From NCBI GenBank assembly GCA_905160935.1, contig CAJHZI010000195.1, positions 233,501 through 297,500 on the forward strand: a DNA stretch of 64,000 nucleotides, given 5' to 3'. Within the stretch, counting starts at the first letter, position 1. Every line of letters begins with the position of its first letter. The DNA is from Enchytraeus crypticus. Its lineage: Eukaryota; Annelida; Clitellata; Enchytraeida; Enchytraeidae. Position numbers and translations under genes: made by a program. The notes beneath the pieces were generated by a model. That model did not search any database and had not been told where the DNA came from. It saw only the letters and a program-made list of their open reading frames with translations. Below are positions 1 to 64,000 of the stretch, in pieces.

Positions 1-353
1 AAGGAAAGATGGAAAAGGTAGGCTCTCACCTGCCTATGAAACAGCAAAATCAAATTTTCATTCTACACTATACGACAAGCAGTACACACCTGCAAATCTA
101 CTGCTGCACGCACGTGCTTGCAGCACACTAAGCACAGTTGTTCGTTTATTTCGTTATTTCCTTAACTTGAGCCTATAGAAGTTTTACCATTTTGCCATTT
201 GATAGGATATTAAAGTGTTATAATGAATAGAATGATAATGTTTTAATGAATCATAATAAACAGTTAAATATATTTTTAGTGGGTTTATCGTCAAGGTCAG
301 ACCGTTCAGACGATTGTAGCAATGATGGGACCAATACAGTTTTACCAAGATAA

Positions 354-510
354 AGACCAAGACAGTGGTCCGCAAGACCAAGACAGTGACCAGGAAGACC
401 AAGACTAAGACACTGACCCGCAAGACCAAGACCATGACTACGACACTGACACGCAAGACCAAGACCAAGACAGTGGCTCGAAAAACCAAAACCAAGACAG
501 CTAGTAAGCC
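354..510. repeat. AAGACCAAGACAGTGACC-type minisatellite
   Basis: A degenerate array of AAGACCAAGAC and CACTGAC blocks. The 128-aa ORF over it (TKTKT repeats) is not a gene. A related array in reverse orientation lies at 19560-19735. Confidence 0.8.
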
Positions 511-1094
511 TAAACTACTGTCTCGAGACTGTCATAATGCAAGACATGTTTTGGGCTCATCCCATCACTGGACTATAGTATATATGGCTTCTTTTCAAGA
601 TGTCGAACACAAATATATTCTAGCTATGGTCGAACCCGACCATCGCTGTGGTTTACCAACTGAGCAACCAATCAAAGCAAAAGTCAGACTATACCGAGTA
701 ATTGTCCAGTTCTCAATGATAAATACATGCCAAGTTTACTCATATATCTAAATATATTGAGTGCAGCATGAATACTCTTGCACGAAAGACATGCCATTGT
801 TCCACGGTCACATCCCACACAGGTCTGCTTTAATCTAAAAAAGATTTATTGGTATGCGGCTTTTGTTTAATTAACCATGCACAGATAAGATAATTTTAAC
901 AAAGAAATTTTCAACCGCAGTTAAGGCAGTACAAAATCATTTTCCTGGAAAATATTGTATTTCTTTAACAGTTTGTTGCCAAAATATACCAACAAACATT
1001 AGCAATATCTGTAAGCCATGTGCTACTTTAAAGTTGGTTCAGAAACTTTAGCATTTTGAAAAGCAAAAAAAACAATATTAATAAAACACCAACA

Positions 1095-1290
1095 GCATCA
1101 TCGTCATCTTCCCTTGGATCTCAGTTTATTGCTAGGGTCGTATTTTAGAAAATTTTGTCTCAATTTCTGAAGCCTAGGAGCTCATTAACCGAATGCTGTA
1201 TCTGAACTTGGTTTGGATCTTATAATACTATAGTTCTTAGTACGTTGTCACCTTTTACGACACGTGCAGTCTATCGTACACCAGCAGAAA
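1095..1290 (-). mobile_element. SINE-IV, diverged minus copy
   Basis: Reversed tail (CATCATCGTCATCTTCCC), middle (GAAGCCTAGGAGCTCATTAA) and head (ACGACACGTGCAGTCTATCG). Confidence 0.6.
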
Positions 1291-2465
1291 TATTTTATTC
1301 ATCACTAGACATGTACAATAGTATCATAAATTATCATTCATAGTATTCATACCATCATTTGAATAAATCGAAATAGCCCATAAATCAAATATTAATAAAC
1401 AAATAGGCCTATTCTAATTAAGATACTAAAAAGCGGTAAGTGTATAAAGTGTGCAATCATTTTATACATCATGTTATGTGAAAGTGACATATACTTTGTT
1501 TGCAATATCATGTGGCATGCCATAGATATATAACATTAGGCCTTGTTAACAGTTTCCTCATGCTCTAAGTGTGAGGGCCCATCACTTAATGCCCGAGTCC
1601 TAATCTGAGACATGTAGAAACGGATAAAGAAAATAGCAAAATTATGTTTGAAAAATTTAGACTGACTGACTGACTAGATTTAGGAATCAGATTCAGGATT
1701 CAAGACTTCCAAGTCAGTAACTGAGAAATATTCTATTGGAATTGCATTTCTAATTTCTATAATGATAAGTAGTTGTTTGCAAAAGTCACAAACTACAAAA
1801 GAAACTCAATTGCTATATTTTTTTGTTTTTGTATTCGTTGTTTTAAACCCAAAACACCGTTTAAAAGACATTTGTTTTAAAACAAGCTCACATCTCTAGT
1901 GGCGACTACGCGGAATATTATGAATTTCAACCAAATGAATTACAGTAAAGGTTTGCAGTTGTACACGACAGTGCAGGATTGCAAAAACAATAGCTAGCTT
2001 CGCTTACAGCCAACAACATAGTCATTTAAACGCTTGAAACTTGCCACTTCAAATGGCTGCGCATATGTATGATATGAAAGAGATTAGGTATCTGACCCAA
2101 TATCAGCATGGGCAGAGTTCAAATCCAGGAGTGGCCCTTCAGGTTATTCTTTCGAGAAATACTACGAATGGATATGGTTTGCCTCTTTCGTTTTAATTGC
2201 AAAATACGAAAGATGTAGGTCTAGATGAAAAAGCCACATGAAGTTTAATGTGATGGATTGATAAAGTGCAATAAATAAGATATTTTAGAAAAACATCACG
2301 TTATCATATTAAATTAGATAACTTCAATACAAGCATCTTACTTATAGGCCTATTGAAACGATTCCATTTTCACAAATATCATAATTAAGCTGCACTGCAG
2401 TGCCATGTGCATGGAATGGAGCCGTTGGGCTAATTTCTTAGCTTAGGCATCAGGCAATTTTATTT

Positions 2466-2566
2466 ACTAACTGCGGATCAGTAGGTGTGGTGTTCAAATC
2501 CTGGTCTCGCCCGTCACTGACATCACTTCCGAGTGAGGAAACTGACGTTAACCTTAGCTTTACCAA
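2466..2566 (+). mobile_element. SINE-I, 5'-truncated
   Basis: GCGGATCAGTAGGTGTGG, box B-like TGTTCAAATCC, and the family tail with GTGAGGAAACTGACG. Confidence 0.7.
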
Positions 2567-2796
2567 CTAAATAGAATAATTTTCATTTAATAAGTTCTCT
2601 TTAAAATGTACATCACTACTTTTTCACCGCACTACTTTATCAACTCGCTGCATAGTTATATTAAATTCTACTCCCATTCTGTGCATTGATGCCGGATTTA
2701 AATTTCAGATTAGTTAATCGTCCTGTTTCGTAAACAGTGAACGTTCACCAAATTTATGTGTTTATTTAATTCTTATCATAAATGTTAATGAACTTT

Positions 2797-2960
2797 CTCT
2801 CTCTCTCTCTCTCTCTCAGTGCACTGCCTACTGGCTGGTACGTCCATGGCATATAACGCCTCCACTCATCTCTGTCTTCTGTTTTCCTCTTCATATTAAC
2901 ATAAAAGTGGATTTTTAAATCATCCATCCATTATTCTTACCATTATTCTTGGGGGAATCT
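2797..2960 (-). mobile_element. LINE-B 3' end with (AG)n tail
   Basis: Plus strand shows (CT)n, then AGTGCACTGCCTACTGGC and the remnant down to CTTGGGGGAATCTGCTTATG. Reverse complement of the copies at 42.5 and 43.0 kb. Confidence 0.75.
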
Positions 2961-3129
2961 GCTTATGACGAGATGGTGCTCTATGATTTACCAGCTTTTA
3001 TAAATCTGACTCAATATTTCCAGCCATTTTTAATATAGGCTACTATACAACATAGTGATCATTTATAAAGTATTCACCAATTTAAAAATCAATCACAATG
3101 CAGTATAATTGTTCTAATTATGACATAGC

Positions 3130-3139
3130 CTTATATATG

Positions 3140-3187
<48 letters not shown>
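3130..3187. repeat. (TA)n tract
   Basis: Simple TA repeat. Confidence 0.95.
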
Positions 3188-3188
<1 letters not shown>

Positions 3189-4204
3189 CCTTATAGCTTT
3201 ATATATTATAGCATATAGGTAAAAGTAAAATAATAATAATATTAATAATAATTTATAGTCTCTATAAATGCTAGGCATTTTAAAATCTGAGCTAATAAAT
3301 TAAAATATTAAAATTCTATTAATTTACAAATACTAATAATTATTGTTCATAATAATATTAAAAGGAAGGGACGAAAATTTCACACTGACTGAAAAAAGGA
3401 CAATTAACATAGCCCTCTAATATAGGCAATAGGCTAATAAATCGAGTTTAGTTTAATATTATAAAATACGACAATAATAAGCAAGCTATGACAATAATTG
3501 ACAATAATAAGCTATATGACATTTGTACACATGATTATTTAATTCATATAGATAAAATTTTACTCTACACTATTAATGATATAATGATATTCGTACTGGT
3601 GAAATGTTACAGTATATTAATGTATACATAATTTAGCCATTATATTACATCAGGTTTAATCAATTGAAATATACCACACACAGCGAGAAAGCAGTCAGAC
3701 AGGCAACGAATAAAATGAATCTAATTGAAACACCGCAGTGAGAATTCTTGCAATAGTTTCAGGCAATAAACATAATCATATAGCAGGATGATAGACTGGA
3801 ACTGGGCAGATGGCACAGCCATTAACGGTAGCAGTTAGCAGTGGTTAAAATGGCAGGGACGAAGGGGAACTCAGTTCCCCTAGCCATCATTTTTTCTCAA
3901 GTGCATTTCCCTGTAAGATACCCGTATTAGATACTAGGAGATCTGTAAATACATTACAGGGGGCTCCGAAAAATTCTGACCGTTCCCCAGTACTCAACTC
4001 CCACTTTAACCACTGTTCGTACTGCATTACCTGCATTTCCTCTCAAAGAAACTCCATCAGATTAGATTGCAGCTCTGAATAAATTGAAATAATTTAAGCC
4101 TAAACTAACTCTCTTAAAAAGTAATAAGTCGAAGTTGAAGGACTATTACCTTCTCATTACCGTAATCTAGTTTGGATTTATATTGAGCTTATATTGAGGC
4201 AATA

Positions 4205-4513
4205 GTTCTTATTGAGGCAATACTTCTCCCGCGTTGTGTCCCGGTTGCTTGAAGAATTGACCAACCGGTGACTGCACGTGTCGTAGAAGGCGACTAAAGC
4301 ACTAAGATCCATACCAACGTCAGAAAGGGCTTTCGGTTGGTGAGCGCCTAGGCTCCAGAAATTGCTACAAAAATTTAAACGAATGGAAAAGTCTCAAATA
4401 GGAGATTGGCTGGTGGTGTGGTGTAATAGAGAGAGGATTTGAGACACTCTATTCGTACCCCGACCCTAGTTAAACTGGGATTCAAGGGAGGATGATGATG
4501 ACGACGATGATAG
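4205..4513 (+). mobile_element. SINE-IV, full-length copy
   Basis: Head GCGTTGTGTCCCGGTTGCTT, GTGTCGTAGAAGGCGACTAA, middle AGGGCTTTCGGTTGGTGAGC, then a 3' tail (GACCCTAGTTAAACTGGG plus (GAT)n) shared with LINE-A. The head has no clear tRNA B box; its origin is not recognised. Confidence 0.8.
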
Positions 4514-4637
4514 AGGCAATAGTCTCTGTCCATGCATTGAAGATAATCTCTTAAATTAATGGATGATCCTAACTAGTTTATTTATAGTGAAAGCTTAAAA
4601 CAGCTAATAATCATTTGCAAACATTTCCCAATTACTC

Positions 4638-4647
4638 TTTATTTATT
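4638..4647 (-). promoter_or_regulatory. Likely poly(A) signal of the PARP-like gene
   Basis: Read on the minus strand, two overlapping AATAAA hexamers (AATAAATAAA) lie about 180 nt downstream of the TGA at 4823. Placement fits a short 3' UTR; the cleavage site is not identifiable. Confidence 0.5.
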
Positions 4648-4822
4648 ATAATATATTACTTTATAATGCGAACATATTGATAGCATCATACCATAATTAG
4701 ACCATTTATAATAAATGATACTAACACACATTCATTAGCACACTTTACAACTACATTCAGAACAAGAACGTACACTGTCGATGGCCGTATGACAATAGCG
4801 AGCTATGACACTCAAGTTACAG

Positions 4823-5004
4823 TCACGTCATTAGACTGTCATAGTAAGCCATGACTGCGTCATCCAACTCGGCGTACTCTGTGACGTAGCGACGACACTC
4901 CTCCATGTTGCTACAACGAGTGATCTCGCTAAACTGCTGAGCTCGGCTTTCCATCACCTCCCTCACTGGGTCATCTCTCGACTCCAGTGCCTTCAGCTTG
5001 GCGA
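4823..5004 (-). CDS. PARP-like exon 9, C-terminus and stop
   Basis: Acceptor TGCTCTAG; residues 388-446, TGA at 4825-4823. The peptide is predicted helical and charged, ending [13 protein letters not shown]; no family recognised. Overlapping AATAAA signals lie about 180 nt downstream. Confidence 0.85.
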
Positions 5005-8000
5005 CTAGAGCAGAAAACAAACAGCTTATCGACTATGTCACAGAAAGAAAGCTCAACTATATATATATAATATATGTAAATTATTATTAATATATTGACT
5101 GATGATATGGTGTGGTACAGGGAGGACTGGGGAAAGTCTATTCGCATCCCGACCCTGGTTAAACTGGGATTTAAGGGAAGATGATGATGATGATATTATT
5201 ATTACATACTATAAATTATATAAGAGAAATAAACAGCTGATCAGCCATATTGTAATATGGTATAAAATCCGGATTGTTTGAAGAATAGACCAAACTGTGA
5301 CTGAAAGTGTCGTAGAAGGCGACTAAAGCATTAAGATCCAAACCAACGTCGGAAAGGGCATTTGGTTGATGGGCGCCTAGGCTCCAGAGATTGCTACTAA
5401 ATTAAATTTTATAAAACGAATGGAAGAGATTATAGGGGATTGACTGATAATAATAATAATAATAATAATAATATAATAACACGCATTATAGCGAAATGAT
5501 CAACTATGTTGATATCTATCACTTTTAATACCACATGTTTAAACCGTTAGGCAATTTATTCCATTTTCCGTATAACCAGTCCAGAGAATGTCCGAGATTT
5601 TACTCTCAGATCAGCGCGGCTGAGATTCGAACCCACGAGAGTTCGATTCATCTCAGGATCAGTCATTTAAAACTTCATGACGTTATCTACACCCTGAACC
5701 ATTGCACTATTGAGACATTCTATCGTTATCTTATATCGTTATATATTATTATTTATAATTATTATTATTATATCGTTATGATGATATGATATAAGACAGA
5801 GAGGAGTGGAGAAGATCTATTCGTATCCAAATCCTAGTTAAACTGGGATTAAACATAACATAACATAACGGCACACTGGGTCAGGAAGCACAGATGCTTG
5901 TTTAAGACCCATTTCCTCCTTCCTCTCCATGGTTATTAGTAATCGTTGCCTTTGATGGCGCATCAATTGCAGCCGGCGCGGATTTAAGAATAACCTTCCA
6001 ACACCTTGGAATTTTTTCCTTCCTAAGCTTTTACCAACACTCGGTCTTCCAAGGTGGTCACCCACAAAGTACTAACCGAGGTCGATGCAGCTTAACTTCG
6101 ATAATTGACGCGCAACTAAACCAAGTGCGCTAATCCCGCCGTCTAAAATCTAGGATTAATTAATCCTAGATTAACTGGGATGATGATGATGATGATTAAA
6201 GATAAAACATTAAGTGGGCATAATACAATAGGACAGTAAGGATAATAAGCCTCCAAGGGCTCAATAAATCCAGCCTTGTAGACTGTGTCGAGTAGAACAT
6301 GATCTTACTAATTGAATGATGAACCGGACATCCGCTTCTACAATACATTTTCTTGAAATCTACGATCATATCCTTCATATCATCATCTGTCACGGTTCCT
6401 TTGATAGACAGCTGCGAGGCAAACAGGTACAGACATGCTAAACCAGATAAGAATTGTTAAACAAAGAATCATGCAGAGAATCATAAAAAGAGGTAATTGT
6501 GAAAAGAGGTAATCATACAAAGAGGTAGTCATACATAGAGGTAGTCATGCAAAGACGTAGTCATACAAAGAGGGAGTCATACATAGAGGTAGTCATGCAG
6601 AGAGGTAGTCATACATAGAGGTAGTCATACATAGAGGTAGTCATGCAAAGAGGTAGTCATATAAAGAGGTAATCATACAAAGAGGTAATCATACAAAGAG
6701 GTAATCATACAAAGAGGTAATCATACAAAGAAGTACACCATACAGAGAGGTAACCATACAGAGAGGTAATCAAACAAAGAGGTAATCATACAAAGAGGTA
6801 GTCATACAAAGAGGTAATCATACAAAGAGGTAGTCATGCAAAGAGGTAGTCATGCAAAGAGGTAGTCATGCAGAGAGGTAGTCATACATAGAGGTAGTCA
6901 TGCAAAGAGGTAGTCATGCAAAGAGGTAACCATACAAAGAGATACTCACTCATACAAAGAGATAATCATACAAAGAGGTAACCATACAAAGAGGTAGTCA
7001 TACAAAGAGGTAATCATACAAAGAGGTAATCATACAAAGCGGTAATCATACAAAGCGGTAATCATACAAAGAGGTAACCATACAAAGAGGTAACCATACA
7101 AAGAGGTAGTCATACAAAGAGGTAGTCATACAAAGGGGTAGTCATACAAAGAGGTATCATACAAAGAGGTATTCATACAAATGGAAACTCACTCATACAA
7201 AGAGATAATCATACAAAGAGGTTATCATACAAAGAGGTAGTCATACAAAGTGGTAATCATACAACGAGGTAACCATACAAAGAGGTAATCATACAAAGAG
7301 GTAATCATACAAAGAGGTAACCAAACAAAGAGGTAGTAATACAAAGAGGTAACTATACAAAGAGGTAATCATACAAAGCAGTAACCATACATAGGGGTAA
7401 CCATACAAAGAGGTAATCATACAACGAACAATCTTATAAAAAATAAATCATAGTAAAAAATGTACCTAAAATCTTGTAGTAAAAATCTAATCGTAGAAGG
7501 AATTACATGAAAAAAGAATCATACTACAAAGAGAGAATTATTCCAAAAGAAGGCCGAGTAGAGATTCATATAAAAAAGGAAAAAACAGATACAAGATTAT
7601 AATAAGACAGAATCTTTGAAAGAGAAACTCACCAGAGCATATTATCATATAATAGAAAGAAGAATGAGAAAAATTAAATAAAAGGAGAGAATCATATTGG
7701 TATAATAGCTTCGTTAATAAACGATAGTGTTTTGGCCTTGTGATGCTTATTATTTGAGTACTTCATTGTATATTGCTTGTTTCACTGTAATTTCTGTAAC
7801 TTTAGTACAAAAAATAAAGTCCAGCAACCCATGTTGCATCCGGGTTGTTGAAGAATGAACCAGCCGTAGACTTTATGTGTTGTAAAAGGCGACAAAGAAC
7901 TAAGATGCAAATCAACGTCAGAAAGAGCACTCAGTTGAAGAGATCCTAGGCTCCAAAAATTCCTACATTTTCTGATTACGACCCTATTTAAACTTGGATT

Positions 8001-8372
8001 CAAGAGAAGATGATGATGATGCCGTTGTTTAGAGATGCTTTTTCATGGTATACTCTCTTACACATTAATGCTTAATAGAGTTCGTCATACCAATGCATCT
8101 CTATGAAAGAATCGTGCAGAGATAATCATGAAAGAGTACAGCATAATTCAAGAGTACAACTAGCCAACGCTGAACAATGAAACTTTTATCTTTAAAAACC
8201 TTAACAACGTCATTATGAAAGTAAAGAAAAACTTAGCCTCTCTCTTTTCTCTCTCTTAGTGCACTGCCTACTGGCAGGTCCATGGCATATAATGCCTCTG
8301 CTCTTCTCTGTCTTCCGCTTTCCACTTCATGTCCACATATGAGTGGATATGTAAATCGTCTAACATTCCTAA

Positions 8373-8408
<36 letters not shown>

Positions 8409-8530
8409 AATCATTCCTTGAAAAATACAAAGTAAAAATCCCTATTGAACTACTGACATACCAAATGATTGAGAGCTTCTGTCTGCACCTGAAGCATCGT
8501 CTCTGGATTATACTGAAACGTGACATACAG

Positions 8531-8588
<58 letters not shown>

Positions 8589-8625
8589 ATATATATATAT
8601 ATATAGATATATATACATATACATG

Positions 8626-8667
<42 letters not shown>

Positions 8668-8668
8668 C

Positions 8669-8725
<57 letters not shown>

Positions 8726-11700
8726 TTGATAAATTAAAATATAATTACATTAAAGATTTCATAGGTTTATTCATTGATGAATGAAAATTTCATTCTAGAC
8801 GTTGTTCTAAAAGAATATAATGATATTTTAATTAAATAATAATGCAAAGATTAATTGATGTTTGATGCATTAATGATGCAATTCAATAAAGATATGTGCT
8901 CAATCATGACAATTATATAAATGGTGTAATCAATTGTCGTATTAACATGCAACTCTAATTTGCGAATCATAATTAATCATGTGTGAAGATATAATGAAAA
9001 CTACACAAAAAGAAATCAAGCAAGGAAACAGCAATTGCAACTGTCATGTGTGTAACTATACAAAAGAAAAAAATTAACAATGATGCATTCTTCAAAGATT
9101 AATTATAATTATCACATTTACATTAATGATGCAAGAAACAAAGCCATTCATGATGTGATTAAATTTTGATGTAACCTCATAAAACAAAATAATGATAATC
9201 TGTATTAATTATAATGTAAAAGCTTGATGACCTAACTAAGTAATGATGCAATTCAGATTAATCAATGTTTTACAGAAATGAACTGTTTAGCATACCTTGG
9301 GAGCTGAAGTCATAGCAGAGAGAGAGTTACTGGCTGAGCCTAAACTGCCGCTTGCTAGCACAGAACAATAAATCATTAAAACTTTTGTCAATTACACATT
9401 ACATAGAAATGCATATAAATGCTATAAGAAGTAGAAGGAAAAACTAGATAGGACACAGTCTTAGGGAAGATAGAAAAGAGGTTATAGTAGGAAGAATTCT
9501 AAGAGGAGATAGAAAAGAGGTTATAGTAGGAAGAATTCTAAGGGGAGATAGAAAAGAGGTTATAGTAGGAAGAATTCTAAGAGGAGATAGAAAAGAGGTT
9601 ATAGTAGGAAGAATTCTAAGGGGAGATAGAAGAACTCCTTGGAGTGAAAAAAAAAAAAAAAAAGGTAAGTTGGCTAGGACATATGATAAGATTACCCGAA
9701 AACACACCAATAAGGAAAGCTCGTAAACTCTGATTAACAAGTAATAAATTAAGGATGGGTGTGAGAAATAAGCATAATTTAATAAGACAATATAATATAC
9801 ATTTAAGTTTAATAGATACTAAATTTAGTCTTTGCGGGTGGTGATGTATATGATCTCGCCATGGATCGTGATTGGTGGAGGAGGAAGGTTGTAAGAGACT
9901 ACTCTAGTGTCCACAAATAGACGCCATAATTAATAATATATATGAAATGTAGCTATCTGTGTATGAAATCTATGTAACGCTATGAAATCTATGTATACAT
10001 GTAGATTTCAATAGCTCTATGTAATCTCCATTTAAATATCCATTTTAAAGTATTAAATATTATATCAAATTATATTAATTACACTACTTAATATAGTTAA
10101 TAGCTAACAAATCTCTATAATTTTTCAAAATTTTAGGCCGAAATATTGCAAGACAGATACAATAGCGAACATCTGAAAATTAATAGATTAAGTTCTAAAA
10201 TCTAATTAAATATTAAATAAATAATACCTAAATTTTAAATATCTAGAGCTATTAAATGTTCTATTCTCGTATTAGAAAACTAAAACACAAATTTTACCAG
10301 GTAGGGCCTTTCGAGGTCGCGAAGGAAAGACTTTAACTTTAGCATCGGCAGCCTTCTTACAAATTTTCGAATCAGAATCACTAGAATCGTCTGACACAGC
10401 GCCATCGGAGCCAGAATTAGAGTCAGAGTCGGACCCACTGCAATCCCCTGGCAATGCATCCTCCAAATCGCTCGCTGAATCACTTATCCGACTGGATGCA
10501 CCACTGGAACCTTCCTCAGCAGCTCTACTCTGATTGGCTGGAACTTTAATCTGGATTCCTTTAGAATCTGAGTCGCCATGGATAGATTGGTAGTATATAA
10601 CATACTCGATGAGGGCCCTTCGTCTGTCATATATGACATATTCTACGTGGTCGTGCGGCTTACCCTACAAGTTATAAGACTATCATTATCACTACCACTA
10701 TAATTACTTATGATAACCATTATTCTTTTCACTTAAGTTCACATTTAGTTTGTGCTTTACTTGTTGCATGTGTTAGATTGTCTGTGTTGTTTGTGATATT
10801 TACAGGGTGGTATGATCCTTTTCGGTGTTTTTATTAAATAAATAAATAATTAATTAACTTTTATTAGATTTGCCCATTTAGCCTCCACATATAATACATT
10901 TCATGTAGGGCTGGTAACGATAGAAAATTTTTACTAGTTAACTTTTTAAAAATTAACGATGAATTAATCAATAATTTTAGTTAAATTTTCACATATTTAA
11001 TAATTTTATTGCTGTATGTTCGATCAATATGATAAGCAAATGGCTTATGGAAAATCATTCAGAAATGTTTTCAGTTGAATACTCTACCGTCATTAATTAT
11101 ATAATGCTCTGTTTCATTATACATGCATTTCCTCTATATTATAATTATCTAATGAAGGAAACATCTGAATTACTTTTATCACTAAAACCTAAATGCCATG
11201 TATCTTTTTATTTAATAAAACTATAAAAGATGTGAGTCATTTAGGTTTAACAACTATTAATCCTCTCAGTAACTGCAATAAAAATTAAATAAATGGCAGA
11301 TATTGGATACTATAAAATATTATAACGCTGTATACTACAAGAGCCATTCTAGACAAGCTCGAAGTAGCGCAATATAACTCAGCAAATTATCTGAATTCAT
11401 GCTAACAACCTAATGCGATGAAATGGCATAATAAAGAAGTAATTAGCATATACCTTGACAGAATCATAATAAATTCTCTTTCCATTAACAAAGTCCTTCA
11501 CAGGCTCTCTGACATTGTTTCTGTCATGTTGTCCATCTGGATACTCCTATTAGTAAATCAATCAAACAATAACTAATCAACCAAAAAATAAATGAATGAA
11601 TCAACCAATAAATAAACTAACCAATCAATCAACAAATTAACTAAAGCAACCATTCAATCTATCAATCATATCAATTGATTAATTTATTAGTCATGAATCA

Positions 11701-14700
11701 ATCAATTAATTACTTAAGTCCATTCATACATTGATCAATCCATTAATCAGTAAATCAATCAATCATCATCATCATCTTCCTATAAATCCCAGTTTAATCA
11801 GGGTTGGGATACAAATAGACTTTCTCCAGTCCTCTCTGTCCCACACCCTATCATCAGTCAATCCCCTATTTTTCATGCCCTTCTTAATTACCGCATTCCA
11901 AGTCAATTGTGGTCCAACCTCTCTCTAGCTTAACATACAGTTCTTCCCTTCAAACTCCCTTTACTGCATCCTCATCTGCCTTTCTCACAATATGCCCATA
12001 CCATCTCAATCTCGACTGAGCCAACCTATCCCCGATCCCCTCAACATTCAAATTCGACGGCGGGATTAGCACACTTGGTTTAGTTGCGTGTCTATTATCG
12101 AAGTTAAGCTGCATCGGCCTCGATTAATACTTTGTGGGTAACCACCTTGGAAGACCGAGTGTTTGTAAAAGCTTAGGAAGGAAAAAATCCCAGGGTGATG
12201 GAAGGTTATTCTTAAATCCGCACCGGCTGCAATTGATGCGCCATCAAAAGGCAACGATTACTAATAACCATGGAGAGGAAAGAGGAAATGGGTCTTAAAC
12301 AAGCATCTGTGCTTCCTGACCCAGTGTGCCATTATGTTAAATTCATCCTCACATATTCATTTTCCATTCTATCCTTCCTAGTTCTTCCACACATTAGACG
12401 CAACATTCTCATTTCTGGCAAATGCAAGCTCTGCAAATGTTCCCTTTTTAGTGCCCAACATTCCGAACCATACATCATTACTGGCCTTACCACAGAGCTA
12501 TAAAATTTGCCTTTCAGTCTTAGTGGGATTCTCCTATCACAAAATACTCCAATGGCAGCCCTCCACTTTGCCCATCCAGCCTGAATCCTACTAGTAACCT
12601 CCATTTCAACTCCCCATTATCCTCTATTACAGATCCCAAATACTTAAAATCTGTTACCTTCTTTAGCTTCACACCCTGACTAGTAAATCAATCAATCAAA
12701 ATCAATTAATCAATCTATCAATTAATTAATGTATCAGTCATATATATGAATAATATATCCAACACCTAATCAATCAATTAATTAATCGATAAGTAAATCA
12801 ATCACATAATGCAAACTTAATGTCCATTCTCCTTTACAATAAAGTCAAAAGTGATATTACGATATCAAGAGATATATCAGAAATGATATCAAGAGATATA
12901 TCAGAAAATGCTACAAAAACAATACAAAACAATACTTGAGAAAGAAAATTACGAAGACACTGCCAAACTCTTGCTGGGTTTTCCAACTGACTCATTTTTA
13001 CACACCATTGCAGTTACTGGTAACGACTTCTATGATTTGTTGATTTGTAACAACTTGTTCTTAATGGTTTCTAATAGCTTTTACGTCAAGCAGTTTCGAT
13101 AAATGGTTAAGTGACTAGATAATATTTTGTTTTTTAATGTAAACTTTTATGTATGCATAACCGCAGAGATTGACTATTGTGAAGTAACTAAAAACAACAA
13201 TTGGCAACAAACATTATTCTTATTCCCAATATTATAAAGGAAAGCTATCAGCCACTTCGCACGACATCGGCGTAGAAAGTTACTTTTGCAGTTTATGAAG
13301 GAATGTTTGCCCGTTATCTCAGCTGCTTTCAGCTACAATAACAGGGGGAGATATCTTCTGAGATTCGGGCGGTTATCTACGCGTATGAATAAAACAAGGT
13401 TATCCCTAGGCCGCTGAGATTCCTATGGCCCAGGCGGCTCTAGAAAATAGCAGAGAGTAAAATCCCTCAAATGTTTAGAATTCTTGGAAATGACGTTACA
13501 GATTCGAGTTAAAGTTGAGAATAGAAAGCTTTATAAAATGCAAAAAGCAGGTTTTGCTTTATCTCTCGGATAAAATCAAATTCTATCAATTGATATTGGT
13601 GAGAATATCTTTCCGTTTATAAGATTGCGTAAGTCTGTCTATATGATGAACTTGAGATAAGGTAACTTGAAGAAGGAAGGATATGAAGTTTGTATGAATA
13701 ATCATATTAATAGGTGCATAGAATAATATATAATATATGCCTCTCTAGTGCTCTGTCAAGTGGCAGGTTTAAAGTATATATTCCCACTCATACGCCGCTT
13801 TCACACTCCTTAAATAGCACTCCATCGATTAACGAGCTAATCCTTCACAAAAGGCTTATATACACTTTGCAAAAGCCTATATAATTTGAGAATAATATGA
13901 CTTCTGAGATGACTTCCCATTGTCTTCCTCAGTTTTCACTCAATCGGTTTGTGTTATTATATCTCATGCCCTCTTGAAATGTGAACATAAAGCGTAAAGA
14001 ACAAAACTGGAACTTCCTACCTTGATATCACCGAGAATGACTTTACATCGCAGAAGGAATGAGAGTCCGTCAGAGTGAGCAGCATATTTGCAGCACTTCG
14101 TTGGATTATCACTGCAAATGAAAATATTTAAAAAAAACCTGGGAGTTAAAAATAAAATTATTCCATTAGTAAAAACTAAAACTTTTCTACATTGAAAATT
14201 TAGATAAAGTTGATTTGTTACAGAAAAGGAAATATGGCTTCAATGAATCACAATGCAGCCATATATAGAGTTCAATTTGAAAATTATTCAAATAAACAAG
14301 GATTTAAAGAAAGTAAAAACAAGTCAGGACAACCAAAGTATTCAAGAAAAGATCATAAAAGACAATATATATAATTATTTAATACTTAGTACAACAAATG
14401 ACACAAAATAAATATTGGTATACCAACAAAAACTGTAGATTATAATTATTACACTTAATTTTAGATAATGTTGATCAATCATAAAAGTGTAGCAGAATAG
14501 TGCCAATTAAATGTGAAAATCACATCATACTTTACTTATTTTAACTACAAAATTATTATGAAATGTTTAAACCTAAAGTAGATGCCTTTGCCAAATCTGC
14601 CTTTCCTGGCTAGTCTGGCATCAAGTCCCTCATCACAGAGCGTTTCCACTGAAGCGCTCGTTCCATGATAGAGACTGCGAATGTTCATCTGAAAATCTTC

Positions 14701-16837
14701 AAAGATAAAAAAAGCTGGTAATGCTAATGTTAACGTCGGTTTCCTCACTCGAAAGCGATGTCAGTGATAAAGATTAACCAACTACGATAAGAAAACTTCA
14801 CGAATGCGTTTATAGTGTGTGTTAATTGAATATGCCGGCAGAATGTCAATATAAGTTAACCATCAGCAAAATCTGTAGGCTATGGTTCAAATCCACTGAT
14901 AGCCTCATCATTGACAGCTTTACAGACAGTAAACTGACGCTACACTTATCCCTAGTTTTAGACTTTAGATTTCAGGTTCAACCTCTCCAACGTTAAGGAT
15001 GCTTATATCTAGAAAGTGACAAAGTTATGAAATTAATACTTAAACAGATGGAAGGCATTACTTGTTTACTAGCAGCAACTGATGGACCACAAAACCATAA
15101 AAAATAGAACATTTATAAATTCAAAAATTTTAAACGAGTTTATTACAGAGTTTCACTGATTAGTTAATTATTTTAGTAATACTAATTCACAGTTAGTAAT
15201 TAAATCATTAATTACTTCATTTTATTTAGTTTATATATTGGTTTAACTGTCGGGATTAATGATTCGCAATTACGTCAATTCTTAAAGCAGAAGATAGCAA
15301 ACCGCTATTAGGCTTAGTTCTCTTGAGATGTTCTATTTCATTTTCGAAGCACGTCGTGTGAGCAGCATTTTCAACTTTCTCGAGCTGAATCAACCTCTGA
15401 CCCGCCCTTTCCAGATCATGCACAATTTCTCTGTATACTCCGGTGTACTTCGGATCATTCTCGGAAATCTTAGTTCGCAATGGAACGCCATAAAAACTGT
15501 CAGGTCCACTAGTCGAAGGTGGACCGCCGTCACGTAGAACTGGTGAACTAGCACACACCTTCAGGCCTGCAAGAAAATGACAGAGAGCAATTACTAACTG
15601 ATACTAATTTATATATGATTGTAAATACTAATACAAAATATTAATTATCGTTTCAATGAAGTAGATTGTATTAGGATGAGAGGAGGTGAGGGTAGTAATG
15701 TATCAGTAAAATCTATACATCAATTCTTAAGGATGATTAAGAAAAATAATAGAAGTAAAGATTTCAAAATTTCAAGAAAAATAATAGAAATAATGAAAAG
15801 ATTATTTCAACATTAATTTTATCAAGGATTATTTCACTGTCGAGCAGAGCTAATTTTGTTTAAATAATTACCGGCCGGCGGCAACTATTTAGCCAAAATT
15901 AGCGGTAACTATTTATAGAAAGACCAGTAGAGTAGACGAGTTGACTGCACGCTTGTCTGGCAAGCAAAAGGCTACAGATTTGAAAACCCTCCAGACCATC
16001 TCTCACAGAACATTTGTGGTAAAGGAAACATCTAATAAACTTGATTTTAGAGTTAGCTCTTTAATTTGACAATTAATTATTTAATTAGTAATTAATTATT
16101 TAATTAGTTAATTAAATTATTGTAATTAGTTAATTAATTATTTAATTTTTAATTATTTACTTAGCGAATTATTTATTATTAGTTAATTATTTCATTTCAA
16201 ACCACAACATACCGTATAACCGTCACAAGCAAATATACAAAGATATACAAAGTACATTAATAAAATTAAGATATAAAAAGTACATTAATAACAAGGCCTA
16301 ATTTATAGCTTTACGAAAAAATTACATTAAAAGGAGCAGAATAACAGTATAACATCAGTATGCAGAATTTGTAGATATCAGAATATGGAATATCAGTATT
16401 TCATGATTTCCTGAGGAACTTTTCAGACATCAAGCAAGACACTTGTGGTTTTACATCACTCTATTAGAAAGGTACTCTTAGATTTGCTTTTAAATTTGAG
16501 GAAAAAATGAGCTTAATTATTTATTTTAAATTTTAAGGAGCTTAATTGTTTATTTATCTTAGGTTGTGAAACACTATTTCTTTAACGCATTATGATCTCC
16601 CTGTCATCAGATTCAAAGTTTCAAACAGCAACCGGTTCTAATTTAGTGATGACTTACTTAATGGTAGATCTTATAGGCTGCAAATGGTTAATTATATTTA
16701 ATAGTGTTCTTGAGAAATTAAAAAACTATATTGTTAGTAATTATTTACTTTCATACTTACTATTGACTCCTCCTACTAAATCACTAGTATTCGCCATAAC
16801 GTCCAAGTTGGCGAAAGCAATAAATGTGCCTTCCAAG
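4823..16837 (-). CDS. PARP-family ADP-ribosyltransferase, nine exons, 446 aa
   Basis: Transfers ADP-ribose from NAD+ to target molecules. Exons in order of transcription: 16837-16761, 15566-15274, 14688-14573, 14111-14021, 11546-11454, 10664-10298, 9354-9296, 6411-6309, 5004-4823. All eight junctions are AG/GT and phase-consistent, giving 447 codons from ATG 16797 to TGA 4823. Residues 14-110 are an unrecognised N-terminal segment. The catalytic fold is about residues 111-250, with His118 in YHGT, Tyr147 in GKGIYF and Glu218 in VEYVIYD, the full H-Y-E triad. An acidic Ser/Asp linker (about 275-315) follows, then a C-terminal extension (333-446) I do not recognise. The triad is usual in polymerising PARPs but does not prove polymer formation. 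The start is inferred, because the frame stays open upstream to the first acceptor. The subfamily is unclear, and no zinc-finger, ankyrin or WWE domain is seen. Confidence 0.9.
5478..5745 (-). mobile_element. SINE-II, minus copy
   Basis: Reverse complement of the same family, with AGATTCGAACCC for box B and an (AAT)n tail at 5449-5475. The small plus-strand ORF here is part of this repeat. Confidence 0.82.
5852..6143 (-). mobile_element. SINE3: 5S rRNA-derived SINE
   Basis: On the minus strand the 5' part reads like 5S rRNA, with GAAGTTAAGC, GGTTAGTACTTTGTGGGTGA and CCACCTTGGAAGACCGAGTG, covering the A-box to C-box internal promoter. It continues into a body (GGATTTAAGAATAACC region reversed) and ends CCCAGTGTGCCG plus (TTATG)n. 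Inserted in the 3' tail of a SINE-IV copy. Confidence 0.88.
6309..6411 (-). CDS. PARP-like exon 8, C-terminal extension
   Basis: Acceptor CCTCGCAG, donor TTA|GTAAGA. Encodes residues 353-386 with [16 protein letters not shown] and a CRSGCPVHH cluster. Function unknown. The intron upstream of this acceptor holds the 16-bp minisatellite. Confidence 0.8.
6478..7432. repeat. 16-bp minisatellite
   Basis: About 60 copies of AAAGAGGTAATCATAC with AGTCATGC and ACCATAC variants, in the PARP-like intron between exons 7 and 8. A rare variant block (ACTCACTCATAC) recurs 243 bp apart (6944 and 7187), a sign of larger-unit duplication. Confidence 0.95.
7828..8022 (+). mobile_element. SINE-IV, internally deleted copy
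   Basis: Head (TTGCATCCGGGTTGTTGAAG) and middle, then a shortened tail (ACCCTATTTAAACTTGG) with (GAT)n. Confidence 0.7.
8236..8370 (-). mobile_element. LINE-B 3' end with (AG)n tail
   Basis: CTCTCTTAGTGCACTGCCTA followed by the CATGTCCACATATGAGTGG block, reverse complement of the LINE-B terminus. Confidence 0.75.
8533..8722. repeat. (TA)n tract
   Basis: Long TA repeat with ATACATGTA interruptions; the YIYIY ORFs here are artefacts. Confidence 0.95.
9296..9354 (-). CDS. PARP-like exon 7, short Ser-rich linker
   Basis: Acceptor GTGCTAG, donor AAG|GTATGC. It is 59 nt: two bases complete Ala333, then 19 Ser/Ala/Gly-rich residues. Too short for an ORF search; supported by splice sites and by phase fit to exons 6 and 8. 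Confidence 0.78.
9420..9930 (+). mobile_element. Degenerate LINE 3' fragment with internal 39-bp tandem repeat
   Basis: From 9474 to 9632 a 39-bp unit (GAGGTTATAGTAGGAAGAAT...) repeats about four times; translated it gives [13 protein letters not shown] copies, which resembles the HVLRGD-EVIEGRM part of LINE proteins. After poly(A) at 9646 come degenerate [10 protein letters not shown] and [19 protein letters not shown], probably another LINE C-terminus. Confidence 0.55.
10298..10664 (-). CDS. PARP-like exon 6, catalytic Glu and acidic linker
   Basis: Acceptor TTGTAG, donor CTG|GTAAAA, 367 nt, residues 211-332. The first part holds VEYVIYD with catalytic Glu218 and the closing strand [10 protein letters not shown]. 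After about residue 250 the sequence becomes a Ser/Asp-rich, probably disordered tract with repeated SD and DS pairs (candidate CK2 sites by inference), then a basic patch ([12 protein letters not shown]). Confidence 0.93.
11454..11546 (-). CDS. PARP-like exon 5
   Basis: Acceptor TAATAG, donor AAG|GTATAT. It is 93 nt and phase 0 at both ends (residues 180-210), ending [11 protein letters not shown]. This is the loop before the catalytic Glu strand, equivalent to the 'yDSv' segment of PARPs. Confidence 0.9.
11764..12681 (-). mobile_element. LINE-A: RTE-like RT C-terminal fragment, split by SINE3
   Basis: On the minus strand it encodes [61 protein letters not shown] and, beyond the insertion, [11 protein letters not shown], the post-RT region of RTE/CR1-like LINEs. 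The 3' end is CCCTGATTAAACTGGG followed by (GAT)n. The 5S-derived SINE at 12056-12338 interrupts it; removing that restores the frame across AAATTC. Confidence 0.9.
12056..12338 (+). mobile_element. SINE3: 5S rRNA-derived SINE inserted in LINE-A
   Basis: The 5S-like head is about 12057-12173 (GAAGTTAAGC at 12100), followed by the family body and a CCAGTGTGCCATTATG end. AAATTC occurs on both sides and looks like the target-site duplication. Confidence 0.9.
13736..13815 (-). mobile_element. Short LINE-B 3' terminus
   Basis: CTAGTGCTCTGTCAAGTGGC and a degenerate CCACTCATACGCCGCTT block, minus orientation. Confidence 0.45.
14021..14111 (-). CDS. PARP-like exon 4
   Basis: Acceptor TTTGCAG, donor AAG|GTAGGA. 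Encodes residues 150-179, including [10 protein letters not shown] and the strand [12 protein letters not shown], which matches the cRVxLG strand of PARP folds. Confidence 0.92.
14573..14688 (-). CDS. PARP-like exon 3, NAD-binding core with His and Tyr
   Basis: Encodes residues 111-148 and carries LYHGT (His118), FGKG and IYF (Tyr147), the first two triad residues. Donor TTTAG|GTTTAA splits the Ser149 codon, completed by T at 14111 to give the family motif GKGIYFSDNP. Confidence 0.93.
14703..14762 (-). mobile_element. SINE-I 3' fragment next to PARP-like exon 3
   Basis: Reversed tail AGCTGGTAATGCTAATGTTA through CTCGAAAGCGATGTCAGTG. It starts 12-15 nt from the exon 3 acceptor, so its terminal T-run may supply the polypyrimidine tract. 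Confidence 0.7.
15274..15566 (-). CDS. PARP-like exon 2, segment before the catalytic core
   Basis: Acceptor TTGCAG, donor GAC|GTAATT (phase 0). Encodes residues 14-110: a Pro/Ser-rich start, then a charged helical stretch ([23 protein letters not shown]) like the N-terminal part of PARP catalytic folds, which leads to the NAD-binding YHGT motif in the next exon. Confidence 0.85.
15905..16060 (+). mobile_element. Possible tRNA-derived SINE remnant
   Basis: GAGTTGACTGCACGCTTGTC, loop CTGGCAA between CTTG and CAAG, and GATTTGAAAACCC resembling a decayed box B. Confidence 0.35.
16761..16837 (-). CDS. PARP-like exon 1 (first exon seen, with likely start codon)
   Basis: Acceptor TTTTTGCAG and donor GTAAGT bound 77 nt. 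ATG at 16797-16795 (GTTATGG) opens [12 protein letters not shown], and the last base joins the next exon to make Ser13. The frame also stays open upstream to the acceptor, so a further 5' coding exon is possible; otherwise 16837-16798 is 5' UTR. Confidence 0.7.
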
Positions 16838-16989
16838 CTGCAAAAAATTTTATACAATTGTAATTAATAAGAAATACTATTTTAATATAATTCAATAATA
16901 TGATAATATAAAATTTTATTTTAATACTTTTCTTCAATTTTATGTGAATACTTTTTAAACATATTAAAAAAATAAATATCTCCATGAAC

Positions 16990-17265
16990 TCCTAGTGTTG
17001 CATCCGGGCCACTGAAGAATAGACCAACTGCAAACTGAACTGAGAAAAACTGAAGAAGGCAAAGGGAAACCATCTCAGAGGTCATATTTTTCCAAAGTTA
17101 CAGGCTACATTAGGGTGTGGGTAGAGCATAGCCTATTGAGAAGGAATTAACTCATTAATTAATGCAGTGCTCTTTATGAAAGCATAAAGCGTCACTGTGA
17201 ATATAAATATGTAACTAGGACCTACCACTTAGCAAAAGACTAGAGAAAGAGACTCCTAAACACAA
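16990..17265 (+). mobile_element. SINE-V (SINE-IV head, LINE-B-like tail)
   Basis: Head TGTTGCATCCGGGCCACTGA, AATAGACCAACTGC; body AAACCATCTCAGAGG; tail GGACCTACCACTTAGC with GAGAAAGAG. Head matches SINE-IV, tail matches LINE-B instead of LINE-A. Confidence 0.7.
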
Positions 17266-18172
17266 AATGCTTTCTAATTTCATAAAGCTTTCTAAATTGC
17301 TAAAGGAAAAGATGAAGAGAAAGGTGAAAGGGCTTCTGTTACAAGCCAAAATATAATTCATTGAACTTTCTGTTATCATTCTGCAAAGTTTCACAATGCC
17401 TACATCAATTCAAGACAACATTACTCCAAATTAGGGCTTGACCTTATATATTTTAGATTAATTTTGAATGTTTCCATTTCTCACTCATTTTTAACATGTA
17501 AGAGAAAGTGGAGGCTACAGCTCAAACATTCCAACCCTTAGTCCCCCTTGTTAACAGTGGATCAACTGAAACTTTTAATAGCTAAACACATACTAAGCTT
17601 GTGGTCTCAGTGAAATTAGCATTTTCATTTGAGAATCATAAGAAACTAGAAATTTCCAAATAAGAGCACAATAACCACTGTTTAAGAATGTTTATATCTA
17701 TAGTCATTTTATAATTTCAGTTTATTTGAAGTGCTATTTGCCAAGCAGTGTAATATACTAAATTGATCAATGCCCATGGTTCAAATACTGCTTGAATGAA
17801 ATATATAATTAGTAATATTTCCTATTCAGGACTATGGTATTCAAGCTTAGGGCTACATGCACTTCCGTTTTACTTTAGACAACAGTAACACCTGTTAAAA
17901 TCATTGTTTTGCCATGAAATCATTTTGAATTAAACCTTACCCATCTTATTCCTTTGTCAGGATTGGAGATTTGTAAAAATCCTTAAGCGAGGAGGATGTA
18001 CAATTGCAAATTAGGAGGTTTCGGAAAAAATGTTCTTTAAATTATTCTTTAACATATTGTCACATATTCAGATATTATACACACATATCTAGATGTAATA
18101 CACTTTAATAAGAGTCGAAAAAATCATCGGAACTTTTTCCCGGCATCAGGAAGAAGTTTGACGATTTGTAAA

Positions 18173-18238
18173 ATAAAAAATTAATAATAATTGTTTTACA
18201 GTAAAATTACAATAAAACAATTATTATTAATTTTTTAT
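18173..18238. repeat. 26-bp perfect inverted repeat
   Basis: Arms 18173-18198 and 18213-18238 (ATAAAAAATTAATAATAATT...) with a 14-nt loop. Possibly a MITE-like relic. Confidence 0.9.
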
Positions 18239-18556
18239 AAACAATTTTGTTTATAATAGTAATTGTTTACAGTAGTAATGATGAGTGCAAGAATGTTAAA
18301 TACAGTTCAGGTATATTATTCAATGATGATAAGGAATGCTTCAAAAGCCTTCAAAATCGGTTAATAGGCTAAACGTAGATCTTAACATTTCCTCAAATGG
18401 TAATAGGTGGACAAATATAGTGCATAATTTGTCAACTAACCTATTACTCAACTGTAGCAGTAATCTATGAGCTACTAAAAAACAATGTTACTAATTATAG
18501 TAATCATCTACAGAAGGAAAAAATAACAAAAACGCAATATTTGTTTCCTCGAGGAC

Positions 18557-18856
18557 TTATGGCTGGATTTAGCGCACTAGGTTTAGTTGCGCGTTATCGA
18601 TCGAAGTTAAGCTATATCGGCCTCGGTTGGTACATGGTTAGTTTTTACCGCCTTAGAAAATTTAATGTTGGCAGCTTTGAATTAAAAAAATCCCAGGGTG
18701 TTGAAAGGTCATTCTTAAATCTGCGCCGGATGCAATTGATGCGCCATCAAAAGGCAAAGACTACTAATAACCATGGAAAGGAAGGCGAAAATCATGAAGA
18801 GGAAGGAGAATATTGGTCTTAAACAAGCATCTGTGCTTCCTGACCCAGTGTGCCGT
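18557..18856 (+). mobile_element. SINE3: 5S rRNA-derived SINE
   Basis: Full-length but diverged: head with CGAAGTTAAGC and CCTCGGTTGGTAC, body with CAATTGATGCGCCATCAAAA, 3' end CCCAGTGTGCCGTTAT. Confidence 0.85.
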
Positions 18857-19559
18857 TATTTAACAGAAATTAAGTAAGGATGCTATACAGCACCTGCGTT
18901 GTGTATTGGTAACCACTAACCACACGAACTGAACCGCTACAATTCGGAAATTTTTACGGGGGTGGGGGAAATGGTTAAGTCCTACTTGGTAGGCAAAATA
19001 TGTGTAAAGTTAACATGCTAAAAAAAGGCTACGAAAAATCATACGAAAAAATATTTTATTGCTATTGAACTTCAAAGTCATTACTATAAGTCAATACTTA
19101 ATTTTCATTGATACTTACCTACTTCAGGAGTTTACGAATGTACGAAGTTAGTAACGCAATAAATATAATGTATTCTCTTTAAATCAAAACTCAATTTTTA
19201 TATTAAGCAAATATTATATTATATTATATAAACAAAGTAATTAAATGGTGAAAGTAAAAGTAAACCCATCGAACTATAAATAGCACAAGAAAGACCAGTA
19301 ATAAGATCTCCATTGTAAATTCCCCGAAAAAGTGTGACGATTCATTGTCAACAACAACAACAATTAGAGTGCTACAGTCATCAATGGCAACATCGAGCAC
19401 TATTGAGACAAAAATCAAGCCGGCGAGCAAAAATAAGGTCCAAAAACGGTGCAAATTCCAAAATCCGGAAATTCAGTCCAAAGTCAATGTTGAACCTTAG
19501 GGTAATGATTGACAGTTATGTGACGTCTGGAGACATTGTCTCATCTCGAGACGGTCTTG

Positions 19560-19735
19560 AGACGTTTTTAAACGTCTTGGTCTTGAGACTCAATGTCTTG
19601 GTCTCGTCTTAATTTAGACTCACTATCTTGGTCTAGGTCTTTAGACTCAATGTCTTGGTCTTGGTCTTAGTCTTGGGCCTCAATGTCTTGGTCTTGGTTT
19701 CCTCTCGAGACTCACTGTCTTGAAAAAATGTCTTA
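19560..19735. repeat. GTCTTGGTCTTG-type minisatellite
   Basis: Reverse complement of the type at 354-510: CAATGTCTTGGTCTTG and GAGACTCACTGTCTTG blocks. The unit before it (19390-19480) recurs reversed at 55430-55540. Confidence 0.8.
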
Positions 19736-19757
19736 GTAACATCACTGAATTTTTTTT

Positions 19758-20270
19758 ATCTCTATCTCTCTCTCTCTCTTAGTGCACTGCCTACTGGCAG
19801 AACGATGGTATATAGGCTAACGCCTCCACTCTGCTCTGTCTACTCTTCCGCTGTACTCTTCATGTCCACATATGAGTGGGTCTTTACATCATCTAAAATA
19901 GTTAAACGTACTTACCTAATCTCGACCTGCCTCTTCCTCTGTTTCCTTCCATTCTACCTTCTATGCCCGTTTTTAATAGACTTCCCCCCCCCTTAGAATG
20001 TGTCCTCTCCAACTCTTCTTCCTATTTCTTACCACATTTATCAACTGTCTATCTGGACTAACCCTATCCAGAACTTCCTCTTTTGTAACCTTTATTAATT
20101 TTAAGTGCATCGAATCCTCTCCATTCTTTTCCAAATCCACCTCCCTAAGGTCCATGTTTCACACCCATACAATAGCGTGGCCCAAACCAAGGTTTTCACT
20201 ATCTTTCTGTCATTCTTTAGACTTTTTGTTAAAAGTTATTTTATATTAGCGAAGGCCACTCTTACACATC
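19758..20270 (-). mobile_element. LINE-B 3' part
   Basis: Minus strand encodes DLREVDLEKNGEDSM, TKEEVLDRVSPDRQL and RNRKKSWRGHILRG, then the LINE-B 3' end (ACCTGCCAGTAGGCAGTGCA type) and an (AG)n tail. Frames are broken. Confidence 0.8.
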
Positions 20271-20310
20271 TATATATACTGTTTTAGGAGAGCTTAGTTA
20301 ATACCGCCAT

Positions 20311-20356
20311 ATAAGGCTTGAACCTTAGAGTATATACTCTAAGGTTCAACCCTTAT
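20311..20356. repeat. Palindrome, 32 bp perfect within 46 bp
   Basis: 20318-20349 is self-complementary without a loop (TTGAACCTTAGAGTAT and its complement); outer ATAAGG/CCTTAT arms extend it past one mismatch. Confidence 0.9.
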
Positions 20357-20513
20357 AGGCCTTTCATAATTAATAGGCTATGTAGTGGCAGCTGTGCAGA
20401 GATTATAAACAAGTCAGGTGGGCAGTGGTGGGGGCGTGGGGAGGGGTGTGTGACGGCAGGCAATGTTTAATACATATGCATATACCTATTAGGTATTTCT
20501 TCATTTATTTATT

Positions 20514-20755
20514 TAGAATGTCTAAATAGCGTAGGGGTAACGTCATGAAGTTTTAAATGACAAATCCTGAGGTGATTTGAATCCTCGTGGGTTCGAATCC
20601 CGGCCGCGCTGATCTGAGAGTAAAATCTCGGACATTCACTGGACTGGTTATACGGAAAATGGTCTAAATTGCCTAACGGATTAAACATATGGTTTTAAAA
20701 GTGATAGATATCAACATAGTTGATTATTAACTATAATGCGTGTTTACTTTACTGT
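20514..20755 (+). mobile_element. SINE-II
   Basis: TAGCGTAGGGG, box B GGTTCGAATCC, AAAATCTCGGACATTCACTG and the AACATAGTTGAT 3' block. Confidence 0.85.
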
Positions 20756-21297
20756 AAGAGAATGACATTAATTATAAATTCTAATGGAAATTATATTTCA
20801 ATTAATTATCAAATGTTAATAAAATAATATCGTAATTTGCACTTAATATGGCTAGATAAACTATATAAAGAAGATACCTTACATTTATGTGATATCTGAC
20901 ATTATAAATGCCTGTCGTAAAACAGTCAACTGTTGAGTGCACAGTGGCGCCCTCCGACGAATAAGAAAATATACGATGTGATTTTTTCAAAGTAAACAAA
21001 TTTTATGAAAGGTCTATTTGGTGGCATCAAAGATGGGCCTATAGGCCTATATTTCTAAGAATGAGTGGTATCAATTTAAAGATATAGAAATGATTCATTA
21101 TTCTATGGGTGGTATTTACTAAGCTCTGACAGAGTAATGATTGACATATTATGTTAATTATTACTCTTTATTTATTAAGCGTTGAACCCATTAAGGGTGG
21201 TTTGAACGATATAGCCAATTCCTAGTAGTAAAAGTGTGACGATTCATTGTCAAGGTTGAACGATATAGCCTACAGGACATAAACAAATAAACAGACA

Positions 21298-22255
21298 CCA
21301 GTAGGTGAAGGCCGGACGCAGTTTGTTGACACACAAATGCTGCTTTTGTATTGTCGATCCTAACAGTTTGAGCCTAAAAGCATAAAATAATCATTCTTAA
21401 TGTGTTTCTTTCTTATTAGAAGATAGGAAATGGTAAAATGCTTTGCAACCGTATATGTAATCATCAGCATCTACGGGGCAAATATCAATAAAAATGTCAA
21501 TTTAAGGAACATTTTATAATTTGTCCTGTATTTATCATTGTGTTTAATGAATTGTTTATCAACAAACGACTATCAGCTGAACATAGCGTCGTCACATATA
21601 AACCGTGATTTAATGACTTTTAAGCAGGATAGTAATAAGTAAACAGACACTAAAAAGGAGAAGGTCACAAAAACACTAAAAAAAGGAGAAGACACTAAAA
21701 AGGAGAAGGAGACACTAAAAGGAGAAGGTCGGACGCAGTTAGTAGATAAACAAAATGCTGTTTTTGCATGGTCGATCCTAGCAGTTTAAATTGATTTTAA
21801 AAGTACAACAGAATCATTTTCAATGTGTTTCTTTCTTATTAGAGGATAGAAATGGTAATTAAACCATTTCGCCACCGACCAACCGCTCCAGCCGGTGGTG
21901 AGGTCGGTGGGATGCTCGACCGCGGATCGGTGTGTTCGAAGTTCGGATCCTGGGCTCACCCGTCACTGACATCGCTTTTGAGTGATGAATCTGACATTAA
22001 CCTTAGCTTCTTCAGCTTTTAGCATTTAGCTTTAAATGCTTTGCAACCGTATGTAGGCCTAATCATCAGCTTCTACGGGGTATAATAACTATAGTATCAT
22101 GTATAGTGATACGCCGCTATAGATGTCAATTTAAGGAACATTTTATAATTTTTCTTGTATTATCTTGTTCAATGCATTGTTTTAACGCAATTAAACGACT
22201 GTCAATTGTGGCGTCGTCACGTGAACTGTGACCTAATGACTTTTACGCAGAAATT
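21298..22255 (+). repeat. Direct duplication of about 350 bp
   Basis: Copy 1 at about 21298-21630 and copy 2 at about 21715-22255 share GAAGGYCGGACGCAGTT, GTGTTTCTTTCTTATTAGA, TGCTTTGCAACCGTAT and TTTAAGGAACATTTTATAA blocks in the same order. Copy 2 also holds a SINE-I. Confidence 0.85.
21866..22035 (+). mobile_element. SINE-I inside one copy of a local duplication
   Basis: GCCGGTGGTGAGGTCGGTGG head, TTCGGATCCTGGGCTCACCC, tail GACATTAACCTTAGCTTC. Absent from the paralogous copy at 21.3-21.6 kb. Confidence 0.8.
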
Positions 22256-22439
22256 TCATATGTATTCGCTGTCACATAGAAATTTAGATTTATAAGGATC
22301 GACACCGAGAGAAATCGATAAAGAGGGGGGGGGGGGGGAGTGGGGAGAGAAGAGTAAGAGAGAAAAAGAGAGACAGAAAGAGGAGCTGAGAATGAAAGTA
22401 CAAACTCATTTACCAGAATGATAGAGAATGAAAATTCAC

Positions 22440-23860
22440 ACTCCTTCACTCTCTCTGCTGTTATTAGTCTGTTTCTCTTCTCTTTCTGTTTCAGTTTCTC
22501 TTCTCTTCTATTCTCTTCTCTCTCGATCTCTCTTTCGCTGTATCTCTCACTATAAATTTAAATTTAATGAAACATCTTAGTTCGGGCTCTGCGAAGTAGA
22601 GGGTTATGCATGCAATGAAATAAGGTACAAAAATTAGGTTACAACCACACAAAATAAGGCTATAAACCCGTGCTGTCTCGATCACGGACTCTCTATACAT
22701 GTCTCTATAGTAGCTGTCTGTTTCTGTCTCTAGCTGTTTCTGTATCTAGCTGTCGATGTCTCTCCATGGTTGTCTTGTCTTTGTCTCTATAGCCGTCTCT
22801 ATATCTAGCTGTCTCCGTCTCTATAGATGTCTCTGTCTCTAGCTGACTCTGTCTCAAGCTGTCTCTGTCTTAAGCTGTCTCTGTCTCTATTAAGTTGTCT
22901 CTGTCTCTAAATCTCTCTGTCTCAAGCTTTCTCTTTCTCTCTCTCTCTCTCTCTCTCCTACTCTATCTGTGTCTCTAGCTGTCTTTGCATGTCTCTGGTT
23001 GTCTATGTCTCTGTCTGCATGTCTTTGTCGCTAGCTGTCTCTATCTCTATAGCTGTCTTGGTCACTAGCTCTCTCTATCTATATAGTTCTCTATGTCTCG
23101 GTCTCTGGTGGTTTCTGTCTCTATCTGTCTATGTCTCTGGCTGTCTATTTCTTTGGTTTTCTATGTCTCTATTAAGCCGTATATGTCTCTGGTTGCCTTT
23201 GTCTCTGGCTGTCTATATGTCTCTATAGCTGTCTCTGTATATGTCTCTGCATGGTTGTCTCTGTCTCTAGCTGTCTATGTCTCTGGCTGTCTATGTCTGG
23301 TTGTTTCTGTCTCTATATAGCTGTCTATGTCTCTGGTTGTCTTTGTCTCTAGCTGACTAGGTCTCCATAGCTCTCTCTGTCTTTAACTGTCTCTGTCGGT
23401 AACTCTCTCCGTCTCTGGTTAAATGCCTCTGTCTCTAGCTGTCTCTGTCCCCGGTTGTCTCTATCTCTAGCTGTAGAGACAGATTTCTAGTTCTCTCTCT
23501 CTCTCTCTCTTTCTTTCTCTCTCTGTCTGTCTCTCTGTCTAGTTGTCTATGTCTCTGGTTGTCTCTATCTCTAGCTGTCTCTGTCTCTAGCTCTCTCTCT
23601 CTATATATCTCTCTCTCTTCCTCTGTGTCTAGCTGTATATGTCTCTGGCTTTCTATGTCTCTAGCTGGCTCTCTTTCTCTCTTTTCCTCTGTGTCTAGCT
23701 GTCTATGTCTCTGGCTTTCTATGTCTCTAGCTGGCTTTGTCTCTACATCTCTATCTCTATCTCTCTCTTCATCTGTTTCTAGCTGTCTATGTTTCTGGTT
23801 TTCCATGTCTCTAGGTCTCTAGTTGGCTTGCTCTGCTCTACTTCTCTCGTTGTGATCTCT
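22440..23860. repeat. CT-rich imperfect array (GTCTCT/AGCTGT)
   Basis: About 1.4 kb of GTCTCTAGCTGT, GTCTCTGGTTGT and CTCTCT variants. ORFs on both strands here are repeats read as protein, not genes. Confidence 0.93.
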
Positions 23861-24542
23861 CCACTACGTATACTATAACGGCTGTAGATTTTCCTAGTGC
23901 TTCATGCATACTGCTACGAAGAAGCTTTAGAGAAAGCTCTGATAGTCTAAGACGATTAATTAAGTTAAATTAACATGAGTTTGTATTGCGTAGAACTATA
24001 CTCAGAGATAATACTGTGAAAATAGTAACTTGAAAGAGTACTGGATATTGTTACTATAGATAGATATACAGGTACGTTTAGATAACTCAATCCTTCCACA
24101 CATTGTAGCCATTAACTATTGTACGGGACATGTTTAGAGACATTTTCCTGATTGGTGATTTTGTCTCTGTCAACCCAATAGAATATTTGATGACTATATT
24201 TTTCAATCGATAATAATAATTTTACGTCCGGTTCCTAATCATAAGATGATGTCAAAGGTGTATCAAGCAGATTCTGCCTCAACACACTCCAACGCACCAC
24301 ACGATAACGACTGAGTGACTACACGACTTTTTTTAATTGATGCACAAAGATCTTTAAAATAAGTAGATATGGCATGACTGTTGCTTCAGCGATACCAGTT
24401 TTGTAACAAGAGCGACTTGATTTCCAGTATGATTCATTTAATAGTGAGGGTAAACAAAGCCCCTTTGTCATGTGTGTGTATTATAGTAATTTCTGTAATT
24501 TCAGATTTATTTCATGATATTCGGCCTCTAAACGATTTTAAG

Positions 24543-24629
24543 ATGATGTATTGTTGCGCGTTTGGATGTATAAATTCCAGAAATCCGAAAACTAAAGAAC
24601 GGGGATTATACTTTAAGAGATTAGAAACA
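24543..24629 (+). pseudogene. THAP-like zinc-finger start, probable relic
   Basis: MMYCCAFGCINSRNPKTKER plus GLYFKR resembles the N-terminus of a THAP domain (C-x-x-x-C start and a short spacer to the F-x-F region), as found in P-element-like transposases and host factors. No Trp or second zinc ligand pair follows, and no GT donor is evident. The surrounding ORF is AT-rich and unremarkable. Confidence 0.3.
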
Positions 24630-25035
24630 AAATTTGTTTGCATTTTGCATTATAAAATATACTTCCAATTAATAGGAATTAGTTTAAAATATTTATTGGA
24701 TAGATGTGATAATAAATGTGCTACTAAATTCTTTAATTATCATTCAAAGTTTTGCAAATGTTCAAAAACTTCATTATTTTACGCCTTTAAATAACGATCA
24801 GCTGATATTGTTTACCTCCGGCTAGCAAAATTAGTTGTTGGCATCACTGCAATTCTTGAACTCAATGTTTACAATGGTTGAGATTGCCTTTGACACTTCT
24901 ACGGTTTTTCTTTGTTCTATGGCTATACATATGCTATACTACATGTGCTGCAGGATTTCCTAGTTAAAGTAATTGTTGTTGTTGTTGTAGTTTTCGATAT
25001 TTCCTACTTCCGATCTCTTATGGTTATAAGTAGGC

Positions 25036-25255
25036 CTAATCGTACTTTTAGATGGTGTACAGATGGCAACCGGTGCAGATTTAAAAGTAACCTTCCAAAA
25101 TCCTACAGAGGTTATTTTTCATTCAGCGCTGCCAATTAGCCTACTCTCGGTCTTCCACGGTGGCTATCAATCCATGTACTAACCGACCCAGAAGTAGCTT
25201 AACGTCTTTAATTTGACGCGAGCTAAACCAAGTACGATAAATCCCGCTCCAAAGT
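25036..25255 (-). mobile_element. SINE3, 3'-truncated copy
   Basis: Minus strand keeps the 5S-like head (GACGTTAAGCTACTTCTGGG, GGTTAGTACATGG) and part of the body, but the terminal CCCAGTGTGCC block is absent. Confidence 0.7.
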
Positions 25256-25689
25256 CCTGCATCGGCTGATCCGCAACCGGAAACCTAACCGATTTAAGGA
25301 AGTTTATGAAATTCGATGGTATTTACTCGTGGAAACTGTACATGAGCACCCCATAGCATAATTTATATATTGTGGATATATGGTCTTAATTATGGATACT
25401 TCATTTCAAAGCAGTTTTCAGAACATGGGAAAACCGGAATCCCTAATGAACACTCGACATAATTATAAAAGATGAACTCTTTGTGAACTTTCTGGACACA
25501 AGGTTCTGTCCGCTATCTGGGAACGTCTAGAGTCCCATTTGACAGATCAGAACGTGGGTTGTAAATAGAAATGGTAATTAAGGTGTCTACTCGGTCTGAT
25601 TCTGCAATCGAGAAGAAAAATTAGTTTCGCTTGAGGAATGAAGCAGGACAGAACCAACTTGGTTTGGTTTGAGTTTGTTGTCTCTCTCT

Positions 25690-26050
25690 CTCTCTCTTCC
25701 ATTCTGTCTCTTTCTCTCTTAGTGCCTCCTGGAAGATCCATTGTACTGACTACTGGAAGTTCCAATGTATTTAACGCCTACACTATTCTCTGTCTTACGT
25801 TTTCCTCTTCACGTCCACATACGAGTGGATCTTTAAATCATCTCTCTCTCTCTTAGTGCACTGCCTACTGGCAGGTCCATTGTATATTAAGCCTCCACTC
25901 TTCTCTGTCTTCCGCTTTCCTCTTCATTTCCACACATGTATGGGTCTTTAAATCAACTAAAATACCTAATCTCGGCCTGACTCCGCCTCCATTTCCTTTC
26001 ATTCTGCCTTCTATGAACTCCTTTAATAGACTTTCCCACCTTAATGTCTG
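25690..26050 (-). mobile_element. LINE-B 3' ends, two copies nested or in tandem
   Basis: Two minus-strand copies of the LINE-B 3' end (about 25713-25840 and 25853-26050) each start with an (AG)n tail and the CAGTGCACTAAGAGAG-type terminus, then DLKIHSYV-MKRKAEDRE-like coding remnants. Confidence 0.75.
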
Positions 26051-26620
26051 CTATACTTGGATATTTCTACTCAGAGCTTAGGCTAGGCTTTCAGGCTCAT
26101 ATATATTGCAGACGTCAACAAGAGCTACTCCTCTATTCGTTAATTGGGAGTCTAAATGCGTGTGTAGCCCAGCCTATGTGTTTAAATAAATGAAATTATT
26201 TGTGTCTTGAGGCGAACGTGAAATTTTAAATGGCTACTCTTGTTGCATTGCAGCAACGTTAGATCTATCCTTTGTGGAGCTGATCAGGGAGTAAAATCTG
26301 GATATAAAATTGCCTATTTAGAACCGAGCAGTATTTAGTATTTACCTCTTAACCTTCATGACTGCTACTGTTTATATGCAACTACTTTACAATGACAGCA
26401 TGGTACAATATTATTACTGTAAATGGCATATTGGGTAATTGATAATCTTTACCCAATATTTAAAATCATATAGGCATTGATTATCATTTCGCTTTGTTTG
26501 TACATGTGTTCAATTGATTATATAAACGGCTTCAAATAGGAACTCATCTCAACCGGAAACTATATATAATGTAGAATATTTTCTGACAGTCGTTCATTAA
26601 AATAGCAGTATAAATATAAG

Positions 26621-27226
26621 ATGCAGCCTATAAAACTTGAAGAAAATGTCAGCAATTTTTTATCGGTGTTCAATAATACAGAGCTGGCCTCAAACATCTA
26701 CTCCAAGTCCTTCCTCTCTAACATTTTATTCATTTACCTGTTTTTCTTCATTGCTGGAACAATCGGTAATACTCTTGTAATAGTAATCAACTTCCGCTTT
26801 TCGGAAATACGTCGTAAATCAGTAAGCAACTACTACATAATGAACCTTGCCATAGCTGATCAGCTCTTTCTGCTAACTCTACCACTGATCGCTTATTCCA
26901 CCTACTTCAAGGAATGGATATTTGGCGATTTCCTCTGTCGTTTAATCTTTCTATTCAGAGAAAGCAACAAGTTTTCCAGCGTCTTTACGCTGATGGCCCT
27001 AAGCATTGATCGCTATTTGGCTTCCTATCCGCATATGGGACGTTGGCGTCGGATTGAAGTGGGAATCTGTGTCTGCGGTGGAATATGGATTGTCTGTTTC
27101 GTCGGCTCCGCATGGTATCTGATCTACAGTTCGGTGGTGCCTCGCTCGAGCAGGGAGGCCATCAAGAGCTGTCGCTTTCAGTGGGGTTCCTTCGAAATCT
27201 CCAGAGCCGCTTTCACTTTCGCCCAG
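26621..27226 (+). CDS. GPCR exon 1: N-terminus to extracellular loop 2
   Basis: 202 codons, phase 0, donor CAG|GTCAGT. Encodes the glycosylated N-terminus, TM1-TM4 and loop 2 with its Cys. The ATG context is AAGATGC. Beyond the donor the frame soon ends in an AT-rich tract. Confidence 0.95.
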
Positions 27227-30200
27227 GTCAGTTTAGTTTATAAATGTTACAAAAATAAATAATAAAATAAATAATAATAATAATAATAAATATAGTAATA
27301 AATAATAAAAAATAAATAATGATGATAATGAAAATAGAATAAATAATAATAAATAAATAACATACAAGACGTAAAATTTGCAATCTTGATAACACGATTG
27401 GAGATCATGTTGGCTGGAGCCAGTGGCACTGTCGGTAAGGTACTCAACCGCGAATCAGTATGTGCGGGGTTCAAATCCTGGGCTCGCCCGTCACTCGCTT
27501 TCGAGTGAGAAAACTGACGTTAACATTAGCTTTGCCAGCTTTATCATATGTTTGTAAAAATAAAAGCTAGTTTTGTTAAAAGCTGGTAGAGCTAATGTTA
27601 ACGTCAGTTTCCTCACTCGAAAGAGAAAGTTAACGAGCTTTATTTCTAAATATTGATTGATCAATAGTTTGACAACTGCATAACTATATGTATCGAGCTT
27701 CCTTTAGAGTTTGCTTCAGTATCTTGAAGGATACCGTCAGAAACTATCACTGTCAGGCATTGCATCCAGCTTCTAAGACAAGCTTTTTAGTCGTTCTTTC
27801 AAGAATAAGTAGACCTACATGTATATAATGACGAAAACAAACTTCAGGTTTAGCATAATTTTATTAATATGCTAGCACTTAATTCTCATCTAATACATTT
27901 AGATTAAATTTTTGAACTTTAAATTTTTAAATTTAAATTTAAAAAATTTAAATTTTTAAATTTTATAACTCTTTTACAATATTATATCTACGATCTTTCA
28001 AATGAGAGCAAAACTGCTGACGATTTACTGATGTCCAATAAATGTGTCAAACTCGTTGCACAATGAGGTGAATATTTAGCAAAATTTATATAGTAAATTT
28101 AAAGTAGGCAAATGAATAACTCATCAGTATCATCATCATCATCTTCCCTTGAATCCCAGTTTAACTAAAAAGTTTATATCAATTTCTGAAGCCAAGGCTC
28201 TCACCAACCGAATGCCATGTCAGACGTTAGTTTGGATCTTGGTTCTTTGTCGACTTTTACATCACGTCCAGTCCACGGTTGGTCTATTCTTCAGCAACCC
28301 ATACATGAGACGGGTAAGATAAGCGAAAACATAAATAAAAATATTTGTATTTAATAAATAGAAGTTGCTTAATGCAGCTTATCTGATCCCTACCCTAGTT
28401 AAACTGGGATCAAGGAGATGATGATGATGGTGACGATGATGATGATAATGATGGGGATGGTGGTGGTGTTAATGGTGGTGATGATCGTGATGACGATGTC
28501 ATGATGAAATAGAAGTTGTCTAATTCAGATTATCGTCGGATTAATTGTTCCTCTTTTGATCTTCGCCACGTTCAACACGCTCCTCTACGTTAGACTATCC
28601 CGACTAAAGCGTCCCGGAGCAATCCCACTGTCCTACCGGAGTCACGTGTCCCAGAGACTTCGTCGACGATCATTCGCCTCCTCCGTCCTGTTGTTGAGGA
28701 CAGGCTCAAGGTCCATAGGAGGGGAGGGGGAGGACGCGTCGATCATTCGACAGATGGAGACACATCTCGCCATAGCTCGCCGTCAGGTGAGAATGATGAG
28801 GCAATTGATCATCATGGTTGTAGTATTTACAGGTAAGTAATTCTTTCTTTGAGCTAACAATTAATCGAATTTAATTCGTTTTTAATTCATTCATTAACTT
28901 AATTAATTCAACCAATTCAGAGTTTAATAGATTGATGTGTGTGTGTGTGTATATATATATATATACTGTATATATATATATATATATAATTCTTATTGAT
29001 TGATTGATTGATTGATTTGTAAATTACATATATATATAGTATATATATATATACTGTATATATATATATATATAATTCTTATTGATTGATTGATTGAATT
29101 GTAAATTAAATTGGAGAACTTGTCTATCAAGCGTATGGTTAGATGAACAAGATTGTAGATCAATAAATTAAAAGTACAGTCACTCAATCGTATTTTAAGA
29201 GATGAATTAACGTTAATGTAATCACAGAAAGTTTCACATTTAATTGATTTATTTAAATTAATTCAATTAATTAATGAAAATGAAAATTACATTATTTATT
29301 TGCAATATTTGAATCCATCGATGGTAGTTTCAATTAATTCATACAGTTTACCATCTATACAATCAATGTGAGTTTAATTCAATACTAGTTTAGATGTTTT
29401 CTTCAAAGGATGACGATATTACCATTAAATGTAATGTTTAGAAATGCTTAGCTATAAAACAATTGAACTCATTTGTATTTGTTTTGTTCTTATAAAACTG
29501 ATGGATACTATTAGCTAGTGGCTGATCATATACTCTATACAAAAGCAAATACTGCATAAGAATAAACATCGAATATAAGAATATGGTTGAAGATACAAGA
29601 GCCTTATTCAAAGCATTACTGCACTTAAAAGCTTTGACAGCCATCTATCAGTGTCTGACAGTAAACCTTGCAATTTTCATTTCGTCTTCCAGCCTCTGAA
29701 GGAATTTTCGTAAGAAATTGATGTATGGGACACAAAATCATAATATTATATAGAAAAATTATCTACTGTTATTTTTAGATGGAGTGAGAAAGTGTGTGAC
29801 GACTAGCGCTTGTGCGATACTAGAATTGCCTACATTTTCATTATGAAAATGTGTGCGTAATGAAATTATTCTGTATTTTATACTATGTCAAGTTACTCTA
29901 CAGAAGTGGAAATAACTCGCGATATCGCGTCATCAACCGCAATATTTTTCTAATAACAATTGATTATTAACATTTATGTTTAAATATTTAATGTTTTAAA
30001 TTATCAAATAAGAGCAAGCAATGCCAATTCAAAAAGTTAGAGATCAATCTAAGCTGTAAATAAAAGGATCCATAGAAAAGAAAATACAAAACAAGTTAAA
30101 GCAGAATTTAAGAATATAGCCCGGAAATAAAGTACTCTAAGAAAAATAGATTTATTTTTGTGATCGAAATAAAAGTGAAATAAAGAATATAGAGTGAACA

Positions 30201-30551
30201 TGTCGAAGTTCACTCTATATCTTCATCTGATATGCTTCCCTTGCGCGTTATAAGGAATAGCGAAATAAATCCTGCCGAAGGCTATTCCCCTATTCTAACA
30301 GAAATACTGCCAAAGTTTTTTTCTCTGAGATCCGATCTATGATCTCCGAAAAATGTGTGCGATGCATTGCGCAGTTAAAAGTGGGCGAGAAATTGCCGAT
30401 ACAAAAATGAAGAGCAGAGCATTGGAGAAACTCTAGTAAAAGAGATTGACCGCCGACTGTCGTATCTAAAATTCGTTCTCTTTCACTCTCTCTCTCTCTT
30501 TCTTTCTCTTTCCTTCTTTCTTTCTTTCTTTCTCCCTCTCTCTATTTCTTT

Positions 30552-30626
<75 letters not shown>

Positions 30627-33600
30627 TCCTTTCTTTCTTTCTCTCTCTCTCTCTCTCTCACCGTCATATTATTTATTTCTGTGATTTCCAATCTCTGTCT
30701 AAGTCTTTATCATTTACTTTAATATTCTGAAAATGTTAAGTTCAAATCGCTCATTCCTATTCACATTCAGCGTACCCTCTCACTAGTGAGCTTAAACATA
30801 GCTTGATAGCTATATATAATTAAGTAGGCCAATACGTTTCTCTAATTCGATAAGTAGATAGTACGATTTAAGAATTCTTAAATCGTACTATCTATTTTCG
30901 ACTGCGTAATCTGTTTGGTAGAATTGACGTCCTAAATTCGGGATCATGAGGACATACTATGTGAAAATGTTAATTGAAACGTTTATGTAAAGTGCTATTT
31001 TGAAACCATTTTGTATACATTGATATGAAATAATCTTCATCTCTTTATCTTTTGGTAATTTTCATTAGTAAAGCCATTAATGTCTATGCTACTCTAGCCG
31101 AATTCTTCAGCTTCATGGCCTATGATTTTAAAATGTAATTATAGAGGAAAATATAAAGCATCAAGACTAGCTGATAATTTCTTAACAAAATATATGTTAA
31201 CAAACGATCCATTAACTAAGCTTACACTTTCGAAGCTATACTTGTCTGATGGTCACTGTTCAACGGCCTATAATATTATTTGTATATTAATTTATTTCAA
31301 CTCTGCGAGCTACCGTTGACTTGACGACTCATTTATCTTTCATGAATTCTCGCATTCAGACAATTAGCAGAACGATTCCCTAATGACACCGGTTCCATTC
31401 AATGCCGGGTGATCCGACAAATTGTTTCCTCTTGATAAGATTCTTTCCTGTATGTTATTCGACGTTTTATTGGGGCATTCGGTTGATGAGAGCCCTAGCT
31501 CCAGATATTGCTACAATAATTTAAACGAATGGAAAAGTCTCAAATAGGGGATTTACTGACGATATGATGTAGGACTGAGAGGAATTGAGACAGTCTATTC
31601 TATCTCGACCCTAGTTAAACTGGGATTCAAGGAAGATGATGATGATGATGATGGTATTAGACTTGAACGACTCGGCATTCAACCCGCGATAGTAACAAAC
31701 GAGTTGATACTGTGTGACACAGCCTGTTGCACAGGTGCTGCGTTAAGTAGAACATTCAGGACAGCACCTGCGCGACGTCTTTAACGTAAAATTGAGACTT
31801 TTATGAGACGTCCCGTCTTTTCTCCATCAAAAAATCTTTAAACTAAAACATCTGACCTTTCGTCATGTAATCAGATTTCATTGTTCGTCGAGAGTTCGCC
31901 ACTGGTAACTCATTTATTCCCAGCACGTCGAACTCAAATTTCTGAACAGATGTAAGTGACTCGAATAAGGTTTCATAAAACTGCCGTATCCGTCGAAAGA
32001 AGAGAATATTGTGTTGTAAACCAATTCTTACGATGCTTATAGCTAACTAGATCTTGTCCTATAAGCTACCGAATGGGTCAACAGTTTACAGCGCTTATCG
32101 TAAGTGCCGACTAAGCTGAAACTGAAGAAGCTGAGGAAAACTTCGCTGGAAGATATATAATTCTGTTCGCTAGATCTAGGCTGCATTAAGAATTAGTGGT
32201 CTAGGGTACATTAAGAGTTGTTGTCTAGGATACATTAAGGGTTAGTGATCTAAGCTACATTAAGGGTTAGTGGTCTAGGCTACACTAAGAGTTGTTGTCT
32301 AGGCTACATTAAGGGTTGTGGTCTAGGGTGCATTAAGGGCTATTGGTCTAGGCTACATTAAGAGTTGTTGTCTAGGCTACATTAAGGGCTAGTGGTCTAA
32401 GCTACATTAAGGGTTAGTGGTCTAGGGTACATTAAGGGTTAGTGGTCTAGGCTACATTAAGAGTTGTGATCTAGACTACATTAAGGGTTAGTGGTCTAGG
32501 CTACATTAAGGGTTAATGGTCTAGACTACATTAAGGGTTAGTGGTCTAGGCTACATTAAGGGTTAGTGGTCTAGGCTACATTAAGGGTTGTGGTCTAGGG
32601 TGCATTAAGGGTTGTGGTCTAGGGTACATTAAGAGTTAGTTGTCTAGGCTACATTAAGGGTTAGCGGAGAAGTAGGCTCTATCTGTTGTGATTTGATCAG
32701 TGTTGGTAAAATATGTGCAGTTGCCTTTATGGAAAGTATAAAAGAAGAAATTGTGCAAAAATAGGTTCCTTAGATTTGCTATATTCAGTATGTATTTTTG
32801 AAAGATGGATATTTGAGTAATTTATTGGCAATAGTAACTTTAAGCATACTCAAGGATTACACTTGCGTGGTAGAAAGTGTCTTCACATACTGAAAAAACA
32901 TTTAAATATAGGCCTAATAATTGCAAAATAGCCCCATCTTTATCTATTATCTCTTCAAAAAATATTCGTTTTGGAAGAAATTTAGAGAAATAAAAACAGT
33001 AAAAGTAATTAAAACTTACAGAACTACATATACTGGAATTATTTGAAGAATGGTGGATATCTCGCTTTATCCTGACATATGTTTTCTGTGATGGTTTACA
33101 GTTTGTCATCTGCCCTACCACGTAGTGGAAGTGTTGTCTCTGAGAACAGAACTCTACTACAAGTTGACTGGGGAAGTCCCTTCCAGAGCTCTGGCTATCA
33201 GGTTCATCTACGTCAACGTGGTCGTACAGATACTCGTCTTCATATCCAGCTGCTGCAACCCGATCATCTACGGAATCTGTAACAGAAACTTTCGTAGGTA
33301 GAAGTTGTTGCATAAGTTTATTAATAATACAATTAGGCTATTAATTATTATAATTTATTGCGATTTTACAGCAATCTTACTTGCTATATTTTGTTTTAGA
33401 TGTACGATAAGTCAAAAAGGGGATTGGTTTCTGAAAGACAGCTGTTAGTTAGCTGTAATTATAGTATCCTGAATTCCTTTTTGCTTTGTCCAAGGCACTA
33501 ACCGAAAATTGCAAGGGTTGCAAGATAGAGAGCTCTTTATGGAGCTTGAAAGCAGAATGTAAGTAGAATTGTGCACCTTGACCCTGCGACTTGACTGAGA

Positions 33601-33753
33601 ATATTCAGAATAGAGCCATATTGTTTGATTAGTTGCATTGATTCGATATGATTTTTAAACAAAATTTTGTTAAATGAGTATTGTTTTATTTGCAGGAGAT
33701 CTGTATCGACAGACACTATGCAGTTGTTGCACTACCAGTGCTACCAGCTTTAG
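26621..33753 (+). CDS. Class A (rhodopsin-like) peptide-type GPCR, four exons
   Basis: Seven-helix receptor of the plasma membrane, signalling through G proteins. Exons 26621-27226, 28529-28832, 33102-33297 and 33696-33753 join in phase to 387 aa. Visible marks: N-glycosylation sequons at N9 and N18, GN (49-50) in TM1, NLAIAD (75-80) in TM2, Trp99, Cys106 paired with Cys184 in extracellular loop 2, DRY (130-132), Pro in TM5, a long basic third loop (about 225-292), VCHLPYH (304-310) in TM6 and NPIIY (356-360) in TM7. The TM2-TM3 region (FG-F-C, then SIDRYLA) resembles somatostatin/allatostatin-C/opioid-type receptors. The ligand is unknown. TM6 has His where most have Trp in CWxP. If exon 3 is read through, TAG at 33299 gives a 369-aa form. 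Confidence 0.93.
27412..27545 (+). mobile_element. SINE-I, with an inverted 3' fragment beside it
   Basis: Full head, box B GGTTCAAATCC, and tail. At 27573-27625 the tail appears again in reverse (AGCTGGTAGAGCTAATGTTA), forming an inverted pair in GPCR intron 1. Confidence 0.8.
28125..28310 (-). mobile_element. SINE-IV, rearranged minus copy
   Basis: Plus strand shows (CAT)n, TGAATCCCAGTTTAACTA and then the reversed middle and head (CCAACCGAATGCC, GTTGGTCTATTCTTCAGCAA). Confidence 0.7.
28529..28832 (+). CDS. GPCR exon 2: TM5, third loop, start of TM6
   Basis: Acceptor TAATTCAG, donor ACAG|GTAAGT. Starts IIVGLIVPLLIFATFNTLLY (TM5); the third loop is rich in Arg/Ser (QRLRRRSF, RTGSRS), and the exon ends IIMVVVFT. 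It finishes after the first base of the Val304 codon. Confidence 0.94.
28935..29110. repeat. (TA)n tracts in a tandem duplication
   Basis: Two copies of a block: TATATACTGTATATATAT, AATTCTTATTGATTGATTGA, TTGTAAATTA, about 80 bp apart. Confidence 0.85.
30485..30660. repeat. (TTTC)n(TGTC)n compound microsatellite
   Basis: Pyrimidine-rich tetranucleotide tracts in GPCR intron 2, after a (CT)n start. Confidence 0.95.
30855..30894. repeat. 40-bp perfect palindrome
   Basis: TAGATAGTACGATTTAAGAA and its exact complement with no spacer, centred on GAATTC. Confidence 0.92.
31465..31655 (+). mobile_element. SINE-IV, 5'-truncated
   Basis: Begins in the GGGGCATTCGGTTGATGAG block and runs to the shared tail CGACCCTAGTTAAACTGG and (GAT)n. 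In GPCR intron 3 side sequence. Confidence 0.75.
32170..32665. repeat. 25-bp minisatellite
   Basis: About 20 copies of a unit like TCTAGGCTACATTAAGGG plus TTAGTGG, in GPCR intron 2 (between exons 2 and 3), 440 bp before exon 3. Confidence 0.95.
33102..33297 (+). CDS. GPCR exon 3: TM6-TM7 and NPIIY
   Basis: Acceptor GGTTTACAG. Encodes CHLPYH, the third extracellular loop, TM7 with SSCCNPIIY and the start of helix 8 (CNRNFR). The donor CGTAG|GTAGAA is weak; read-through gives Arg then TAG at 33299-33301. Confidence 0.92.
33696..33753 (+). CDS. GPCR exon 4: alternative cytoplasmic tail
   Basis: A strong acceptor (TTTTATTTGCAG) joins in phase to exon 3 and adds SVSTDTMQLLHYQCYQL, then TAG. The Ser/Thr cluster could be phosphorylated and the Cys palmitoylated (inference). 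AATAAA at 33833-33838 follows, supporting a true last exon. Confidence 0.65.
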
Positions 33754-33832
33754 AAGACTAAAAATTTTATGTTTGGAAACGAAAAATTCAGAAATTGCAG
33801 CCGAAGGCAAGAGCGATGGTAGAGTAAAAGCA

Positions 33833-33838
33833 AATAAA
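33833..33838 (+). promoter_or_regulatory. Likely poly(A) signal of the GPCR gene
   Basis: AATAAA about 80 nt after the exon 4 stop codon. Confidence 0.45.
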
Positions 33839-34011
33839 AAGAATATTGAATTAGAGGCAGTTGAGACTAGAGATTGATTGTAGTGTTAGTGGAGATTGTA
33901 ATTCAATAGGAAAATTATTAAGTGTATAAAAGTATAACTAGGTGGAAAGAAACAGAAATCTCGTGTAATCCAGGGGTATGGTCCTAGTTCTCTCTCTTCT
34001 CTCTGTATACA

Positions 34012-34012
34012 A

Positions 34013-34060
<48 letters not shown>

Positions 34061-34077
34061 ATACGCATATATGCAGT

Positions 34078-34109
<32 letters not shown>

Positions 34110-34130
34110 GATACATACATGTATATATAC
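34012..34130. repeat. (TA)n tract
   Basis: TA repeat with ATACATGTATAT interruptions between the GPCR and GOT1 genes. Confidence 0.93.
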
Positions 34131-34313
34131 TGTATTTTATTAATTACAGTGAATTTGAAGAATTAGAATTTGAGGAAGTGAATTTGTCCCATATTTTGTT
34201 TGTTTACATTTTAAAGTTTAACGTTAGATATTATAGGTAGCAGTTTATAATATTGTACTTATTGCTTGTTTGTTTGACTTAATATTTTACTATAGAGATC
34301 AACAGGATTCGAT

Positions 34314-34727
34314 ATGATTCCTGTTACAGATTTTCAGAAAATTGGTGTAGGCCTGGCGGGGTTTGGTATTGCATTCCTGTTTCTTGGCGTAGTATTACGG
34401 TTTGACAAGGGTTTGCTGGCCATTGGTAATATCCTGTTTATTTCTGGTCTGGCATTCGTTGTTGGCCTTGAGAGAACATTTTTATTTTTTTTCCAATGAC
34501 ACAAATTAAAAGGGACGAGCGCTTTCTTTGGTGGCATAGTGATTGTGTTGCTTGGCTGGCCGGTGGTTGGCATGGTGCTGGAGATGTATGGCTTCTTACT
34601 ATTCAGCGGTTTTCTACCAGTTGCAGTAAACTTTCTTCGACGAGTGCCTGTATTGGGAACCATTTTGTGTGTTCCACCCATTAGTTACATAGTTCGGTGG
34701 GTGGGAGAGCCTCAAGGAATGGTCTAG
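34314..34727 (+). CDS. GOT1: GOT1-type vesicle transport protein with an in-frame TGA
   Basis: GOT1 proteins are small four-helix membrane proteins of ER/Golgi vesicle traffic. This ORF has 137 sense-position codons before TAG at 34725, close to the usual 138 aa of animal GOT1B. It starts MIPVTDFQKIGVGLAGFG and keeps FDKGLLAIGN, GLAFVVGLERT, LLGWPVVGM, RRVPVLG and the GEPQGMV end. Codon 62 (34497-34499) is TGA, where relatives have Lys or Arg in FFFQ(K/R)HK; the same frame then continues without a break to the end. This could be a nonsense change, a base error in the assembly or a young decaying copy. The coding sequence has no intron here. A possible acceptor (TTTACTATAG) 18 nt before the ATG suggests a 5' UTR exon, arguing against a simple retrocopy; no poly(A) tract is seen after it. 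Confidence 0.88.
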
Positions 34728-35842
34728 TCTCAGTAGCTACTGTTATTGATAAGTACGACTGCAACTTAATCCCTGTTTTCTGTTAGCTGTAAAATTCAAT
34801 CTACCAGTCGAGCATTGCAAATCACTGTCAACTTCATCTTATAATGAAATCAACAAAATCTTCAGGAACATTCTGTGAGCCTGCATACCCAATCTGGATT
34901 TTCTATTGCGCTTGAATTCATTCTAATATATTGGTAATTTTATCTCTTTTGTTAATATTAAATTGGACAAGAAGAGTTAAAATTAAACCAGAAAATCATT
35001 TCTATCCCCATTTAGCTCTAATCATCTCTGTATCTTTAAAAGAAGTTCACTGACACTATAGTCATACTTTTCTACATCTCATCAGGCTAAAAATATCCTA
35101 AATCCGCTATTCTTACCTGATAACCTTAGGAACAGACGTAATATCAGGCAGCATGTTGCATGTAAGCTCATGGTAATCAATCTTGAGAGTCAATATACGA
35201 GCTTATGTTCATTTTTAAAGGCACTTTGTCTTAATTGTTCTATGAAATGTTATTTCTAAATATCACATATTTAAAGTCCTAGCTATATTATCATATTATG
35301 ACCTAGTTGAATCTTGAGTGCAAAATAATTTGCAACATTTTATTCACAGATCTGGAACTATCTACTATGCAGTTTTCAAATACTTTTTGTCCTTCACATT
35401 GCCTATACAGTGTACTTATGAACAGTTAATAGATATCTGAATATCCACCTTTCTTTTGCTGTTTTCTGATTTCTCTACACAAGTCTTGACATATGCCTAA
35501 ATCTCCCTTCCTGTAACACTTACAATTTAACTTAGTCTGAATTTATGTATCTGTAATTGGCGTTATTTAATGGATCTTTTGTCTCAACTCATTGAATTAA
35601 TTTCATTTGAAAGTGCTCAATGTTGTCATGAATGACCGTTATACTGTAACTAGATTATTGTTTACGTTAAATTTAATCGACACAATTCTAATTAGAATTA
35701 TATTTAACAGCAGTTGTTTGGTTTTACTCTGGCACTATGTACATTTGTATATATACCGCTTATCGTCATCATCATAGGATGAGACTTGCAATGCTCACAA
35801 TGCTCTGTATTGTAAAAGAATTAATTAATTAATTAATTGTAT

Positions 35843-36075
35843 TGAATGTCTTAATAGCGTAGGGGTAACGTCATGAGTTTTAAATGACAGATCCTTAGGT
35901 GAATTGAACCCTCGTAGTTTCAAATCCCAGCCACGCTGATCTGAGAGTAAAATCTCGGACATTCACTGGATATACGGATAATGGTTTAAATTGCCTAACG
36001 GTTTAAACATGTGGTGTTAAAAGTGATAGATATCAACATAGTTGATCATTTTACTATAATGCGTGTTTACTTTTT
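35843..36075 (+). mobile_element. SINE-II
   Basis: TAGCGTAGGGG start, degenerate box B (GTTTCAAATCC), body and 3' end intact. A SINE-I begins within 10 nt. Confidence 0.82.
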
Positions 36076-36079
36076 TTTA

Positions 36080-36215
36080 CTGGCTGCAGCCAGTGGCGAA
36101 GTCGGTATGGTACTCGACCGCGGCTCAGTACGTGCGGGGTTCAAGTCCTGGGCTCGCCCGTCACTGACATCGCTTTCGAGTGAGAAACTGACGTTAACAT
36201 TGGCATTACCAGCTT
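36080..36215 (+). mobile_element. SINE-I, tRNA-derived
   Basis: CAGCCAGTGGCGAAGTCGG head, box B GGTTCAAGTCC, then CGTCACTGACATCGCTTTCG and GAAACTGACGTTAACATTGG 3' end. Confidence 0.8.
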
Positions 36216-36837
36216 TTATATATAAGTATGTAGTTTAGAAACAAAATTAGACTTGAGTCGTCAACTATAGAGAGCTGAATCATTTACATATTTGTTAAAT
36301 TTGAAAGGATTTGAAAGGATAGACGTCTCACGTCTATAGCTGTTGGGCTACTGTTTTTATTTATTGTTATTAATTTTCTACTGTTATTTTTATTGTTAAG
36401 CCTCGTGTAAACGGCTAGATTCTAAAACTAGAATATCAAACAAGTATGTATTAAATCCTTGCAAGAAAGATTGAGGTCACCCTCTTATTAGCAAGACCTG
36501 CGAAACAGTTCTTACTTGAAATATCTTTATTTTTGATGTTGTTGTGGTCTTTAACAACTTTTCTCTCTGTGTAAAAAACGCGATTGTTTTAAATGATTGC
36601 AGCTAAATTGTTTACTATTATAATCAATGGTATAATTACCATGTAACACTGAATTAAATTTAATGACAATAATTTCCTTTGGCATAGAGGTGGTCCATTT
36701 AGAGTTAATGTAAGGCCTAAGGACTTTTATATCATAACTTACGAATTTTATTTCCTTAATATTTCGTAAAGAAGAAAAAGACAAGGAGAAAATGGAGGAA
36801 GACCGAGTCATATTTAATTAGACAACTTTGGTGGTAT

Positions 36838-36927
36838 TTGTATGCAGAGACGAAGCAGAAAATAGAGGATAGACTTCATTGGAAGATATATGTCATGGAT
36901 CTGCCTTTATGCACTGGAGAGAGAGAG

Positions 36928-36957
<30 letters not shown>
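36838..36957 (+). mobile_element. LINE-B 3' terminus with (GA)n
   Basis: Degenerate LINE-B end (CATGGATCTGCC) followed by a long (GA)n tract. Confidence 0.55.
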
Positions 36958-36962
<5 letters not shown>

Positions 36963-39009
36963 GAAATAGACAAAAGATCAATTGTCTCAATCTAAACCGT
37001 AATTGAATGAATCCTCCCCCAAAAACTACAATTTTGTGGTTCTATAAAATAGTTTTTTTAACCGAATATATTAATAAATGTTTTAGAAAATGATTATACA
37101 TACAATGATACATGTAGAATCTTAAGATAACGTTTAGACTGCGCACAACAACACGTCAGAAGAATTGGAGGTCAAAGCAAACACAATATTTTAATAATAA
37201 ATAATAACAATATTAGCAGAACTCAAAATCATAGAAATAATGTCTAAATACTCGCATCTGTACCGCGAGTGAATTATAAACATTTAAAATCTCTGTATAT
37301 AAAAGTAAATTTTCAATATACACAACGAATAACAAGAATGCATTATGTTAAGAATAAATGCATTCTTGAGGAAAAGATAAAACACGTACTTGAAGAAATT
37401 TTAAAACTGATCGAGTAGAAAAGTGTAATGAGTATTTATATAATATACGAATGGAATCCTTGTAACGATCGTTTCTGTAGCGATACTAATTGTAATGTTT
37501 AGATACTGTCACACCGTGAATTGAACTCTAGGTATCCTGCTTACAAGTTACACCTGTTACGCTATCATCATAGCATCTTGGGCTGAGAAATTATTGACCG
37601 GTGGTATGTTCACAAGTTGTTCGACTGCAGATCAGTAGATGCAGGATTAAAATCAAGAGGTATATATGTTAATGGAGGCATTATATACCATGGACCTGCC
37701 AGTAGGCAGTGCACTAAGAGAGATGTGTTAATGATGCACTATTGAGTAGGAAACTGACGTTAAACTTGGCTTTAGCTTTTTAAAGCTATGACGCGTAAAA
37801 ATGAAGAAAATTTCATATCTACCTTACAACACTGTAACTTGATGAAACTGACGTTGAATTCACATTGCTACAAACGCTACATATTAAACTGTATCACGCT
37901 TTACCCTTGCATGGTTGTCCATCTATTTCGATATGATTACCTTAAGCTATTTATGTCTGATTCTATTTCATTTTTCCTGACATTTTTCACTAATATTTTC
38001 AAAGTTGCGCTATGCGGTTTAACAAAGTAAGTGCTGCTAGTCAGATATATAACAAACATATCTACAACAAAATTCGAGATTCAATAAAAACTATCTATAG
38101 CACGGTTCATGAGCAAAATATTGTAAAAAGATTTACACAAGCAGATTCAGTAACACTTTTCATAATGAGCATTAAGCATACCCGACCCTTTAGCTGATAT
38201 GAAGCTGCTGAGAAAGCAACTTGGGCTTAAAAATGTTGCGAGTAATGCGAAAGGAAAAAGTTTGTACAGAATAGATTCGACAAAAAAGAGATTTAAATGT
38301 CATCAAATGGTTGATCCACTTCCGATAACAAAGTACGGAATTAAATGACCGAAATGTCACAGAAGTTAAAAATATTTCCGAAAATCTCAAAAACAAATTA
38401 AAAAGCTAGGTAGTTGTATTGAATGCAATACATGAGCTAAGTAGTACATTCCATGAGTATTCTGATTGTAAAATGCAACGAGTATAAAAAGGAAAAATAA
38501 TTATGGATAGAGAACATATACAATTTTAGGAGTTTCATACAATTCTGCGGCATCATGAACATTTTGATTATCTAATTAACTAATCTATGAAGATTTTATA
38601 ACGCAAGCTTCATAAATTGCAAACTACTGAAAGAAGGTTGAAAAGTCTTAAAAAGCTTCTGAGCTTTATGGCAAACAAACTAAATCTTACGCAACATCCT
38701 CAGCATCTATGTCATAGTTCAACAGTAGAGAAGGTTGAGGAAAAGCAGTCGGAATAAAGAAATGTCATGAAGACATTAATTGAATTTACTTATAAAACAG
38801 TACTATTATTTATTCTAGTATTTACATAATTTTAAAATAGTTATACATGTATGTACTATAGCGGGTTTGCTGGATCAGCGAGGTAATTCATAGAATAGAA
38901 TGGAGAATATTTAGATGAAGACCTAGAACATGCCTTTCAGAATATTTCATAAAGCATGCATATGTTGACATAAAGAGTAAAGCTAAGGATAGACAATTAA
39001 TAATTTTAG

Positions 39010-39128
39010 CCATCGACCTGCCTCTCAATAGGTCTTATGGTTTACTGACGGGAAAGAGAGAGAGAGAGACAGAGAGAGAGAAATAGATAGAGAGAGAGAA
39101 ATAGATAGAGAGAGCGAGAGAGAGAGAA
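39010..39128 (+). mobile_element. LINE-B 3' terminus with (GA)n
   Basis: Degenerate LINE-B end (CGACCTGCCTCTCAATAGG) then an interrupted (GA)n/(GATA) tract. Confidence 0.5.
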
Positions 39129-40670
39129 TCCGATTACAAGTGAAATTGTGTTAATGTATATTTTACTTCATTATGACTAATAATGCTAGAGAGGGCCTAA
39201 GCAATATATAGCAAAGGTGGCCATAAAAATACAGCACATTTAAGATGAAGCGGTCACAATTTCTGCCGAGCTGTCACGTCAGCTTGCGAACTTACAAATT
39301 GTTTCACTGGATCAAACTTCATCCCAAAAGTGTAAATTTGTCTCACCCGTTTACGTAAAATTGTGCAAGTTTTTACTTCTTTCAACGTAATAGGTATGCC
39401 AACGTTTTTGATTTCGACGTTAACTGCGACATATAGAAAGAGAGACGCAAAGAAATTACAATCTCTTAGCAAAACGATTTCGACGATCACATCAATTGAG
39501 CAATTAGTTAAGATTTAAAACCTTTAAAAATTATTATTAATAAATATGCAGATTAAAATGCATATTGTTGAACCACAGTAAGATTAATCTCTTCTCAGGT
39601 ACTCGCGCGTATTGTCAATCAGGCTTTAACGGAGGGTTAGACTCTAACAGAGGTTAGACTTTAACAGAGGGTTCAAAGTGTAACTTCCTTTCTACGGTCT
39701 GCTCTAAACTACTCTAACGAAGTTTATTACAGCAAACAAGTTTGTCCGCATCAAAGTTAAGCTCAGAAAAAAACCACACCTTTAAAATCAATCTATCAAT
39801 CGAAATTATTGATCTCTTCAAATTGATGTCTGAAGTTATGCTCTATTACCGTCTCAGTATTAATCAATCAATAAATCAATCAAGTGATCAGTCAATCCTA
39901 TAAACGATTCAAGAATTAGTCATGAATTATTTATCAACGACTCATGTATTAGTCATCAATCATTAATCAATGATTCATCAGCATTCATTGCACCAATAAA
40001 TCGATCGAGCAATAAATGAAACAATCAACCACCTAATGCGACAAGACTGCTATGAATACGAAATTTGACTGACAAATTGATAAAGCATAAAAACAAGTCG
40101 CATATAACCATTCATTGCATAATCTGTATTAGTCTGCTCATACACAACACACACTGTTCTATCGGCAGATCTATTTTCGATTTTTCATAGTAAAAAGGGA
40201 TCAAAGTGTCGACCTAGGCTTTATCTTACAAACAAATGTTAGAAAATCCAGTGATGAATAAGATTTTCGAAAGGTGTCTTCGGGAAGAGAAAACGCCAAG
40301 TTAACTCGAGCTTGTACATAATAAGATATTAATACCAGTAGGAGCTAAAAAGACAGCAATAATATAACTAACTATATAATGAGATAGCTTAAGACGAGAT
40401 CTGAGATCTGTATGACATGAACAACAAAGAGCGAGCAACAAATCAGCAACAAGAACTACTAAGAGAATAATTATATTGTTTAAAATACTTAGATTACTGA
40501 TAGTATCAGCCAAGCACTGATTGAAAATGAGATTTACAACAGGTATTGACGGAGAGAACAAAGTACTGTTTGGCGGAACAGAGCACATGATATTATTTTT
40601 ACAGTCAGACATAAAAACGCAGAAACGTCTAAATGCATAGATCACAGAGATTCAATATCGACGTAAAACG

Positions 40671-41665
40671 CTACATGGCAGTCTCTTTCGGCTTAGGCCT
40701 CGGGGGCTTCAACTGTTTCTGTACAAACCCATTACTCCGAATGTTCGACTCCGACTCCCCGCTGGCTTTGTAACCTCCCGATTCGCTACTAACATTTCGC
40801 CGCCGCGACCTGTCCTTACCCGCTCTGTTACCAGCCCGCAGATCGGACGGTACGGCGTATTCCGAATCAAGTCTAGCATCTCTAAGTCCGCTGTTGTAAT
40901 TGTCCACGTCAATGGCACCCACGGCTACATTAGGAGCGTCGTACGGGGATCTAACCCTAGACTGTCTATTACTCGGCCCGCCGTTCCAGTCTGACTCATA
41001 CACCGGGGGAGCATTATGAATGAAGCTGTTTCCTTCCGGCGGATAGTTTTCCTCGTAGCCTCTGTTCACAAACCCGTTCTCGTCTCGAAGTACGAATAAA
41101 TTCGGAATTTCGTTTTCCAGGCGCTGCGGGTAGGGAACAGCGCTGGAGTGATGACGAGGATAGTTGGAGGCAGCGACCGTACTGGCAGTCACCGTGCTGA
41201 GATCACTATCGTGGTAGCTGGAACTTGAAGGATTGAACTTGAACGCCGACCCCATCGGAGTGATGCTCGAAGGCGGAGTCTGTTGGCGATGGAAGTCCAG
41301 CTTGGCGCGGAATCCAGCCGTGTCCGTGCTGGAGTCGTCGATGGTGACTCCGGAAAGGTTGAAGGTCTTCTTGTCGCCGTTGGAGGAGCTCGAAGGCATC
41401 GGAGGTCTTCTTCGCTTTGCCTCTTCCACCGCCGCCTGGTACTGAACCGCCGTCATGGGTCCTGCGCCGTTACGAGAGGCGTCTCGACTGGAACGCATGG
41501 AGCTGCGCAGGATAGCCTGGCGCTCAATCTTCTCTTCCTTGCGCTGCGTTGACTTGAGCAGAGAGAATACGAAGATGGGAAAAGCGACACATAGTAGGAT
41601 TGATCCGGAGATGGCGGCAGCTAGGACTATCGGTAGGATGTTCAGGTAGGGTCGGATAAACGGAT
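40671..41665 (-). CDS. bark: bark-like exon P, transmembrane helix and cytoplasmic tail
   Basis: Acceptor AAATTTCAG. 330 codons then stop: DPFIRPY, a TM helix (about ILPIVLAAAISGSILLCVAF), basic stop-transfer KSTQRKEEK, then a Ser/Pro/Asn-rich tail ending PRPKPKETAM. The final TAM could be a class I PDZ ligand (inference). Confidence 0.95.
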
Positions 41666-41694
41666 CTGAAATTTATTTATAAAATAATAACTCG

Positions 41695-41745
<51 letters not shown>

Positions 41746-43273
41746 TCATCATCATCATCATCATCATTATCTTCTTCTTCTTCTTCTTCCTTGAATCCCA
41801 GTTTAACTAGAGTCGGGATACGAATAGACTGTCTTAAATCCCTTCTGTCCTACATCATATCATCCATCAGTCAATCCCCTATAAAATAAAATAAATAACA
41901 TAAATTAGTTATACAATAATAACTAATGAAATATTAATTACATATCTTCGTTTACTTCAAAACAATCTGACACTCAAAATTTAATTAAAAAGAAATCATA
42001 AATTAAGTACACTATAATTATTATCAAATAATAATTCTAAATATTTAAGCACAATTTCTAAATAAATAAAGAAATAAATAAATAAATATGTTTATTATTA
42101 ACTATTAAAGTAGTTAATATATTAGTTTTATAATTCAAAACCGGTTGGTTGGTCGAATGGATATCACGCTTGCCTGTTAAGCAGGGGGACAAAGATTCTT
42201 ACTCCAGTCGGACTGTTTCAGACATTATCCTATGTGAAAGAAAAACTGACGCTAAACTAGGCCTTATGGCATCTTTTAAAAATTACGTAAACGGTAATTT
42301 TTACGAAGAAATTAAACCTAAATATATTGAAAGGATGCCGAGATAGTGTCTCATAAAAAGTCTGATATAAAATTTATAGATTATAGAAAATAATTACTTC
42401 AAAACGTTTATATAATAATAGTTATTTGATGGGTAAACAAAATGATTGTTTTCTCAGGGAACGACGCCCCTGCCCAGTAAATGTTATTCAAAGCTGAGGA
42501 AAGTATAGGGGGCCCACCTCGTCATAAGCAGAATCCACCCAAGATTAATGGTATATCATGTTAGATGATTTAAAGATCCACTCATATGTAGACATGAAGA
42601 GGAAAACAGAAGACAGAGAAGAGTGGAGGAGTTATGTACCATGGACCTGCCAGTAAGCAGTGCACTGAGAGAGAGAATAGTTATTTTATATTCACAATTT
42701 GCCTACAAACTCTAATTCCAATTCTACAACCTCTCTCGCAGATGAATGGCAGCAGCGTGTTGCAGGATGTGTACTCCACTTTGTAGTCCCTCAGGAATGA
42801 ACAATCCCTGTCCTTCTTCTGCCACTCGGTGTACACCCAGACTCTCCAGGACACGGCATAGTTGAACTGGAACTGAGACACGAGTGATCCCAGCATCGTC
42901 TCTCTGCCGTATTCGTTACGAGCCCAGGCGAGTCTAGCTCTGTTCACCTGTCGACACAATCCAGCCAAGTGTGTGGAAACAGATGGAGAAAATAGCATGA
43001 AAAATAGTATGGGAAATATATTAAACTAGCTGAGGAAGGCATTGGGGGCCCACCTCGTCATAAGCAGAAGCCCCCAAGAATAATGGTATATCAAAAGGAA
43101 TGTTATAGATGATTTAAAGATACACTCGTATGAGGACGTGAAGAGGAAAACGGAAGATAGAGAATAGTGGAGATACCACTATATTTAGTGGCATCTCAAT
43201 ATACTTTATTTATTTACGTTATATACCATGGACCTGCCAGTACGCAATGCACTAAGAGAGAGAGAGATTTCTT

Positions 43274-43311
<38 letters not shown>

Positions 43312-46300
43312 TTAATATTACTCCTGGGTGTGAAGAACCCCAGGTTTGATAAAAGCAATTCGCGCAATACATGCTGAAAATACAATACGCAATACATGGT
43401 GTTATTATTATCATTATTATTACTACTACTACTATTATTACCTAACATTAATATAATATATTCAAAATATGACAACAAAGTACAAGGTCGTGAAATAGCT
43501 AAGATGAACAAGACAAATAGAAACAATACAGTAGGAGAGTAATTGTTATGTTAAGGCTTAGTGTTAACTAACATAAAGCAGTTGAAATAAAAATGAACTG
43601 ACTACTAGAAATTTTACCTTGCAGAGTCGATCAGCCACGCTATAGGGAGCCGCCCCACCGTAGTACCAATAGCATTTATTTCCAAACAGCTTCCAGCCTG
43701 GGTAGCATTTACCTGCAATAGCAATGCACTCGAATTCACTGCTAAGCTATTGTTCAGTATATAGCAATCGCCAAAATACAATTAAAATAAAAGTTTTCAC
43801 AAATTTACAGCAGCATTTCCCAGCCCTTAAATCTGTTGTCTTAGTAGATTTATCTAGAGCAGAAAGATATCCATACAACTCCGAATACAGAAAGAATTTA
43901 TATACCAAACTACATACAAAATAGAGGTTTAGAGTACTCTCGATTCGAGGTAAATCGTGCTTCAACAAGTTAGGTTGAAATATAGGATTATGACGTTAGG
44001 TTGAAATAGACGTTATGGTTGTTATGGTTGGTTGAAATAGACTTTAGGTTGAACTATAGGATTTGCACAACCTATTGCACCTTTTTTCATTTTGTTCGTC
44101 GGCTTGGATTTGTTCCCCAGTGCTCGATGTTGTCGTGGAGAAAAGTATCACTCTGTCACTCTAATTAGTAACGTAACGTAATAGAATTTTTTTGTATTTC
44201 AGACTCAAGTAGACTCTGCTATAGCTACTAATTATGGTATTACCGAACAGAGCTATGGCTTTTTTATGGTATCCTCTTTTGTATTGTTATTTGTTTATCT
44301 AACTACATGCACGTTCCTATTGTTTGTATAATCAGTGCTGTATGAACAAATAAACGATAATAAAAAAACTGTAGTTGCTGCTGGACAGTAATGAAGCAGA
44401 CCTTGCAGTATAGATTGATTAGTCAGCATGAACGGTACGTAGTCGACGCCGATCATATTATCATCATCCCTTCTCTCCCAAATCCTCCCCGCCACGTACG
44501 ACTGTTCCCCCCGCCCCCACCAGTTGTTCTGAGCCTGAATAGTCGGGTACATGCCGTCCAGATATCTGAAACAACAAATAATGTTCACCTCATCATCATC
44601 ATCTTCTCGTTTTCCTACGATAGATATACTTTATTTTCAAGGAAATCACAATGTCATTGTACATTAATGCTAAGGTTAAGTTCAAATTAACGTCAGTTTC
44701 CTGCTCGTATAGATGTCAGTGATGGCGAGAGCACTGGATTTAAATCAAATAAACTGGGCATACAGACCCGGATATGGACTTTTACTCTTGAATCCCAGTT
44801 TAACTAAGGTTGGGATGCGAATAGACGTTATAACGTTAAATATGTTTATTTACATTACACAAATAATATTGAGATAATTTCAATAGTACTGATATATTAA
44901 TAATATTTTTTTAAACTATTTGAAATACAAATGTAGTTGACTATTTCGTACATTTTATACAAGCTCTTTACGACGTGTATAATGATAGTCTATCAGTTTC
45001 AGTATAAAATGCTAAAATTAACCAATTACAATAGAGGGCATCTCCAAAAAGGTCAATTTAATTTAAATATTATTTGATAACAACTTAGTAAGAAAGGTGA
45101 GCAAATTTAGCTATTGATGATTTTATTGAAACTATATGGTATATTTCTAGAGACGCACATATAGCAAAACGGATGATTTCACTACGAATAACTACCTAAT
45201 TAAACGAAATTGAGGCCAGTGCGATTTGTTAATATTTATCTTAGAGACACAGCGACTAGTAATTCTGCCGATTAATAAAATAAAATACTAAATTAACTTC
45301 TAAAGATTAACATAATCTATAGCTAATCCATCCACAATTTAATCTTGAAAATTAATTTGTGGATTAGCTACTAAACCATCACAACAAACCTCTAAATGAT
45401 ACTTCTATCATTGCCTACAGTCTTATAATTTTAGGAAAATGCAACTAACATAATCAGCAAAACCAGTGTCTTAAATGTTAATATACTCTGCAGTTAATTG
45501 ATTTCTACCAGATTAATTTAGACAAACAAAATAATACATCAACAAAATAATACTTTCGCGTTAAACAATAAATGTTGTAAATAACGTTTGTTATCTGTAG
45601 TTTACAGTTAAAATTAACAATTCACTAACAAACTACTTTGCATCAGGAGTAAAACAAAAGGAATGGAAACGAAATGTCAGAAGAGATTATTGACAAACTT
45701 TGTTCTGTTGAAGGTCGTCATCTCGTACACGTTGAATGGATTGACGATAAAATTCTCCGAGAAGTAGAATTTGGCCGACTTTAAAAAGATTGTACTGCGG
45801 TTGTATGAGTTCGCCCAATTGTCGTAAATAGCGTTCTGTACATATCGCTGATTTATCGATACCTGTAGGATTGATCAATCAATTCAATATATGATTAATT
45901 GATCTATTACGATACCAATCGATTTAACAACAATATAAATGTCAGCCCACACCAAAAACAACACCTACAGCAACAGCAACCATAATAACATCCACAACAA
46001 CGTAGCATTGCAAAAAAAGTTCCCTAAAAACAATTAGCAGAATAATAACAATAATAATAATAACAATAATAATAACAATAATAATAATAGACTACGACGA
46101 GGCTCTTAGGCAATGCTTATGCGCCGTTATCAACGCAGATTTGTCTGTTTTGCAGTGGCAGCAAGCCAGTCTACCGGTGAGCATGGGTGGTCTTGGAATT
46201 CGTCTTGTTTCCCATATCGCGCCTTCAGCCTTTTTGGCATCAGCGATGGGAACGAGGCAGTTGCAAGACGCCATCCTTCATAAGTGCTCCCTTTCTGCCG

Positions 46301-49300
46301 ATAGTTCCATTGACGTTGCGTTGTCAGTTTGGTCCAAAAGCCTCACCTCCAGTGCTCCACCTTCTACCTCAGTCAGTAGCCAGAAATCATGGGACCGTCC
46401 TATAGTGGATCGGATTTATAACAGTCTGTTAGAATCCCAGTCCAATGCAGTAGACAGAGCACGACTCCTAGCTGTATCAACTAAAAGAAGCAGCGACTGG
46501 CTTCACGCTCTCCCTGTTGCTTCTTGTGGGCTATTTTTAGACAATGAGGCGATTCGAGTAGCCGTTAGTTTCCGTTTAGGGGCGAAAACTTGCGAGCCTC
46601 ACATGTGCCCTGCGGTCATGAAGTCGACGCTTTAGGTCTCCACGGCCTCTCCTGCAAACGAAGCTCAGGTAGAATGTCTCGCCATCACAATTTAAATGAC
46701 ATAATATGGCGAGCACTTTCGAGAGCAGGCATCCCTTCCTCTAAGGAGCCAAGTGGGTTGTCCAGATCAGACGGCAAGCGTCCGGACGGCATGACTTTAG
46801 TGCCCTGGTGCAACGGTAAATGTGCCGTTTGGGACGTCACGGTCATTGACACTATGGCAAACTCCTACCTGAATACGACTTCAGTCACAGCCGGTGGTGC
46901 TGCTGTTCATGCCGCCTCTAGGAAGTTGGATAAATACCGTGATCTGTCCTTAGGATATGAAGTTGTTCCGGTGGCTATTGAAACCATGGGCCCGATGAAT
47001 CCCGAAGGAGTTGACTTTATTAATGGCATAGGCAGACTTATTGCAGAGCAAACCGGCGATAAGCGAGAGACATCTTTTCTTTGGCAAAGGCTTTCCATGA
47101 CTTTGCAAAGATTTAATGCAGTCTGCTTCAACAATTCTTTTAAGCCGATTGATGACCTCGAGTAGCCGGGCGGCGATTCAGCACGTATTGCTTGAATCGT
47201 TTTTATCAAACCCCAGGTTCTTTACACCGGGGTAAAATTTAAAAAAGAAAAAAAAAATAAATATAATAATAATAATAAAGGTTTAACGTCCGTTTCCTCA
47301 TCCAGGGATGATGTCAGGGACGTCCCCAACAGCACACATCACTACAGATCAATTCACCCAGACCAATCTGCAAAGGAAATGTGCTGAGGAGAAGTAAGAT
47401 CCTAAACGAAAGCCAGTCCGGTGATCAAAAATGGTCAGGGTAGATTGATTATGTCTACGGTGAGAATGTTGAAAGAGAAGAACACGAGCGAAGATTAGCA
47501 GGTAAAGAGTTTCAGATTGCGGGTGCTGTGTAAGAAAAAGAACGTCTGCCCAATGATGTGAGAATATTTGGAACAGAGAGAAGATTGGCATCGGTGGAAC
47601 GAAGTGAACGTGAGGGACGATAGGGAAGAAGATCTTCAGATAAGTAACAAGGCTTGCCAAATCGCAGAGTTTTGAAAGTTAATAGAGCTATTTTATATTT
47701 TATGCGTTGATTAGGCCTAATAGGCTTATTCAACGTTGAATAGGCCTATGTATTGCAGTAAAAAATGAAACTGTACATGACAGAAGGTCAAAATAAAATC
47801 CTAAATAAGTCTGGATCAATCGCATCTGTAGGAAAGATTAAATATAAACAGAAACTAGAAGGTGAGAGAACAGAAAATTTCTATCAACATTTTTGTAATG
47901 AAAATGTTATATATTACAAAACGAGGATTTATTCAAACAATACTGCGTTTAAAAAGTTTAACAGATACACTTCGCAATGCAGTGCGGTAAATACCACGCT
48001 GTAGCAATATAATAGTAAAATTACATTTCTTATTTAAGAAAACATCCGATATTACGAATCCAATTAAATAATAATGAGACTAATTCTAATAAAATCCGTG
48101 AAACAGTCAAATTTTGTCAAGTGAGCATCCTGGGACTGGTTTCAACCAAGGAGTTCTCTTTGATGTTCCGCCATGAAACTCTACTTTTCGTAAAACAGAA
48201 TAATTTCAAAATTTTGAAACCCGTTCATTTAATTCTTTATCAAATGTCTCTCATCACAAATGAACAGCAACCTTAATGTCAAAAGCTTTATAGTTTAAGT
48301 CTTAATTTTTCTTTATAAATACCATTAAAATTAAACTAACCATTAATGAACAAGCCTATAAACATTTCATCTTTATAAATATTTCTATAAACTTCCAACT
48401 TTCTGTATTGACTATTTGAAAGAAAACTGAACGGCCTACCATTTCTAGCACAGAACCGTTGATGATACACTGCGCGGTGTTGTTGTAGACGACGTTGCTA
48501 CTGAAGTTGAGTTGTACGCCAAAAGCAGCGAATACGTTCCTAAAGCCGACGTCGTTGAACGCTATGTAGTTGTTACGTACGTCAAAACCTTGGAACTGGT
48601 GACCTGTTCAAGCAAAGAAATGATACCACGGGATAGGTCTTAATCACCAGAAACAGGTACGGATACAGTACGGGTAAAGATGATTATGCAAACGATATCT
48701 TCTACTACTGCACTGCCCAGCATATAACTCTTTTAACCAATTCTATTCTCAGCCTTCCTTTTCATCTCTATATTTGAATTTGTAACAGATCATATGGCAT
48801 CCCATGTCCTTTTCTGCTTCAACTCTTTCCTCTTGCATTCTTCCTTCTGTTACATCCCTCAACAAACTATCCCTCGTTATAATAAGTCCTACCAGCTTTT
48901 CTTTCTATTTTTTATCTCACACGAAAAAAAATTAGAATCGTGCCAACTTAGAAACAACCAACTTTTCTAGAAAAGCAGCAGAAGAGAAGTAAATTAAGAA
49001 TGTCTCTCTTTTTGACTCTCCATCTTAGTGCACTGCCTACTGGCAGGTCCATGGTATACAACGCCTCAACTCTTCTCCATCTTCTGTTTTCCTCTTCATG
49101 TCAACATGTGAATGGATCTTGAAATCGCCTAACATCTTAATCTCAGTCTATCAAAATTGTTAGATTTTATTGAGGGTAACGTCAACAAGTGCATTACAGT
49201 GAGTACTGTCATCTATGTCAGCATCTAACATATTTATGTTATCTTTAAATTGTTAAAAAACGCTAATTGATTAAAAATGGTAACAAATCAAAACGGATTC

Positions 49301-52300
49301 GATCACGGCCACGAATACCCACCTTCAAGATGCATTGGCTCGCCGTGCGTGTTATATACGATCACGTTATTGGTGATGTTAGAGTAGAGCGATACTTCGT
49401 TGTCCTTCGTCGTTGTGTTAACAGATATACCGCCAGCACATCTCACTATATAATTATTCGCAATCGTCATCATTCGGGTGTTTTGTATGTACACGTCGAC
49501 AACACCCGGGAACGTATTGTTAAGAACCCGCCAACCACAGTTCTCGATGTAGTTGCTTTCAAAGTTCAGCCGGATGTTGTTTTCTCCAACGTTCTGGAAA
49601 AAGAATCCTCCGCCGATGTTGTTCGTGATGAGGTTGTTGGTGATTTTGTGTGAGTTGCCCGGACCTAATCAATTAGTCACGTTCAATATCAATAATAGAA
49701 ATCAATCGATAAAGTCAATCAATAATGGAAATCAATCGATAGCAGTCAGTTAATTAAAGAATATGCTAAGAAACAGAAAGAAGAACTGGATAGAACATGT
49801 TCTAAGAGTGGATTATTTGCTTAAGAAAGAATGAAGGGGTAGCGAGATAGAAGAAGACCGAGACTTGGCATGATTTGATAAATTATTTGTAAGTGGAAAT
49901 TGAAAAGAAAGGCAGAGGATGGAAATACTGGGCGGAGTTGGATGCCATGATCCTGTCGCTAGGCAGTAAGTACACTAACATATAAATCAGTCGGTTGATA
50001 AATAACATTTCAATTAATATAAGCTAATTCTCTGCAGCTGCCGAACTTAGTTTATATCTATTTGGCCGAGTGTTAGTTAGTTAGCACTCTCTGTGGTATA
50101 ATGCATCATAAAGATGATATAAATCCGACAAGCAATCAATTACTTAATAAATGCAACTCTTAAACTATCCTTCAGTCAATAACAACATTTTAGAAATTCA
50201 GAGAAAAGGGAAAACATCAATCCTCTAGTCAGGCATAGAAAGATACTAAATTAACTAGCATTAACTGATACTAATATTACATTAATATTACAGAAATTAA
50301 TACTGATATTATATTAGTTAATACATTATTAATTCACCAAAAGGCAGTATACGAAACAACAAACGCGTTTGAATCACTATAAAAATAGGAAGAGACGTTT
50401 TACTTAGTTTAAACTTTATTAATGTATCAAATATTGCAAAAAATTATAGTCAAAAAATTATAATAAATCAGAGTCATATTAATAAATTAGTAATCATATA
50501 AATAAATACTATCTATAACATTAAACAGCAGTCATAATATGATGATAGTCATATACAAGTAAACGGGTAGTTATATTAAATAAAAGTCATAATAATAAAT
50601 GACATAATAAAAGTCATAATAATAAAAGATAATCATTTAAAATTATAGTTATATTAAATACTAACATAACTATACTTGTATAATATTAAGTGAAAGGCAT
50701 AACAATAAATGACATAGTTAAACGTTATATTAAGTAAAAGTCATATTAATAAATGGCAATCATAATAATACATGAAAATCATATAAAGGAGAATCATCAT
50801 CAGCTTCCCTTGAATCCCAGTTTAACTAGGCTGAAGATTAGGCTTTGTAAGTTAAATTTGTTAGTAATTTCTGGAGTTTTGGCTTTCATAAACCGAATGC
50901 CCTTTCTGACGTTGTTATGGATCTTAAGTGTTTGTCATACTTTGCAAAAACGTGCAGCAGAGTTTATAGTTATATTAAATAAAAGTCCTAATAATGAATG
51001 ACAATCAAAATAATAAATCATATAGATCATTGGAATAAATATATTATATCAAGATTTATATGGCCTCCTTGGTTACATGTCGCGAAATGAACTGACCCAG
51101 AAACGAAGATTGATCTAGGTCAGGTCACTTGCTTCCTATTGGTTGAAATTTTGGGGTTCGCAATGGTCATATAAGTCAAAACAATGGCAAATTTCGACTA
51201 ACCATAGTCAGGTCGCCAGATGGGGGAGAGAGGGAGAGTCACCACCTCGGCTATGAAACCGTAGTTACCAAACGCCGGCGACCCGGTCACCCTGATTCCC
51301 ATGGTGTCGTAGTAGGTCGACGTCTTGTAGAGCATCTTCGTGTCCATCAGTGTGCTGTTAATCGTTATCTTACCGATCAACATCTGCGGGTCAAAGTACT
51401 CGCCGTTGTACATCTCAACCGTGTTCTCAAACTTTGTGTCGTTGTAGAGCTGCATCTGAAAAAGTAGGTCAAGGTAAAAATGTAGGTCAAATCAGGTCAG
51501 GGTAAAAAGGTAGGTCAAATCAGTATATGAATCATATTATTATCTTACTTTTTATTCGTCTAGTTCAGTGGTTCCTATCCTGTTTAACTCTAACAACCCA
51601 CAAGATTTTTTGCTTTCAGGTGCAACCCCCGAATTTCTTTAGTACTTTGATGCTATACTTTGTTAATGTATTTTGTGCACTTTGCTAGTTTTTGGATTAC
51701 TTTGCCGTACGTAGTAAGATACACGAATATTAATATAAATATTCGTTGACGTTTTTACAGCACAACATAATGCCAGGTAGTGAACTCTCTGATTTGGTCG
51801 TCCAGGGACTCATCGATAGGTCGCAAGCCACGGGTTGGGAACCGCTGCTCTAGTTAGGCCCTACATGACAAAATGCATGTGATTACAGACGTTTCTGACT
51901 TATTTGAAGTTTTTGTAGTTTTTGCTATGTCCCCATATCCACCATGATTATTACTAGCGGCGGTTTTGTAAGAGCGCCGGTTGCAGCTAGAGCAGATATA
52001 AGAATAATCTGCAACATCCCGGAGTTTTTATTCGAAGCTATCGGCAGCAGTATTAAAAGGAGTTCGTTAAGAGTTAAAGTTAAATTTGTCCAACCAAATA
52101 CTAACCGATTTCAACGTTACCTAACTTCACCACACTCTACCAAATCAATGCTCTAAACACAGCCCCAATCTTTTTCTTAATATTTGAATCAATGCGTCGA
52201 TGGTGCATTGATCTTGAAAGGAGGCCATCAGTTAGAACATGTACCAGATACCAGTACCAGTTCCTGGGCTTGTCCGTCACTGATATCGCTTTCGAGTGAG

Positions 52301-55300
52301 GAACCTGACGTTAACCTTAGCTTTACCAGCTTTTACCATGTACCTGCCAAACCACTAAAGAGTGAAAGATAAAAAGAGCAGTAGCTAACTAACCTGAAGG
52401 AATCTTATTCCAACCACTTTCCTCGGTTCTTTACTACGAATGACCTTGATGCAGTCGATCGTCTCGAAGTCGTACTTGTAGTAGAGCAGCAGTCGATCAA
52501 CCACAAACACCAACTTCTCCGTGGTGCACATTCTGATCAGTCCCAGCACGTCGTAGGGTACGCCATTGTCTATCAGGGGCACGAAGAGTGACTGCGGCAG
52601 GTCAGAGGAGGCCCCGCTAAGGACCATCACGCTCACGGCGTATCCATTGTTATTCTGAATCTCGTTATTTCTCACCAGAAATCGATCCATCGGCGCTATA
52701 AAGTCGTAACCGTGGGCGTCGCAGTTATGGATTCGAACGGATTCGAATTCCGGGACTCGGTAGACGGATTGGACGGCTGCTACGCGGTCGTCGTGCAGGA
52801 TTCCCGCTCCGTAGATATCCGCGTAGTAGACGGCGGAAAATCCCGGAGTGATCGCGCCGAATTCGGCAGTGGTCGTAGAAAACCTGATGTTACCCCAGTA
52901 GTCGTATTCCTCAGGGAGATTCCTCGCCCCGCACCGAATGAAGACGTAGAGACGGTTGAGCATGTCCTCATAAAGGTTGTAGTTTATACGATGTCGACAC
53001 TGATTCAGCGTCGGTTCACTACCGTCGCAGATGAGATTTTCCCGCCAGAACCATTCGATCACCTGTTCGTGCATCTTGGGATATCCCAGAACGAAGATGT
53101 CGTAGTAGGCGTTGGTGGTTACGATGACGTTGGTGTATTCTTTGCCCATTGTCCTGCACGCCGCCTCGGCCGTTCTTTCGTTGAAAGATCTGTCGCAGAC
53201 TATCGACCACTGCTGCTCCGTGGTATTGTAAATCTCCAGGAACCCTTCGTCGGCATCCTTTCCGCCAACCAACTGAAGTTGATATCCGAGACTTGGATCG
53301 ACATCGGGATGAGAAATCACTCCAGATTTCGGAGCAGTGGCAGCGATTCTCCGCACACGGCTGAACGCCAGTTCGGTTAAATCAGTAGTGTCTCTCTTAA
53401 CGCGCTGAGTTTCGTACTGAGATTTGGGAATGGGTCCCAACTTTACTCGATTATCAGGCTCACCGTTGATAACGAAAGAGCCAAGGACTAGGATGCCAAT
53501 GCTGGGGTAAAACTGGATTTCAACTCCGGCGTCGATGATCAGAGATACGCCGTCCATGACTGTTAGATCCCTCGACACGATGTACGGTGTGGAGCGTTTA
53601 GTTAACTGCAGATTCTCTGTAATTCTCCCTCCGATCGGTAGATTTAGATCAAGAATCGGTATGAACTTCTGCCCGACAAAGACTCGAGAGTTGAAATTAT
53701 CGTTCAGCAGATAGGGAAAATATTCCGCTATCGCAAAATTATTCCAGTCGTCGAAATCGAATATTTTTCTACGTATCTGCTGCTGATCCACAGTGCCCCA
53801 GTAGTTTTCCGTTACATCGAGGTAGTTTTCCAGAAGAGAAGAAGTCTGACCTCCCAGCAGTTCAAAATCCAGCGAATTCGAGAAGAGATTGCGATTGATC
53901 GTCATATTCTGAAGACCTCGGACGCCCAGAGTGTAGGATGTGGGTCTGCTGATGGGAATTCTTTCGGTGGAATTCAACGGAGGAGGCTTTTGATTTCTCT
54001 TCAGAAGATTGTAGGAGAAGGTGGCGTCCACCCAGCGAGTGTAGGGCGTGTGGCTGTTCATGTGGAACAAGACGATGTACGCTCCGATGTTCTCGGTGAA
54101 CTCGTTGTTCTGCATCTCAAACTCCTTCTCTGTTCCCGATATTGTCACACATCCAAGCTGCAACGATGAACAAACGATCATCATTTATTGTACAGTTTTG
54201 CGGTAAGCAAGCGGACAAATATTGCGTTTTGATATTGATTATTTTGTAAAAACTACGAAAGATACGGCTCCTAACCTTTCAACATACATGATTGCGTCCA
54301 GGACACTGAATAATTGATCAACTGTAAGCTACATGAGTCGTAAGAGGCGAACAGACAAGAACGGAGGAAGGCAAATAGAAACCACCTCAGAAGCCCTATT
54401 TTTCCCAAGCTAAAGGCTCAATACAGGAATATATAATGTAAAACCATTTGTGAAGAGATAATGCTTTCATACTGATAAAATTTGTCTGCTATTTTAAGGC
54501 TGATGATTTACTCAGCACAGAGTAAAGCACAATGTGAGTATATGTACCTAGAACCTACCACTTAGCAGAACACTACAAAGAGCGAGAATGAGATACCTTA
54601 CAACGGTTTCCCTGCCACCGATTATTAGCGATACTAGCGTTGCAGTAGAAGCCGTCGATTCTGAAGACGAAGTTGTCGTTATCTTGAAATACGGTCTGAT
54701 TGAAGTTCACACTGTGGTTATACAGTTCCGTATACATCATGTTGACTCGAGGCAGTTCTATAGTAAACCCTCCTTCCTTGTTCCGCTCAAATACGTTACC
54801 GGAAACCTAAAGAAATTGTCAGAAATATTGTCATATTTTAACGTCCCATTCCTCGTCATAGGATGATGTCACGGACGTTAATTTTGTTATTTTTGGCTGG
54901 AGACAGTGGTGATGTCGGTAAGGATCAGTATGTGCGAGGTTCAAATCCAACTCGCCCGTCACTGGCATCGCTTTCGAATGAGGAAACTGACGTTAACATT
55001 AGCTTTACTTATATAAATTCACGTCGGGTTAAAGACAAAGTAAATTACACAGGTGCATTGACCCGCTCATAAGAACATAAGCATGTATTGGCAGGAAACT
55101 GCGAACACACGGGGCTCATATAGTGGTACATACAGTGTAGCATTATCACTACACAACACCCTGTAATAGACAGTGAATGACACATACCGTGAAAAAATAG
55201 AATAGAATAGAAACTATTAATAGAAAGCAAGAATAGAAATAATGTCACATACACAATATCCCATACTGTGATAGATAGCATGTGATTATTACATACTGAC

Positions 55301-55785
55301 AGTGTTAATTATCTGTGATAATTAACACTGTCAGTATTAATTATACTGACCACTGTCAGTATTAATTATACTGACAGTGTTAATTATATAAATATTTGTA
55401 AATTATATAAATACTTTGGACTGAATTTCTGGATTTTGGAATTTGCACCGTTTTTTGACCTTTTTTTGCTCGTCGGCTTGATTTTGTCTCAATAGTGCTC
55501 GATGTTGTCATTGATGACTGTAGCGCTCTAATTGTTGTTATTATTATGATAGACGTAGTAGCCCACAGTCTATAACATAAAGTGAAACAGTGAAATATAC
55601 GAAAGCATAGAGTTTGGCAAAGACATTACGAGAGACAGCCTTACACAATTGTAGTAAAGTTTTGAAATATTTTCATTCCTGTGGACATCCATTTAAAATA
55701 AAGCCGCATAATCTAGCTAATAGTACTGCCATAAGAGTAATAAGAAAAGACATATATACTGGTACATATACTGGCACATATAGTG

Positions 55786-55828
<43 letters not shown>

Positions 55829-55913
55829 GTGTAACATAGAGTGTCACATATGATGGCACATAGTGTCACATACGGTGGCACATTTAGTGTCATATATAGT
55901 GGTACATATAGTG

Positions 55914-55989
<76 letters not shown>

Positions 55990-57117
55990 TTACATAGAGT
56001 GTCACATATGATGGCACATATAGTGTCACATATGGTGTCACATAGAGTGTCACATATGATGGCACATATAGTGTCACATATGACAGCACGTATAGTGCCA
56101 CATATAGAGTCATATATAGTGTCCTATATGGTGGCACATACAGTATGGTTTGTTCTCAATACTAATAAGAATATAAATATCATTTTATTTAGTCATCGTT
56201 AATTTCGATGACATCAAACATATTTAAATGAATTGTAGAATATTTGTATTATTTTATAAAATTAATTAAATGCATAAAACAGACGTGCACTGTAAGCCAA
56301 AATGAAGATTAGCATTACTTTCTTTGAGAAAATTATAGTTGATATTATATAATACTCAAATGACAAAAACGCTCCAATAGAACAACGAAAAGAACAGTTT
56401 ATAAGCCACCACTTAATGTGCCTACTAGAAATGCAAGAAAGGAAACTAGACTAACCTGCCATATCCAGACATTATTAGAGAATTCTATAGTATTGTGCTG
56501 CATGTCGATGCCAAGTCCGTTTTCAGCGAAATAGCAAGACTCTATACTATAAGTTATCTCGGCTACCTTCAGTGTGTGTTGTAGCTCGACAAATGAGGGC
56601 AGGTATAGCAGATTATACCTAAATAAATAAATAATCAAATAAATTAAATAAATACATTGAAGTTGCACAACCTAGCCAGGAAAAGCATCAACTACATTTT
56701 GTGACAGAATGAAACAATTAGAAGATGAAGGCTAAGTCGAACAAAACATTAAACAGAGACTTTTCTACAATAATAATAATAATAATAATAATAATAAAGG
56801 TTTAACGTCCGTTTTCTCATACAAGGGTGATGTCAGGGACGTCATTTTTTAATTGATTTATAGAACATAATGAAATATCATCTAGGAATTGAACTAAATC
56901 AGTTGTGATTATCACTTATTTTTAAATGATAAAAGCACAGGTTGGGCGGAAGGGCTGATGCAAAAATGATCTCAACTTAACACCCACAAATCAGGCACTA
57001 GAACAAAAAGTTATTAATTTACAGGATATGAAATGAAACTACGTCGAAATAATTCAATCATTATTGAAATAAAATTGACAGAATGAAGTCTTTTCGACCT
57101 GACATTAACATTATTAC

Positions 57118-57148
<31 letters not shown>

Positions 57149-59749
57149 GTTCCATTACTAAAATAATCTTAATGTAGTACATGAGCATTTAAAAAAAGTT
57201 TATGTACTATTTCTAGATCTACCTGGTAACACTCTGCGAGCTGATGGCTTCAAACTGATTTCTCAGAAACTGTACGCCGTAGAGGGAAACAGTTTCCCAT
57301 CGAAACCTCTGGAAGAGATCTAGGAACTCATTAGAGGGTTGATTGTAGTGCTCTGTTACCATGCCGCGCATGTTGCCCTCTATCGTACTGTTCTTCACCG
57401 ACACCAAGCCAAACGGCCATCGCCAGTCCCAGGCCTCTGCATCACAAGAAACAACAACAACAACATAAATAGAGACGCTACTTCAAAAGTCAGTCGTTCA
57501 CTCGACTGGAGCCAGTGGCGCTGTCGGTAAGATACTCGACCGCGGATCAGTATGTGCGGGGTTCAAATCCTGGGCTCTCCCGTCACTGACATCGCTTTCG
57601 AGTGAGGAAACTGACGTTAACCTTAGCTTTTTAGCTTTACTTAGCGTTACTGGGTCCGTGTTGCGTCCGGGTTGCTAAAGAATAGACCAATCGTAGACTG
57701 CAAGTGTCGCAAGAGGCGACAAAACACTAAGATCCAAACCAACGTCAGAAAGGGCATTCGGTTGGTGAGCGCCTACGCTCCAGAAGTATTTAAAAAAATT
57801 CTACAACGAATTGAAAAGTTTCTCACAACACAGAGAGGAGTGGAGAAGGTCTATTCGTATCCGATCCTAGCTGAACTGAGATTCGGGGGAAGATGAACAT
57901 GTCCTGCCTTGACACCATCCTTTTAAACTTTACATGCACATGTATATAGCAATCCAGTAGATATTCTATTTTTCCAGTTGTACTTTTAATAGTTGCTATT
58001 ATTTCACAATTTTGCACATTTCAAGATAATTGTAAGTAATAATTAATAGTCAGACTGGTGTCGGATAAAAGTTTGTATCAAACAGAGCTCGCATCACTTG
58101 TAGCTTGAGGTAACAGATACAGTTTATATCAGCTACAGCTGGAATCATACAAAGCGGCTTAAATGATGATTTATCGTCTAATTTTCATGTATGAATGTGG
58201 AATGTCAATTAGTGTGGAGGTTAATTCCAGATTCTGGAACTTGCTAGAGAAACTGACATACTTGATCTGAGCACGAAGCAGAGCCGGCCTGAAGCCACAC
58301 CAGAGACGGTCCAGCGTAGAGTCATATAGCTCAGCTGTGAAACCACTGGAAAATCAGGTAAGTCCTCATCCACAGTCCACCTCAGGGTAGAGGGCGTGAT
58401 TGTCGTGTTGCGACTGTCGTACACAATAAATCTCTCCACGTCCGTCAGTGGACTGTAGTCAATGACATCCACCACCACCTTATAGAGAGTGTCCACCTGT
58501 GTCAATCAATCGATATGTATCGATATGATAATCAATCGATATGTATCGATATAATAATCAATCGATATGTATCAATATGATAATCAATCGATATGTATCA
58601 ATATGATAATCAATCGATATGCATCAATATGATAATCAATCGATATCTATAAATATGATAATCAATCGATACGTATTAATATGATAATCAATCGATACGT
58701 ATCAATGCGATAATAAATCTATATGCATCAATGCGATAATAAATCTATATGTATCAATATGATAATCATTCTATATGTATCAATATTATCGATATGATCA
58801 AGGTATAGTAGCGAAGTGGGTTTACAGAAAATTGTGGATGGCCTGAACATTACTGCATTAAAGTATCGAACTAAAATTAATATAAAGAAAACCAAAGTGA
58901 TGAGGGTGTCTAGAAAAGGACGAAAAGCCAATATAGAAATGTTTAGGTCTTCCTTTAGGCTATTTCCGATCCATTCTTCCTTTAATTACCATTTTTAGTA
59001 AACCATTCCTCTCAGTACATGACCCATCCAGTTCTTCTTTCTATTCCTTATGATATTTATAAATTGTCTATTTATACCAACTCTATTTAGTACTTCTTCG
59101 TTCGTAATTTAGTCAGTCCACTTGATCTTCTCCATTCTTCTCCATAACCACATTTCACATGCCTTTAGATGTCTAATATCTTCCTTTCTTAACGTCCATG
59201 TATCACAACCGTACAGTAGCGTGATCCACACTAAAGTCTTTACAATCTTTATCTTCGTGGGTTGCTTTAATTAGAATGTCTTGATAGCGTAGGGGTAACG
59301 TCATGAAATTTTAAATGACAGATCCGGAGGTGAATTGAACCCTCCTGGGTTCGAATCCTAGCCGCGCTGATCTGAGAGTAAAATCTCGGACATTCACTGG
59401 ACTGGTTACACGGAAAATGGAATAAATTGCATAACGGTTTAAACATGCGGTATTAAGAAGTGATAGATATCAACATAGTTGATCATTTCACTATAATGCG
59501 TGTTTACTTTTTGCTTAAGCCCTTTTATTAGCAGTTCTTCTAATTTGCATTTAAATTTTATTTTATTTATTGTTTACTTCTCAAGCTCTATCTATAACGC
59601 TGTCTTGAAGACCGCTTTCGACTAAGATAACGCTACACAAGTTTTCTCTATCAACAGTCCTATTCAAACAGAATCAGCCAAGATCTACAGAGATACCATT
59701 TTCTCTTATCGTGTGTCCTAAATATCTGAAACTCTTTACCTGTTCCAAA

Positions 59750-59800
<51 letters not shown>

Positions 59801-59931
59801 CATAGGCTACTTTTTTCGAAATGCAATCTATTGTTTTTCTTCATGTTCTATTTTCTTTGTTTTACACATTTTGCGTTTATTTCTGTTTCTGTTTTGTGTG
59901 TGTCTTGGTTGCCCAAGTGGCGAATAAAAGG

Positions 59932-59967
<36 letters not shown>

Positions 59968-62900
59968 TAATGCCTACCTGCACGGACAGCTCGTAGGTGG
60001 TCTGGACGGGATCGATGGCGGGTAGAGTGGTTACCCACCTCACCGCCTCCCTGCCTAGAAACAGCGACCCGTTAACATTCCACACAAACGAATTCGTCAC
60101 TCCCGCTCGTATCTGTAGCGCCTCGTACGTTGTATACTTTGGTCTATACGCAAACCCCGCCGCGCCGTTCAGCACCAGACTGCAGTTGTAGATCTCGAAG
60201 AACGAACCTTGGATGCTGACCCCGTCGCCGCTATTGTTCCTCACGACAGAGTTAACAAGTCGAGCGTTAGAAAAAACATCGTTCCGCACGATGTGAAGCC
60301 CGTCCGCTATGTTATCGGCGATTAAGAGATTATCCAGTCGGTGAGAGTTGTAGTCGATGTGGATAGCCGCCGCGTGGGAGACTGTGGCTGGGTCAAGAAG
60401 ACCGGCCCCGGTGATCCGAGCATAGGATAGGACGCTAGGAACGGCGTTAGCCAGGAATCTGATACCTGCAGATTGGAATAGAGATATCTTTTCAAAAAAC
60501 AGTACATATAACATTTATCACAATTATCTTTATCTCGCGTTTATTATGTCTATCTTTAAACCTTTATTATTATTATTATGTATTATTATCATTAACCTAC
60601 TTTATGAACTAAGCAGAAAACATGTTGATAAGCCGTTATTTAACAAAGAATGAGAATCTAATATAGCAGAAGATGGGAATAGAGAATTATTGTTTCCAAA
60701 AGTAAACTTCTCGCGTTAGCTAGGAAATTGATTGCGGGCAAACACAAACACTGGAGGCAAATCTGATTTCTGAAAACATCTGAGTATACTATGAAAATTT
60801 AAAATTTGTAGACATTTAAGCGTCTGTTTATTTTAGTTTTTAAAATATTTTCGTAAATAGATTTTTAATGTATTAAGGTATGCTTTAATGCTAATGTGTA
60901 GGGGTATTGTGAAGCTTGTAGATATATGCTGGTTTGATCGTTTGTCTTAACCTGCTGTTAGCTTTTGACTACTTTATATGGTTTGGATATGTTCGTTTAG
61001 GTCACATGTCAGTGCTTTTGTGGCCTTTGTATCCTTTTTCACTTTATCTCATATATTACTTGCGTATGATATAACCTAAAGTGAAATAAATATGATTCAA
61101 TTCAATTCAATACTGGTTACCGCGTTGAAATTATATCTACAGTATATAGCCAGAATAACATCAACAAGTACATTACAGTGAGTACTATCGTCTACATCAG
61201 CATCGAGCACTATGAAACCACAGCCAAACCGAAATGCAAAAACAATATGCATGTAGACCAATTTCTGGCCCATTCATTTTCCAAGCATTCTGACGTTTAT
61301 CTGCTGCATCGCTAGGGTCTCTATACTAAACATTTTAAACTGACTGCATCAATATAAAATTAAATAAAGTTAAACCTAACAGAATACTTCAGGGTACAGA
61401 AAAATGAAACAGAATAATGTGTAGTATATATTTAGTAATAAATACTATTAAATGGTTAATTATTCCACTGTTAAAAACCTCGAACATTTATGCATTTGGT
61501 TCGCATAATTGTACGAAAGTAATAATGTGTTCATTCACAGTTTTGATATGTAGCACCGAAAATTTCTCTATGTTTGGTAGAATTGGCTGCTGGTCAAGTA
61601 CAGTAAATTTCAAGAACATCGGTCAACTCCTTACGACTTTATTGCAAAAATAATGCGGGGTATCAGTTATAAAAAAACAGTGTATAGCAGCAACAATATT
61701 TGAATGTCTCAATAGCGCAATGGTTAGAGGTGTAGATAACGTCATGAAGTTTTAAATGACAGATCCTGAGGTGAATTGAACCCTCGTGGGTTCGAATCCC
61801 AGCCGCGCAGATCTGAGAGTAAAATCTCGGACATTCACTGGACTGGCTACACGGAAAATGGACACAATTGCCTAACGGATTTAACATGTGGAATTAAAAG
61901 TGATAGATATCAACATAGTTGATCATTTCACCATAATGTGTGTTATTATGTGTGTTATTATTATGTCACTGACATCGCTTTCGAGTGCGGAAACTGACGC
62001 TAACCTTAGCTTTTTATCTTAGCTTTAATATTATTATTAACACACCGGCCCAGTTCGGAGATACACAGGTGAGGTAGACGTCCTTGGTGTGATTGCAGGA
62101 GTGATCGAACTGATCGTCTGCCTCACACATGAGCAGATCGACGTCGAGGCTCGTACAGCGCACGTTGCTCAGCAGGATCGGCTGCTCATTTGAACCCGGG
62201 ACGGGTGAGACAGTGGCCCGCCAGTCTACCTGATTGACCACCAGACCCATCTGTCTGCAGGCAACGGCCGCGTCAATGATAGTCCAGCCCTGAAAAGTAC
62301 GGCAGATTATCTACACTGAAGAACAGATCAATACCTTAACTGTAAGTGTCGTACGAGGCGACTATGCTAGAGCTAGGAAGGCAACGGGTAACAGCCTCGG
62401 TGGTTTTTCAAAGATATGGGGTTACTTAATGTGGGTATCTGGCATAGACTTTTGTGAAGAGCTAACCTTGTTGATCCATGGAGTGCTTTTTATGGAGCGT
62501 CAGAGTATATTCTGTAAATAACTATGTATCGTGGACCTACCAATTGACAGAACACTAAAAGACAGAGTGAGAGAAAGGAAGTGAGAGAGAGAGAATATAT
62601 CAGAGTAGTCTTACTAGTTACTATGTACTTGCTAGTTTCGAGAAAGGACATGGAAGCTATCGTATGTATACTTAAATAATATACTAATCATTAAAATCCT
62701 TGAAATAATTTATTCAGAAGCTTAAAACAGCAAAACATCAACAACTTAAAATGTAATAAAACTTTCGCCCTATACTACTCACATCGATACACACAGTGCC
62801 CCACTCATCGCTATCGGTGGCTCTAATCTCAAGCCGTCCCTCATAGATGCTCGGCCCATCAGCCAGTCTCACCAGCGTGCTGTTGATCCACGTGTCCTCG

Positions 62901-64000
62901 TAGGTCAGATTAAACGAGACCGGACTATCCGGAGATCCCACAACCTGGACGTATCCTTGAACCAACATCCCCAAACAATTCTGAAAGTGAAACGACGTAC
63001 CGGCGCTAACATAAAGCCTTCCGAAGTCATAAATACTGATGTCCCTATCGACCTCGTAATCTCCCGGAGGAAGATAAAGTTCTTTGGTTAGTCGACCGCC
63101 TAAATAACCGCCGCGGAAGAATTCTATCTCTAGCGCTTCGTTTCTATCGGTCAGAACGGGAGTCCACAGCCAATCAGAGTTGAGAGCGGGATGGTAGATG
63201 ATCCGTGCCAGATTGTAGCGATTGAACTGGTCGAATATTTTCGTTATGATCAATCTGTAATCAGTGGTGCCCCACCACTGCATTCTCGCCTCAAGGATTT
63301 GACTCATATCACGCAACTGGGTTGCTATTTCATATCTGGAATCGACATTTTCCAGGTGATTTCTGCTAAAGTTTATATTACTCGACGACAGGATTATAAC
63401 GGCAGTAGATCGGGATCTTTCGTTGAGAGTGGGCGATATTCCAGTTATGGCGTTTCCCACAAATACGTTATAATTTACGATCATACGCTGTTTCTCACTG
63501 CCTTCCGAGAGCCGTAAAAACGCGACGTAATATCCTCCGTTGCCTTGAAACCTATTACTGATCACAGAATAGTCAACTGTCATGTCGAGAAAGAAAAGAT
63601 TGTGTAGAAAGTCATCAGAATTATCCAACAAGAGAACGTACCTAGGATGATTAATAAACGTATTGTTAGCAATCGTACCCACAGCGTTCAACAGAGGTGC
63701 AATCTTTATTGCGTGCTGTTTATTGCCGTCGAATCTACTATATCCGACGGTAAAGTTTGTTAAATTACGATCAGAGACAAGTCTAAAGCAGGACTCAAAC
63801 TCCACCGCAGACTTGCTGTTCTGCGTGAAGATGCTATCGTTGACGATTGCGTGCCCTTGCCGGCAGTAATTTCCAACTCTGATCCCGTATCCGTCGTTGA
63901 GGATGAATCTGGACCTGGAGACCTCGGTCTTCTGGTGCCTGGTGTAGCGGGTCTTGTTGTCGACTCTCGTCTCGTTGAACGTTATGTTGATGCCGTGACC
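40671..64000 (-). CDS. bark: Bark beetle/Anakonda-like giant membrane protein, C-terminal 16 exons
   Basis: In Drosophila this protein (Bark beetle, also Anakonda) marks tricellular junctions and organises septate junctions. The window holds about 2310 residues; the 5' end is beyond 64000. Exons: 64000-62783, 62289-62046, 60465-59978, 58496-58258, 57434-57223, 56618-56456, 54806-54597, 54157-52394, 51455-51203, 49664-49323, 48603-48440, 45862-45699, 44565-44402, 43712-43618, 42947-42731, 41665-40671. All phases agree if the 58258-58496 exon is corrected by 1 nt. Order of parts: beta-helix repeats, SRCR, beta-helix, SRCR, long beta-helix, C-type-lectin-like domain, one TM helix, and a cytoplasmic tail of about 290 aa ending KETAM. 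Domain order matches the Drosophila protein as I know it. The symbol is by homology; orthology needs a tree. Confidence 0.93.
41697..41880 (-). mobile_element. LINE-A or SINE-IV 3' end with long (GAT)n tail
   Basis: Minus strand: GGGGATTGACTGATGGATG, CCCGACTCTAGTTAAACTGG, then (GAA)n and a long (GAT)n run. It lies 32 nt from the acceptor of bark-like exon P. Confidence 0.8.
42130..42280 (+). mobile_element. tRNA-Asn-like SINE
   Basis: GTTGGTCGAATGG box A-like start, stem-loop CTTGC-CTGTTAA-GCAGG with anticodon-like GTT, degenerate box B, then GAAAAACTGACGCTAAACTA as in SINE-I tails. Confidence 0.5.
42480..42680 (+). mobile_element. LINE-B 3' end
   Basis: Plus strand: GGCCCACCTCGTCATAAGC, a degenerate MKRKTEDREEWR coding trace, CCATGGACCTGCCAGTAAGC and an (AG)n tail. 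It ends 50 nt before bark-like exon O. Confidence 0.8.
42731..42947 (-). CDS. bark: bark-like exon O, rest of C-type-lectin-like domain
   Basis: Acceptor GTCGACAG, donor AGAG|GTTGTA. RARLAWARNEYGRE, SWRVWVYTEWQ, DCSFL and LLPFICERG close the CTLD. No EPN or QPD sugar-binding motif is seen, so carbohydrate binding is doubtful. LINE-B 3' ends lie on both sides. Confidence 0.94.
43025..43265 (+). mobile_element. LINE-B 3' end
   Basis: Same order of blocks as the copy at 42.5 kb, with a 40-nt insertion near 43177-43218, ending in (GA)n where LINE-C sequence begins. Confidence 0.8.
43264..43378 (-). mobile_element. LINE-C 3'-end fragment
   Basis: Read on the minus strand, this repeats the last 70 or so bases of LINE-C at 47.2 kb (GCATGTATTGC, TTTTATCAAACC, GGGGTTCTTCACACC), then ends in an (AAT)n run. 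A severely 5'-truncated insertion. Confidence 0.85.
43618..43712 (-). CDS. bark: bark-like exon N, first part of C-type-lectin-like domain
   Basis: Acceptor TATTGCAG, donor AAG|GTAAAA. KCYPGWKLFGNKCYWYY and YSVADRLCK are the opening strands of a CTLD. Confidence 0.93.
44402..44565 (-). CDS. bark: bark-like exon M, third NWWG module
   Basis: Acceptor TGTTTCAG, donor CAAG|GTCTGC. AQNNWWGRGEQSYVAGRIW and VDYVPFM repeat the module of exons A and H, here just before the lectin-like domain. Confidence 0.93.
45699..45862 (-). CDS. bark: bark-like exon L
   Basis: Acceptor ATCCTACAG; donor ACAAA|GTTTGT chosen because it keeps phase with exon M. Encodes VSINQRYVQNAIYDNWANS and FYFSENFIVNPFNVYEM. Confidence 0.85.
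46091..47262 (+). mobile_element. LINE-C: 5'-truncated non-LTR retrotransposon, broken ORF
   Basis: Lies antisense in the intron between exons K and L of the bark-like gene. The frame is open from 46091 directly after an (ATA)n tract and encodes the conserved C-terminal part of a non-LTR retrotransposon polyprotein (SMGGLGIRLVSH, GLHGLSCKRSSGR, KRPDGMTLVPW). The frame slips once near 46608-46612 in a C-run: HMCP continues as CGHEVDALG one base out of register. After the stop comes a short 3' UTR with a possible hairpin (47210-47233) and an A-rich, (AAT)n end. The RT core itself is absent. Confidence 0.88.
48440..48603 (-). CDS. bark: bark-like exon K, beta-helix repeats
   Basis: Acceptor TTGAACAG, donor ATG|GTAGGC. 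54 codons after a split Gly: VRNNYIAFNDVGFRNV and FSSNVVYNNTAQCII. No long ORF marks it; splice sites and phase agree with exons J and L. Confidence 0.9.
48705..49160 (-). mobile_element. LINE-B 3' fragments
   Basis: Two minus-strand remnants (about 48705-48900 and 49020-49160). The second has the full GGACCTGCCAGTAGGCAGTG terminus next to an AG-rich tail. Intronic to the bark-like gene. Confidence 0.7.
49323..49664 (-). CDS. bark: bark-like exon J, beta-helix repeats
   Basis: Acceptor TTGATTAG, donor GAAG|GTGGGT. Classic PbH1 rhythm: NNLITNNIGGGFFFQN, ESNYIENCGWRV, IANNYIVRCAGGISV, ITNNVIVYN. Confidence 0.93.
49780..49985 (+). mobile_element. LINE-B-like 3' remnant
   Basis: Plus-strand trace of RNRKKNWIEHVLR-like coding, a MERKAEDGNTG-like region and a degenerate CCTGTCGCTAGGCAGTAAG terminus. 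Confidence 0.55.
50795..50965 (-). mobile_element. SINE-IV, diverged minus copy
   Basis: Reversed tail (CCCTTGAATCCCAGTTTAAC) and middle (AAACCGAATGCCCTTTCTGA) in the intron between exons I and J. Confidence 0.6.
51203..51455 (-). CDS. bark: bark-like exon I
   Basis: Acceptor TTTTTCAG, donor TATG|GTTAGT. Encodes MQLYNDTKFENTVEMYNGEY and ITINSTLMDTKML. The leading Met is internal. Beta-strand-rich extracellular segment. Confidence 0.93.
51957..52120 (-). mobile_element. SINE3, diverged partial copy
   Basis: Minus strand shows AACGTTGAAATCGGTTAGTA and the body block around GCAGATATAAGAATAATCTG. Low similarity elsewhere. Confidence 0.5.
52200..52340 (+). mobile_element. SINE-I, head-rearranged
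   Basis: Diverged head, then GTCCGTCACTGATATCGCTT and GACGTTAACCTTAGCTTTAC. Confidence 0.6.
52394..54157 (-). CDS. bark: bark-like exon H, large exon with second SRCR domain
   Basis: 588 codons, acceptor CGTTGCAG, donor CAG|GTTAGT. In order: beta-helix; the TENYWGTVDQ module and YFPYL; a beta-roll (GGRITENLQL, IIDAGVEIQFYP); two basic cleavage-like motifs, RVKR (53404-53393) and RVRR (53359-53348); an SRCR domain (LQLVGGKDADEGFLEIY, WSIVCD, AACRTMG, LICDGSE, FIRCG); further beta-helix. The plus-strand ORF across this exon is an antisense shadow. Confidence 0.96.
54283..54592 (+). mobile_element. SINE-V
   Basis: Head GATTGCGTCCAGGACACTGA, body AGAAACCACCTCAGAAGCCC, tail GAACCTACCACTTAGCAGAA. 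Ends within 5 nt of the bark-like exon G donor (exon end 54597). Confidence 0.7.
54597..54806 (-). CDS. bark: bark-like exon G
   Basis: 70 codons, phase 0 at both ends, acceptor TTTCTTTAG, donor AAG|GTATCT. VSGNVFERNKEGGFTIELPR and sequons NHS and NQT; beta-helix repeat region. Confidence 0.92.
54887..55012 (+). mobile_element. SINE-I
   Basis: Head GCTGGAGACAGTGGTGATGT, shortened box B region (GGTTCAAATCCAACTCG) and the family tail. Confidence 0.75.
55293..55395. repeat. Inverted-repeat cluster
   Basis: 21-bp perfect arms (ATACTGACAGTGTTAATTAT plus C) with a 3-nt loop at 55293-55337, followed by two more partial copies of the arm in alternating orientation. Confidence 0.88.
55735..56150. 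repeat. GTGTCACATATGGTGGCACA-type tandem array with (TA)n cores
   Basis: A 24-26-bp unit alternating GTCACATATG and GGCACATATA, interrupted by two long (TA)n tracts flanked by TAGTGT and ACACTA, in the F-G intron. Confidence 0.9.
56456..56618 (-). CDS. bark: bark-like exon F
   Basis: Acceptor TTATTTAG, donor CAG|GTTAGT. 54 codons after a split Arg, including YLPSFVELQHTL and CYFAENGLGIDMQHN, a beta-helix turn with Asn at coil corners. Confidence 0.9.
57223..57434 (-). CDS. bark: bark-like exon E
   Basis: Encodes AWDWRWPFGLVSVKNSTIEG onward; donor CCAG|GTAGAT. The acceptor is either GCAGAG at 57435 (phase 0, fits exon D) or GCAG at 57437, which would need exon D to end at 58254 and insert two residues. 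Beta-helix style. Confidence 0.88.
57509..57642 (+). mobile_element. SINE-I, tRNA-derived
   Basis: GGAGCCAGTGGCGCTGTCGG head (box A-like), box B GGTTCAAATCC, and the family tail. Well-preserved copy. Confidence 0.85.
57645..57896 (+). mobile_element. SINE-IV
   Basis: Head TTGCGTCCGGGTTGCTAAAG, middle block, and tail GATCCTAGCTGAACTGAG ending GGAAGATGA. Directly follows a SINE-I copy. Confidence 0.75.
58258..58496 (-). CDS. bark: bark-like exon D with an apparent frameshift
   Basis: Acceptor GACACAG, donor TAT|GTCAGT. The first half reads VDTLYKVVVDVIDY to about 58345; the second half continues in a different frame as AELYDSTLDRLWCGF and ALLRAQIKY. At 239 nt it is one base short for the phase 0 to phase 0 joins on both sides. 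Either one base is missing near 58332-58345 or a 35-nt intron (58380-58346) is removed. Confidence 0.85.
58500..58795. repeat. 26-bp minisatellite at a splice acceptor
   Basis: About 11 copies of AATCAATCGATATGTATCAA plus TATGAT. Its edge is 4 nt from the first base of bark-like exon D (58496). Confidence 0.93.
58800..58945 (+). mobile_element. LINE RT fragment, opposite orientation
   Basis: Plus strand encodes LQKIVDGLNITALKYRTKIN and KTKVMRVSRKG, the RT segment just before the YLG motif. It abuts the minus-strand LINE fragment. A 5' inversion would place it at the other end, so two insertions are likelier. Confidence 0.65.
58946..59752 (-). mobile_element. LINE RT fragment (LINE-B related) with nested SINE-II
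   Basis: Minus-strand reading gives degenerate FRYLGHTIRENG, then after the nested SINE-II (59274-59515) KTLVWITLLYGCDTWTL, TNEEVLN and RNRKKNWMGHVL. Bounded on the right by (TA)n. Several stops. Confidence 0.75.
59274..59515 (+). mobile_element. SINE-II inserted in a LINE fragment
   Basis: Box B GGTTCGAATCC kept; box A region shortened (TAGCGTAGGGG). Splits a minus-strand LINE fragment. Confidence 0.85.
59750..59800. repeat. (TA)n tract
   Basis: Borders the minus-strand LINE fragment in the C-D intron. Confidence 0.93.
59932..59968. repeat. (TA)n(CA)n tract beside exon C donor
   Basis: On the transcribed minus strand it reads (TG)n(TA)n starting about 10 nt after the 5' splice site at 59977. 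Confidence 0.93.
59978..60465 (-). CDS. bark: bark-like exon C, beta-helix repeats
   Basis: 162 codons after a split Gly. Repeated N/D-G turns (DNIADGLHIVRND, NNSGDGVSI, NCSLVLNGAAG) indicate PbH1-type beta-helix. Donor GTGCAG|GTAGGC is followed within 10 nt by (TG)n(TA)n. Confidence 0.93.
61703..61945 (+). mobile_element. SINE-II, tRNA-derived, best copy
   Basis: Pol III box A TAGCGCAATGG at 61713-61723 and box B GGTTCGAATCC at 61789-61799, both matching consensus. Downstream body GTAAAATCTCGGACATTCAC and 3' end GTGATAGATATCAACATAG. Confidence 0.87.
62046..62289 (-). CDS. bark: bark-like exon B, rest of first SRCR domain
   Basis: Joins GTVCID to GWTIIDAAVACRQMGL, the SRCR signature, and ends with MCEADD, HSCNHTKDVYLTC. 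Acceptor CTTTTCAG, donor GCCG|GTGTGT (phase 1). Confidence 0.94.
62305..62595 (+). mobile_element. SINE-V
   Basis: Head AGTGTCGTACGAGGCGACTA, body GGCAACGGGTAACAGCCTCG, tail GGACCTACCAATTGACAGAA and (GA)n. Begins about 15 nt upstream of the exon B acceptor, in the A-B intron. Confidence 0.7.
62783..64000 (-). CDS. bark: bark-like exon A (partial), beta-helix and start of SRCR
   Basis: Open from the window edge for 406 codons; donor GAT|GTGAGT. Many NxT/S sequons and asparagine-rich turns typical of parallel beta-helix. Contains a QWWGTTDY module followed by YHP, then a beta-roll (LGGRLTKELYLPPGDYEV) and the first SRCR strands (EGRLEIRA, DEWGTVCID). Confidence 0.94.

Follow-up and report, generated by a model that had tools for sequence, protein, structure and literature searches.

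Many short interspersed elements (SINEs) end in a 3′ sequence equal to that of a partner LINE, whose enzyme recognises it (PMC3747384), and both modules and tails of SINEs are exchanged (PMC6887750). A closely comparable case is that of the HaSE1, HaSE2 and HaSE3 families of Helicoverpa armigera, described in PMC3272025, in which two families have a common 5′ part and a different 3′ part, a third has the same body and tail with another head, and one tail derives from an RTE LINE whose short 3′ UTR terminates in TGA repeats. Template switching has been proposed there for HaSE2 and HaSE3 (PMC3272025). Table 1 of PMC3747384 lists the CORE-SINEs, in which one conserved block occurs with L2, L3 and RTE tails, and the Nin-DC-SINEs of Nematostella, in which one block occurs with an L2 and two CR1 tails; the promoter in both groups is given as tRNA-derived. 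The same table lists Bov-A2, MAR4 and RTESINE1, which combine a LINE-type tail with a non-tRNA head ("5′-end of RTE"). Persaeus and other SIDEs, as presented in PMC6740152, are short, have no pol III promoter, and have a LINE ORF end and 3′ end at their 3′ side.

SINE-IV and SINE-V are old families of short parasitic DNA in the genome of Enchytraeus crypticus, which we analysed in one 64-kb window (the whole stretch of DNA under study) with 3-8 copies per family. The core observation, confirmed here at the level of sequence, is that one head is joined to two LINE-type tails. Mixing and matching of one block with several LINE tails is already described in HaSE1-3, CORE- and Nin-DC-SINEs; what is unusual here is a head without a tRNA-type promoter. 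The head of HaSE1 and HaSE2 is a tRNA with A and B boxes, whereas no pol III head was found in SINE-IV or SINE-V, and the HaSE2 3′ part is mariner-like (PMC3272025), whereas both tails described here are of LINE type. Persaeus takes both of its ends from a single LINE (PMC6740152), whereas the present families use two kinds of tail and have a head whose derivation from a LINE is hypothetical. Unlike the heads of Bov-A2, MAR4 and RTESINE1, the SINE-IV/SINE-V head was seen on no LINE in the window. The window as a whole contains many repeats and has the look of an animal nuclear genome, with a rhodopsin-type GPCR exon (26606-27262, plus strand) and SRCR and beta-helix frames (52385-54184 and 59828-60514, minus strand). 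It also holds three large tandem arrays: that at 6479-7424 has 58.6 copies of a 16-nt unit, that at 32175-32664 has 19.9 copies of a 25-nt unit, and that at 22718-23768 is degenerate and rich in CTGTCTCT.

The head common to SINE-IV and SINE-V is approximately 62 nt long and has the motif TGTTGCATCCGGG..GGCGAC. When the two head consensuses were compared without gaps, 52 of 62 positions were identical, with a score of 220 against a top score of 92 among 5000 dinucleotide shuffles (0/5000 as good). For all our shuffle tests, consensuses were drawn up by eye from 3-8 decayed copies; two profile tests of the head are independent of them. With a profile built only from the four SINE-V copies, five SINE-IV heads in the window scored 18.6-32.7 bits and one further SINE-IV head, a partial one, scored 5.4 bits, against a best score of 5.5 bits in shuffled windows (n=30). 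Conversely, a profile of five SINE-IV heads matched all three head-bearing SINE-V copies at 22.4-26.2 bits, against a shuffled best of 9.9 (n=30). The shared head claimed by the original prediction is thus well supported, and the six copies it named (4205, 7828 and 57645 for SINE-IV; 16990, 54283 and 62305 for SINE-V) are present where it had placed them. The motifs it quoted are also present, but as composites that are not letter-perfect in each copy. AGTGTCGTAGAAGGCGAC matches exactly only at 5306, with two mismatches at 62345, and the block is absent from the 16990 copy; AGCAGAACACTA matches exactly only at 54564, GGACCTACCA at 17218 and 62533, and CCCTAGTTAAACTGGG at 4464, 28393 and 31609.

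In SINE-IV the head is followed by a body of approximately 80 nt, unlike that of SINE-V, and then by the LINE-A 3′ end. Self-comparison and profile searches of the window yielded five copies beyond the three named earlier, and tails of two lengths are seen. Long tails of approximately 105 nt are found on the plus strand at 4230..4503 (LINE-A tail from ~4396), 31473..31656 (a copy without the head), 57657..57899 (long type with an internal gap) and 5266..5447 (truncated inside the tail). Short tails of approximately 40 nt are found at 7831..8020 on the plus strand and, on the minus strand, at 28131..28308, 1096..1273 (head partly missing) and 50793..50958 (most of the head gone). In the self-comparison, the copies at 4230 (E 4e-18) and 31473 (E 1e-25) matched positions 11762-11871 of a LINE-A remnant, which bears out the earlier claim that SINE-IV ends in the LINE-A terminus. 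This remnant (11762..12700, minus strand) comprises pieces of an ORF2 C-terminus and a 3′ end with (GAT)n. Since its ORF2-like protein frame runs into the (GAT)n, the SINE-IV tail contains former LINE coding sequence. We presume LINE-A to be of the RTE clade from a resemblance of what are C-terminal pieces only and from the (GAT)n end; none of three LINE-A pieces (0/3) matched any Pfam family. The remnant is split by a copy (12053-12339) of a further dispersed family, which is 94% identical to the copy at 5861-6146 and has others at 18561-18859 and 24999-25247. At 46006-47165 on the plus strand lie two overlapping frames with no Pfam family, which look like a C-terminal segment from a retroelement protein.

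LINE-B is represented by remnants at 19759..20206 and 25842..26040 (both minus strand), each with an ORF2-like frame 5′ of its 3′ end. At 25842 the frame reads ..MKRKAEDREEWRLNIQWTCQ-stop and is followed by GCAGTGCACTAAGAGAG, and the arrangement at 19759 is similar. LINE-A and LINE-B are therefore LINE 3′ ends, as the ORF2-like C-terminal remnants upstream of them indicate; neither was seen with a complete ORF2 in the window. Two LINE-B 3′ ends stand in tandem at 25706-25974 on the minus strand, with a period of 115 nt. The LINE-B-only profile also matched divergent relatives on the plus strand at 36836-36932 (26.1 bits), 38937-39022 (18.7 bits) and 49868-49980 (20.7 bits), and since their terminal sequences differ, this suggests that LINE-B is part of a varied old lineage. 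Hairpins form in several LINE copies, one in LINE-B (CUGCC-AGUA-GGCAG) and another in LINE-A. A conserved tail hairpin as recognition signal was rejected, as folding z-scores lay between -0.61 and +0.62 relative to shuffles and the hairpin is absent from the SINE-V copies.

The SINE-V copy at 16998..17251 (plus strand) has a head at ~16996-17040, a middle at ~17037-17118 and a LINE-B-type tail at ~17205-17251, with ACTCCTA at both ends. The copy at 54291..54592 (plus strand) likewise contains head, middle and tail, with a weak flanking repeat (ACCTTWCAAC); that at 62312..62583 (plus strand) has a head eroded at its 5′ end, and a fourth, at 13736..13952 (minus strand), is without the head. SINE-V-like fragments lie at 32071-32193 and 33524-33599 on the plus strand. 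With the GAGAG run excluded, 26 of 35 ungapped positions are identical between the SINE-V tail and the LINE-B consensus, a match equalled by 1 of 5000 shuffles, and the tail occupies a constant position in all four copies. The SINE-V-only profile matched all eight LINE-B seeds, with scores of 7.7-20.1 bits and E-values from 4e-6 to 0.02, on one strand and at one place in the profile. The LINE-B copy at 25842-25706, a ninth, is not among the matches listed. In the reverse test, the LINE-B-only profile matched two of four SINE-V copies at 9.8 and 7.7 bits, barely above the shuffled best of 7.2. Profiles iterated on the window tie the families more strongly, but were left out of the evidence because the profiles of the families absorb each other's copies. 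These results agree with the earlier claim that the SINE-V tail resembles the LINE-B terminus. LINE-B itself as the partner is less secure: since 9 of the 35 positions differ, the helper of SINE-V may be an older LINE-B or a LINE-B relative.

The two tails are not related to one another. No match was found between the SINE-V and LINE-A tails (4234 of 5000 shuffles equal or better) or between the LINE-B and LINE-A tails (4937 of 5000), so that the modular tail exchange of the original prediction stands insofar as one head sits on two unrelated LINE-type ends; the swap, though, appears to be wider than the tail, the SINE-V middle being SINE-III-like. This middle, CTGAGGAAGGCAAAGGGAAACCACCTC, is similar to the first part of SINE-III, which combines a middle module with a LINE-B tail and has copies at 42491..42680 and 43028..43267 (plus strand, the latter with an insertion in the tail) and at 2804..2985 (minus strand). 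One of 2000 shuffles was as good as this resemblance, for consensuses picked after inspection. In profile searches of the window alone and without a shuffled-window control, the top non-self match of the SINE-V middle was SINE-III, albeit weak (9.3 bits, E 0.06), followed by an unrelated match at 12136 (6.8 bits); the top two non-self matches of the SINE-III profile, also without that control, were SINE-V copies (6.9 bits, E 0.26, and 4.5 bits). When single copies were tested against the four SINE-V copies, 1-20 of 300 shuffles were as good for the SINE-III stretches at 42440 and 42960; the stretch at 2775 gave no support for kinship (27-282 of 300), its middle having no match to SINE-V. Homology between the SINE-V and SINE-IV middles was considered and is unsupported (326 of 2000 shuffles as good; 19 of 300 for the best among 24 single-copy pairs). 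Since the SINE-V middle is like that of SINE-III and unlike that of SINE-IV, the junction is likely to lie directly after the head. Most simply, SINE-V would be a SINE-IV-type head on a SINE-III/LINE-B-type remainder, and the swap probably involved everything 3′ of the head.

Relative ages were estimated from K2P distances to leave-one-out consensuses, averaged over the copies of each set. The distance was 0.45 for SINE-V (n=4), a value that is noisy and inflated because of the four copies, 0.18 for the SINE-IV body (n=7), 0.21 for the LINE-A tails including those of SINE-IV (n=7), and 0.11 for the LINE-B/SINE-III tails (n=8). SINE-V thus looks the oldest of these families, which may explain the distance of its tail from LINE-B.

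The designation of SINE-IV and SINE-V as a SINE lineage fits their LINE-shared tails, but the pol III head that it implies was not found. Neither head consensus contains a pol III B box: the best plus-strand matches had four mismatches, a result equalled by 889 and 866 of 1000 shuffles, and those on the minus strand had three to four. Two families in the same window served as positive controls. FamI, an element of ~146 nt with a consensus B box GGTTCAAATCC and an A-box-like block (plus-strand copies at 27405-27545, 36075-36220, 57500-57642, 54885-55012, 21880-22035 and 2455-2575), has one mismatch (4 of 1000 shuffles as good) and is probably a tRNA-type SINE. FamM, of ~250 nt and 84-93% identity among copies (5455-5725, 20500-20755, 35830-36080, 59260-59515 and 61697-61970), has a perfect B box GGTTCGAATCC (0 of 1000) on the strand opposite to the orientation of the 5455 copy on the plus strand, and is probably a younger tRNA-type SINE. 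An A-box-like match in SINE-IV (one mismatch) is not diagnostic, with 321 of 1000 shuffles as good. Rfam gave nothing at gathering score in the whole window, and a single copy of each family gave best chance matches at E 1.1 and E 2. A tRNA or other small-RNA head is accordingly rejected by the B-box test with its same-window controls and by Rfam. A SINE in the strict sense would have a head from tRNA, 7SL or 5S RNA with pol III boxes, which was not found in these families, and a LINE-shared 3′ tail, which both have (LINE-A in SINE-IV, LINE-B-type in SINE-V). A SIDE, as an internally deleted LINE, would take its 5′ end from the 5′ UTR of its partner LINE, have no pol III promoter, and finish with the last part of a LINE ORF and the LINE 3′ terminus. 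The last two features are what is found, clearly so in SINE-IV, while in SINE-V the tail spans only the last ~50 nt. As a class name, "SINE" is thus putative for both families and unproven. Pattern scans of viral contigs and genome contigs for head, middle and LINE-A tail gave two stretches only, both from viral contigs, of which the one examined (80 nt before, 60 nt after) was without the rest of the head and was taken as chance. Fragments of these elements were also sought in the text of the literature, and none was found.

Target-site duplications, a further mark of a strict SINE, were sought as flanking repeats, and these were convincing in two of the seven copies tested. At 4230 the repeat is 14 nt long with two mismatches; 1 of 300 random placements did as well, and the 5′ flank there is itself an 18-nt tandem repeat. 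At 16998, ACTCCTA encloses the entire unit (5 of 300). For the remaining five copies, 93, 122, 277, 282 and 300 of 300 placements were as good. Given these two flanking repeats and the lack of a B box, the start of the head may be a genuine 5′ terminus at which no pol III promoter can be recognised.

A head of this kind brings the SIDEs to mind. In that case the head would derive from a LINE 5′ end, SINE-IV would be a LINE with an internal deletion, and SINE-V would be a hybrid joining the 5′ end of one LINE to the 3′ end of another. We consider this possible, though not probable: the head differs from the two control families in having no B box, Rfam gives no small-RNA homologue, the tail contains a LINE ORF end, and both 5′-end-of-RTE heads (PMC3747384, Table 1) and SIDEs without a pol III promoter, including R2/R1 hybrids (PMC6740152), have been mentioned; yet no LINE in the window begins with the head, the window containing no LINE 5′ end for comparison. 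It is rather unlikely that SINE-IV and SINE-V are tRNA-type SINEs of the ordinary sort, with a tRNA head absent or degraded in the copies at hand and the shared block as a conserved central domain. In favour of this are the shortness of the block, its retention of GTCG..CGAC in several copies, and the frequency of shared central domains with different tails in the accounts of PMC6887750 and PMC3272025. Several copies, however, share a start point, two of them beside a flanking repeat, as expected of a true 5′ end, and when the 130 nt preceding each of seven copies were scanned, the only B-box-like match (one mismatch, upstream of the copy at 57656) lay inside a neighbouring FamI repeat. The shared block may also resemble a block of molluscan SINEs. 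That the likeness of tails is due to chance or simple repeats, or that the units are accidental neighbours, is very improbable, for although GAGAG is a low-complexity run and the LINE-B-only profile matches SINE-V weakly, the match holds without that run, the tail keeps its place in every SINE-V copy, and a flanking repeat surrounds the entire unit at 16998.

SINE-IV and SINE-V are thus, with good probability, non-autonomous retroposons built of interchangeable modules, with tails that would suit the enzymes of two LINEs and a switch between them that would have come by template jump. The sequences directly show the identities of the modules, junctions that recur in independent copies, LINE coding sequence within the SINE-IV tail and flanking repeats at two of seven tested copies; the action of the LINE enzymes in trans, the jump and its direction are inferred. 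In the simplest view, the reverse transcriptases of two distinct LINEs would each recognise one of the 3′ ends and would act on it in trans. The most likely route of exchange would be a jump from one RNA template to another, just past the head, in the course of target-primed reverse transcription. Since SINE-V looks older, the LINE-B-type tail was perhaps acquired first and the LINE-A tail later, and one head with two LINE-type ends would imply two partner LINEs over time. A bolder proposal, which we regard as unlikely and offer speculatively, is that a 5′ module without pol III boxes heads short retroposons of at least two LINE machineries, with SINE-III also exchanging modules, and that the promoter in this head is of LINE or pol II type and does not come from a small-RNA gene.

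These families add a case of short retroposons that switch LINE partners, with relative ages from divergence. They raise the question of how such elements are transcribed without a recognisable pol III head, and the long and short LINE-A tails found side by side could show the minimal 3′ sequence that the LINE enzyme needs.
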